DNA from: a virus
IMG/VR virus record: IMGVR_UViG_3300025323_000435
Coordinates: 1 to 40,750 of that record
Length of the DNA: 40,750 nucleotides
Direction: 5' to 3' (one strand)
The number at the start of each line of letters is the position of its first letter. Position 1 is the stretch's first letter. A model generated the notes under the pieces. It searched no databases, was not told where the DNA came from, and was given only the letters and a program-made list of their open reading frames with translations. Below, piece after piece: positions 1 through 40,750 of the stretch. The position numbers were made by a program, and so were the translations under genes.

Positions 1-2
1 TC

Positions 3-122
3 GTTTATGCAATCGGCGCAGCCATTCTTCGCGGAGAGTGGAAGCAGTTGCTCTACGCCTTTCTAGTCTTTCTCTTTCTCATGGTCACGCAAACACTATT
101 CGCGCATAAGAGCGAGTATTAG
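3..122 (+). CDS. C-terminal end of a membrane protein (partial, left edge)
   Basis: An open frame enters from the left edge and stops at TAG 120-122. It encodes about 39 residues: a short polar stretch (RGEWKQ), then a hydrophobic run with FLVFLFLMV and a polar tail ending HKSEY. This looks like the last transmembrane helix and cytoplasmic tail of an integral membrane protein. Too little is present to name a family. It points away from the tspO cluster, and a hairpin follows directly. Confidence 0.5.
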   Translation, partial: VYAIGAAILRGEWKQLLYAFLVFLFLMVTQTLFAHKSEY

Positions 123-153
123 CCGCGTAAAATCGCTCCGCTCTCACGCGGCT
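121..153. terminator. Hairpin between convergent genes
   Basis: AGCCGCGT at 121-128 pairs perfectly with ACGCGGCT at 146-153. It lies between the + strand membrane protein and the minus-strand gene ending at 162, so it may end both transcripts. There is no clear U-tract, so an intrinsic terminator is likely but not certain. Confidence 0.45.
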
Positions 154-161
154 TGCCGGCG

Positions 162-398
162 TCACAGCTTTGTACCCAAGTAGTGAGCTAGCTGTTTTTT
201 TAAGAATGTCCTACCGGATCCGCTTTTGAGAAACCGCTCCCGTCCCTTTGCGTCTTGTTCGGTTTTAGTCCAGGCAGTTAAGAAATCATCAAGCGAGGCA
301 TATTCTTTCAGAATGTTTCGCTCTAATTTAACATCCAAATGGAGTAGTTGAGATACATAGCAAAGCTGACCCAAAGAATATATGGCAAAAGAAGCCAT
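162..398 (-). CDS. Small hypothetical protein downstream of tspO
   Basis: The frame gives up to 78 aa and ends with a basic, helix-rich stretch (FLTAWTKTEQDAKGRERF then FLKKQLAHYLGTKL) that reads like genuine protein. The longest version overlaps the 3' end of tspO by 76 nt. A TTG codon just upstream of the residues LDVKLERN would shorten the overlap, so the true start is uncertain. No family is recognised. It would be the third gene of a minus-strand unit regulator-tspO-this gene. Confidence 0.45.
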   Translation of the reverse strand: MASFAIYSLGQLCYVSQLLHLDVKLERNILKEYASLDDFLTAWTKTEQDAKGRERFLKSGSGRTFLKKQLAHYLGTKL

Positions 399-823
399 GC
401 GGCCGGTATAGAGATTTTATAAAATGCGATAATCGCGGCGAGAATGGCGAGCCATAGAAAAACAATCTCGACAAGCGCACCGCCGGGGCTGTGCAGACCA
501 AAAAAGATAATTGACCAGAGTGTATTCAAAACTAATTGAATAAAAAACAGTGCAACCGCCCATTTCCACACACGCAACATCCTTACATTCTCAAGTATGT
601 AAGGATGTTGTTTCCAGACGAGAAAAAGAGAAATGCCCATAAGCGCAAACAATGTCGTCCAGATCGGACCGAATACCCACGCAGGAGGATTGAGAGCGGG
701 CTTGATAAGTTCTGAATACCAATCAGATTGAACCGCAGGAGCTGTAAAAAACGCACCAATCACCCCGGCCATTTCTGATACCGTAATCGCGACAACCAAT
801 TTAAAAAAATTATTAATTCTCAT
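323..823 (-). CDS. tspO: TspO/MBR family membrane protein
   Basis: TspO proteins are five-helix membrane proteins that bind porphyrins and related ligands and are linked to stress and tetrapyrrole handling. The 166-aa length and five hydrophobic segments fit. The signature after helix 1 is visible: WYSELIKPALNPPAWVFGP followed by IWTTLFALMGISLFLVW, matching the usual W-Y-x-x-L-x-KP-x-x-x-PP-x-WVF-x-P pattern. The start is ATG at 821-823. An ArsR-like regulator lies 49 nt upstream on the same strand, suggesting a regulated pair. A 34-bp perfect palindromic element sits inside the gene (576-609) and encodes HPYILENVRML in a loop after the second hydrophobic segment, which is unusual. Confidence 0.9.
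   Translation of the reverse strand: MRINNFFKLVVAITVSEMAGVIGAFFTAPAVQSDWYSELIKPALNPPAWVFGPIWTTLFALMGISLFLVWKQHPYILENVRMLRVWKWAVALFFIQLVLNTLWSIIFFGLHSPGGALVEIVFLWLAILAAIIAFYKISIPAAWLLLPYILWVSFAMYLNYSIWMLN
576..609. repeat. Palindromic element, copy 1 (inside tspO)
   Basis: AACATCCTTACAT (576-588) and ATGTAAGGATGTT (597-609) form a perfect 13-bp inverted repeat around an 8-nt loop. The core 577-609 matches 1174-1206 at 32 of 33 positions. It lies within the coding sequence of tspO. Confidence 0.85.
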
Positions 824-837
824 AAATCTTTTACTAC

Positions 838-871
838 AACACCCTTACAAACTCCAGTTTATAAGGATGTT
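838..871. repeat. Palindromic element, copy 2 (between regulator and tspO)
   Basis: A 15-nt arm at 838-852 pairs with 857-871, with two G-T type mismatches. The core 839-871 is the same length as copies 1 and 3 and shares the arms and central CTC-AGT. It overlaps the 3' end of the regulator gene side of the gap and may be an operator or terminator for tspO. Confidence 0.75.
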
Positions 872-872
872 C

Positions 873-1157
873 TTATATCTTTTGAAACGATCGCAGGAAG
901 CGAACAAAAGTTTTGCCGTACGGCGACAAGGTGTGCTCTACGAATTTTCCGCGATATTTTTTATTCAAAAGTCCCGCCTGATAAAGCCGACGTGTGTGTT
1001 CGCCGATGGTTTTTTCATTGGCTCCGAGTGTTTCAACGATATCCTCTAATGTTATGCCATCGCGCTCGGCGATAAGAAGCAATATCTCAATGCGGTAATG
1101 ATTCGACATCCCCTTCAAATGCCGCTCCATTTGTTTTGCCGTCTTTATCTTCGCCAT
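873..1157 (-). CDS. ArsR-like winged-helix transcriptional regulator
   Basis: The product is about 94 aa from ATG at 1155-1157. A GTG at 1173-1175 would add six residues but collides with the palindrome. The fold is a winged helix-turn-helix: NHYRIEILLLIAERDGITLEDIVETLGANEKTIGEHTRRLYQAGLLNKKYRGKFVEHTLSPYG has the ArsR order of helix, recognition helix (EKTIGEHTRRLYQAGLL) and wing (basic KKYRGK then SPYG). There are no obvious metal-binding cysteines. It lies just upstream of tspO on the same strand. The palindrome at 1174-1206 directly precedes its start and is a natural autoregulatory operator. The ligand is unknown. Confidence 0.75.
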   Translation of the reverse strand: MAKIKTAKQMERHLKGMSNHYRIEILLLIAERDGITLEDIVETLGANEKTIGEHTRRLYQAGLLNKKYRGKFVEHTLSPYGKTFVRFLRSFQKI

Positions 1158-1173
1158 AATTTCATTGTACACC

Positions 1174-1206
1174 ACATCCTTACATTCTCAAGTTTGTAAG
1201 GATGTT
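1174..1206. promoter_or_regulatory. Palindromic element, copy 3, probable operator of the regulator
   Basis: ACATCCTTAC (1174-1183) pairs with GTAAGGATGT (1196-1205). It ends 17 bp upstream of the regulator's ATG, where a repressor would block its promoter. The 33-nt unit is nearly identical to copy 1. Confidence 0.65.
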
Positions 1207-1432
1207 ATTGGAATGATTTTGCCTGCCCTGAGTTTATCGAATGGGATAGGATGGATTGTTCTAAGGAAATGAAATCAGAGGCGGTGGATTTTTGATATCC
1301 TTGCAGGTTTTTGATTCTTTCAGAAAGTGAATCCAGCTCTGCCCCGTAGTGAGCTTCGCTCTACTACTGGGGCGCACCACGAGATTAGAAAATGCGGGCA
1401 GGCAACGTTTTTCGGAATATTTTGTTGCATAG
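1207..1432. other. Non-coding stretch with one hairpin
   Basis: No convincing gene is visible. A hairpin runs from GCCCC 1341-1345 to GGGGC 1369-1373 with an inner GAGC-TTCG-CTC cap. A short motif near 1221 (CCCTGAG followed by TCGAATGGG) resembles common intergenic palindromes. Nothing else stands out. Confidence 0.4.
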
Positions 1433-1654
1433 TTTATACCACATTCTTGCTTATTTAACTGTGCCTGTCCCCGTTACTGCATCGCTATCGGCCGCGACGC
1501 AAGCAGAGTAACGACGAAAGGCCTTTTCTATCCGCTGAAGAACGCCGTCTTGAAATCCGGAACCGCCCAAGGGATTCGCAACCGCCTGACCGGAAAGTAT
1601 GCAGAAATCTCGCTACGGAAGGGCGCGATTTTAATTATCCATCAACTCGCCTAG
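1433..1654 (+). pseudogene. Gene remnant without a start codon
   Basis: After a stop at 1430-1432 a frame stays open to TAG 1652-1654. Its second half reads like real protein: GLFYPLKNAVLKSGTAQG, then IRNRLTGKYAEISLRKGA and ILIIHQLA. No ATG, GTG or TTG opens it, so it is probably a 5'-truncated gene. A strong terminator-like hairpin follows 38 nt downstream, as expected at a former gene end. The family is not recognised. Confidence 0.3.
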
Positions 1655-1691
1655 CGAGAGCAGGCACTTTGCTCCCCGCGCAATCTGAATA

Positions 1692-1722
1692 CCAAAAGAA
1701 CCCCCGCCGGGGGTTCTTTTGG
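1692..1722. terminator. Strong bidirectional terminator hairpin
   Basis: CCAAAAGAACCCCC (1692-1705) pairs perfectly with 1709-1722 around a 3-nt loop, giving a 14-bp stem with A/T-rich flanks on both sides. It can end the remnant on the + strand and the zinc-ribbon gene on the minus strand. Confidence 0.8.
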
Positions 1723-1740
1723 ATATTTGTTGCCCGTGGC

Positions 1741-1892
1741 GATACCGTACCCCACCGGTCAAGCACCGCAAGGTTCTTTGACCTCTCTATCGTGCACCCG
1801 ACCGATGCCTGTCGGTATGGGTCAGTTCAAAGAGTATTCGGCGACTTTCGATGCATTTCGAAGGCCGAAGAGGCTGGGCGGTACCGTACCAA
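1741..1892. repeat. GGTAC-C-GTACC repeat region, two copies
   Basis: GATACCGTACC starts at 1741, 18 nt after the terminator, and CGGTACCGTACCAA lies at 1879-1892. The latter is identical to the start of the repeats at 23565 and 29876. The distance from terminator to the first copy is the same 17-22 nt as at those sites. Confidence 0.6.
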
Positions 1893-2052
1893 ATCCAAAT
1901 GTTACAAATGTGACACGAAAACGGGGTCTTCGGGACTGTAACATTTCTAGAGAAATGTGGCTCAACCAAAATATGGAAACGGAAAATTTCTTATCACAAC
2001 TGTGACAGCGCACTGTAACAATTGTGTATCCACAGTTTGGACAAAAAAACAT
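1822..2052 (-). CDS. Possible small zinc-ribbon protein
   Basis: From ATG at 2050-2052 the frame encodes 76 aa with two CxxC knuckles, FFCPNCGYTIVTVRCHSCDK, which would bind one zinc ion. The remainder (RFRVTFVTFGFGTVPPS, then a tail ending AEYSLN) passes through the GTACC repeat, so the C-terminal part may be translated repeat DNA rather than conserved protein. Many spurious ORFs arise from such intergenic repeats. The terminator at 1692-1722 would end the transcript. Confidence 0.35.
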   Translation of the reverse strand: MFFCPNCGYTIVTVRCHSCDKKFSVSIFWLSHISLEMLQSRRPRFRVTFVTFGFGTVPPSLFGLRNASKVAEYSLN

Positions 2053-2079
2053 TGACTGCACCTGCCGTTGGGTTATCCT
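2052..2079 (+). promoter_or_regulatory. Sigma70-type promoter for the ParB/methyltransferase leader
   Basis: TTGACT (2052-2057) and TATCCT (2074-2079) are 16 nt apart, pointing to the gene at 2362. Transcription would begin near 2086, leaving a leader of about 275 nt. Confidence 0.55.
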
Positions 2080-2085
2080 GAATAC

Positions 2086-2361
2086 AGGCATCGCTCTCTA
2101 ACATAGTCAGTCACCTTGGCCGTTTACGGCTGGCGTTCCTTCTCTTGCGGGCTTAGCCCAAAAAAACAAGTGGCAGGACGTCTAAAAATCTGCGAATAAC
2201 AACTGATCGGATGCTCTAGCCATCGCGCGAAGTGAGCGTCCGATAAAGAAACGCAAATCGAGGACAGACAAGCATGAGCTTGTGTGTTTCCGCTTTGCGT
2301 TTTTTGTTTAGCGAAATGACGACTCTGGAGTCGATGTCGATTATTCGCTAACGAAAAACAT
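2086..2361 (+). promoter_or_regulatory. Structured 5' leader with attenuator-like hairpin
   Basis: Several hairpins fill this gene-free leader. AAACGCAAA (2249-2257) pairs with TTTGCGTTT (2294-2302), caps an inner ACAAGC/GCTTGT hairpin (2268-2283), and runs into a T-tract at 2300-2305, which resembles an intrinsic terminator upstream of the gene. A second hairpin, TTAGCGAA (2308-2315) with TTCGCTAA (2344-2351) and an inner CGACTC/GAGTCG stem, ends ten bases before the ATG. Premature termination or start-site masking could control the cassette. No known riboswitch is recognised. Confidence 0.5.
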
Positions 2362-2689
2362 ATGGCCAAGAAACTTGAATGGCATACTGAGCGCCGCAAG
2401 GTGAAGGAGCTCATCCGGTACGAGAAAAATCCTCGGACACTCAGTCCCCTACAACTCGAAGGACTGAAGCGTAGCTTGCGGAAATTCAATATCGCCGAAC
2501 TACCATGCATCAATGTTGACGGCACGCTTGTAGCCGGGAACCAACGTGTTCTTGCCCTCTCACTCCTCGGGCGCGATGAGGAGGAAATCGAAGTTCGTGT
2601 CCCAAGTCGTCCACTCACCGACAAAGAGTTCCGCGATTATCTTCTCACTTTGAATAACGAAATGCACCAGTCCATATTCGTGCAATACT

Positions 2690-2717
2690 ACAAGAGGCGC
2701 CTGACGGCGCCTCTTGT
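2690..2717 (+). promoter_or_regulatory. Hairpin covering the transposase ribosome-binding region
   Basis: ACAAGAGGCGCC (2690-2701) pairs with GGCGCCTCTTGT (2706-2717), and the ATG follows at once at 2718. Transcripts entering from outside would fold here and hide the start, a known way for IS elements to limit transposase expression after insertion into active genes. Confidence 0.6.
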
Positions 2718-3563
2718 ATGAACGAATCAATCACCACATATCAAAACCTCAAAGCAATCATAGCAGACATCTTCAGCTCCTTGAAACTCAAAAACAGAGA
2801 ACATCCCAAAGGTCGAAAACCGGCGCTTACCAACATCGAAGCGGTCACGTGTGCAGTATTGAAGCAGCAGCAGAACATTGAGACGAAGCAGTCGTTGTAC
2901 AACATCGTCGAGCCTCCGTGCTCGTACAACACATTTGTTGTCTCGATCAATCGCACGCAGGGCTACCTGGCGATTGTCATAGCGCTCATCATCAGCATAT
3001 TCCGCAGACACGCACATTTCCTGAAGTTCACTGACGCGACTGAAACTCCCGTATGTCTCTTGAAGAACTCAAAGCATCACAAGACGATGGCTGACTTCGC
3101 AACCAAGTCAAAGACGGGCAAAGGCTACTATTTTGGCTTGAAGACTCATCTTTCTGCCGATCTGGAAGGGCGTATTCTGGCACTCAAGTTCACCTCAGCA
3201 AACGGCGACGATCGTGCTGTCTTCAAACAGATGAACGCAAAGCTTCGCGGACTCTTCGTTGCGGACGCGGGCTATGTGGGCGAAGAGTTCACCAAAGACT
3301 TCTACATCGAGAATGAACGCATGGTCTTGACGGCAACGCGATGCAACATGCGAAAGATAGCAACGCCTGATCAGATTGAGTTACTGAACCTCCGGATGAA
3401 AGTAGAGACGCACTTCCGCATGTTGAAAGTCGTCTACGGATTCATTACGTCCATGCCACGCTCGGTTGGCGGATATCTCGCGCATTACCTCTCCGCCATC
3501 GTGGCACACCTGCTTCAATTACTCGCAACCATTCCGCCGGTTACCCCGAAAGTTCTCGCTTGA
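2718..3563 (+). CDS. IS982-family DDE transposase
   Basis: The 281-aa protein cuts and pastes or copies its own element. The DDE triad is visible: D106 in FTDATETPVC, D183 in LFVADAGYVGEE and E230 in RMKVETHFRMLK. The stretch from KTGKGYYFGLKTHLSAD to FTSANGDDRAVF is the conserved catalytic core that identifies the IS982 group, and the total length matches the family. The gene is intact, starts at ATG 2718 directly after the inhibitory hairpin and ends 69 bp before the right terminal repeat. Confidence 0.9.
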   Translation: MNESITTYQNLKAIIADIFSSLKLKNREHPKGRKPALTNIEAVTCAVLKQQQNIETKQSLYNIVEPPCSYNTFVVSINRTQGYLAIVIALIISIFRRHAHFLKFTDATETPVCLLKNSKHHKTMADFATKSKTGKGYYFGLKTHLSADLEGRILALKFTSANGDDRAVFKQMNAKLRGLFVADAGYVGEEFTKDFYIENERMVLTATRCNMRKIATPDQIELLNLRMKVETHFRMLKVVYGFITSMPRSVGGYLAHYLSAIVAHLLQLLATIPPVTPKVLA

Positions 3564-3655
3564 GTTTTGATTGTTTGAGGTTTACATCACCAACCGCACT
3601 ACCTGTGGTCTTTTAGGAGTGCTGACGGAAATGCATTTCGTTATTCAAAGTTCTC

Positions 3656-4648
3656 ACCTCAAATCGAAGTGGCGCGGATTGGGACTGGACAAAATTGGCC
3701 GAGGAGTTCGACCTCGGCGAGCTTCTCACGGCTGGGTTCAATGCCGACGACCTGAGCTGCGTCTTTAACGACAATCTCGAAATCCTAGATGACGAGATAG
3801 ACGAAGAAAAAGAAATGGAACGTGCGAAGACGACGGAAATCAAGCTTGGCGATGTGTTTGCTTTGGGCCGTCATAAGTTGATTTGTGCCGATGCGACCGA
3901 CCTGGAAATTGCTAAGAAACTCATGGGTGACGTCCGTGCCAGCATGGTGAATGATGATTTGCCATACAACATCGGTCTTTCGTACGACAAGGGTGTCGGG
4001 GGTAAGGCAAAGTACGGAGGTAAGGTTAATGACAACAAATCAGAAGAAGAATATCGCGCATTCGTTAAATCGGTGATGCAAAATTCGCTCGCGGTCTCCA
4101 AGCCCGACGCGCACTTTCTCTTCTGGTGCGATGAACGATGGGTATATCTCTTCCAAGAACTGTACAAAGAACTCGGTATCCGTTCGTTGCGCTTGTGCAT
4201 CTGGATTAAAGATAATCAATCGCCCACTCCAGCCGTGGCGTTCAACAAGGCGACGGAGTTCGTCGTCTATGGAACCGTCGGAAAACCGTGGCTCAACGAC
4301 AAAGTGAGGAACCTGAACGAAATTATCAACAAAGAAGTCACTACCGGCAATCGCCTCACGGAAGACATCCTCGACCTCCTAAACATCTGGCTCGTGAAGC
4401 GCCTACCCAGCAACAAATACGAACATCCGACTTCAAAAAGTCCGACCTTACACGAGAAAGCACTCCGTCGTTGCACTCGACCGGGAGATGCTGTGCTCGA
4501 CCTTACGGCGGGCTCCGGCAGCATTCTTTCAGCGTGCGAACAGCTCGGACGCACGGCGTACTGTTGCGAACTGGAGACAGTTTTCTGCCAAGTAATTATT
4601 AATCGTTTCAAAAAAATCAGCCATGACCCAGTCAAAAAACTCAATTAA
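3656..4648 (+). CDS. Methyltransferase half of the interrupted gene (N6_N4_Mtase)
   Basis: This is the 3' part of the split gene, with a possible TTG restart at 3695 (MAEEFDLGELL). After an acidic linker it shows a beta-class amino-methyltransferase layout: catalytic motif early (DDLPYNIGLS) and SAM-binding motif late (AVLDLTAGSGSILSACEQLG). The catalytic motif reads DLPY where DPPY is expected, and the SAM motif lacks the usual FxGSGTT ending. Either change could weaken activity. The stop overlaps the start of the next methyltransferase (ATG 4623), so both were translated as a coupled pair. Confidence 0.75.
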   Translation, partial: TSNRSGADWDWTKLAEEFDLGELLTAGFNADDLSCVFNDNLEILDDEIDEEKEMERAKTTEIKLGDVFALGRHKLICADATDLEIAKKLMGDVRASMVNDDLPYNIGLSYDKGVGGKAKYGGKVNDNKSEEEYRAFVKSVMQNSLAVSKPDAHFLFWCDERWVYLFQELYKELGIRSLRLCIWIKDNQSPTPAVAFNKATEFVVYGTVGKPWLNDKVRNLNEIINKEVTTGNRLTEDILDLLNIWLVKRLPSNKYEHPTSKSPTLHEKALRRCTRPGDAVLDLTAGSGSILSACEQLGRTAYCCELETVFCQVIINRFKKISHDPVKKLN

Positions 4649-5384
4649 ATTCGGAGACATCATCCGTCTCGGAAATCACGTACTCGCCTGCGGTGATTGT
4701 CGAGACCAGAAATTCATCGCGCGAGTTGTTGGGAACCAGAAAATCAAATCCGTAATCGTCGATCCCCCGTATGGTGTCGCCATTGTCGAGAGCAAGCGTA
4801 ATTTCAAGACACTACTGAAAGACAAATTGGTCGAAGGCGACCACCTACAGAGCGACGAGGAGTACACCGCGTTCACTCGCAAGTGGATCGAGGCGACCAC
4901 ACCACATCTGGAAAGGAAAAACAGTTTCTACATCTTCAACTCCGACAAAATGGTATTCGCCCTAAGGCAAGGAATGTTAGAGGCGAAGCTGAAATTCGGA
5001 CAGCTCCTTGTGTGGGTGAAAACAAGCTCAGTCGTTGGCCGCCTGGACTACGCGCCACAACACGAACTCATAGTATATGGGTGGGGCGGAGTGCATGAAT
5101 TTCTGAAGTCGAAGGATAGGAGCGTAATCGTATATCCGAGACCTGCCAAGAGTCCGATGCACCCGACGACAAAACCAATTCCATTAGTCCGCCGCCTTGT
5201 TTTGAACAGCACGCGCATCGGCGATGTCGTGTATGACGGATTTCTTGGTTCTGGTACGACGCTTCTCGCGTGCGAGCAGACAAAGCGCATCTGCATTGGC
5301 ATCGAGATAGATCCAGAATACTGCCAGCTTGTCATCGACCGCTTCCGTAAACTTACCGGCTTCAATCCCGAGAAATATGTCTAA
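4623..5384 (+). CDS. DNA N4/N6 methyltransferase
   Basis: The 253-aa protein transfers methyl groups from SAM to exocyclic amino groups in DNA. Motif IV is intact (SVIVDPPYGVAIV, near residue 47), and the SAM-binding motif I comes late (YDGFLGSGTTLLACEQ, near residue 205), which is the beta-class order. HPTTKPIPLVRRLV is the usual motif X-like stretch. It overlaps the preceding methyltransferase by 26 nt and the TerS-like gene by 8 nt. In a phage-type packaging cassette it would protect viral DNA from restriction. Unlike its neighbour it looks catalytically competent. Confidence 0.88.
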   Translation: MTQSKNSIKFGDIIRLGNHVLACGDCRDQKFIARVVGNQKIKSVIVDPPYGVAIVESKRNFKTLLKDKLVEGDHLQSDEEYTAFTRKWIEATTPHLERKNSFYIFNSDKMVFALRQGMLEAKLKFGQLLVWVKTSSVVGRLDYAPQHELIVYGWGGVHEFLKSKDRSVIVYPRPAKSPMHPTTKPIPLVRRLVLNSTRIGDVVYDGFLGSGTTLLACEQTKRICIGIEIDPEYCQLVIDRFRKLTGFNPEKYV

Positions 5385-5811
5385 GGTACAAACGATTAAA
5401 GTCCGCCAAGACAAATTGAGAGTGGCATTGCTGGAGCAACTCAAACGCACTCCAATCAAGGAAATCGCGTGCGACAAGGTGAAAATCTCTCGCACCACCT
5501 TTTACCGTTGGATTAAGAGGAGCAATAAATTCGCAGAGGAGGTAGAAACCGCTCTTAATCAAGGCCGAGAGTTCATCAACGACTTGGCCGAGTCCCAAGT
5601 TATTTCACTCATCAGGCAAGGCAAGCTCGAAGCCGCGCGACTGTGGCTCCAGCACAACAGCTACCGGTATGCCAATAAGGTGGAGTTTTCGGGGACGGTC
5701 ACGACCAAAAATGAACCGCTACCCGCCGCAGACAAAACGTCCGTGAGGCAAGCGCTTAGGCATTCATCATTGTATGGCAAAGAGAAACCGCAAAAACCAA
5801 AAGAGAAATAA
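5377..5811 (+). CDS. TerS-like helix-turn-helix protein (terminase small subunit)
   Basis: The ATG at 5377 overlaps the methyltransferase stop, so I prefer it over an earlier alternative start at 5329. The 144-aa product opens with a basic HTH (LRVALLEQLKRTPIKEIACDK followed by ISRTTFYRWIKRSNKF), then a helical part with ESQVISLIRQGKLEAARLWL and a polar tail. Small terminase subunits recognise packaging DNA through such an HTH and pass it to TerL, whose gene overlaps by 38 nt. This context supports the call; the sequence alone would only say HTH protein. Confidence 0.7.
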   Translation: MSKVQTIKVRQDKLRVALLEQLKRTPIKEIACDKVKISRTTFYRWIKRSNKFAEEVETALNQGREFINDLAESQVISLIRQGKLEAARLWLQHNSYRYANKVEFSGTVTTKNEPLPAADKTSVRQALRHSSLYGKEKPQKPKEK

Positions 5812-7318
5812 ATTGGACAGGTTGTTTGAGAAGATTCTCAATAACAAGGCGATACGTCTTGAGGTCGTGAAGCGCGACTTCGAGTGGTTCTTCCCTATCT
5901 ACTTCCACAGGCGGCTACAGTATCCATCCGCTCCGTTCCAAGAAGATATCATCAAGCTCCTGCGCGACTGCCGCAAGAAATTCATCGTCATTACCGCTTT
6001 TCGCGGGAGCGCAAAGACCACGATTGCCTCGGTGGCGTACGTGCTGTGGGCGGTATTTGGGGTAGAGCAGAAAAAGCACGTGCTCCTTGTCGGCCAAACA
6101 GAAGAGAAAGCGCGCCGATGCCTCGCCAACATCCGCCGTCAGCTCGAGAGCAATGCGCTACTTCGCGGCGACCTTGGTCCCATTGATGAAGAGAAGGATC
6201 AATGGGGAGCGCGGGCACTCATTATCCGAAAGCTCAATGCACGGATTGCCGCCGTTTCCGTAGGACAGTCCATACGCGGAGTACTCCACGATGAATTCAG
6301 ACCTGACTTGGTTGTCTGCGACGACCTCGAGAGTTTGGAGTCGGTACAAACGCAGGAAAGCAGAGACAGACTTTCTGAATGGTTTACGGGCGAACTTCTT
6401 CCCGTTGGCGACAAACTCACGCGCTTTGTCATGGTCGGGAATCTTTTGCATGAAGACAGTCTCATGCGCCGACTCCAGTACAATATTGAGTCCGGCGAGC
6501 GCGACGGTGAATTCCGCGAATACTCCTTCTTCGACGACGATGGCAACCCGCGCTGGCCGGGCAAGTATCCGACGCCCGAATCGGTTGATGAAGAGAGGAG
6601 GATGATAAAGGACCCGATTGCATGGGCAAGAGAATATCTTCTCAAAATCCTCTCGCGCGATGAGCAGCTCATTAAGCCTGAATGGATCAAGTACTATGAC
6701 GCGTTACCCAGGCCCGAGAGTCCTTCGTGGTGCGCAACCGGTATCGACTTGGCAATATCAAAAGACGAACGAGCCGACTTTACCGCGATGGTATCTGCAC
6801 GCGTCTACGGCCGTGGGGACAAACTTGAGATATATATTTTGCCAAATGTAGTTAATAAACGATTATCGTTCTTAGAAATGGTGGACCAGGCCAAACTTAT
6901 ATCAGATAGTTTGGGTATGTCCAAGTTATGCGTCGAAGATGTGGGGTACCAATCAGCAGCTGTCGAGAAATTAAAGGCGGATCGCTATACGGCGGTTGGC
7001 ATCAAAATCCACGGCCAAGACAAGTACGCGCGTCTCTCCGCTGTGAGTCATCTCGTGCAAAGCGGTAAGGTACTATTCCCCAAAGAAATGCCGGTGCTCA
7101 TTAATCAAATTACAGGCTTCGGTATAGAGAAATACGATGATTTGGTGGACGCGTTTTCAATTCTGCTTTCAAGCATCATCGCGGAGGATTGCAGGCCGCG
7201 CGCAATGGGCATGAACTTCAAAGGTCCCTATCAGGGCGAGTATGACCATTTGCCATCGCGCGAGCGCGAGGCAATGCTGCAAACGCGGGAGAGTTTGCGG
7301 AAGATGTTCTTGATTTAA
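5774..7318 (+). CDS. Terminase large subunit (TerL)
   Basis: TerL is the phage packaging motor, an ATPase joined to an RNase H-fold nuclease. The 514 aa are typical. Walker A is AFRGSAKTT (residues 75-83) and Walker B is LVVCDD (180-185). The nuclease half begins at GIDLAISKDERADFTAMV (about residue 322), followed by KLCVEDVGYQSA and KYDDLVDAFS, which supply the metal-binding acidic residues. All key motifs are intact. No portal, protease or capsid gene follows; the next gene is on the other strand and its stop overlaps. The enzyme may belong to a decayed prophage or a satellite that borrows capsids. Confidence 0.9.
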   Translation: MAKRNRKNQKRNKLDRLFEKILNNKAIRLEVVKRDFEWFFPIYFHRRLQYPSAPFQEDIIKLLRDCRKKFIVITAFRGSAKTTIASVAYVLWAVFGVEQKKHVLLVGQTEEKARRCLANIRRQLESNALLRGDLGPIDEEKDQWGARALIIRKLNARIAAVSVGQSIRGVLHDEFRPDLVVCDDLESLESVQTQESRDRLSEWFTGELLPVGDKLTRFVMVGNLLHEDSLMRRLQYNIESGERDGEFREYSFFDDDGNPRWPGKYPTPESVDEERRMIKDPIAWAREYLLKILSRDEQLIKPEWIKYYDALPRPESPSWCATGIDLAISKDERADFTAMVSARVYGRGDKLEIYILPNVVNKRLSFLEMVDQAKLISDSLGMSKLCVEDVGYQSAAVEKLKADRYTAVGIKIHGQDKYARLSAVSHLVQSGKVLFPKEMPVLINQITGFGIEKYDDLVDAFSILLSSIIAEDCRPRAMGMNFKGPYQGEYDHLPSREREAMLQTRESLRKMFLI

Positions 7319-8388
7319 ACTATTTCACTATCACGGAGCATCTCGGAAATCGCTGAGAGAAACTTATCGACGCGCGGCAACCACTCGTCAGTCAATACGC
7401 TCGGACGAATTTCCTTGAAATTCTCTGGAAACGAGAAGCCAATCGACTCGAGTTTTTGTTTGAAAACTTCCGCGGTACGCTCGTTGTCTTTCGAAATCCA
7501 CTCGAAGTTGAAGCTAGGGCGCTTGTCAGTCGTTAGTGTGAAAAGTGATTTACCGGATAACTTCGCAAAAATCGGGCTGAAGGAACCGTAGGACCCCGTG
7601 CCAAGACGAACTTCAGTTGCACGCTGTTTTGAGAAATCATAAATGCGCTTGAACGCATCATATTCCTTCTGCGAGAGTTTTTGTTTTGCATCATCCATGA
7701 GCGACAATTCGTTCCACTGACGACGCGCACCGGAAGATACGACCGCCATTTCCTTTTTCACCTCTGCGCCGAAGATTTTCGGGATGATGATTTCCTGACT
7801 CTCGTGTTTGTAGTATTCGAACTCGACCGCGTACACGTCGAACTGGCTATTCTGGTTAACATATATGACGAGATCCTTCAGACGGGCATCAAGCTGATCC
7901 ATTAAGACGACGAAGCGGAATGCGCCTTCGGATAGATTTTGTCGCACACTCTCAAGAAGGATCGCTGATTCTTCTTCGGATAACCCGAAAAAATCACGGA
8001 GTTTTGTGACAAGGTTCATCTTGAAGGTTTCAGCCACTGCGGCATCAAGCGCCGACACAAATTGAGTGAAGTCGCCGGAGTGCTTCCAGAGCGCCGCGCC
8101 GTAGTCGAGTGCCTGCGCGATGACGGTGCGCTTGTCGGAATTCTTGAAAAGTTTCGTTTCGACGATGTATATCTCCCCGTCCCTGTCGATGCCAAGCGCA
8201 TCTATTGGGCCACTCGTCGTCTGGAATTCCCGCGCGAGAATTAACAAGCGGATGTCTTCTTTGATATCGTATAGAGGAATGCTCTCGGGATTTTCATAGA
8301 TGTACTGCTGGAGAAAGTTCTCCTTGTCGAAGGATGATTTTTCTACTTTGACGGCATTCTTGCCGTTTTTTGAAATGATGATCGCCAT
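7315..8388 (-). CDS. PD-(D/E)XK-type nuclease family protein
   Basis: The 357-aa protein has an N-terminal nuclease-like core: a segment with PIDALGIDRDGEIYIVETK, where D, then E-x-K, form the PD-(D/E)XK active site, followed by a helix (SDKRTVIAQALDYGAALW) typical of this fold. The C-terminal half is of unknown type and includes a conserved-looking SYGSFSPIFAKL. I chose ATG 8386-8388 because the longer frame would need GTG at 8424 inside a hairpin loop. The start is covered by a 7-bp hairpin and the gene has a long structured leader shared with the HsdR_N-HsdM gene. It is probably a restriction or repair nuclease, with target unknown. Confidence 0.7.
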   Translation of the reverse strand: MAIIISKNGKNAVKVEKSSFDKENFLQQYIYENPESIPLYDIKEDIRLLILAREFQTTSGPIDALGIDRDGEIYIVETKLFKNSDKRTVIAQALDYGAALWKHSGDFTQFVSALDAAVAETFKMNLVTKLRDFFGLSEEESAILLESVRQNLSEGAFRFVVLMDQLDARLKDLVIYVNQNSQFDVYAVEFEYYKHESQEIIIPKIFGAEVKKEMAVVSSGARRQWNELSLMDDAKQKLSQKEYDAFKRIYDFSKQRATEVRLGTGSYGSFSPIFAKLSGKSLFTLTTDKRPSFNFEWISKDNERTAEVFKQKLESIGFSFPENFKEIRPSVLTDEWLPRVDKFLSAISEMLRDSEIV

Positions 8389-8592
8389 AGTGAACCTGAT
8401 TTTGTTCACTGGCGCAAAAAACACTAAGCCCTGCGCCAGCTAGGCCTTGCGGCCCTACACCCCTTTCGGGATATAGCCCAATCACGAGTCGCTGAACGCA
8501 GGGTTCAGTATCGTGATTGGGTCTTCCCGACCATGCCACTCTTGCGAATGGTTTAGGTCGCCGCCCTTCCGGGCCGATATTGGTGGTGTAGA
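8389..8592 (-). ncRNA. Structured, pseudoknotted 5' leader of the nuclease gene (copy X)
   Basis: Reading the minus strand: an outer stem 8556-8560/8528-8532 encloses UAAA, a GCAA-capped hairpin and CAU. Next a long stem 8511-8521/8477-8487 holds an inner hairpin (8503-8508/8492-8497). Then come a GAAA-capped stem (8468-8476/8455-8463) and a GCAA-capped stem (8451-8454/8443-8446). The loop 8497-8503 can pair with 8429-8435 as a 7-bp pseudoknot. A last hairpin, 8432-8439 with 8409-8416, uses the same bases and so competes with the pseudoknot. AGTGAAC/GTTCACT (8389-8395/8404-8410) then covers the start site. The same plan occurs at 34664-34892. Confidence 0.65.
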
Positions 8593-8596
8593 GAAC

Positions 8597-8620
8597 ATGA
8601 TAGCACTTTTGGCTATCGTC
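8597..8620 (-). promoter_or_regulatory. Promoter of the nuclease leader RNA
   Basis: On the minus strand an extended -10 box TGCTATCAT occurs (core at 8597-8602), followed by TCTACAC. GACGAT lies 12 nt upstream (8615-8620). The same arrangement precedes the HsdR_N-HsdM leader at 34899-34923. Confidence 0.55.
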
Positions 8621-8743
8621 TGGCACCCTAGCTTACATTCGGATGATTGCGAAGCGAGTTACCAACAGTGCTTTTTGCAAGGACAATTTTGCTGGAAATC
8701 CATACAGCCGAGAGTATAGTGAGATTTGTAAGCCAAAATATGT

Positions 8744-11629
8744 ATGGAATACATCGTACTTGATATAGAGACAACTGGTCTCGACATTGCCAACTCCGCG
8801 ATCATCGAGATTGGAGCTTTGCTGATTTCCGGAGACGAGATAAAAGATCGATACTCCTCGTTTGTAAGATACAACGATAAATTGCCTGACACTACGAAAA
8901 GGATAACAGGCATAACTGACTCGATGCTCGAAGGCGCACCGACTATAGGTGAAGTCATTGAGCAATTGCGAAAATTTGTGCAGAAGCGGCCGGCAATCGC
9001 TCACAATGGCTACTCGTTTGACTTCCGTATGTTGGAACGTGAGGGGATGAAATTTTCTGAAAAGTACGATTCTATGGAGATTGCTTTCTTCGTCCTGCCT
9101 ACGAACGCGATGGGTCACGGTACGGCAGCGTTGGCCGAGGCGTTTTCCCTAGGCAAAGTCCCGCATAGAGCACTAGCCGACTGCGAGTTGGAATTCACAA
9201 TTTTACAGCGTCTACGAGACGTATGGAATAAGAAGAATCGTAAGAAGGTCTCCGCGCTCAAATTCCTTGCTGAGCGTACGGGGTGGTGGTGGGCAAACTT
9301 TCTCCCCGGTAAAAGCGACGAGGTTATTGATATTTCCGCATTGGTCGAAGCACATGTGCCGTATCGTAAAAAAGACGCCGAGCAAAATAAACTCGTCTTA
9401 ACGAGACCGATAGATATTGCGGGGGTTGAAAAATTCTTTTCTTCCGACGCAGGAGTACTCGAATATTCTGAGGATAGGCCGGAACAACGTTCTATGGCAC
9501 GCTTCGTTGCGGAAGCGTTCAATGAAAAACGACATGCGGTGGTGGAGGCAGGGACCGGAGTCGGGAAATCGAAAGCGTATCTTGTCCCTTCGGTAATGTT
9601 TGCGCTAAAGAATGATATTCCTGTCGTTATCTCGACGTTCACAAAGGCGCTGCAAGACCAGTTGGCTTTCAAGGAGATAAAACATGTACGCGAAACTGTT
9701 AAGCCAGACCTGCGGGTAGCGGTCGTGAAGGGCAAGCAAAATTACGTGTGCCTTGATAAATTCCGTGAATTCACGCGTGAAGCCCTTACGGAATTCTCGC
9801 AACGCTCGCTGTATGAACACGCGGAGGAAGAGACGAGGTTCACGACGCGTCTCGCGTTCCTGCTGTTGTCAGCATGGGTACTGGAGACCGAGCGCGGCGA
9901 CTGGGATGAACTGCCATACTGGCTGACGGAGCGCATTCCGAAACGAGTCAAAGAAGATATATGCAATCTAGACGAACTCTGTGCAAGAGATGTTTGCGAA
10001 CTTTTCGATGCGGAAAAATGTTTCTTGGCAAAGGCACGTTTGCGCGCGAAGGATGCGGACCTCGTGATCATGAACCACGCGATATTGTTGATGGGACTGC
10101 ATCGCAAAGTAGTAAATAGAAAAGATCCCATTGAACCGGAAAATGAAAGTAAGACTATCGAAGAAATTGCTTTCGCGCATCCTGTGTTGCCGACTGAAGC
10201 GAAATTTGTCGTCCTCGATGAAACTCACCATCTAGAGGATGCCGCCACATCGGCGTGGACTCTGACGCTGTCACAATACCTACTAGAACGTCTCATGTAT
10301 CAGCTCTATGATGAGCGCCGTGGAGTGCGGAAGATAATGGATGCGATCATCGGAGCTTCTCCGGATACGAGACTACCGGAACTGGGCGTCACATTTGACG
10401 GTATCGAAAAAGATCTGCGATTGGATATACGTATGTTATTCGGCGAAGTGCTTGAGAAGATCGTGCCACCCGACCCAACGTCGAAATGGGATATTAAAGT
10501 ATCCTTCTCAGAATTGTCGCAAACGCCGGAGCACATGAAACCGCTCACGGGAATATTGGATAGCATCAGGCAACGCTTGGGACAAATTAGCACTATCCTC
10601 AATGATTTTTCCCAGAGAACCGTCAACGACAAATTGAAAAAGAGTCTTACCATTCGTGCCGATCTAACCGACCGCCTCGTAAACACAATCGACAAGATCA
10701 TAGGCGACGGAGATTACCACGTGCGGTTTATCGAGCATTCCAACAGCACAGTTCAGATACATGCTGCGCCTCTCTCAATCGCTCAAGAGATGGAGTCCCT
10801 TGTTTATGACACATTCAATTCCGTGGTCATGACTTCGGCAACAATTACGGTGGATGACAAATTCAACTTCTTTGCGCACCGATGCGGCACGGACCTCATC
10901 GAGGAAGGACATGTCAAATATCTCCAGCGACCGTCCTCATTTGATTACTCACGACAGGTGCAATTTTTTGTGCCTCGCGGTATTTCATATGCAAGCGCGA
11001 GGGAAGCAAAACGCAAACACGCCCAGCAATGTCTGGATTTTCTAAAGGAGGCTATCGTCGCTTCTCAGGGAGGCTCGCTGGTTCTGTGCTCAAGTCACGA
11101 GCAGGTGGATTGGCTCTATAACGGTTTGGCCGAGCACTTATCGAGCAGAAATATCTGGCTTCTACGGCAATCGAAAGAAACCGGTGTCACTTCAATCGTT
11201 CGCGACTTTGCGAATGACATCAACTCCGTACTGATAGGAACAGCGTCTCTATGGCAGGGCGTTGATGTTCCTGGACCTTCGCTACGGTCGCTATTCATAT
11301 ACAAAATCCCGTATAAAGTCCCGACGGAGCCACTCATCAAAGCCCGGTGCGAGGAAGTCCGGCGAGAAGGCCGTGACAGCTATTCGTCGTACTACGAACC
11401 ATTGACGGCATTGGATCTGAAACAAGGTTTTGGCAGACTGATTAGGAAAAAGACCGACATGGGGATTGCGGTCTTACTCGATGAGAAGATCATGCAAAAA
11501 GATATGCTGCTCAAGTCGTTTCCGCCAGGAGTGAAAATAATATCCGCGGAACCAGCCCAGATATTCAGTGCGTTATCGGAGCTAGCGAAAACAGTAGATG
11601 TAAAAGAAGCGAAAGAATCAGGTGCTTAG
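8744..11629 (+). CDS. dinG: DnaQ-type exonuclease fused to DinG-family helicase
   Basis: The 961-aa protein combines a DEDDh 3'-5' exonuclease with an XPD/DinG-like SF2 helicase. Exonuclease motifs are VLDIETTG (residues 5-12), AHNGYSFD and HRALADCE. The helicase has Walker A EAGTGVGKS (about 268-276), DETHH as its DEAH box (about 492), TSATI, and GTASLWQGVDVPG as a late motif. Cysteines at NYVCLDKF and in CNLDELCARDVCELFD suggest an iron-sulfur cluster as in DinG/XPD. Gram-positive DinG proteins share the exonuclease fusion. It probably unwinds and trims damaged or foreign DNA. It is convergent with the Type III operon, with only 10 nt between stops. Confidence 0.88.
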   Translation: MEYIVLDIETTGLDIANSAIIEIGALLISGDEIKDRYSSFVRYNDKLPDTTKRITGITDSMLEGAPTIGEVIEQLRKFVQKRPAIAHNGYSFDFRMLEREGMKFSEKYDSMEIAFFVLPTNAMGHGTAALAEAFSLGKVPHRALADCELEFTILQRLRDVWNKKNRKKVSALKFLAERTGWWWANFLPGKSDEVIDISALVEAHVPYRKKDAEQNKLVLTRPIDIAGVEKFFSSDAGVLEYSEDRPEQRSMARFVAEAFNEKRHAVVEAGTGVGKSKAYLVPSVMFALKNDIPVVISTFTKALQDQLAFKEIKHVRETVKPDLRVAVVKGKQNYVCLDKFREFTREALTEFSQRSLYEHAEEETRFTTRLAFLLLSAWVLETERGDWDELPYWLTERIPKRVKEDICNLDELCARDVCELFDAEKCFLAKARLRAKDADLVIMNHAILLMGLHRKVVNRKDPIEPENESKTIEEIAFAHPVLPTEAKFVVLDETHHLEDAATSAWTLTLSQYLLERLMYQLYDERRGVRKIMDAIIGASPDTRLPELGVTFDGIEKDLRLDIRMLFGEVLEKIVPPDPTSKWDIKVSFSELSQTPEHMKPLTGILDSIRQRLGQISTILNDFSQRTVNDKLKKSLTIRADLTDRLVNTIDKIIGDGDYHVRFIEHSNSTVQIHAAPLSIAQEMESLVYDTFNSVVMTSATITVDDKFNFFAHRCGTDLIEEGHVKYLQRPSSFDYSRQVQFFVPRGISYASAREAKRKHAQQCLDFLKEAIVASQGGSLVLCSSHEQVDWLYNGLAEHLSSRNIWLLRQSKETGVTSIVRDFANDINSVLIGTASLWQGVDVPGPSLRSLFIYKIPYKVPTEPLIKARCEEVRREGRDSYSSYYEPLTALDLKQGFGRLIRKKTDMGIAVLLDEKIMQKDMLLKSFPPGVKIISAEPAQIFSALSELAKTVDVKEAKESGA

Positions 11630-11639
11630 ATTCTAAGTG

Positions 11640-12164
11640 CTAGCTTAAATGCAGATTCTCCCATTTGTTTTTGTAATCATTTAGAAGGTTCATGGTTTCC
11701 CTCAATTGAAAAATTATTTGTACTTTGGTTTTTCTAACTGGCTTGCGATGTGTATGGTTATGCTCCCAAAAATTCCAGTCTTTCTTAACTAGCTCTCGCA
11801 TTTGATTCGTAGACAAAATGTAAAAGTCAGGATATTCTTCCTTCAAATCGACCAACACATAAGGGCATGTTATTTTCTTGATCAGTTCCCTGTTGATGGT
11901 TTTGATATCGTCAATTCCTACGACCCGAAAACCTCCCGAGGATCGCGTCTTGACTTGAATCGGCAAGACCTTGCGTTCTCCTTGTTTGAAGACGAGCAAA
12001 TCATATGCTTTCGTATTGCGAGTTGTGACAAGCGCAACATACCCCATGTGAGTAAGCTTTGCAGCTGTGTAGTAGACACCTGCAATGCCAACGAGATTCT
12101 TATCCAGCTTGATTTTCTTAATCATGACTCTGATGTTTCGTTCATCATACTGCCTAAATTCCAT
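11640..12164 (-). CDS. PD-(D/E)XK-like protein, last gene of the Type III operon
   Basis: The 174-aa protein carries the compact core VYYTAAKLTHMGYVALV, KAYDLLVF and VLPIQVKTRSSG. The D and the Q-x-K match a variant of the PD-(D/E)XK fold in which the Glu is replaced by Gln, seen in families of small hypothetical nucleases. The C-terminus is basic and helical. Its start overlaps the preceding stop by 11 nt, so translation is coupled and it belongs to the Type III R-M operon. It may be an additional nuclease or a catalytically weak DNA-binding module; function is not established. Confidence 0.6.
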   Translation of the reverse strand: MEFRQYDERNIRVMIKKIKLDKNLVGIAGVYYTAAKLTHMGYVALVTTRNTKAYDLLVFKQGERKVLPIQVKTRSSGGFRVVGIDDIKTINRELIKKITCPYVLVDLKEEYPDFYILSTNQMRELVKKDWNFWEHNHTHRKPVRKTKVQIIFQLRETMNLLNDYKNKWENLHLS

Positions 12165-13182
12165 GCCTGCTCAAGAAAAGTAGCACCATCTCGTAAGTTA
12201 TATTCTTGATCAATCTCGCATACTCACGATTCGACACAGAACTATGAGATCCTTGATCTGAGGCCAAGCCGTACATCGACCTTAATATATTCCATTCATG
12301 ATCATTAATAACTCTTTTATCTTTCAAATACTGAAAGAAGTGATGGTCATCAGAATTCTCAGTCACGGAGGTATCACTACGAGACTGAGCAATGGATAGG
12401 GCTATGCGTTTTGAAATCTCAACCAGCAAAACCCTGATCCTCCCGATGCACGCGGCAAATTTTGTGTCTGAAAAGTCTCCATCTCTAAAATCATCTTCAA
12501 TTTCCTTTATAAGTTGAGGTACCTCGATGTTTGAGAACTTCTTACCCCAAAGCTCTATCACCTTATCGCGGTCAGTGTTAACCTCCGGATTTACATCATT
12601 CAGATCTCTTTCAAGATGCTTTAGGAGAGCAAGGTTGATTTTCTGTTCAAGCCAAAATTTATATTCAGAATCACCTTGAAGAACTAACTTTATATCCTCG
12701 TAGGTTTTTGAATCGATCTCGAGATACTCTCGGGAAATAATCATTGAGAAGACTCCCAGAACATTACTGTATCCATGAACGGTATCGCCCAGAAGTGCGC
12801 GACGTGCCTGCTGGATAGCGTCAACCGTCTCCCCGATCCGATATAACACGAAGAAAATTAAGTATCCAACACTTGCATATGGCGAATCTTTTCTTAAGTG
12901 AGCTATGAGATAGATTCTAAAGTTACTCTTATCATCAGGATCAAGAGATGAATAGAATTTTATTAGTGTCGTCGCGTTTGGGGAGCTAATAACTGTCGGG
13001 TCGCTTCTATCAAAAAGAAGCTGTGGGATCTGACCTTCATTAGTCCAGCCATTATTAGGAACACTTTGAAGAGTTACATTCATACTTCCTAGACCTCCGC
13101 GAATTCTCCCGTTCGCGGCATAAGAACGCACCTCCTCATCGAGAACGATATTTATCTTCTTATGCAAATCGTAAATGTTCAT
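12154..13182 (-). CDS. Hypothetical protein, fourth gene of the Type III operon
   Basis: I do not recognise a named family for this 342-aa soluble protein. It is mostly helical. The N-terminal part is rich in polar residues; the middle has helices such as SVGYLIFFVLYRIGETVDAI. The C-terminal 60 residues (NILRSMYGLASDQGSH, then NREYARLIKNITYEMVLLFL) resemble the helical domain at the end of some abortive-infection proteins, but no HEPN RNase motif is certain. The gene follows the 1198-aa protein by 20 nt and overlaps the next gene, so it is cotranscribed. Confidence 0.6.
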   Translation of the reverse strand: MNIYDLHKKINIVLDEEVRSYAANGRIRGGLGSMNVTLQSVPNNGWTNEGQIPQLLFDRSDPTVISSPNATTLIKFYSSLDPDDKSNFRIYLIAHLRKDSPYASVGYLIFFVLYRIGETVDAIQQARRALLGDTVHGYSNVLGVFSMIISREYLEIDSKTYEDIKLVLQGDSEYKFWLEQKINLALLKHLERDLNDVNPEVNTDRDKVIELWGKKFSNIEVPQLIKEIEDDFRDGDFSDTKFAACIGRIRVLLVEISKRIALSIAQSRSDTSVTENSDDHHFFQYLKDKRVINDHEWNILRSMYGLASDQGSHSSVSNREYARLIKNITYEMVLLFLSRHGI

Positions 13183-13202
13183 GTTTGTAGAAAAACTTCG
13201 GT

Positions 13203-16200
13203 TTACTTCAAAATTTCTTTCAGACCCCAGAATTGCCCACCACCAATTGGTAGAAGTTCATTTATGAGTTTATAAGTCCTATCCTTAGTTGAAGGATTGG
13301 CGTAGAGTGTTTTTAGCACATCAATCAGATTGCTATCCACGCGGATATAGCCCCGAGCTTCTCTTAGAATTTTCCCGTCAATCAGATGCCGTCGCAAGGC
13401 GCTCAGTGTTTTCTCCGGGGCAGCTTTGGCAAGTATCGATAACGAGTCGACGAAACCGATTTCCCATCCGATATTTCCATTCGTTTTTTCCAGTGTTTTA
13501 TCGATACGGTCAGCAAGCCACACAGGATCAAATATCTTGTACTTCGCTTGCATCCAGAATCCGAATCCCTGTAACGCCTCTTTATCATCGCAGTGCTCAA
13601 GCACCCAGTCCCAGAACGCCTCAATCTTTTTTATGCTTACCTCTTCGTTTTCTTTCAGCCACTCTTCAGGACGGTCTCGAGATATTACATGACGACCAAT
13701 GAATGATACAAAAGCGGCGTGACGTTTACTGTTCGTAACATTCCAGAACGCTTTGTACAAGTCGGATTCAAAACCAAACTCTTTGAAGTGTATGTATGCT
13801 AGCGCCAAGTGTGTTGCAAGAGTTTCGTCCAACTCTCCCCGGTACTTGCGTTTTGTATACGAAGAGGAATCTAACTCTATAGCGCGTGCATATTCTCTAT
13901 GGAGTTCTTCAAATAGCTCCGCATAAAGGGCCCTCGTTAAATATCCTTCCCAAGCGGCAAGATAAAGATGCTTTTTATCCGTCTCGGTTGTAAAAATGCG
14001 AGGTAATCTATCTCGTATCCATACCTTGTCACGGAAGTAGAAGAATGGCAGATAATGCCCAAACATAAACATAATCGCTCCCGTATCCTCCCGTGCGAGA
14101 AGTTCATCAAATGCTTTCTTTACGTCTTCTGACAATTTAGAAGAAGCTTCCTTCGGGAATTTCTTACCGTCCCACTCAATAAAGAGAGCAAACGATTGAA
14201 AAGCTCGGCCTCGCACTGAGTTTATGGCGATTGTATAAGGGTCACTTACCTGATACCCATTTTCTCCGACAGATTTTTCTTTCATACCCGCGGTCTCATG
14301 CTTTTCATCGGCTGGCATAGGATTAGGAAATGACAACAAATAGTTAATTATGTAGAAAATATCATCACGATGAGTGTCAAAATCGACAATAGAAGAGTCA
14401 TCTTCTGCATGGAGAAGTTCTTGTAGCACATCTGCAAGACTTGAATGCACGCCAGTCCAACCAGCAAGCCATGCGTTGAACTGCTCACGTTCTCGCATTT
14501 GATGGTCAAATTGCTTCGCATTGCCTGACTCAGCGATATCCTTACCAAGTGCAACAATTTTGCTCCAATCAATATTCTTTGCTTGCGCGTAGTCGGCCTT
14601 GATTGCTTCTTGAATTCCCCGTAGGAATGAGTATGTGTAGTGAGCATCCAGATTGTTTCTGCCGAGAAATGACCTCGCATTGCTCGCATAATCTCCAAGT
14701 CGCTCTTTGATATCTTTTCGTAGCCTGTCGGCGACACCCTCGGCATTTATGGGCCGCAGAAAATCATGTTTCGTATCCGACTTATGAAGCGCTTCCGGCG
14801 TCCATTTTGTCTTTAGAAGTTCCACAATTTCGGAAACAGGTTTCTTCCATTCGTCCTCAGTGTTTGATGGCGTTTGTGGCACCACAGTCCCCGCATACCC
14901 GTGCACAATACTTGGTTCAGGATAAAAGTCAGCTTTAAGTGGCTGCTTGTATAACACCTCGGCGTGCTTTCTATCGTCCTCCGACAGAAACTCGTAAATA
15001 CTAGAGAGAATCCCGAATCCGTACGGATGTTCGCTAGCAAGGCTTTCAAATAATTCAAACGCTCGCTGAATATATTTTCCTCTTTCTGGCACAGACAGGA
15101 CACCGAAGGCTTTTCTTAATGCATGTTCATATTCAGCCCCGCTTGTTATTGGCCAAAGCGTCTTCTCTGACTCTAATCCCCTAAAGAAAGATGTTCTTAA
15201 TTCATCACGGAAAACCTCCGGACAAAGACTCCAAACATACAGACGGAAGCGCCACATAGTACGAGCGTCGGGAAGTGTGGCGACATAAGTGTTATATAAA
15301 CGCCGCGCCTCATCTGGTTTATTACATGATTTGCTAATCAGTTTATCCGCGAATATCTTTGCGACTGCACTCAAATCACGCACGTCATCGCGTGATGATA
15401 AGTGGCGTTCATGTTCTAGCGAAAGAGTGAAGAAGTCGACATCGAATAAGCTAAACATGTCACCAATCGGGAACACATCGTCCTCCTTTTCGCCACTCAA
15501 AAGAACTACATCCGCTAGAGTTTTGAGTGTTAGCTTTAGTACACTCTCTTCGTATACGCCACCAATCTCGCTTAACTTCCCGAAAACTTCAGAGTAATGA
15601 AGGTCACTGAAATAGAAGGGGTTTTCAACCGAACCAAAGGGGTTTCTTTTTGCATCCTCCTTTGGGCGCACAGAAAGGATCGCCTCAGCTAGCGTAAGCA
15701 CGGTCTCGTGCTCTTTTGCGGTCGCGAGAGTATCAAACATTTGTTTGTATCCAAAACCCCAATGATTTCTACCTCCCAAAGTCTGAACCCACTTTTTATC
15801 TCGAATTGTCGGTACTACGCGTACCAACTCTTTAGCTGGCAACTTGGTACATATCCACAAAAATCGATCTATTGTCTCTAGGTTAAGATTTGCTGTCGTA
15901 TCAAAAGACAACATAAAGTCAACAACTTTTTTCGGATTGCTTTCAGCGACCCTTGCAAGATAGTCCAACTCCGGTGTGCGATATCTTACTTGATCTGAGT
16001 CGTCCGATCTTTCTTTAACAACATCAAGAAAGTCGTTCTTCCATATCCAATCGATGTTCGTAACTGGTACAACTGCGAAAAAATATTTATGAGCGTCAGG
16101 GGTTGAGGCAAGTAAAAATGCTAAGTATCTTCTATCTGCCTTACCCCCCTTAAGACCTTCACAAAAGAGATCAATTTTTCTATGTATAGTCAAGTGAGCA

Positions 16201-16799
16201 GAAATGGTTTCCGCGATGGTATTTAAGAATCCTTTTGCGAGACCTAAAAATATAGACTCGTTTATAGAGGTGTCAGTTTCTGTTGCCAACCCCAATTTCC
16301 GGAGTCGCTTTAACGTGTCTTGTGCGTTTCCTCGCTTACTCGAATGATGATGTGATATGTCCGCAAAAATGTGAGTTATCTCTGTAATGCGCGCGGCTAA
16401 AAAAGCTGCCTCTGCCTCGTCTAAATACACACGGATTATTTCTTCTACCTTTTTTGACCTTAAGTTCCTGTTTTGAATATATAGTTGCAATATTCGAAAC
16501 ACTGGTAGTGCGCGTATCAAAAAACTACTCCTGGCCCTTCTAGTTGGAGCACCAGAAAACAGATATCCAATCTCTCTAAACGAATGGGCTGATTGGGCAA
16601 TCCAATCAGGATTATGTTTTATGTACGGGTTGCAAAGAAAAGTTGCTCCATCAAGAAAGACGGATGGCTTAACACCGTATATCTTTAAAATCGCATTCAG
16701 TCCGTCTATATAGCCCGCTATTCGTTCTTGGCCTGGTACCAGTTTGATGGGAACAATCTCGTTAACGGGTAACCCGCCACCGCCTAGCTTTTCGCTCAT
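13203..16799 (-). CDS. Giant (1198 aa) helical-repeat protein coupled to Type III Res
   Basis: The ATG (16797-16799) overlaps the Res stop as ATGA, so the two are translationally coupled. The 1198-aa protein has no Walker, DEAD, methyltransferase or nuclease motif that I can see. It consists of successive amphipathic helices with many W, Y and F residues, for example RVAESNPKKVVDFML, VLTLAEAILSVRPKED, RFRLYVWSLCPEVF and EAFWDWVLEHCDD. This pattern suits a HEAT/ARM/TPR-like solenoid. Its size and order (mod-res-this) suggest a scaffold, sensor or inhibitor working with the restriction complex. Large helical C-terminal regions also occur in SIR2-linked defence proteins, but no SIR2 domain is present. 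Confidence 0.65.
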   Translation of the reverse strand: MSEKLGGGGLPVNEIVPIKLVPGQERIAGYIDGLNAILKIYGVKPSVFLDGATFLCNPYIKHNPDWIAQSAHSFREIGYLFSGAPTRRARSSFLIRALPVFRILQLYIQNRNLRSKKVEEIIRVYLDEAEAAFLAARITEITHIFADISHHHSSKRGNAQDTLKRLRKLGLATETDTSINESIFLGLAKGFLNTIAETISAHLTIHRKIDLFCEGLKGGKADRRYLAFLLASTPDAHKYFFAVVPVTNIDWIWKNDFLDVVKERSDDSDQVRYRTPELDYLARVAESNPKKVVDFMLSFDTTANLNLETIDRFLWICTKLPAKELVRVVPTIRDKKWVQTLGGRNHWGFGYKQMFDTLATAKEHETVLTLAEAILSVRPKEDAKRNPFGSVENPFYFSDLHYSEVFGKLSEIGGVYEESVLKLTLKTLADVVLLSGEKEDDVFPIGDMFSLFDVDFFTLSLEHERHLSSRDDVRDLSAVAKIFADKLISKSCNKPDEARRLYNTYVATLPDARTMWRFRLYVWSLCPEVFRDELRTSFFRGLESEKTLWPITSGAEYEHALRKAFGVLSVPERGKYIQRAFELFESLASEHPYGFGILSSIYEFLSEDDRKHAEVLYKQPLKADFYPEPSIVHGYAGTVVPQTPSNTEDEWKKPVSEIVELLKTKWTPEALHKSDTKHDFLRPINAEGVADRLRKDIKERLGDYASNARSFLGRNNLDAHYTYSFLRGIQEAIKADYAQAKNIDWSKIVALGKDIAESGNAKQFDHQMREREQFNAWLAGWTGVHSSLADVLQELLHAEDDSSIVDFDTHRDDIFYIINYLLSFPNPMPADEKHETAGMKEKSVGENGYQVSDPYTIAINSVRGRAFQSFALFIEWDGKKFPKEASSKLSEDVKKAFDELLAREDTGAIMFMFGHYLPFFYFRDKVWIRDRLPRIFTTETDKKHLYLAAWEGYLTRALYAELFEELHREYARAIELDSSSYTKRKYRGELDETLATHLALAYIHFKEFGFESDLYKAFWNVTNSKRHAAFVSFIGRHVISRDRPEEWLKENEEVSIKKIEAFWDWVLEHCDDKEALQGFGFWMQAKYKIFDPVWLADRIDKTLEKTNGNIGWEIGFVDSLSILAKAAPEKTLSALRRHLIDGKILREARGYIRVDSNLIDVLKTLYANPSTKDRTYKLINELLPIGGGQFWGLKEILK

Positions 16800-19492
16800 G
16801 CTTTTATAATCTCAAAAACATCCTTCGGGTCTTCGAGGGTTTTGAACTCCCACGTACCGAAATTGCCATTGAGATTTACCGCACGCACCCATTCTTGAGC
16901 CGCCGCCCATTTTGCTTCGTCTTGATCTGTTTTCTGCCCTTTTACTTCTAGAAGGATGTACTTGTTTCCTTCGAATTTGACGATGAAGTCCGGGAAGTAT
17001 GTTCGGATTGCACCTTTCCAGAGATAGTAAATCTCAAAGCCAAGATGGTCGTTCTTTGCCCATGAGACTAGTCCTTCAATACGGTCGCGCTCAAATTCAA
17101 ACGCGAGACTCGCTTCCCATTTACTGTCTACGACTATATGACTTATCTGACTTTTCTTTACAGATTGAGCTGATTTACTCGTGTACCATATGGGGGCTGT
17201 CGCCGTACTCCGAACTGGACGGACACTGTCGAAAATAGCGATTGGGTCTTCGGTGCTTGAGCTCTTAATAAACTGTCCGACGTGGTCAACAATTTTCTGA
17301 ATGCTCAGTGCAATAACAATTCGTTTTAACAGTTCGGCATGCTTAAACTTCGGCAGTTTGATAACCAGTTTGTCCGAATCGATGAACGTATCGACTATCT
17401 TGAGAAGCTGACTTATGTGGCTAGCGGGGTCTCCATCCCAATTATTCTTAAATCTCTCACGCAATCGAACTGCCGCTTGGAGTTTGAGACTCTGGAATCG
17501 CTTCTCCTCCGCAAATTTTAGAAGCTGAAGTTCCGTAAGTCTCGTGAGATCTGGTTTGCCGTCTATGACGGGAGCAATCTCCACCACCGTTCGCGCATCA
17601 TCGGTTGAAAGTTCAAGCGGCTTGAGTTTTTCCCAATCAGCATCGAGAAAATAGTTGAGTTTGTAGTCCACGCGCAGAACATGCGGCCATTTGATTTCTA
17701 AATTCATGCGGTCGGACTTCGGTTCTATCTTTGTTTTAGCGGTAGGAGGCTGTGGCGGTTCGCCAGTATCTTCTACCGGCAAGTAAGTAAACGGCACACC
17801 AAAGACAGTCACATATTCTGGTTCAGAAAGGTTTTCATACGAAATACGCCGCAAGCCACGGCCGACGACTTGCTCGCACAAAAGCTGGCTTGTGAAAGCG
17901 CGAACGCCCAAGATATGCGTGACTGTTTGGGCATCCCATCCTTCCGAAAGCATGTTTACGCCTATCACGCACTGTACTTGCTCACCCGGTTTTCCCTCCT
18001 TGCCGACGGTATTCACTCTCTCACGCAAATCTTCTGCAAGCTCTCGCTTGTTTTTTGCCATTTCGCTTGCCTCTTCGGCCTCCACTTTGTCCAATGCCTC
18101 CTGGTCGATGCGGAGTAATCCATCGCCGAGTTCCTTGGTAACCAAATAACCATTCTTGATTGCATACTCAATGCGAGCCGCCGTTTCTGTGCGATTACAT
18201 ATCATTATCATTACGGGCGGGGTTTTAATCGTTGGTCTAAGTTGCTTCCAGTCCTCTTTCTCTCGTAACCAGTCACCCCCCAGGATATCTATCGCATTCG
18301 AGAGAAGGTCGGACAGACCTTCGTGCGCTTCGGCACGACGATTGAGGTCATCCTTCACCTCCGGATAGATATGGAACAATTTGGAGCGAAGATCTTTATT
18401 CATATTCACCGAATCGTCCCGCACTGCGATGCGTGGCGTCTTTACCAGGCCACTTTCAATGGCATCATTGAGACCAAAATCGCTCACGATCCAGGTAAAA
18501 AGTTGCTCACCCTGATTATTTTTGCCTGTCGGCTTAAACGGAGTCGCTGTAAGATCGAGCACTCGTAGGACACCCCGCGCTCGATGAATACGGTCAATAC
18601 CGCTAATCCAAATAGTCGCCTTTTCTTGTTCTTCTTTGTCTTCAAATCCAGAGGGGCGATGACAATGGTGGGCTTCGTCGTTTATGACAAGAATGTTCTG
18701 GGAATTTCCGAAATCAGCTACAACGCGACGTGTAAACGCCTCGTCACTTTCAGGACCCTTTTTCACAACCTTGGGACCATAATTCTCGTTAATCGGTGCG
18801 AGCGTGTGCCAGTTTTCAACAACAATTTTCGCTTGCAGTAGTTCCTGCCACATAGAAGAAGGCACGATGTTAAAGCTTTGATAGAAGTTATCCTCGCGTT
18901 CTGGTTTCAAAACGCGTAAACGGTCTTTGACGGTGAGTCCCGGCGCAAGTATCAAAATATTCTTTGAGAAACGAGCGTCCGTAGGATTGGCGAGCTTGTT
19001 CAGCGCCTGCCACGCGATGAGCATCGACATAACGACCGTCTTGCCGGTGCCAGTTGCCATCTTGAAGCACTGTCTCTGCCACCCTTCCGGTTCTGACGGT
19101 AATTCAATACCTTGCTTCTCACTATCGTTTGCTTCGGCAAGCCAGATAGCAGTCTCCACTGCCTCCAGTTGGCAAAAGAAAAACGGAAATTGCCTCTGTG
19201 TACCATCATTCCAGTACTCCAACAGTTTGCGAGTCGTGCCATTGACGTTTGGATATCCTGCCTCGCGCCATTTGATCACACGAGGCCGAATCATATTCAC
19301 CAGTCCAAGTGGCACAAATTCACCAGGATCATCAGCGGCTTTTTTCCCAACGCCACTTGTACGCCAATATCCAGCAGGACGGCGACCTTCTTTCAGTTCA
19401 AATTCTTGTGTCTCACGAATATATGCCCAATATTGAGTTGGCTCCGTGTGGGCGCCGTTAATTATCAGCTTGCCGATGGTTTTTTGACTCAT
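16796..19492 (-). CDS. res: Type III restriction enzyme subunit Res
   Basis: Res is the ATP-dependent translocase and nuclease of a Type III restriction-modification system and works in complex with Mod. From ATG 19490-19492, four bases after the mod stop, it has 898 aa; a longer frame extends back into mod. Motifs: KMATGTGKTVVMS (Walker A, near residue 148), INDEAHHCH (near 270), LDLTATPFK, and VVGRGLRR (motif VI). The C-terminal endonuclease is clear: YFPDFIVKF then YILLEVKGQ near residue 830, the PD-x-ExK signature. All key residues are intact, so the enzyme is probably active. Confidence 0.92.
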   Translation of the reverse strand: MSQKTIGKLIINGAHTEPTQYWAYIRETQEFELKEGRRPAGYWRTSGVGKKAADDPGEFVPLGLVNMIRPRVIKWREAGYPNVNGTTRKLLEYWNDGTQRQFPFFFCQLEAVETAIWLAEANDSEKQGIELPSEPEGWQRQCFKMATGTGKTVVMSMLIAWQALNKLANPTDARFSKNILILAPGLTVKDRLRVLKPEREDNFYQSFNIVPSSMWQELLQAKIVVENWHTLAPINENYGPKVVKKGPESDEAFTRRVVADFGNSQNILVINDEAHHCHRPSGFEDKEEQEKATIWISGIDRIHRARGVLRVLDLTATPFKPTGKNNQGEQLFTWIVSDFGLNDAIESGLVKTPRIAVRDDSVNMNKDLRSKLFHIYPEVKDDLNRRAEAHEGLSDLLSNAIDILGGDWLREKEDWKQLRPTIKTPPVMIMICNRTETAARIEYAIKNGYLVTKELGDGLLRIDQEALDKVEAEEASEMAKNKRELAEDLRERVNTVGKEGKPGEQVQCVIGVNMLSEGWDAQTVTHILGVRAFTSQLLCEQVVGRGLRRISYENLSEPEYVTVFGVPFTYLPVEDTGEPPQPPTAKTKIEPKSDRMNLEIKWPHVLRVDYKLNYFLDADWEKLKPLELSTDDARTVVEIAPVIDGKPDLTRLTELQLLKFAEEKRFQSLKLQAAVRLRERFKNNWDGDPASHISQLLKIVDTFIDSDKLVIKLPKFKHAELLKRIVIALSIQKIVDHVGQFIKSSSTEDPIAIFDSVRPVRSTATAPIWYTSKSAQSVKKSQISHIVVDSKWEASLAFEFERDRIEGLVSWAKNDHLGFEIYYLWKGAIRTYFPDFIVKFEGNKYILLEVKGQKTDQDEAKWAAAQEWVRAVNLNGNFGTWEFKTLEDPKDVFEIIKA

Positions 19493-19496
19493 AGAA

Positions 19497-22019
19497 TTAG
19501 AGTTTGCGAATGACGAACGACTCAATGCCTCGGTCATCAATAATCTTCACTGCCACCTTTTTATTCTCGCCCGCTTTGAATGGTAGGGACTCGGCACCCA
19601 CAAAATTATCCATCACGTCCTCATTAACTGCGCCATTGAGAGTTTTTGCAAGGCTCGTCCAGTCTCGCTTCTCGTCCTTGAGAGGAAAGAATACCTGATT
19701 AGGCATGATGCTTTGTTCGTCGTAATCAGTATCGAGCATCCACATTGCGATACGCTTCGTATCACCAGCATCAATTTCTCCTGTAATGGGATTGTAGTAA
19801 TCAAAGCCATTCACTTTTACCTTATACGTTCCGTCTTTATTTTTGATTACCTCAACATCCGGTTGACCGATAAGCCAATAGCTTTGGTTGGACGAGCGAT
19901 TTTTGCGAAGATCGGCGGTAAGCAAATCGACACTCATTTGCGCTTGGAGAATCTTTACTCCTTTCCAGTCTATCTCGCCGATATCTTTTGCGGCCTCCGG
20001 ATCGAAATGGAATGCAGCGAAAATGAGGAGGTCCGGCTTCTCGGCGAGCGAACGTGCCTCATTCACCGCTTCCTCAACATGTCGTTGTTCGAGAGCGCCA
20101 TAGTCCGGACCAAAACTGATAAGTACTTTCTTCTGCTTGCCGTCCTCTAAAATTTCCCCCTCAGCATGCAGAAAGCGCGTGCCAGCCATCGGCTCAATCC
20201 GCGAGAAGTTTATTACCTTTCCACCCGTTGCTCGAATGCCGGCTGTTTTGAGCTCGTCGCGACAGGTCGCTTGATTCGCAGTTTCTTCTGTACGCGCCAA
20301 GTCATCGCCAGTAGTACCAACCTTCTGTCTACTGCCATCAAAGGGTTTGACGCGAAGCCCTGGCACTGCTTCGACGGTGAAGGGTCCCGCTGCTCTCACT
20401 TTATTCTTGTCGATCAGTGGCTGATCATAAAGCGTTTCTTCTTGTAACATCTGGTTACTCGCAAGAGAACCTAACGTAATGCGAGAAGCTTTTTTATAGC
20501 TAAAGCCGCTTGTAATGCCCTCACTTGGATGAGCAAGCTGGAAATAATCAAAATGTGCGGTCATTAACCTTTGTTTTGCGAGGGCGACTGCAACACGAGA
20601 AGTATCACAAGTAATCCACCTTCGCCCGCATTTCTCAGCTACGTATGCAGTAGTCCCAGAACCACAGGTAGGATAAAAAACTAAGTCACCAGGATCTGTG
20701 GCCATCAATATGCATCTTTGTACTATCGATGTTCCTGTTTGAACTACATATATTTTCGGATCGTTTCTACTTTGCACCGCACCTCCAATATCCATCCAAT
20801 TATTTGATATTTGCTGGTATGGAAAATCGGTATAATAACGAACGAAGCGCAGTCGCTTGCCCATAACCGCAAGTCTATTTTGGGCTTGAAGCCTTTCCAT
20901 CCCCGTTGGATAGTTTACTGTCCAGTGACGACCCGTAGCGGGCAAGTAAGTATTTCCCTTATATTCAAATGGGGTTGAGGCACCTGTACTCCCCTGGCTG
21001 TCCAGCGCACCGAGTGAGAAAATTTTTCCCCCTTCAGGAATTGGAACATTCCCTTTTTTCTCGTCCGAAGACAACGCCCTCCTACTTCCATCTGCAAGCT
21101 CCAGCTGGTCATAACGAGAATTTTCGTCATCAAATGGAGAATCCTTTTTTAAATATAATTGTCTATATTTCAATTTATCTATCGATTTTGCATACCAAAT
21201 AACATAGTCTCCAACTCGACTCAAATATTTTGGAGTAAGACCGCTCGTAGAGGCATACGATATAAGACCAACAAAGTTATCACTCCCAAATACTTCGTCC
21301 ATCACGGACTGGACTAGGTGAAGGTTTTGGTCATTGATTTGCAAAAAACATGATCCCGACTCATGTAAAAGTTCACGTGCTAGCAAGAAACGGTTGCGTA
21401 GGTGAGATAAATAGGAATGAATACCTAATTCCCAGGTGTCCCTAAACGCTGTTATCATTTCTGGCTCAGCGGGAATGTCAGCGTCGTTATTATCTTTTAC
21501 CTCCTTCTTATTCACGAAGGGTTGAAAATTTGAATTGTACTTAATACCATATGGCGGATCCATGTAAACCATTTGAACTTCTCCGGCCATACCCTCCTTT
21601 TGGAGAAGGCTATTCATCACCAAAAGCGAGTCGCCTGCAATGAGACGGTTCGTCCAGTCTTGTGTATGGTGGTAGAACTCAAATGCCTTTCCTAAACCAA
21701 GTTTGTTATCGAAAGCATCGAAAAGAGACATCTGTGCATTCTCTTTCTCCTTTAGGAACGACTTGATGATCCGAAGCGGGTCAACGCGCTCGTGGATGTG
21801 CAGTGACAGATTGCGAACGTTTACCTCGTTGCCTTCTCTTTTGCCAGCCCAACTCAAGTACGGGTCTATGTAGGGGTCATGCTCGTATTTTGTAAATCCG
21901 TTGAGTTTGTCAGTCTGGCTAGAAACAAGTCCCACGGGCGGATTGTTCGTGCGTTTTTTACCCTTGTGAGAGTAGGCCTCGATAGAAACCTGTTTATTTG
22001 ATGCTTTCTTTCTGGCCAT
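19497..22019 (-). CDS. mod: Type III methyltransferase/specificity subunit Mod
   Basis: Mod recognises the target and methylates adenine using SAM. I start it at ATG 22017-22019; a TTG four codons earlier sits too close to the AGGA. The 840-aa protein shows the beta-class order: QMVYMDPPYGIKYNS (near residue 153) and DLVFYPTCGSGTTAYVAEKCG (near residue 448). The region between holds the target-recognition part with aromatic-rich loops. The long C-terminal segment after residue 520 exceeds many Mod proteins and likely contacts Res. It heads a five-gene minus-strand operon. The divergent recombinase gene begins 138 bp away. Confidence 0.92.
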   Translation of the reverse strand: MARKKASNKQVSIEAYSHKGKKRTNNPPVGLVSSQTDKLNGFTKYEHDPYIDPYLSWAGKREGNEVNVRNLSLHIHERVDPLRIIKSFLKEKENAQMSLFDAFDNKLGLGKAFEFYHHTQDWTNRLIAGDSLLVMNSLLQKEGMAGEVQMVYMDPPYGIKYNSNFQPFVNKKEVKDNNDADIPAEPEMITAFRDTWELGIHSYLSHLRNRFLLARELLHESGSCFLQINDQNLHLVQSVMDEVFGSDNFVGLISYASTSGLTPKYLSRVGDYVIWYAKSIDKLKYRQLYLKKDSPFDDENSRYDQLELADGSRRALSSDEKKGNVPIPEGGKIFSLGALDSQGSTGASTPFEYKGNTYLPATGRHWTVNYPTGMERLQAQNRLAVMGKRLRFVRYYTDFPYQQISNNWMDIGGAVQSRNDPKIYVVQTGTSIVQRCILMATDPGDLVFYPTCGSGTTAYVAEKCGRRWITCDTSRVAVALAKQRLMTAHFDYFQLAHPSEGITSGFSYKKASRITLGSLASNQMLQEETLYDQPLIDKNKVRAAGPFTVEAVPGLRVKPFDGSRQKVGTTGDDLARTEETANQATCRDELKTAGIRATGGKVINFSRIEPMAGTRFLHAEGEILEDGKQKKVLISFGPDYGALEQRHVEEAVNEARSLAEKPDLLIFAAFHFDPEAAKDIGEIDWKGVKILQAQMSVDLLTADLRKNRSSNQSYWLIGQPDVEVIKNKDGTYKVKVNGFDYYNPITGEIDAGDTKRIAMWMLDTDYDEQSIMPNQVFFPLKDEKRDWTSLAKTLNGAVNEDVMDNFVGAESLPFKAGENKKVAVKIIDDRGIESFVIRKL

Positions 22020-22127
22020 ATAGTTGCTCAAATCCTAACATTTTAAGCCCCTTTTGGAAGCATTTTTATCAACTAGGGGCGTCGGAACAGGTCTGGACTC
22101 ACAGCAGGGGTTGCGTCATTCCTTGTA

Positions 22128-22153
22128 CTTGTAGATTAACAGCTAACTACAAG
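22128..22153. promoter_or_regulatory. Inverted repeat before the serine recombinase start
   Basis: CTTGTAG (22128-22134) and CTACAAG (22147-22153) flank a 12-nt spacer and end four bases before the recombinase ATG. The site lies in the mod/recombinase divergent gap and could be an operator for either gene or a hairpin hiding the start. Confidence 0.4.
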
Positions 22154-22157
22154 CCAT

Positions 22158-23498
22158 ATGATGAACGCAAGGGTTTATGAAGGTACGGAGGGGGCTCTTG
22201 GGCTACGACCCGAGGCCAAAGAGGCGGTTAAGGTGCGCTACTGTTTGTATGCTCGGAAGTCGACCGAGCAGGACGAGGTTCAGGCATTATCAATTGATTC
22301 GCAGATTAAAGAGATGTCCACGCTCGCGGCTCGCGAACGACTCGACGTAGTCACGATAAAACGCGAATCGCACTCAGCTAAAGAGACAGGTCAACGACCG
22401 GTCTTTAACGAGATGTTGCAGGAAATGCGGGCGGGCAAATACAACGGCATATTAACGTGGGCGGCAGACCGCATTTCGCGCAACGCCGGAGACTTAGGCC
22501 AGGTTGTGGATTTGATGGATGCAGGAGTGCTACACGGAATACAAACCTACAGCCAAAAGTTTTCTAACAATCCGAACGAGAAATTCCTGCTGATGATTCT
22601 CTGCTCACAAGCAAAGCTGGAGAATGATAATAAGAGCATCAACGTAAAGCGCGGTTTGCGAACGCGAGCGGAAATGGGACTCCTGCTGGGGTACGCGCCA
22701 ACGGGATACTTGAACGACAAAAGAAGCGACCACAAATGCGAGGTGCTTCTTGACCCGCTTCGTGCGCCGATTGTCAGAATGATATTCGAGAAAGTCGCCA
22801 AGGAGCGGTGGAGTGGGCCACGAGTATATTTCTGGCTCAAGAATGAGATGAATTTCAAGACGAGAAATGATAAGACGCTGAACATAAGTACGCTGTACGA
22901 GATGCTGAAAAATCCATTCTATTGCGGCGTGTATGAATACCCGCGCAAGAGCGGTAACTGGTACGTGGGCAAGCATCAACCGCTTATCTCGCAAGACCTG
23001 TTCCAGTCGGTGCGGACAAAGATTATCGAGGAAAGCAAACCGAGAAAGCGCGACCACGAGTTCACCTTCGTTCGCATGATGGTGTGCGGGAAATGCGGTT
23101 CTGGTATGACCGGCTTCGAGAAGCACAAGCTCGTCAAGGCCGACGGGAGCACGCGATGGTACACCTACTATGGCTGTACCGGGGGCAAGGACAGGAAGTG
23201 CAAAAACCCCTACATCCGCGAAGAGAACGTCATTGCACAACTGTGTGAGATTATGGATGAACTCGATATCAACGAACTGGGAGCGCGGCATCTTATAGAA
23301 AAAGAAATCGGGCGATACAACAAGCTCCGTAGGAACGTGCTCGGATCAAAGGAGAAAGACACAGGGGTGGCGATGGACATCAAGAAATATGCCAAGTACT
23401 TACTGGAAGAAGGAAGCATGGAAGAGAAGCGTGAACTTCTGACGTACCTGCGAGGTAAGCTCGTGATCAACGACAAGAAAATCACGCTGACGCGGTAG
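22158..23498 (+). CDS. Large serine recombinase/integrase 1
   Basis: The 446-aa protein cuts and rejoins DNA at attachment sites through a catalytic serine, S35 in YARKSTEQDE. The resolvase-type catalytic domain continues with SIDSQ, LTWAADRISRN and a domain ending near residue 160. A recombinase domain follows (GYAPTGYLND to NPFYCGVYEYPRKSG). The zinc ribbon is CGKCGSGMTG plus YGCTGGKDRKC. A short coiled C-terminus closes it. Two adjacent ATGs occur at 22158 and 22161. A terminator follows after eight bases. It may have brought in the restriction island on its left, but no matching attachment pair is proven. Confidence 0.9.
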   Translation: MMNARVYEGTEGALGLRPEAKEAVKVRYCLYARKSTEQDEVQALSIDSQIKEMSTLAARERLDVVTIKRESHSAKETGQRPVFNEMLQEMRAGKYNGILTWAADRISRNAGDLGQVVDLMDAGVLHGIQTYSQKFSNNPNEKFLLMILCSQAKLENDNKSINVKRGLRTRAEMGLLLGYAPTGYLNDKRSDHKCEVLLDPLRAPIVRMIFEKVAKERWSGPRVYFWLKNEMNFKTRNDKTLNISTLYEMLKNPFYCGVYEYPRKSGNWYVGKHQPLISQDLFQSVRTKIIEESKPRKRDHEFTFVRMMVCGKCGSGMTGFEKHKLVKADGSTRWYTYYGCTGGKDRKCKNPYIREENVIAQLCEIMDELDINELGARHLIEKEIGRYNKLRRNVLGSKEKDTGVAMDIKKYAKYLLEEGSMEEKRELLTYLRGKLVINDKKITLTR

Positions 23499-23505
23499 GG
23501 TCAGC

Positions 23506-23543
23506 AACGACAAAGCCGCGACTTTCATCGCGGCTTTGTCGTT
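23506..23543. terminator. Terminator after the serine recombinase
   Basis: A perfect 15-bp stem, 23506-23520 with 23529-23543, encloses an 8-nt loop and ends in GTTT. Its left arm begins with A-rich sequence, so it can work in both directions. Confidence 0.8.
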
Positions 23544-23564
23544 TCTTCGGGCTTTGATGCCAGT

Positions 23565-23668
23565 CGGTACCGTACCAACATCTCGGCCTTTCGACGCCTG
23601 ACGGAACGAGTTCCGGACGTCACAACTCTGTTGCGGGGGCAGGATTACCACTGGTGCAATTCTCATAG
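23565..23668. repeat. Dispersed intergenic repeat, copy A
   Basis: It starts with CGGTACCGTACCAA (23565-23578), contains GACGCCTGACGG and ends with TCACAACTCTGTTGC, in the same order as copy B at 29876. An internal hairpin can form between GACGCC and GGACGTC. It begins 22 nt after a terminator, as the other copies do. Confidence 0.65.
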
Positions 23669-23708
23669 CCATCTTCTATCATATTTTGAGCCGTATACTA
23701 GAATACCC

Positions 23709-23760
23709 TTGCTTTTCAGAGATTTATCTCATATAATCTCATATACTCAATGTATGAGAT
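23709..23760 (+). promoter_or_regulatory. Fic promoter with overlapping operator repeats
   Basis: TTGCTT (23709-23714) and TATAAT (23732-23737) are 17 nt apart. The -10 lies within a perfect tandem repeat of ATCTCATATA (23726-23735 and 23736-23745), and an inverted half-copy TATGAGAT follows at 23753-23760. This layout suggests repression by a DNA-binding protein, perhaps the winged helix at the end of the Fic protein. Confidence 0.7.
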
Positions 23761-23769
23761 TGCGAAGTT

Positions 23770-24825
23770 ATGAAGAACCATCTGAACAAACGTCTTAAGA
23801 ATATCCCGGAGCATATCTGGGCACTTATAAACAACATTGACCTCCTGAAAGGACAATGGATCGGCGGCGCGCAGTTGAATCCGCAAGCACTGGGGCGTCT
23901 AAAGCGCTCAACTCTTGTAACTTCCACCGGTGCATCAACGCGCATAGAGGGTGCGAAACTCTCTGATGAAGATGTGGAAAATCTAATGCGCGGACTTTCG
24001 ATGCAGAAATTTGCCGATCGGGACAAACAGGAAGTGAAAGGATACTACGAGCTCTTGGAGAATGTCTTCAATTCGTGGAAGCATATTCCATTTTCTGAAA
24101 GCACTATCAAACACTTTCATCGCGAGCTTCTGAAACATGTGAAGAAAGACGAGTTGCATCGCGGCGAATACAAGAAGAGAGAAAACAAGGTCATGATGAT
24201 TGATGGAACTGGAAAGCCGATTGGGACTTTGTTTGACACGACACCCGCATACCTGACACCGAAAGAAATGCAAGAGCTCATAGAGTGGACGCGCGATGAA
24301 CTATCGCTCGGGAAAATACACCCACTGCTCATCATCGGTAACTTCCTCGTGGAATTTCTCAACATCCACCCGTTCGAAGACGGCAACGGGCGCATATCTC
24401 GCGTGTTGACGAACTTGCTACTTTTGCGCGCGGGATATGCCTACACGCCATACGTATCTCACGAGAAACTGATCGAGGACAATAAAGCGGAGTATTATGT
24501 TGCATTGCGCAAGAGTCAGCGCACATTCGAAGGTGAGAACGGATCGATTGAACCGTGGCTGGATTTCTTCCTTAATGCCCTCCTTTCACAATCGAAGACT
24601 GCGATTGATTTGCTCTCAAAGGAGAACGTGGAACGGCTTCTCTCGCCGAAGCAACTTGCTGTTTGGGAATATTTGCAAAAAGTTGAAGAAGCGACGCCGG
24701 GAACTATCGCACGTACAACGGGTACGGCTCGTCCAACTGTTTCCCAAGCACTCGACGCCTTGATGCGCCTGAAGAAAATAGAACGAATCGGGCAAGGAAG
24801 AACCACTCGATATAGGAAGTTATAA
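23770..24825 (+). CDS. Fic-domain protein with C-terminal winged helix
   Basis: Fic enzymes transfer AMP or related groups to target proteins. The 351-aa protein has the complete active motif HPFEDGNGRISR (near residue 200). The N-terminal inhibitory motif STRIEG (S56 to G61) marks a self-inhibited class in which a glutamate blocks ATP placement. A Fic_N-type segment precedes it (QWIGGAQLNPQALGRLKR). The C-terminal 70 residues form a winged helix (AVWEYLQKVEEATPGTIAR, then RPTVSQALDALMRLKKIERI). This fits autoregulation through the promoter repeats. The next gene starts three bases after its stop, so both form an operon. Confidence 0.9.
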   Translation: MKNHLNKRLKNIPEHIWALINNIDLLKGQWIGGAQLNPQALGRLKRSTLVTSTGASTRIEGAKLSDEDVENLMRGLSMQKFADRDKQEVKGYYELLENVFNSWKHIPFSESTIKHFHRELLKHVKKDELHRGEYKKRENKVMMIDGTGKPIGTLFDTTPAYLTPKEMQELIEWTRDELSLGKIHPLLIIGNFLVEFLNIHPFEDGNGRISRVLTNLLLLRAGYAYTPYVSHEKLIEDNKAEYYVALRKSQRTFEGENGSIEPWLDFFLNALLSQSKTAIDLLSKENVERLLSPKQLAVWEYLQKVEEATPGTIARTTGTARPTVSQALDALMRLKKIERIGQGRTTRYRKL

Positions 24826-24828
24826 GAT

Positions 24829-26985
24829 ATGTTCTCACGAGAAGAGCGTGTCCATATCTTCATGTCGCTTTTCAAGGGTCGTGAAGACGTGTTTGCACGG
24901 CGATGGGAGAAGTGGCAAGGAGGCGTGAGCGGATATGCACCTCTGTATACTGACCAGGATAAAGAATCGTATGTTCCGCTGACAGACAGTTGGATTGAGA
25001 AACATCTAATCGGTTCAGCAACCCTTGGCGTATATCCCCTGCTCCAAGACAACACGTCCAATTTTATAGTCGCAGATTTCGACGGAAACAATTGGCAGAG
25101 CGCTGCCAGAAAATTCCTCGATGTCTGTAAGAAATATGCCCTTCCAGTAGCTACGGAACGCTCGCGCTCCGGCAACGGTGCGCATGTGTGGTGCTTCTTC
25201 GCTGAACCCATTCCGGCAACGAAAAGTCGTCGCATTTTTCTCTCACTGCTACGCGAAGCGGGCTGTATTGATCCGCTGGAAAAGAATGAGGGATTCGACC
25301 GTCTGTTTCCGAATCAGGACTATCTGTCGGGCAAAGGCCTCGGCAACCTTATTGCGCTCCCGCTTCAGGGCGAATCAAGAAGAAGCGGGAACACGGTTTT
25401 TGTCGATTCCGATAATAACTTTGAGGCCATGTCAGACCAGTGGCAGTATTTGCATGTATTGGAACGTGTCACTCCCGAACTACTCGACCGCTTGGTCACT
25501 CTGGGCTCACCGCCATCCGAAGAAGTGCGCAAAATCCAGAAGCGTACTCGTTTTAACAAAACGATGGTTCTTACCCTTGGAAGCGCCGTTTCAATTCCAA
25601 AGAATGTCCTGCCACCAAATCTTGCCTCATACTTACGCGAGGAGCTCAACATCCTCAACATCGGCTATGTCGTTAAGGAACGTGCAGGACTTCCAACCTA
25701 CGGCGAGAAGAAATTCATAAAGACGCTGGAACAAACCGACGAAGTGATTCTTGTACCGCGCGGTTTTCTCAAAAATCTCTATGCGTGGTTGGATGGCCAT
25801 GCAATCAAATATCGGATTATCGACAACCGATTAACGCTCGACTCGGTCGGCCTCAATTCTTCATACACCATGTTGCCCTATCAGGAATCCGCCGTCGCAA
25901 GTTTCGACTCGGCAGAGCAAGGAATTCTGGTTGCTCCGGCCGGAGCTGGGAAAACATTCATGGGACTCGAAATTATTGCGCGCAAACGCCAGCCCGCAAT
26001 CATCCTGACACATCGCAGACAAATATACGACCAATGGCTGGAAAGAATCGAACACGGTTTCGGAATTCCGAAAACCAAAATCGGCCAAATTGGCGGGGTG
26101 AAGAAAGACCCGCACCCGCCGATAACGGTCGCCATGGTGCAAACGCTGGCACGAATGAAAGACGTGAGTGATATTGCTTCGATATTCGGTACGGTACTTA
26201 TCGACGAATGTCATCACATGCCGTCGCGCATGTTCCGTGATGTCGTCTCGAAATTCTCGGCTCGCTATCGCTTCGGACTTACCGCGACACCGTCGCGCAA
26301 ATACAACGACGAAAAATTAATTGGCGTATATCTCGGTGACGTCATACGTACGATCGACAAGGCGGAGATAACGGGCGCTCGTATGCAAGCGTCCGAAGGG
26401 GCTTCAGACAGCGATGCGGTTATTGTACGAGCTACGAATCTTGCGACACCATTCGGTGCCACTTCGCGCGATTTCCAACTCATATCCAAGGTACTTTCGA
26501 GCGATGCGAACAGAAATGCGCTTATTGCCACAGACATCGCGCGGGAAGCACGCGATGGAAAGAAATGTCTTGTGCTCACCGAGCGCAAAGAACATGCGGA
26601 GATGCTCCGCGCGTATCTGCGAAAAGATTTTGAAACGATTATGTTTTCCGGAGATCTGTCGTCGAGACAGCGTGTTTTCGCTCTGCAAAAGATCAAGGGC
26701 GGGAGATTCCGCATCCTGATAGCGACAGGACAAATACTTGGAGAAGGTGCCGATATTGCTGATCTTGATGTGCTTTTTCTCGCATTTCCCGTATCTTTCC
26801 ACGGAAAACTTGCGCAATATGTAGGTCGCATAAAACGAGAGGGTGGGCCGAAGAAAGTCTATGATTATCGAGATACGAACATACCGATTCTCGAGAAACT
26901 CTGGAAGAAACGGGCGACGTATTATCGGAAAAATGGTTTTTCATTTACTGACACGCTTGCAAAATCACAAATGCTATTGCAGTGA
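24829..26985 (+). CDS. AEP primase-like domain fused to SF2 helicase (TOTE-type)
   Basis: The 718-aa protein joins two parts. The N-terminus is an archaeo-eukaryotic primase-like domain of the kind described in TOTE conflict systems: FIVADFDGNNW supplies D83 and D85, SGNGAHVWCFF (114-124) is the nucleotide-binding motif, and FPNQDYLSGKGLGNLIALPL is the third conserved block. The C-terminus is a helicase with APAGAGKT (near 370), IDECHHMPS (near 458), FGLTATPSR and QYVGRIKRE. No nuclease domain is evident at the end. It is cotranscribed with the Fic gene. A role in nucleic-acid-targeting conflict or repair is inferred from family context. Confidence 0.82.
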   Translation: MFSREERVHIFMSLFKGREDVFARRWEKWQGGVSGYAPLYTDQDKESYVPLTDSWIEKHLIGSATLGVYPLLQDNTSNFIVADFDGNNWQSAARKFLDVCKKYALPVATERSRSGNGAHVWCFFAEPIPATKSRRIFLSLLREAGCIDPLEKNEGFDRLFPNQDYLSGKGLGNLIALPLQGESRRSGNTVFVDSDNNFEAMSDQWQYLHVLERVTPELLDRLVTLGSPPSEEVRKIQKRTRFNKTMVLTLGSAVSIPKNVLPPNLASYLREELNILNIGYVVKERAGLPTYGEKKFIKTLEQTDEVILVPRGFLKNLYAWLDGHAIKYRIIDNRLTLDSVGLNSSYTMLPYQESAVASFDSAEQGILVAPAGAGKTFMGLEIIARKRQPAIILTHRRQIYDQWLERIEHGFGIPKTKIGQIGGVKKDPHPPITVAMVQTLARMKDVSDIASIFGTVLIDECHHMPSRMFRDVVSKFSARYRFGLTATPSRKYNDEKLIGVYLGDVIRTIDKAEITGARMQASEGASDSDAVIVRATNLATPFGATSRDFQLISKVLSSDANRNALIATDIAREARDGKKCLVLTERKEHAEMLRAYLRKDFETIMFSGDLSSRQRVFALQKIKGGRFRILIATGQILGEGADIADLDVLFLAFPVSFHGKLAQYVGRIKREGGPKKVYDYRDTNIPILEKLWKKRATYYRKNGFSFTDTLAKSQMLLQ

Positions 26986-26993
26986 GCGAAAAT

Positions 26994-27206
26994 ATGGAGA
27001 TCCTCTATTACTACGACACGAAGAAAGACAAGAAGCGCGATTTTACCAGGTATCAAGTTTCCCGCGATGGCTCATGGTGCATATTTGAGAAGCTTGAATG
27101 CCATAATTTCGGCAAAGAAAATGCCTGCCACGAAATAGACCGGCAGGAATTTAAAACGGAACAAGAGGCACGAACGGTATACGAAAGTTGTCTGCAAGAA
27201 AAATAG
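26994..27206 (+). CDS. Small hypothetical protein after the AEP-helicase
   Basis: The 70-aa product from ATG 26994 (a GTG at 26982 overlapping the helicase stop is an alternative) reads MEILYYYDTKKDKKRDFTRY, then a globular, mixed-charge sequence with two cysteines (SWCIFEKLECHN and ENACHEID) and an acidic C-terminal helix. No family is recognised. It follows the helicase by 8 nt and is probably its operon partner. Confidence 0.55.
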   Translation: MEILYYYDTKKDKKRDFTRYQVSRDGSWCIFEKLECHNFGKENACHEIDRQEFKTEQEARTVYESCLQEK

Positions 27207-27239
27207 CTCATTTCCCCGCATCTCTTTAAGCCAAAAAGA

Positions 27240-27623
27240 TTACTCGTAATATTTGCTTATCTTTTCACTGCTGTTTGCGCGATATACCCCTCGCTCTGTG
27301 TCCTCGTCAGTCTTGTAGGATATCTTGCGGATTATTCCAATTTTCCTCAACCCCACGCGAATTCTTTCTACATCCTGAATATCTTTCCAATCATAGGTAT
27401 ACACGCAGATGACTCCGTTGTTTGAACTTTGGGCACATGAACTATGCTTTGACGCCTTTGCCAAACCGCCTAATTTCCCTTCTTCTGTTGCAATTATAAT
27501 TCTTCTCCAGATTCTGGATAGATTGTGACCGCCCACAAATATCAACCATTTGCCGCCGCGGGAAGTATGCTCGGGATACTTCCCGTCTTTTCTTTGCGCA
27601 TACACCCAATAATCATTAGTCAT
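27240..27623 (-). CDS. BLES03/DUF1917-like protein
   Basis: The 127-aa protein matches the small BLES03-like family: SRGGKWLIFVGGHNLSRIWRR and IIIATEEGKLGGLAKASK are the N-terminal signature (GKWLIF, then AT-x-x-G-x-LG-x-x-AK), and VICVYTYDWKDIQDVERIR with VGLRKIGI is the C-terminal one. The function of the family is not settled; eIF4E-like and phosphothreonine-lyase-like folds have been proposed. It is convergent with the small gene ending at 27206 and divergent from recQ. Confidence 0.7.
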   Translation of the reverse strand: MTNDYWVYAQRKDGKYPEHTSRGGKWLIFVGGHNLSRIWRRIIIATEEGKLGGLAKASKHSSCAQSSNNGVICVYTYDWKDIQDVERIRVGLRKIGIIRKISYKTDEDTERGVYRANSSEKISKYYE

Positions 27624-27693
27624 GCCATCGAGTTTCTCAAAAACATAGGTTCAACGCAACAAGCGTTAATAATTTGTTAGTATTGGGTACTGT

Positions 27694-29583
27694 ATGAAAA
27701 ACACGCTCAAAAAGCATTTTGGGTACGACGGGTTTCGGCCATTGCAAGAGGATATCATCACGCATGTTCTGAGCGGTAGGGATTGCGTGGTGTTGATGCC
27801 GACTGGCGGTGGGAAGTCGTTGTGTTTTCAGCTTCCCGCAATCATGTCGGACGGAGTCGCACTCGCCATCTCCCCGCTTATTTCTCTTATGAAAGATCAA
27901 GTCGATGCGCTTCGAGCCAACGGCATCGCGGCGGACTTCATCAACAGCACCGTACCGCCTAACGAAATAGGTCGTATAATGCGATCCGCGAAAAGCGGAA
28001 AGTTAAAGGTTTTGTACATCGCTCCTGAGCGGTTACCGGTGGCAGGCTTTGAAGATTTTTTACGCACACTTCATATCAGTTTGATAGCCATTGACGAGGC
28101 GCATTGTATTTCGGAGTGGGGACATGACTTCCGACCCGATTATCGCAACCTAAAATCTCTGCGGGAAAAATTTCCCAATGTCCCGATCATCGCACTTACC
28201 GCGACAGCGACAGAAAAAGTGCGTGGGGATATCGTCAGGCAGTTGGGTTTGGACAATCCGCAGGTTTTTATCTCAAGCTTTAACCGCCCTAATCTCTCGT
28301 ATGCCGTAATTCCGAAGAAAGACTCACTACGATCAATTCGTGCCCTGCTCAATAAGAACAGAGGAGAAAGCGCGATCATCTATTGTTTTTCCCGCGGCGA
28401 CACTGAAAAGATTGCGGAGCAGCTCGCGCAGTATGGATTCAAGACGGCTGCATATCATGCGGGACTCACGGCGCAAGCGCGACAAAAAAATCAAGAGCGA
28501 TTTATCCGCGACGAAGTCGACATCATGGTGGCAACGATTGCCTTTGGTATGGGAATCGACAAGCCCGACGTACGGCTCGTCATTCATCACAGTCTCCCCA
28601 GATCCGTCGAAGGATATTATCAGGAAACGGGGCGAGCGGGCCGCGACGGCCTGCCTGCGGAATGTGTCTTGTTATTTTCATACGCCGACAAATTCAAACA
28701 GGACTTTTTTATAAACAAAACCGAAAATGCGACAGAGAAAAGGAAAATGCGTGAGAAGTTGGACGAGGTATTGGGATATGGCAATCTCAGCACGTGCCGT
28801 CGCAGATTTCTACTTCGGTATTTCAACGAAGATTACAACGCTAAGGAATGTGGGAATTGTGACGTATGCCAACCATCGCTTAAGAAAATCTCCATGGACG
28901 GCATGCTCGACGGAATCGGTGCATATTCTCGTCAACAAAACGGAAATTCATGTAAAGGGCAGCCTTCTGAAAACCTTGATTATGACATGACCTTATTTGA
29001 GCATTTACGGACCGTACGAACACAAGAGGCTACATTCCTGAAAGTGCCGCCCTACGTCGTATTTGGCGACAAGACGCTCCGAGAAATGGCGACATATTTT
29101 CCACAAAGTGCTACTGCGCTTTTGCAGATTACCGGGGTGGGAGACAGAAAATGCGTGCAGTTTGGAGAAAGGTTTCTCACTGTTATTCGTTGGTATGCAG
29201 AGCAGAACAATATTAAAGAGAGTCCCAGACAGAGCCGTATTAAAACAAATACAGGTCACGCGCATGCGAAGCCGATATCCACGGGCTCCACTCACGATGA
29301 GACGAAGCAATTACTCCTGCAAAGAATGTCCATCGTTGAGATTGCCAAAAGACGTGGCCTCACTTCCGGCACCATCATTGCCCATATTGAGTCAATCATT
29401 GCTGCCGACCCGCAGACGGACATCGATTATCTTAAACTTCCACAAGATCGTCTAAAAGCGATCACTATCGCATTTGCACAAAGCAAAGGCACGGCCCTCG
29501 CCCCCGCTCGACAAATCCTTGGAGAGAATTACTCGTATGATGAATTGCGCCTAGCACGGATTTTTATACTGACCCATCAGTAG
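27694..29583 (+). CDS. recQ: ATP-dependent DNA helicase RecQ
   Basis: RecQ unwinds DNA 3'-5' in recombination repair. The 629-aa protein has all helicase motifs: MPTGGGKS (35-42), AIDEAHCISEWGHDFRP (near 133), LTATAT, and YYQETGRAGRDG (motif VI). The zinc module follows (CRRRFLLRYFNED then ECGNCDVC). An HRDC-type domain lies at about 430-510 (YDMTLFEHLRTVRTQEA to FGERFLTVI), and the last 100 residues form a helix-turn-helix of the kind seen at RecQ C-termini. The classical RQC winged helix looks reduced or missing. It sits beside defence genes but is a plausible housekeeping gene. Confidence 0.93.
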   Translation: MKNTLKKHFGYDGFRPLQEDIITHVLSGRDCVVLMPTGGGKSLCFQLPAIMSDGVALAISPLISLMKDQVDALRANGIAADFINSTVPPNEIGRIMRSAKSGKLKVLYIAPERLPVAGFEDFLRTLHISLIAIDEAHCISEWGHDFRPDYRNLKSLREKFPNVPIIALTATATEKVRGDIVRQLGLDNPQVFISSFNRPNLSYAVIPKKDSLRSIRALLNKNRGESAIIYCFSRGDTEKIAEQLAQYGFKTAAYHAGLTAQARQKNQERFIRDEVDIMVATIAFGMGIDKPDVRLVIHHSLPRSVEGYYQETGRAGRDGLPAECVLLFSYADKFKQDFFINKTENATEKRKMREKLDEVLGYGNLSTCRRRFLLRYFNEDYNAKECGNCDVCQPSLKKISMDGMLDGIGAYSRQQNGNSCKGQPSENLDYDMTLFEHLRTVRTQEATFLKVPPYVVFGDKTLREMATYFPQSATALLQITGVGDRKCVQFGERFLTVIRWYAEQNNIKESPRQSRIKTNTGHAHAKPISTGSTHDETKQLLLQRMSIVEIAKRRGLTSGTIIAHIESIIAADPQTDIDYLKLPQDRLKAITIAFAQSKGTALAPARQILGENYSYDELRLARIFILTHQ

Positions 29584-29625
29584 CGCATCGGAACGGTCTA
29601 GCCCTTGGCATACCTCCGATACTAA

Positions 29626-29865
29626 ATAATTTGGGCGGACGAAAGAGATACAGGATTCCTTCAGGAACATGTTGCATTCTACAGCAACAGCCCTTTTGAT
29701 TTTATTGGATTTTGCAAAAAAGACGGGCGGCGGTATTGCACCAACTTTTTCGCGATTGCAACACGAATCGCCCATTTTGGAGAGAATCGGACTTACACTG
29801 AATATATGTTGGAAATGCTACATCATCAAAAAACCGCGCATGAATTTGCGCGGTTTTTTGAGTGA
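29626..29865 (+). pseudogene. 5'-truncated gene whose end is encoded by a terminator
   Basis: A frame open from a stop at 29623-29625 to TGA 29863-29865 encodes 79 codons of convincing protein: FLQEHVAFYSNSPFDFIGFC, KKDGRRYCTNFFAIATRIAH and TYTEYMLEMLHHQKTAHEF. No usable start codon lies in the frame before an internal ATG near the end, so the 5' part has been lost. The last residues (KTAHEFARFFE) are specified by the terminator hairpin 29828-29859. The family is not recognised. Confidence 0.45.
29828..29859. terminator. Bidirectional terminator hairpin
   Basis: AAAAAACCGCGC (29828-29839) pairs perfectly with GCGCGGTTTTTT (29848-29859) around an 8-nt loop. The A- and T-runs make it a classical intrinsic terminator in both directions. 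Confidence 0.88.
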
Positions 29866-29875
29866 CCATGGGGAC

Positions 29876-29963
29876 CGGTACCGTACCAATTTTGACGCCT
29901 GACGGTCTACATTTCAGGCATCACAACTCTGTTGCACTGGTAGGACGCGATTTACACCAGATT
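29876..29963. repeat. Dispersed intergenic repeat, copy B
   Basis: CGGTACCGTACCAA (29876-29889), GACGCCTGACGG and TCACAACTCTGTTGC repeat the order of copy A. A hairpin GACGCCTGA with TCAGGC can form. The right end (29934-29963) recurs as copy C at 30439-30468, 26 of 30 bases identical. Confidence 0.65.
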
Positions 29964-30010
29964 ACCGCTTGGTTTTCGGAGATTCAGCGGTTTCATTCCG
30001 CGATACCCGT

Positions 30011-30412
30011 ATGAGCGGCTCAACAAAAACAATGGACGCAGAGGACTTGAAAATTGAGAAGGGCGATATGGATCCGCCCAAGGGCAAATGCCTCTACCCG
30101 AAAGGGGTGCTGATTGCCTTAAATCTGATTTTCAAGAATAAGAAGTTTCCGAGACCGCGAGGGAAAATATCGCCGCAATTCTCGTTTGAGGAGGTACATG
30201 CCCTTGCTGGCTTTCTTTTCTTCAGATCGCCCTACGTTGTACTCAAAGTGTACGAACGCCTGCCAAAGCAAAGAGAGATGCCATTCAAAAGGCGGGTGTT
30301 TATCAATCACTTTCTCGGAGACGCAAAGTTTAACGCAGCTAAGGCGGCGAGAATGGCTGGGTACAGTCCTCGGTCTGCCAAGCAGATAGCGTATAAGATA
30401 AAGCAATCCTAG
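30011..30412 (+). CDS. Short TerS-like protein, possibly truncated
   Basis: From ATG 30011 the frame gives 133 aa. Only the end is diagnostic: FINHFLGDAKFNAAKAARMA followed by GYSPRSAKQIAYKIKQS matches the N-terminal HTH of small terminase subunits (xxYLxDxNAxxAAxxAGYSxxSAxxxG). A full TerS would continue beyond this, so the C-terminus seems to be lost. The preceding 90 residues are unlike usual TerS and may be a fused or separate segment (PSFEEVHALAGF-like helix). Near-identical 30-bp repeats flank the gene. Confidence 0.5.
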   Translation: MSGSTKTMDAEDLKIEKGDMDPPKGKCLYPKGVLIALNLIFKNKKFPRPRGKISPQFSFEEVHALAGFLFFRSPYVVLKVYERLPKQREMPFKRRVFINHFLGDAKFNAAKAARMAGYSPRSAKQIAYKIKQS

Positions 30413-30438
30413 AAATGTTTACTTTTGGTTACTTTTGG

Positions 30439-30468
30439 GCACTTGTAGGACGGGATTGGCACCAGATT
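30439..30468. repeat. Direct repeat copy C
   Basis: The 30 bases beginning GCACTTGTAGGACGGGATT match 29934-29963 at 26 positions and have the same orientation. The two copies flank the short TerS-like gene. Confidence 0.6.
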
Positions 30469-30511
30469 GTCTAATGGTTTGGCAAATGCCAGAGCATGAT
30501 TACGGCCTAGT

Positions 30512-30600
30512 ATGTCTGAAAACCCAACTGAGGAACAGTCGAATAACAGTAAACCGTGGCTTTTCAAGAAAGGTGTATCTGGTAATCCAGGCCAGTTTCA
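30512..30600 (+). pseudogene. 5' fragment of a DUF5681-like gene
   Basis: ATG 30512 begins MSENPTEEQSNN followed by KPWLFKKGVSGNPGQF. The W-x-FKKG-x-SGNP signature is that of DUF5681 proteins, commonly found beside terminases. After about 28 codons the similarity ends where the minus-strand gene 30598-31437 stops, so only the start of the gene remains. Confidence 0.55.
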
Positions 30601-31437
30601 GGGGTTTGATTTTCTGTATTTTTCAGTTTCTATTGCATCGAGTTTGTCGTATTCTTCTTTGGTTATTACTTGCCCATCCTGCATGAAGTCAGCTAGGTGC
30701 ATCCCCGGTGTAAGAGTTACGGTCATTCCACCCTCAGGATTGGGGATTACCTTACAGAGCGCACCGTCAAGTTCAAAGTATGTTGGCTTGTCAAAAGCTC
30801 TCTCCATATCTTCCGATGGCCCTGCCACTGATTTAACGTCTGGCGGAAGCTCGTCGAAATGAACTACCGTGGCATCCCATGAATCTCCGCCAGTGAATGT
30901 ATCTGAAACATTGCGGAATGTTTTCGTTGACCTATCGAACTTCTCAACGAAACCGTACCCATCTTTGTTTGAAGACCTGTATATATCGCCGTCGAGCCTT
31001 AAGTAAGTTGGCTTATCGAATGCTCGCTCAGTTTGTTCCTGTGTTTCCACCTTTAGTTTCTTGAGGAATCCTGTTGGAGTTGCCTTTGGCATGAACACTA
31101 TCTCGGATTCCTCGTTTTCCGATTGCCCTGCTACTGTTTTGACTTCAGGAAATAACTCAGCGTATCGTTCTGGATAATCGGTCTTAAGCTCATTGGATAA
31201 ACCTGCATAGAACTCCTCCCATTCCTGCTCGTCCATTTCGTTCGCACGATTGCCTGTCTTCGTGGAAATGACAAAGCCAGCGCGACGATTGATAGGAATG
31301 CCCAATTCTTTCTCTGCCTTCATACGTTGCACTGACGAGAAAAGGCGGCTTGAGCGAGTGTGCGGTACTAATGGATATTCCTTCTCTACGAACGAGACGG
31401 CGTCTTTTATCTTTTGAATGTAGATCATAGTGTTCAT
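30598..31437 (-). CDS. Hypothetical protein with internal duplication
   Basis: The 279-aa protein is acidic and apparently soluble. Two repeat units are visible: PEVKTVAGQSENEES with ERAFDKPTYLRLDGDIYR, and PDVKSVAGPSEDM with ERAFDKPTYFELDGALCK. Each combines a linker and a small beta-rich module. The N-terminal part (SSRLFSSVQRMKAEKELGIP) is helical. No family is recognised. It follows the small gene at 31451 by 13 nt and is probably cotranscribed. Its stop coincides with the end of the broken DUF5681 gene, marking a recombination junction. Confidence 0.6.
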   Translation of the reverse strand: MNTMIYIQKIKDAVSFVEKEYPLVPHTRSSRLFSSVQRMKAEKELGIPINRRAGFVISTKTGNRANEMDEQEWEEFYAGLSNELKTDYPERYAELFPEVKTVAGQSENEESEIVFMPKATPTGFLKKLKVETQEQTERAFDKPTYLRLDGDIYRSSNKDGYGFVEKFDRSTKTFRNVSDTFTGGDSWDATVVHFDELPPDVKSVAGPSEDMERAFDKPTYFELDGALCKVIPNPEGGMTVTLTPGMHLADFMQDGQVITKEEYDKLDAIETEKYRKSNP

Positions 31438-31450
31438 TCGTTAATTCTTT

Positions 31451-31690
31451 TCATCCTTTCTGTGCCCAAGAATCACCAAACTGGCCCCTTAGGTATTCCT
31501 GCATCTCGGACAGGTGCGCCCAGCTGTACTTCGATGTTGGGAATCCCTCAAGCACAACCCAATAATTGCCGTTTACCTCTTCTACGGATTGGATGCGTGC
31601 CTTGCCCCCAGTTATATCTCTAAAAGGAGAATCCATATAACAGGCCGACTCAAGATAAATGATGTCTCCTTTTTTTGGTATTTTTTCCAT
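31451..31690 (-). CDS. Small SH3-like hypothetical protein
   Basis: The 79-aa protein starts MEKIPKKGDIIYLESACYMD and has alternating beta-type segments (GGKARIQSVEEVNGNYWVVL) like small SH3/KOW barrels, ending in a short helix (LSEMQEYLRGQFG). No family can be named. It is the first gene of a two-gene minus-strand unit. Confidence 0.6.
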   Translation of the reverse strand: MEKIPKKGDIIYLESACYMDSPFRDITGGKARIQSVEEVNGNYWVVLEGFPTSKYSWAHLSEMQEYLRGQFGDSWAQKG

Positions 31691-31970
31691 ACTTTGTGTT
31701 TGTGTAATCTGCTAACAGCTCCTTACCGTTTTCATTGCAGACTACGCAAACAAAAAACGGCTAAGAGATTTGATCCAGCATTTAACTGAATGAAATCTCC
31801 CAACCGTCTTCGACTCCCAGAGGCTAGTCGTTTATAACTTGTGGTTCATCGCAGATTTCCCAACTTACCTACCCCAAAGGGGAGATATAAACGGTCCAAA
31901 TTACTTGCATGGACTACAGTGTTTCTAATCAAAGAACTAAGTGCAATATAGCAGATTTTACCTCACCCCG
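31691..31970. other. Gene-free leader or spacer with small hairpins
   Basis: No gene is seen in these 280 bases upstream of the SH3-like gene. Minus-strand hairpins include CGACT/AGTCG, CCCC-AAA-GGGG and GAGATTT/AAATCTC. They could form a leader for the two genes to the left, but no promoter is clear. Confidence 0.35.
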
Positions 31971-32123
31971 CTAGTCACATTCAATTTCTCCGCCGCCGAT
32001 GTCGACAGATGGCGTGCGATGGCAATTTGGTGGGAGAGGTGAAGAAGGGTCAAAGATAAGACCCGCGAGAATAATCAGGAGAACGATGATGATTACTGTT
32101 TTTAAATCGGGTGAATTTTTCAT
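31971..32123 (-). CDS. Single-pass membrane miniprotein
   Basis: I choose ATG 32121-32123 because GGGAG lies at a good Shine-Dalgarno distance upstream. The 50-aa product is MKNSPDLK, a hydrophobic helix (TVIIIVLLIILAGLIF) and a polar tail with two cysteines (PPNCHR and IECD). It follows hsdS by 31 nt on the same strand and may belong to that operon. Function is unknown. Confidence 0.5.
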   Translation of the reverse strand: MKNSPDLKTVIIIVLLIILAGLIFDPSSPLPPNCHRTPSVDIGGGEIECD

Positions 32124-32154
32124 GGCGTCTCCCATACGGATGCTTTTTTCTTTG

Positions 32155-32889
32155 TTAGACGGCGATACCGAGTTCGCCCAACACATAGCCATCAATGGAG
32201 ACGAGGATTTCTTTTATCTCTTGCTCCTTCTTCTTTTGTTGCTCATATTCTTTCGCCAAAATTGCAACAATTTTCTTTTGGACGGCAATAGACGGGATAG
32301 GAAGTGGAATATCTTTTATATCGTCAGGGTAAATATGTGAGGTCTGTCCCCGTTTTTCGCGGTTCAAAAGCAAATATCCGATTTTACTTGAGAGAAAACT
32401 AAAAAGGTACTCGGGAAGTGCTTTTTCCACATCTGCACGAACACAGATAAGTTCGCCTACGAAAACAGTATTCTCGGGGGGTTCCTGATCCAACAGGCTA
32501 ACATTTTTACCCACATATTTGGCCTGATGTGCAGCAGATAGAATAAATATGTCGTTTTTCTGTGCCTTTTTCCCAAGAGAAACGTCCGCCTTAACGTATT
32601 CAATCCGCTCCAGATCAACAAACCGACCCGAAGCGGTCCCCGCTTTAATTATTGGGATAGAACCAATCCCATCATTATCCTCGTCGTAGGATTCCTTTGA
32701 GGGTGTTTTCCCATTTGAAATAAGAACGGTTACGTCCTCAAGCTTAGAGAGTTTATATTTTGATTCTGCAACCTTTTTGACAATATGATCAAAAAAAGGT
32801 TGGTAGTAATCTGCGTCCACTCGATTTTTCCTCTGCACATCTTCATTAGTGATAGAGAAAATCTGTAATTCCCCGAGGTTATTTTTCAT
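32155..32889 (-). CDS. hsdS: HsdS-like specificity subunit with a single target-recognition domain
   Basis: HsdS selects the DNA sequence for a Type I-like complex. Usual proteins have two target-recognition domains and 400-600 aa; this one has 244 aa and one domain (KYKLSKLEDVTVLISNG to IPLPIPSIAVQKKIVAIL) with the conserved helix at the end (AKEYEQQKKKEQEIKEIL). Half-size subunits can dimerise to recognise a symmetric site. The ATG overlaps the HsdM stop by 11 nt, so translation is coupled. Confidence 0.85.
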   Translation of the reverse strand: MKNNLGELQIFSITNEDVQRKNRVDADYYQPFFDHIVKKVAESKYKLSKLEDVTVLISNGKTPSKESYDEDNDGIGSIPIIKAGTASGRFVDLERIEYVKADVSLGKKAQKNDIFILSAAHQAKYVGKNVSLLDQEPPENTVFVGELICVRADVEKALPEYLFSFLSSKIGYLLLNREKRGQTSHIYPDDIKDIPLPIPSIAVQKKIVAILAKEYEQQKKKEQEIKEILVSIDGYVLGELGIAV

Positions 32890-34663
32890 GGTGGAGTGTT
32901 TTATACTCTTTTAATATTTCCGGCAGCTCGTTCTTGTCTTTTCGTCCCGTTGCGTCATATCCCACGTGCTCCGCAATCGCCAGAAAGATTTTATATTTGC
33001 CCAAATCTTCTTCCACACCCTTTCTACGAACGAATACCAGCGACGATTTTACTCCCGCGCCGTAATGCATGAATGTAATTTGGGGCAAGCTTATTACTGC
33101 CAAGATTTGGCAATGTTCCATCAAAAAGTCCCGCACGTATTGGAGCGACGAGTTGGTTAAAATACCGTCTGGAAGGACAATGGCCATTTGACCCGTTTCA
33201 GGTTTTAGAAAATCAATACATCTTTCAATAAAAAGGATTTCGGTCTTCTGGTTATCACGGATTTTCTTACCATTCTTGCCGAAGATAAACTGCTCAAGGA
33301 AGGGGTGCTCACTACGCTTCACATTTGCGCCGAAGGGAGGATTGGTAACGATTACATCAAAATGGCTCTTGAGAAAGCCTCGATTTTTCTCGGTCATTTT
33401 GCTAACATCTTCCAGCGCATCATGGCAAATAACATTTGTATGACCGTCATCGTGGATAATCATATTCATTTTGGCAACGCGGGCGATAGAATCATTTATT
33501 TCTATACCAAATAGATTGTTTTGCGCGAAATCATGCCAATAACGATATCTCTCCGCATTATCGGCTACATAGTATTCCTCCGCCTGTTTACGAATCTCAT
33601 CAAGTGCGTGCAAGAGAAAGCCACCGGAGCCGCAAGCAGGATCAAGTACGAGGTCATCATTTTTGATGCCCAGCATTTTGACGGCAAAACTAACAATTTC
33701 GCGTGGCGTGAAGTATTGCCCGCTTTTACCCTTGAAAAAATCCTCCATGAACTGCTCAAAGGCAACGCCCTTGGTATCGAGGTCTGTTTTGTTGAGGGAT
33801 ATGCTCTGTAAGTGGCCGACAACGGTGTAAAGCTCTTCCGCGCTGATGTCGAGCCGATCCTTGAAAACTTCAGGGTCTTTCTCTTTTGCTTCAAGATAAA
33901 TATCGTTGACACGTTTATAGATGTTCTCGGCCTTTTCGTGCGTCTTTATTTGGAAATCATAGTAGTCGCCGGTTTTGCGGCCGCGCTTTTCATCCCGTAT
34001 TTTGACGAAAATGATTTTGCAAAGCTCATCAAAGGCAACAGTGGGATTGCGCTTCCCTCCAGCCCACAGGGTATTCTGGGCTTTTTCAAGAGTGCGTTTC
34101 AACTCTGATTTCTCTACAGCCTTTAAATCCCAGTCAGCATCGCCTTTCCTATAGCGGTACTCCTCAATCTTGCCGTAGGAAATCGGAATATCGGTGATAG
34201 TGGCATTTTCCGGTTCCTTATCATTCCAATGCTCCGTCTCCATCGCGCGGCGAGTATTGCCAGCGACACAATTGGCAAACGGAGACTTGAGAACACGTGC
34301 ATTGGCTATGGATTGCTTGGTTGCTTGTTCAAACTCAGCATCGCTGATGCCATCTTTCTTGCACTCAATGACTACGTAGGGCTTTTTCTTTGCGTCATCT
34401 TCATAGATAACAATATCGGCATAGCGTTCAGGTGTTCGGTCCGGCATTTCTACCTCAAGCTCAATGCGAACTGCTGGATAGTGGTACTTTTCAATGAGAT
34501 TAGAATAGTACTCGGCACGGACTTTCTCCTCGGGATCGCCTAGGTTTTCTTTGTGGCCAGAAGGGAGATATTCTATTTTTGCGCCGTTGTTATGCAGGCG
34601 GAAATAGCCCTTTCGCACTCCATTTTCCAAAACCTTTTCAAAGGTATTTTCTTGATGATTCAT
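32879..34663 (-). CDS. hsdM: HsdR_N nuclease-HsdM methyltransferase fusion
   Basis: The 594-aa protein has an N-terminal Type I R-type nuclease domain (ERYADIVIYEDD with D83, then YVVIECKKDG with E100 and K102). The methyltransferase half has VLDPACGSGGFLLHALDEIR (near residue 340) and IVTNPPFGANVKR (near 440), the gamma-class order of HsdM. Fusing nuclease and methyltransferase with a separate HsdS, and without an HsdR translocase in the window, resembles Type IIB/IIG-like enzymes. The ATG (34661-34663) has no Shine-Dalgarno; a copy of CCACTGCGACA ends two bases before it, and the gene has a long structured leader. Confidence 0.88.
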   Translation of the reverse strand: MNHQENTFEKVLENGVRKGYFRLHNNGAKIEYLPSGHKENLGDPEEKVRAEYYSNLIEKYHYPAVRIELEVEMPDRTPERYADIVIYEDDAKKKPYVVIECKKDGISDAEFEQATKQSIANARVLKSPFANCVAGNTRRAMETEHWNDKEPENATITDIPISYGKIEEYRYRKGDADWDLKAVEKSELKRTLEKAQNTLWAGGKRNPTVAFDELCKIIFVKIRDEKRGRKTGDYYDFQIKTHEKAENIYKRVNDIYLEAKEKDPEVFKDRLDISAEELYTVVGHLQSISLNKTDLDTKGVAFEQFMEDFFKGKSGQYFTPREIVSFAVKMLGIKNDDLVLDPACGSGGFLLHALDEIRKQAEEYYVADNAERYRYWHDFAQNNLFGIEINDSIARVAKMNMIIHDDGHTNVICHDALEDVSKMTEKNRGFLKSHFDVIVTNPPFGANVKRSEHPFLEQFIFGKNGKKIRDNQKTEILFIERCIDFLKPETGQMAIVLPDGILTNSSLQYVRDFLMEHCQILAVISLPQITFMHYGAGVKSSLVFVRRKGVEEDLGKYKIFLAIAEHVGYDATGRKDKNELPEILKEYKTLHHEK

Positions 34664-34892
34664 TTTGTCGCAGTGGTTTTCCCGCAGTACGAACCCAACA
34701 AACAGAAAAGGGCATCCGCACTGCTCGCGGCCGTTTCCGACCGCACATAGCCCTTTCGGACTATGACCACTGCGACATGTGAGCAGGCAGGTGCCCGTGT
34801 CTATGTCGCAGTGGATTTGTATGCCATGCCTCGCTTTTCAGCAGAAGTTTAGGCGCTTGTAGAAGTTATCCGCTCATATATTTTGATTGTGT
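34664..34892 (-). ncRNA. Structured, pseudoknotted 5' leader of the HsdR_N-HsdM gene (copy Y)
   Basis: Minus-strand order: outer stem 34852-34854/34823-34825 enclosing UAAA, a GAAA-capped hairpin and CAU; a 12-bp stem 34803-34814/34767-34778; a GAAA-capped stem 34758-34765/34746-34753; and a GAAA-capped 7-bp stem 34738-34744/34727-34733. The loop GAGCAG-type site 34781-34786 pairs with 34721-34726 as a pseudoknot. A last stem 34718-34724/34684-34690 overlaps it. A third copy of the 12-bp stem's 5' strand (34666-34676) touches the start codon and can pair with 34767-34778 instead. The plan equals that of 8389-8592. Confidence 0.7.
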
Positions 34893-34898
34893 AGACAC

Positions 34899-34923
34899 AT
34901 GATAGCGCCTTTCTTGCATCGTC
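34899..34923 (-). promoter_or_regulatory. Promoter of the HsdR_N-HsdM leader RNA
   Basis: Minus-strand GCTATCATGT (core TATCAT at 34899-34904) is followed by TCTACAC, and GACGAT lies 13 nt upstream (34918-34923). It matches the promoter at 8597-8620. Confidence 0.55.
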
Positions 34924-34979
34924 GCACTCACTGGCCGTTCACAACATCCATTAATTCCACCAATTTCCACCAATTTACC

Positions 34980-35008
34980 TTGAGATATGGCTTGAAATAT
35001 GAGATAAT
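34980..35008 (+). promoter_or_regulatory. Promoter of the wHTH hypothetical gene
   Basis: TTGAGA (34980-34985) and GATAAT (35003-35008) are 17 nt apart. TTGAGAT recurs between the -10 and the ATG, and TATGAGAT overlaps the -10 as in the Fic promoter, so operator sites are likely. Two direct copies of TTCCACCAA precede it. Confidence 0.55.
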
Positions 35009-35028
35009 TGCGTTGAGATTGAGATTAT

Positions 35029-36171
35029 ATGGAGACCTTAGTTAAAGAGAAATTGGGTAGATATAGAAAACAGATTGAGGAGTCCACTATCCTCGACCGA
35101 AAATTTGGCGATCTGGTTGGTATTGACCTTTTTGGTTTCATCGAGCAACAACCATTTCTATCGAAAGAATTGAATAGGCGGGTTAAATATCTGAATGACC
35201 TTGCTGTAGATAAGGAGTTTGTAGAGGTACAGGACCAACTTTACGAATGTATCTCCGACGTTTTGAAAACAATAGGCCTAAAACGGGTGGAAGAGGCACA
35301 AAAGAAATACAAAAACGCAATATTCGCAAACTTCAAAGGAGATCCGGAAGCATTTAAAGAGGTGCCATATAAAGAGTTGCCGCAGCTCTACGAAATCCTC
35401 CTAAAGAAAGAGAAATATTACAGGCTGGGTGATGATTGGCGGCACATCGATAAAAGTGACGGGGACGTACTCTATTCTCTATCAACGTCTCAAGTACGAA
35501 AACAGTATCATGATTATTTCGAGACACTTCTGACATGGGCTAGAGGCAGTATGGCTATGAATAAAGAAGCGGAGCCGAAAAAGTTAGAGGGATTTCTTAA
35601 AAACTACTACAATACTCTCGGTCTTTTCAATGAAAAAATTTATGCAGAACCGGTTAAATTGCATATGGAGGATTTTGTAAAATTCTTCTACTTTTCAATG
35701 GCCGTTTACCTTAGAAAGGGATATGAAAGCCACCACAAATTTCATCACTCAGCTCTTTATGATGGCCAACATCGTCCTTTCAATTTAGAAAGCTTAAAAA
35801 GAGCATGTCTGCAAGTTATAGATGATCTCTCAGAAATCGTTATCTGTCCAGACAGCCGCGATACCCCAAAAACTAAGATTTACATTGACTCAACAAGGGG
35901 AATCTACAGAGATGGTGGTGATTCTTATGACATAGCTTCGAGGCGACGCGACTTTGTATTTAAACTGCTAGAGACTGAGCCTTTGACCTCTGACGATTTG
36001 TCCGACTTTTGGAAAGATAGTGCTCAAGTTACTCATGCTATTAATGATATAAACAAAATCTTTAAGAAGAGACTGGCCGTTAGTGAGAAACTAGTTACTA
36101 ATTCGCAAACTGCCGGTGGTTATATTTTAAATCGTGATGATTTTGAAATTATCTCCCAAATTGCAACCTGA
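35029..36171 (+). CDS. Hypothetical protein with C-terminal winged-helix domain
   Basis: The 380-aa protein begins METLVKEKLGRYRKQ. Its first 250 residues are helical, with charged coiled stretches (EEAQKKYKNAIFANFKG), and belong to no family I know. The C-terminal part (YRDGGDSYDIASRRRDFVFK, then TSDDLSDFWKDSAQVTHAIN and GGYILNRDDFEI) has the form of the winged-helix domain that often ends uncharacterised regulators in such genomes. It has its own promoter and terminator. Repeats at the promoter suggest autoregulation. It stands between the restriction genes and the integrative module and could belong to either. Confidence 0.6.
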   Translation: METLVKEKLGRYRKQIEESTILDRKFGDLVGIDLFGFIEQQPFLSKELNRRVKYLNDLAVDKEFVEVQDQLYECISDVLKTIGLKRVEEAQKKYKNAIFANFKGDPEAFKEVPYKELPQLYEILLKKEKYYRLGDDWRHIDKSDGDVLYSLSTSQVRKQYHDYFETLLTWARGSMAMNKEAEPKKLEGFLKNYYNTLGLFNEKIYAEPVKLHMEDFVKFFYFSMAVYLRKGYESHHKFHHSALYDGQHRPFNLESLKRACLQVIDDLSEIVICPDSRDTPKTKIYIDSTRGIYRDGGDSYDIASRRRDFVFKLLETEPLTSDDLSDFWKDSAQVTHAINDINKIFKKRLAVSEKLVTNSQTAGGYILNRDDFEIISQIAT

Positions 36172-36201
36172 CTTTTAACTGCTGTTGATAGCGGTATTTT
36201 G

Positions 36202-36226
36202 AGTGGCTTTTTAAGCCACTTTTTTG
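36202..36226 (+). terminator. Intrinsic terminator
   Basis: AGTGGCTT (36202-36209) pairs with AAGCCACT (36213-36220) and six T follow. It lies 31 bases after the stop of the wHTH gene. Confidence 0.88.
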
Positions 36227-36286
36227 TTATCGAACAACAGCCGAGTGTCAGGTGAAGAGATGTCGTAAATCTATAGAGTTAGTAGC

Positions 36287-36544
36287 ATGAAAGATAGAGA
36301 TAGATACTTCAGAACCACATCGCTCACCCTTGCGACCTTCTTATACGTCAAAGACCAGCAAATAGCCGGTATTGATTGCGTGTCTGACTCAACAAAAAAA
36401 TCGTTCGCCTTCGTTTTAAGTGACCGTCTCGCAGAGCTGGTAGACAAGTATAAATTCGGCGAGCGCAATGACGCAGACCTTCTTGTGCCGGTTCACAAAT
36501 ATGAACAAGCACGGAATGAATTACTAGACCGGCTCAACGAATGA
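36287..36544 (+). CDS. DUF5659-like small protein
   Basis: The 85-aa product has the pattern FRTTSLTLATFLYVKDQQIA, then KKSFAFVLSDRLAELVDKY and YEQARNELLDRLNE, which resembles DUF5659 proteins of phage and integrative elements. Its role is unknown; a link to replication is inferred from its place two genes before a helicase. Its stop overlaps the next ATG (ATGA). Confidence 0.6.
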   Translation: MKDRDRYFRTTSLTLATFLYVKDQQIAGIDCVSDSTKKSFAFVLSDRLAELVDKYKFGERNDADLLVPVHKYEQARNELLDRLNE

Positions 36545-36711
36545 TACCTATGCTGACTATCCAAGAATGTCGGCAGTCTCTCGATGCCGAGACAAACCAA
36601 TCCCTAGACGACACAAAGGTGGAGGAAATCAGAAATGACTTTTATAAGCTGGCGAGAATAATCTTATCAGCCAAACGAGATGAAGATGGACATGAATATG
36701 AACAGCGATGA
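36541..36711 (+). CDS. 56-aa protein coupled to its neighbours
   Basis: The ATG overlaps the preceding TGA, and the end overlaps the helicase gene by 32 nt, so it is a translated link in the operon despite its size. The product (MIPMLTIQECRQ, then TKVEEIRNDFYKLARIILSA) is a helical, charged peptide. A charged helix with FYKLARII recurs in small proteins next to phage helicases, but I cannot name the family. Confidence 0.6.
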   Translation: MIPMLTIQECRQSLDAETNQSLDDTKVEEIRNDFYKLARIILSAKRDEDGHEYEQR

Positions 36712-38347
36712 GATGGACGAGATGATAAGAAAAAATAATCCGTTTGGCAGCGGAGACTTGCCTTTTGATATTCCACGTAGTCCTCGGGCGTATGTTGAGA
36801 GCACGGCAAAAACGGAGAAGAAAAAAGATGACCGTACCGGCGATGCTCAAGCAGACCGACTGGTGGAGTTTGTTTTCAATGACCCCGCGATAACGTTATT
36901 CCATGATGAGCTCGATACTGCCTATGCCAAATTCGCTACCGGTGAACACAGGGAGATATTGCCTGTTGATGGCTCCGCTTTCAAAAGATGGCTCTCAAAA
37001 TCGTATTACGACGTACACAAAAAGACGTTGAATAACAACGTACTTACAACGGCTCTACAGACTATTGCCGGTCGAGCATGTTTTGATGGAGAGGCAATAA
37101 AACTTCACACCCGTGCGGCAATGATTGATGGCGCTATTTGGTACGACCTCGCCGATAAGGAGTGGCAGACAGTCAAGATAAGTGCCGATGGGTGGCGCGT
37201 GATAGACAATCCGCCTACTATCTTCAGGCGACAACAACATCAGGCAACACAGGTTCTGCCCGCGACTGGTGGCGACATTCGAGACATTCTCCGATTCGTC
37301 AACATAACCGAGGAGAGCCAACAAGTGCTTTTTCTGGTACTCGTGGTTTCGTACTTTATCCCTGGCTTCCCGCACCCTGTTGCCTACGTATACGGACCGC
37401 AAGGTTCTGCAAAATCAACGCTGTCTAAACTCGTTCGCAAGCTCGTTGATCCGTCTCGCATAGAGGTCTTGAGTCTGCCGAGAAAAGAGGAGGACTTGGT
37501 GCAGGTTCTATCGCACCACTACCAATTGTTTTTCGACAATGTCGGGAATATGTCGGATTCCGTTTCGGACTTGCTATGCCGTGCAGTTACCGGAAGTGGT
37601 TTCTCCAAACGCCAGCTTTATACTAATGATGAGGACATTATCTACAGCATTCAAGCTAATATCGGAATCAACGGCATAAATCTTTCGTCTAGCAGGCCAG
37701 ACCTACTGGAGCGCAGTATGTTGTTTGAGCTTCGCCGTGTTGAAAAGATAGGTCGGCGACAGGAACGTGAACTACTCGAAGAATTTGAACTCGAACGGCC
37801 TAAAATACTCGGAGCAATCTTTGATACGCTTACAAAAGCACTCGCACTCAAGCCAACAATTAATGCACCCTCACTTCCACGCATGGCTGATTTCGCCCTG
37901 TGGGGTTGTGCCATAGCCGAGGCGATTGGTTACTCAAAGGAAGTATTTCTTAACGCCTATAACAGTAATATTGACTCGCAAAACGTTGAAGTGCTTAGCG
38001 AGCACATCGAAGCGGAACTGTTGTGCGCCTTTATGGAGGACCGCAGTGAATGGATAGGCACTCCATCGGAACTCTTTGAGCATCTTAAGGGGGACACAAA
38101 GAGCGGCGATGATTTCCCGAAAAGCGCCAATGCGCTTAGTCGTAAACTGAACACTCTCAAAATCAATCTTGAAGAGGCAGGTATAAAGATAAGCAAAAAT
38201 AAGGGCACACGACGTACTCTCACGATACGGAAGATACCCGCAAACATCGCCGATACCGCCGATACCGTCCAGTGTGTTGTGGTAAAGCAGTCGGGCAAAG
38301 ACGCTAAAGACGATACAGACGATATTATCGGGAACTTTAACTTCTAA
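36680..38347 (+). CDS. Phage/plasmid SF3-like replicative helicase-ATPase
   Basis: The 555-aa protein has an N-terminal segment of about 210 aa without clear primase residues, then an ATPase core: Walker A YGPQGSAKSTLSKLV (near residue 243) and Walker B QLFFDNVGNMS (near 288), followed by an arginine in SSRPDLLERSMLFEL that fits a finger. A C-terminal domain after residue 430 ends in a wHTH-like segment. This fits the primase-helicase family of integrative elements, acting at replication or maintenance of the element. Several in-frame ATGs occur (36680 to 36713), so the start is uncertain. Confidence 0.8.
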   Translation: MKMDMNMNSDEMDEMIRKNNPFGSGDLPFDIPRSPRAYVESTAKTEKKKDDRTGDAQADRLVEFVFNDPAITLFHDELDTAYAKFATGEHREILPVDGSAFKRWLSKSYYDVHKKTLNNNVLTTALQTIAGRACFDGEAIKLHTRAAMIDGAIWYDLADKEWQTVKISADGWRVIDNPPTIFRRQQHQATQVLPATGGDIRDILRFVNITEESQQVLFLVLVVSYFIPGFPHPVAYVYGPQGSAKSTLSKLVRKLVDPSRIEVLSLPRKEEDLVQVLSHHYQLFFDNVGNMSDSVSDLLCRAVTGSGFSKRQLYTNDEDIIYSIQANIGINGINLSSSRPDLLERSMLFELRRVEKIGRRQERELLEEFELERPKILGAIFDTLTKALALKPTINAPSLPRMADFALWGCAIAEAIGYSKEVFLNAYNSNIDSQNVEVLSEHIEAELLCAFMEDRSEWIGTPSELFEHLKGDTKSGDDFPKSANALSRKLNTLKINLEEAGIKISKNKGTRRTLTIRKIPANIADTADTVQCVVVKQSGKDAKDDTDDIIGNFNF

Positions 38348-38352
38348 CCGTT

Positions 38353-39039
38353 ATGAAAAAACAAAAACAACTTCCAGCGCCACCAGTTCAGGGTTTACCT
38401 GATAAACAGGCAGAAAAACCGGTATTGCAGAAATACACGCCCGAAGAAACAAAGAATAAGGTGCTGGAACTTTTCAGAGCGCAGGGGGATGTGAATCAAG
38501 TTCTCTATGAACTTGGTAGTGATTTGTTACCGAAGTTCCTTCACGGAACCAAGAAAGAACAAAGAGACGTGAGGAAGGCGCTGGATGGACAAGTCATGTC
38601 TGTGATGTATGGCTTTGAAGCAGATACTCACGTCGCACTGATGGAGGGTTTCCCAGAACGTCTTCGAGGTAGTGCTAGAGAGATATGCACGCAATTCATA
38701 CGCGACTTTGATTGCAAGACTGATGCGGATAAAATACTTGCCGAATCTGCCGCTATTGCATTTATGCGCTATCTGGACAGCTCAAGGCGACTGAACGGCT
38801 GCATGGACATTGTCGAATACATAAGCGATGAGCGAACGCGTTACCTTGGTTATTTAAGCAAGCAAATGGATCGGGCTCACCGGCAGTACCTCTCTGCGCT
38901 AATGACGCTCAAACAGCTCAAGGCACCGGCTATAGAAATGAACATCAAGACAAAAAATACCTTTGTGGCACAAAATCAGCAGATAAATGCTACTCAACCA
39001 ACAGAATCCAACAAAAATGAAACCATTGACCCCAAATGA
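38353..39039 (+). CDS. Hypothetical helical protein of the integrative module
   Basis: The 228-aa protein has a proline-rich start, then a helical body (YTPEETKNKVLELFRAQGDV, ESAAIAFMRYLDSSRRL and RAHRQYLSALMTLKQL) and a Gln/Asn-rich tail. No motif is recognised. Similar helical proteins with a conserved RAHRxYLxAL helix lie near helicases and zinc-ribbon proteins in mobile elements, but this is only context. It follows the helicase by 5 nt. Confidence 0.65.
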   Translation: MKKQKQLPAPPVQGLPDKQAEKPVLQKYTPEETKNKVLELFRAQGDVNQVLYELGSDLLPKFLHGTKKEQRDVRKALDGQVMSVMYGFEADTHVALMEGFPERLRGSAREICTQFIRDFDCKTDADKILAESAAIAFMRYLDSSRRLNGCMDIVEYISDERTRYLGYLSKQMDRAHRQYLSALMTLKQLKAPAIEMNIKTKNTFVAQNQQINATQPTESNKNETIDPK

Positions 39040-39346
39040 TTTAGGAAAGAAATTCCTTGTCGAGGAGTGCCGGAAAATCACTTTCCATGAGTATCTTTCT
39101 CGTGCAAAAGCACAGCTCAAGGAAACTCTTATTGCTTCCGAGCTGAGCGTCTTTACCACGCCGGTCAACTTCGCTACGTCGCGCACGCGCTTCGGCGGTA
39201 CGCGGCATTGGTTTGCTTGCCCTGCCTGTGGCCGCAGAGTGAGCGTCCTTTTCGTGCATCCTATCAGTAGCGCGGTCGGCTGCCGTCTGTGCTTGGGACT
39301 TGAGTACCGCAAGCGACGCTACAAGGGGATGATAGAGAGCGCTTGA
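39017..39346 (+). CDS. Zinc-ribbon protein of phage type
   Basis: From ATG 39017 the 109-aa product opens MKPLTPNDLGKKFLVEECR. The diagnostic part is a four-cysteine ribbon, WFACPACGRRVSVLF with VGCRLCLGLEYRKRR, as in phage-borne proteins of the type W-F-x-CP-x-CG. It overlaps the preceding gene by 23 nt. Role is unknown, probably nucleic-acid binding. Confidence 0.75.
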   Translation: MKPLTPNDLGKKFLVEECRKITFHEYLSRAKAQLKETLIASELSVFTTPVNFATSRTRFGGTRHWFACPACGRRVSVLFVHPISSAVGCRLCLGLEYRKRRYKGMIESA

Positions 39347-39372
39347 CAACAATGAGCAACTAAGAGTATGAT
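39343..39372 (+). promoter_or_regulatory. Strong promoter giving a leaderless excisionase mRNA
   Basis: TTGACA (39343-39348) and TATGAT (39367-39372) are 18 nt apart. The ATG of the excisionase is at 39379, seven bases past the -10, where transcription would start. The mRNA would therefore be leaderless. The -35 overlaps the stop region of the zinc-ribbon gene. Confidence 0.75.
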
Positions 39373-39378
39373 GCAGAT

Positions 39379-39567
39379 ATGACATTTCTCACTAGAGACG
39401 AGGTGGCAAAATATTTCAGAGTTCATGCACGGACCATCGACCGCTGGCTCAAGAATGGTAGTCTGAAGGGCTACAAGTTAGGCAAGGGCAAGACTGCTCT
39501 GTGGCGAGTATCGGAAGATGATGTCAAGAGATTTTTAGCGAAACATGCAAACCAAAAAACAAAATGA
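39379..39567 (+). CDS. Excisionase-type helix-turn-helix protein
   Basis: The 62-aa protein is a MerR-like HTH: FLTRDEVAKYFRVHARTIDRW is the helix-turn-helix, then LKNGSLKGYKLGKGKTALWR is the wing and SEDDVKRFLAKHA the final helix. Such proteins steer recombinase direction. It overlaps the recombinase start as ATGA, so the two are made together. An HTH regulator without an excision role is the alternative. Confidence 0.82.
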   Translation: MTFLTRDEVAKYFRVHARTIDRWLKNGSLKGYKLGKGKTALWRVSEDDVKRFLAKHANQKTK

Positions 39568-40750
39568 ATAATTCTATGCCGAAAGGAATCATCTATTGCA
39601 GAGTGTCCTCACAGGACCAGACGCACGGCACGAGCTTGGAGAGCCAGAAACGGGCGTGTGTTGAATATGCCGAAAAGAAAGGCATTAAGATTTCTAGGAT
39701 TTTCGTGGAAAGGGGCGAATCCGCCACTGCTGCTAACCGGACCGAACTGATAAAGGTGCTTGATTACTGCAAAGAGCACAAAGGCGAGGTGTCGGCTTTT
39801 ATTGTTTGGAAGCTAGACCGCTTCGCGCGGAACATGACCGATCATTACGGCTTACAGGCGCAGTTGCTCAAGTACGGCACGACACTCCACTCCGTTACCG
39901 AGGAAATAATCAGCGAGGGGCCTATTGGCAAGATGATGGAAGCGGTACTAGCCGGATACGCGCAGTTTGAGAATGATATACGCAAACAGCGATGCGAGGG
40001 CGGGATGCTCGCGCGTTTGCGAGAAGGTATCAGACCGTGGGGGCCTCCGATTGGCTATACCAACTCAAAGCTGAGAAAAGATAGGCGCAAGCTAGTGCCT
40101 GACCAGCCGGATACAGAGCGTTTCCTGCTTTTACAGAAAGGATTGCGCCTATACATGAATGGCGAGCACACTATCACCCAATTGACCGCGGAAAGTAATA
40201 AATGGGGTTTGAATACTCGTACTGGCAAGCCGATGAGAAAACAACTGTGGGATAAGATACTGACAGACAAATTCTATGCAGGGATTCTCGTTGACCCATG
40301 GGGCGGAGAGGAACACAGGGGCCTCCATAAGCCGATGATTAGCGTGGAGGAGTACGAGCGCGTACAAGCGGTGAAGCGCGGACTTTCAAATAACGCAACC
40401 AACCACCGCTTGCTCTATCACCCCGACTTCCCTCTTCGTGGCACTGTCCGATGCACATGCGGCTCTCTTTTGACTGCAAGCTGGCAACAAGGCCGAAACA
40501 AAAAATATGCCCGCTATCGTTGCCACAATGCGACATGCACGCAAAAAGTTGGTGTCAGCAAGAAAGACCTCGAAGAAAAGTTTGCGGCGTTCCTAACAGA
40601 AATCACACCTGATGAGAAATTCCTGCAACTGTTTGAGCGCATCGTACTCGACGAATGGAAGGGCCAGCACATGACTGCGGCTCTCGAAAAAGAGCACTAT
40701 GAGAAAAAGGTAGCCAAGCTGAAAGCTCGGAAGCAGGAGCTCATGGAGAT
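39564..40750 (+). CDS. Large serine recombinase 2 (partial, right edge)
   Basis: The frame begins at ATG 39564 and remains open to the window edge (395 complete codons). The catalytic domain has S15 in IYCRVSSQDQ, SLESQKRACVEYAEKKG, VWKLDRFARNM and GQFEND-type residues (AQFENDIRKQR). The recombinase domain runs from WGPPIGYTNSKL to FYAGILVDPWGGEE, and the zinc ribbon is RCTCGSLLTASW with CHNATC. It then enters a coiled helix (KEHYEKKVAKLKARKQ). It is not closely similar to recombinase 1 and belongs with the excisionase and helicase as the integration module. Confidence 0.92.
   Translation, partial: MNNSMPKGIIYCRVSSQDQTHGTSLESQKRACVEYAEKKGIKISRIFVERGESATAANRTELIKVLDYCKEHKGEVSAFIVWKLDRFARNMTDHYGLQAQLLKYGTTLHSVTEEIISEGPIGKMMEAVLAGYAQFENDIRKQRCEGGMLARLREGIRPWGPPIGYTNSKLRKDRRKLVPDQPDTERFLLLQKGLRLYMNGEHTITQLTAESNKWGLNTRTGKPMRKQLWDKILTDKFYAGILVDPWGGEEHRGLHKPMISVEEYERVQAVKRGLSNNATNHRLLYHPDFPLRGTVRCTCGSLLTASWQQGRNKKYARYRCHNATCTQKVGVSKKDLEEKFAAFLTEITPDEKFLQLFERIVLDEWKGQHMTAALEKEHYEKKVAKLKARKQELME

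Follow-up and report, generated by a model that had tools for sequence, protein, structure and literature searches.

A LOOT RNA leader with a third strand at the start codon: a probable strand-exchange switch linked to restriction-modification genes in Patescibacteria

Introduction

LOOT RNA is believed to have been first described by Weinberg et al. in 2017. The family is typed in Rfam (RF03000) as 'Gene; sRNA', and we found no published function for it in the open literature. PMC7657543 cites it to illustrate dense covariation. In the field of restriction-modification (R-M) control, antisense RNAs or hairpins at the starts of restriction endonuclease genes are mentioned, and the passages found in PMC12707154 do not describe a conserved leader RNA.

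Here we describe a LOOT RNA in a viral record of IMG/VR (IMGVR_UViG_3300025323_000435) and compare it with its relatives in Patescibacteria, a phylum with little-studied gene control. The whole stretch of 40,750 nucleotides, positions 1 to 40,750 of the record, is hereafter called the window.

Results

Two LOOT RNAs in the window

The leader precedes a gene for a 594-aa protein with the Pfam domains HSDR_N_2 and N6_Mtase (32879-34663, minus strand). An HsdS-like gene (Methylase_S in Pfam; 32155-32889, minus strand) overlaps this upstream gene. A first, sequence-only reading of the window did not recognise the leader as a known riboswitch. The Rfam search showed that it belongs to a known RNA family: it contains a LOOT RNA core (34726-34855, minus strand; 68.8 bits in cmscan against a gathering score of 46.4, model positions 1-121 of 121). 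The conserved CCUAAAC / GCAUGG internal loop and the GAAA hairpins of the family are present in the Rfam alignment, and the folding energy of the leader has a z of -7.3 against shuffles.

A second LOOT RNA (8442-8559, minus strand; cmscan 75.2 bits, model positions 1-121 of 121; folding z of -6.4 against shuffles) lacks the third strand described below; a copy of its arm was sought near its ATG and none was found. The gene behind it (7315-8388, minus strand) belongs to a family with a MAIIISKNGKNA-like start that recurs behind LOOT RNAs with and without a third strand (L274, L295, L016, L027, L052, L094, L105, L177 and the window gene). The one domain resemblance of this family is a weak Pfam match to NucS_C, seen for the window member. 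Both window leaders (8442-8620 and 34726-34905, minus strand) share a stretch, GCTATCATGT..TCTACAC, some tens of nucleotides 5' of CCTAAAC, which looks like a common promoter -10 region (TATCAT). A strict promoter scan of the window yielded no promoter on the leader's strand.

The window also carries terminase genes (5329-7318) and a set of conflict genes (11640-31437), including an N6_N4 methyltransferase with a ResIII/TnsA-like helicase-nuclease, a TOTE primase-helicase, RecQ, Fic and a serine recombinase. At 2362-5384 on the plus strand, a ParB-like piece lies with a DDE transposase and a pair of overlapping ORFs, both matching one and the same region of phrog_498 (phage DNA methyltransferase); this arrangement suggests an interrupted, partly duplicated ParB-methyltransferase gene.

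Layout of the leader

All elements of the leader lie on the minus strand. P1 (34822-34856) contains the conserved internal loop CCUAAAC / GGCAUGG, as placed by the Rfam alignment and kept in homologues. The 5' arm of P2, CCACTGCGACAT (34803-34814, with AAAT ahead at 34818-34815), is found in the sequence and in the minimum free energy (MFE) fold. The 3' arm, ATGTCGCAGTGG (34767-34778), is the putative switching strand, with either the 5' arm or a third copy as its partner. P3 (34746-34765) and P4 (34726-34745) both carry GAAA loops in the Rfam alignment and the MFE fold, which agrees with the GNRA-capped hairpins of the earlier reading.

GGGCA in the loop of P2 (34792-34796) and UGCCC (34710-34714) are the two halves of a loop-strand helix, 5' and 3' respectively, that covaries across LOOT RNAs. 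A U-rich run conserved among LOOT RNAs, TTTTCTGTTT (34700-34709), lies immediately 3' of this helix. The last hairpin, P5 (34683-34725; GCAGT 34724-34720 with ACTGC 34688-34684), is present in the MFE fold. A pseudoknot proposed earlier between CTGCTC (34786-34781) and GAGCAG (34726-34721) is a second possible pairing of the loop and would compete with GCAGT:ACTGC. It is not supported as a general feature: its exact form was seen only in a near relative, L229.

The leader ends with AAAA and the third strand (34666-34680). The three strands are base-exact as first read, with CCACTGCGACA at 34814-34804 and 34676-34666 and its complement at 34777-34767; the second copy indeed ends 2 nt before the ATG (34663-34661), and a Shine-Dalgarno (SD) sequence is absent. 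Elsewhere in the 40.75 kb, CCACTGCGACA has no further exact copy. When one mismatch is allowed, 4 matches are found where 0.44 are expected, a number reached in 0 of 100 shuffles, so the three-strand match is not due to chance.

Distribution of LOOT RNAs

LOOT RNAs were collected by scanning genome contigs with a sequence pattern and by Rfam searches in 380 genomes of the same phylum. They were found in 83 of these genomes, with 1-7 copies each, and in none of 14 control genomes. The first batch comprises 192 distinct LOOT RNAs, almost all from Patescibacteria; a class-wide search gave a second batch of 72 after removal of first-batch duplicates. The pattern scan required the conserved core, the regex parser missed some loci, and start codons were assigned by a mechanical rule. 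Relatives may be shared between the two batches, and the counts below ignore kinship (no tree correction). Matches outside Patescibacteria either lack a P2 stem or lie in single suspect bins; pattern matches in Beggiatoa, Clostridia, Vreelandella, Caulobacter and Zipacnadia bins were rejected as chance after a first parse that showed no P2 stem in them.

An ORF was called 3' of the RNA in 189 of 192 loci, usually about 75-105 nt past P2. A -10-like box is present 5' of 106 of 189 LOOT RNAs, compared with 24 of 185 control stretches, and this excess indicates that LOOT RNA probably has a promoter of its own, from which it is transcribed as a leader. The possibility of an upstream ORF starting from the conserved GGCAUGG was discarded, as its distance to a stop was the same as in other frames.

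A third strand at the start codon

The P2 5' arm of each locus was sought 3' of its own RNA, and the expectation was obtained from arms swapped among the loci. Copies of at least 9 nt lie 30-110 nt past P2 in 37 of 192 loci of the first batch (0.54 expected) and in 14 of 72 loci of the second (0.14 expected). Among the 192 LOOT RNAs, neither more distant downstream stretches nor the upstream side showed a comparable excess, and copies of the 3' arm gave none either. The third strand mostly ends at -3 to +6 nt relative to the start codon, and it is preceded by an A-tract like that ahead of P2 (88-100% A at positions -4 to -2). In two loci (L113, L207) the copy is inside or beside alternative starts.

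Covariation in the extended leader was judged by the arm-exchange tests. Over nine positions of outer P2, both helices are paired in 43-45 of 45 non-redundant leaders, which were picked for a match, with few expected by chance; positions 3-7 show all four Watson-Crick pair types. The arm sequences vary by locus, and the three strands change in concert. Free sequence with kept strand identity argues for base-pair exchange and not for a sequence-specific protein or a trans target. The mutually exclusive pairing at the start codon, first proposed for the window leader, is borne out: it recurs, with unrelated arms and three-strand covariation, in dozens of LOOT RNAs. The third strand appears to be new relative to known LOOT RNA.

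The two competing helices are nearly equal in strength. Mean duplex energies are -18.6 kcal/mol for P2 and -18.5 kcal/mol for the third-strand helix; whole-leader folds in the window give -89.7 kcal/mol for the P2 state and -84.3 kcal/mol for the third-strand state. A strong SD is scarce behind the third strand: 0 of 38 genes against 35 of 152 others in the first batch (p=2.6e-4), and 2 of 51 against 38 of 210 in both batches (p=0.009).

About 80% of LOOT RNAs have no third strand; the strand is therefore an addition and not the core function. Where no copy exists, complementarity of the start region to the core showed no clear excess.

Four loci (L022, L049, L093 and L097) have a near-identical arm and loop and the same third strand, CCCGCTAGAG, with different genes behind: a PDDEXK_4-like nuclease, two related proteins without a Pfam match, and a secreted-like protein. 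It is as if this leader moved as a module.

Genes behind LOOT RNAs

DNA methyltransferases are encoded behind 15 of 46 LOOT RNAs with a third strand and behind 1 of 197 without it (p=2e-11); the enrichment is seen in the first (p=3e-8) and the second batch (p=7e-4). These methyltransferases are mostly of type III, and several are followed by a probable Res gene, called by sequence resemblance only. Among other genes of the same loci, a few percent match R-M models. A search that started from the genes gave about 21 type III Mod homologues; 3 of them lie behind a LOOT RNA, and each of these three leaders has a third strand. As most of these homologues have none, the leader is an optional module. 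The HSDR_N-N6_Mtase architecture of the window recurs in L306, with a LOOT RNA carrying three different strands ahead. The earlier proposal that a new RNA switch controls the nuclease-methyltransferase gene is partly supported, in that R-M genes are strongly over-represented behind the third-strand variant and strand exclusivity recurs; the RNA itself is not novel.

The remaining genes behind LOOT RNAs encode small membrane proteins, zinc-ribbon proteins, SNase, and NucS-like or Shedu-like nucleases. No common metabolic theme was found in either batch. LOOT RNA as a plain marker of defence genes was rejected: neighbouring genes in the same loci also match PADLOC models, and we therefore restrict our claim to the methyltransferase link of the third-strand class. 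In L156, a LOOT RNA with a near-perfect third strand is followed by a short frame (MPNKLQLQL...) that resembles a type III Mod start and soon stops, possibly a decayed methyltransferase gene.

Discussion

Proposed mechanism

Sequence comparison establishes that the leader belongs to the LOOT family, that three strands co-vary and are placed at the start codon, that SD sequences are scarce there, that the competing helices have near-equal energies, and that the arrangement is linked to DNA methyltransferase/restriction genes. We consider it probable that the LOOT leader is a cis-acting strand-exchange switch on the gene behind it, with P2 as the switching helix. The RNA probably hides or frees the start by a strand swap. 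With the 3' arm of P2 on its own 5' arm, the A-rich strand and the start codon would be single-stranded and translatable without an SD. With the 3' arm on the third strand, an about equally strong helix would close a junction over P3, P4 and P5 and end at the start codon, so that initiation would be blocked and the gene presumably repressed. The P2-formed state could be the default, because P2 is transcribed first. P2 would form long before the third strand is made, and the exchange therefore faces a kinetic barrier. We speculate that the LOOT core, namely the internal loop of P1, the A-tract and the loop-strand helix, may act as the sensor. The leader stands directly 5' of a co-oriented gene, as expected for a riboswitch, and mutually exclusive structures over an expression signal are found, by comparison alone, in about 20% of LOOT RNAs.

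Alternative explanations

The main action could be on transcription termination, with the loop-strand helix and U-run as terminator, P5 as antiterminator, and the third strand only tuning the stability of P2 in the read-through RNA. Loop-strand Watson-Crick runs of at least 6 occur in 70 of 260 LOOT RNAs (9.8 expected), with a duplex energy of -12.4 kcal/mol compared with -7.3 kcal/mol for swapped partners. The U-run (at least 7 T in 9 nt) is conserved in 168 of 260 LOOT RNAs against 31 when shuffled, and P5 pairing has moderate support across the family (57 against 20 expected). The helix and the U-run occur both with and without the third strand, and the sRNA typing in Rfam also counts in favour of this reading. 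The helix abuts the U-run, yet it is pseudoknotted; many U-runs are interrupted (UUUGUGUUU), and a terminator scan found no classical terminator in the window leader. Termination as the main action also leaves the fixation of the third strand at the start codon and the scarcity of SD sequences unexplained, and we regard it as rather unlikely. A termination layer at the loop-strand helix and U-run of all LOOT RNAs is nevertheless plausible beside the proposed strand exchange.

A trans-acting sRNA, whose P2 3' arm would target mRNA starts with the cis copy as one target among others, would agree with the Rfam typing and with a possible terminator at the end of LOOT RNA. Four genomes sharing one arm were searched, and the arm followed by ATG was confined to its own LOOT locus, with no targets elsewhere in these genomes, which argues for action in cis. 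Moreover, every locus has its own arm and a matching third strand, and a trans role seems improbable. The direct repeats of 10-16 bp, about 140 bp apart, that flank P2-P5 could permit deletion of the element at the DNA level (phase variation), a very remote prospect given that one copy is fixed in place as an arm of a hairpin and the other at the start codon, and that the full RNA is kept at loci without the repeat.

Comparison with known regulatory systems

Both window leaders match the full Rfam LOOT model above the gathering score. The model ends at P4, whereas the loop-strand partner, U-run, P5 and start-codon strand fall outside it, and the entry is typed as sRNA and not as leader. With a cis-acting switch, this orphan RNA family gains a testable function, the moving strand being readable from sequence alone. 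The three strands vary freely yet together, and hence mutants favouring either state can be tested at any locus.

Like translational riboswitches with strand-exchange platforms, the LOOT leader has a sensor-helix strand with two partners, one of them over the translation start. In contrast to those riboswitches, its competing strand copies an arm of an internal hairpin (P2) and not of the closing stem. LOOT RNAs with the third strand also differ in that an SD that could be hidden is usually absent, the sequence of the strand varies freely, and no ligand is known.

On a tentative and somewhat doubtful broader view, LOOT RNA could serve Patescibacteria and their mobile elements as a general sensor gating R-M and other accessory or defence genes; the start-codon lock would be an addition for the most dangerous genes, possibly opened by infection or DNA entry. 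No riboswitch is mentioned in the reviews PMC3874152 and PMC12707154 on R-M control; among the literature found, the LOOT leader would be the first structured and conserved leader RNA with a link to R-M operons. It would resemble C proteins, methyltransferase repressors and antisense RNAs in limiting or timing potentially harmful R-M genes.
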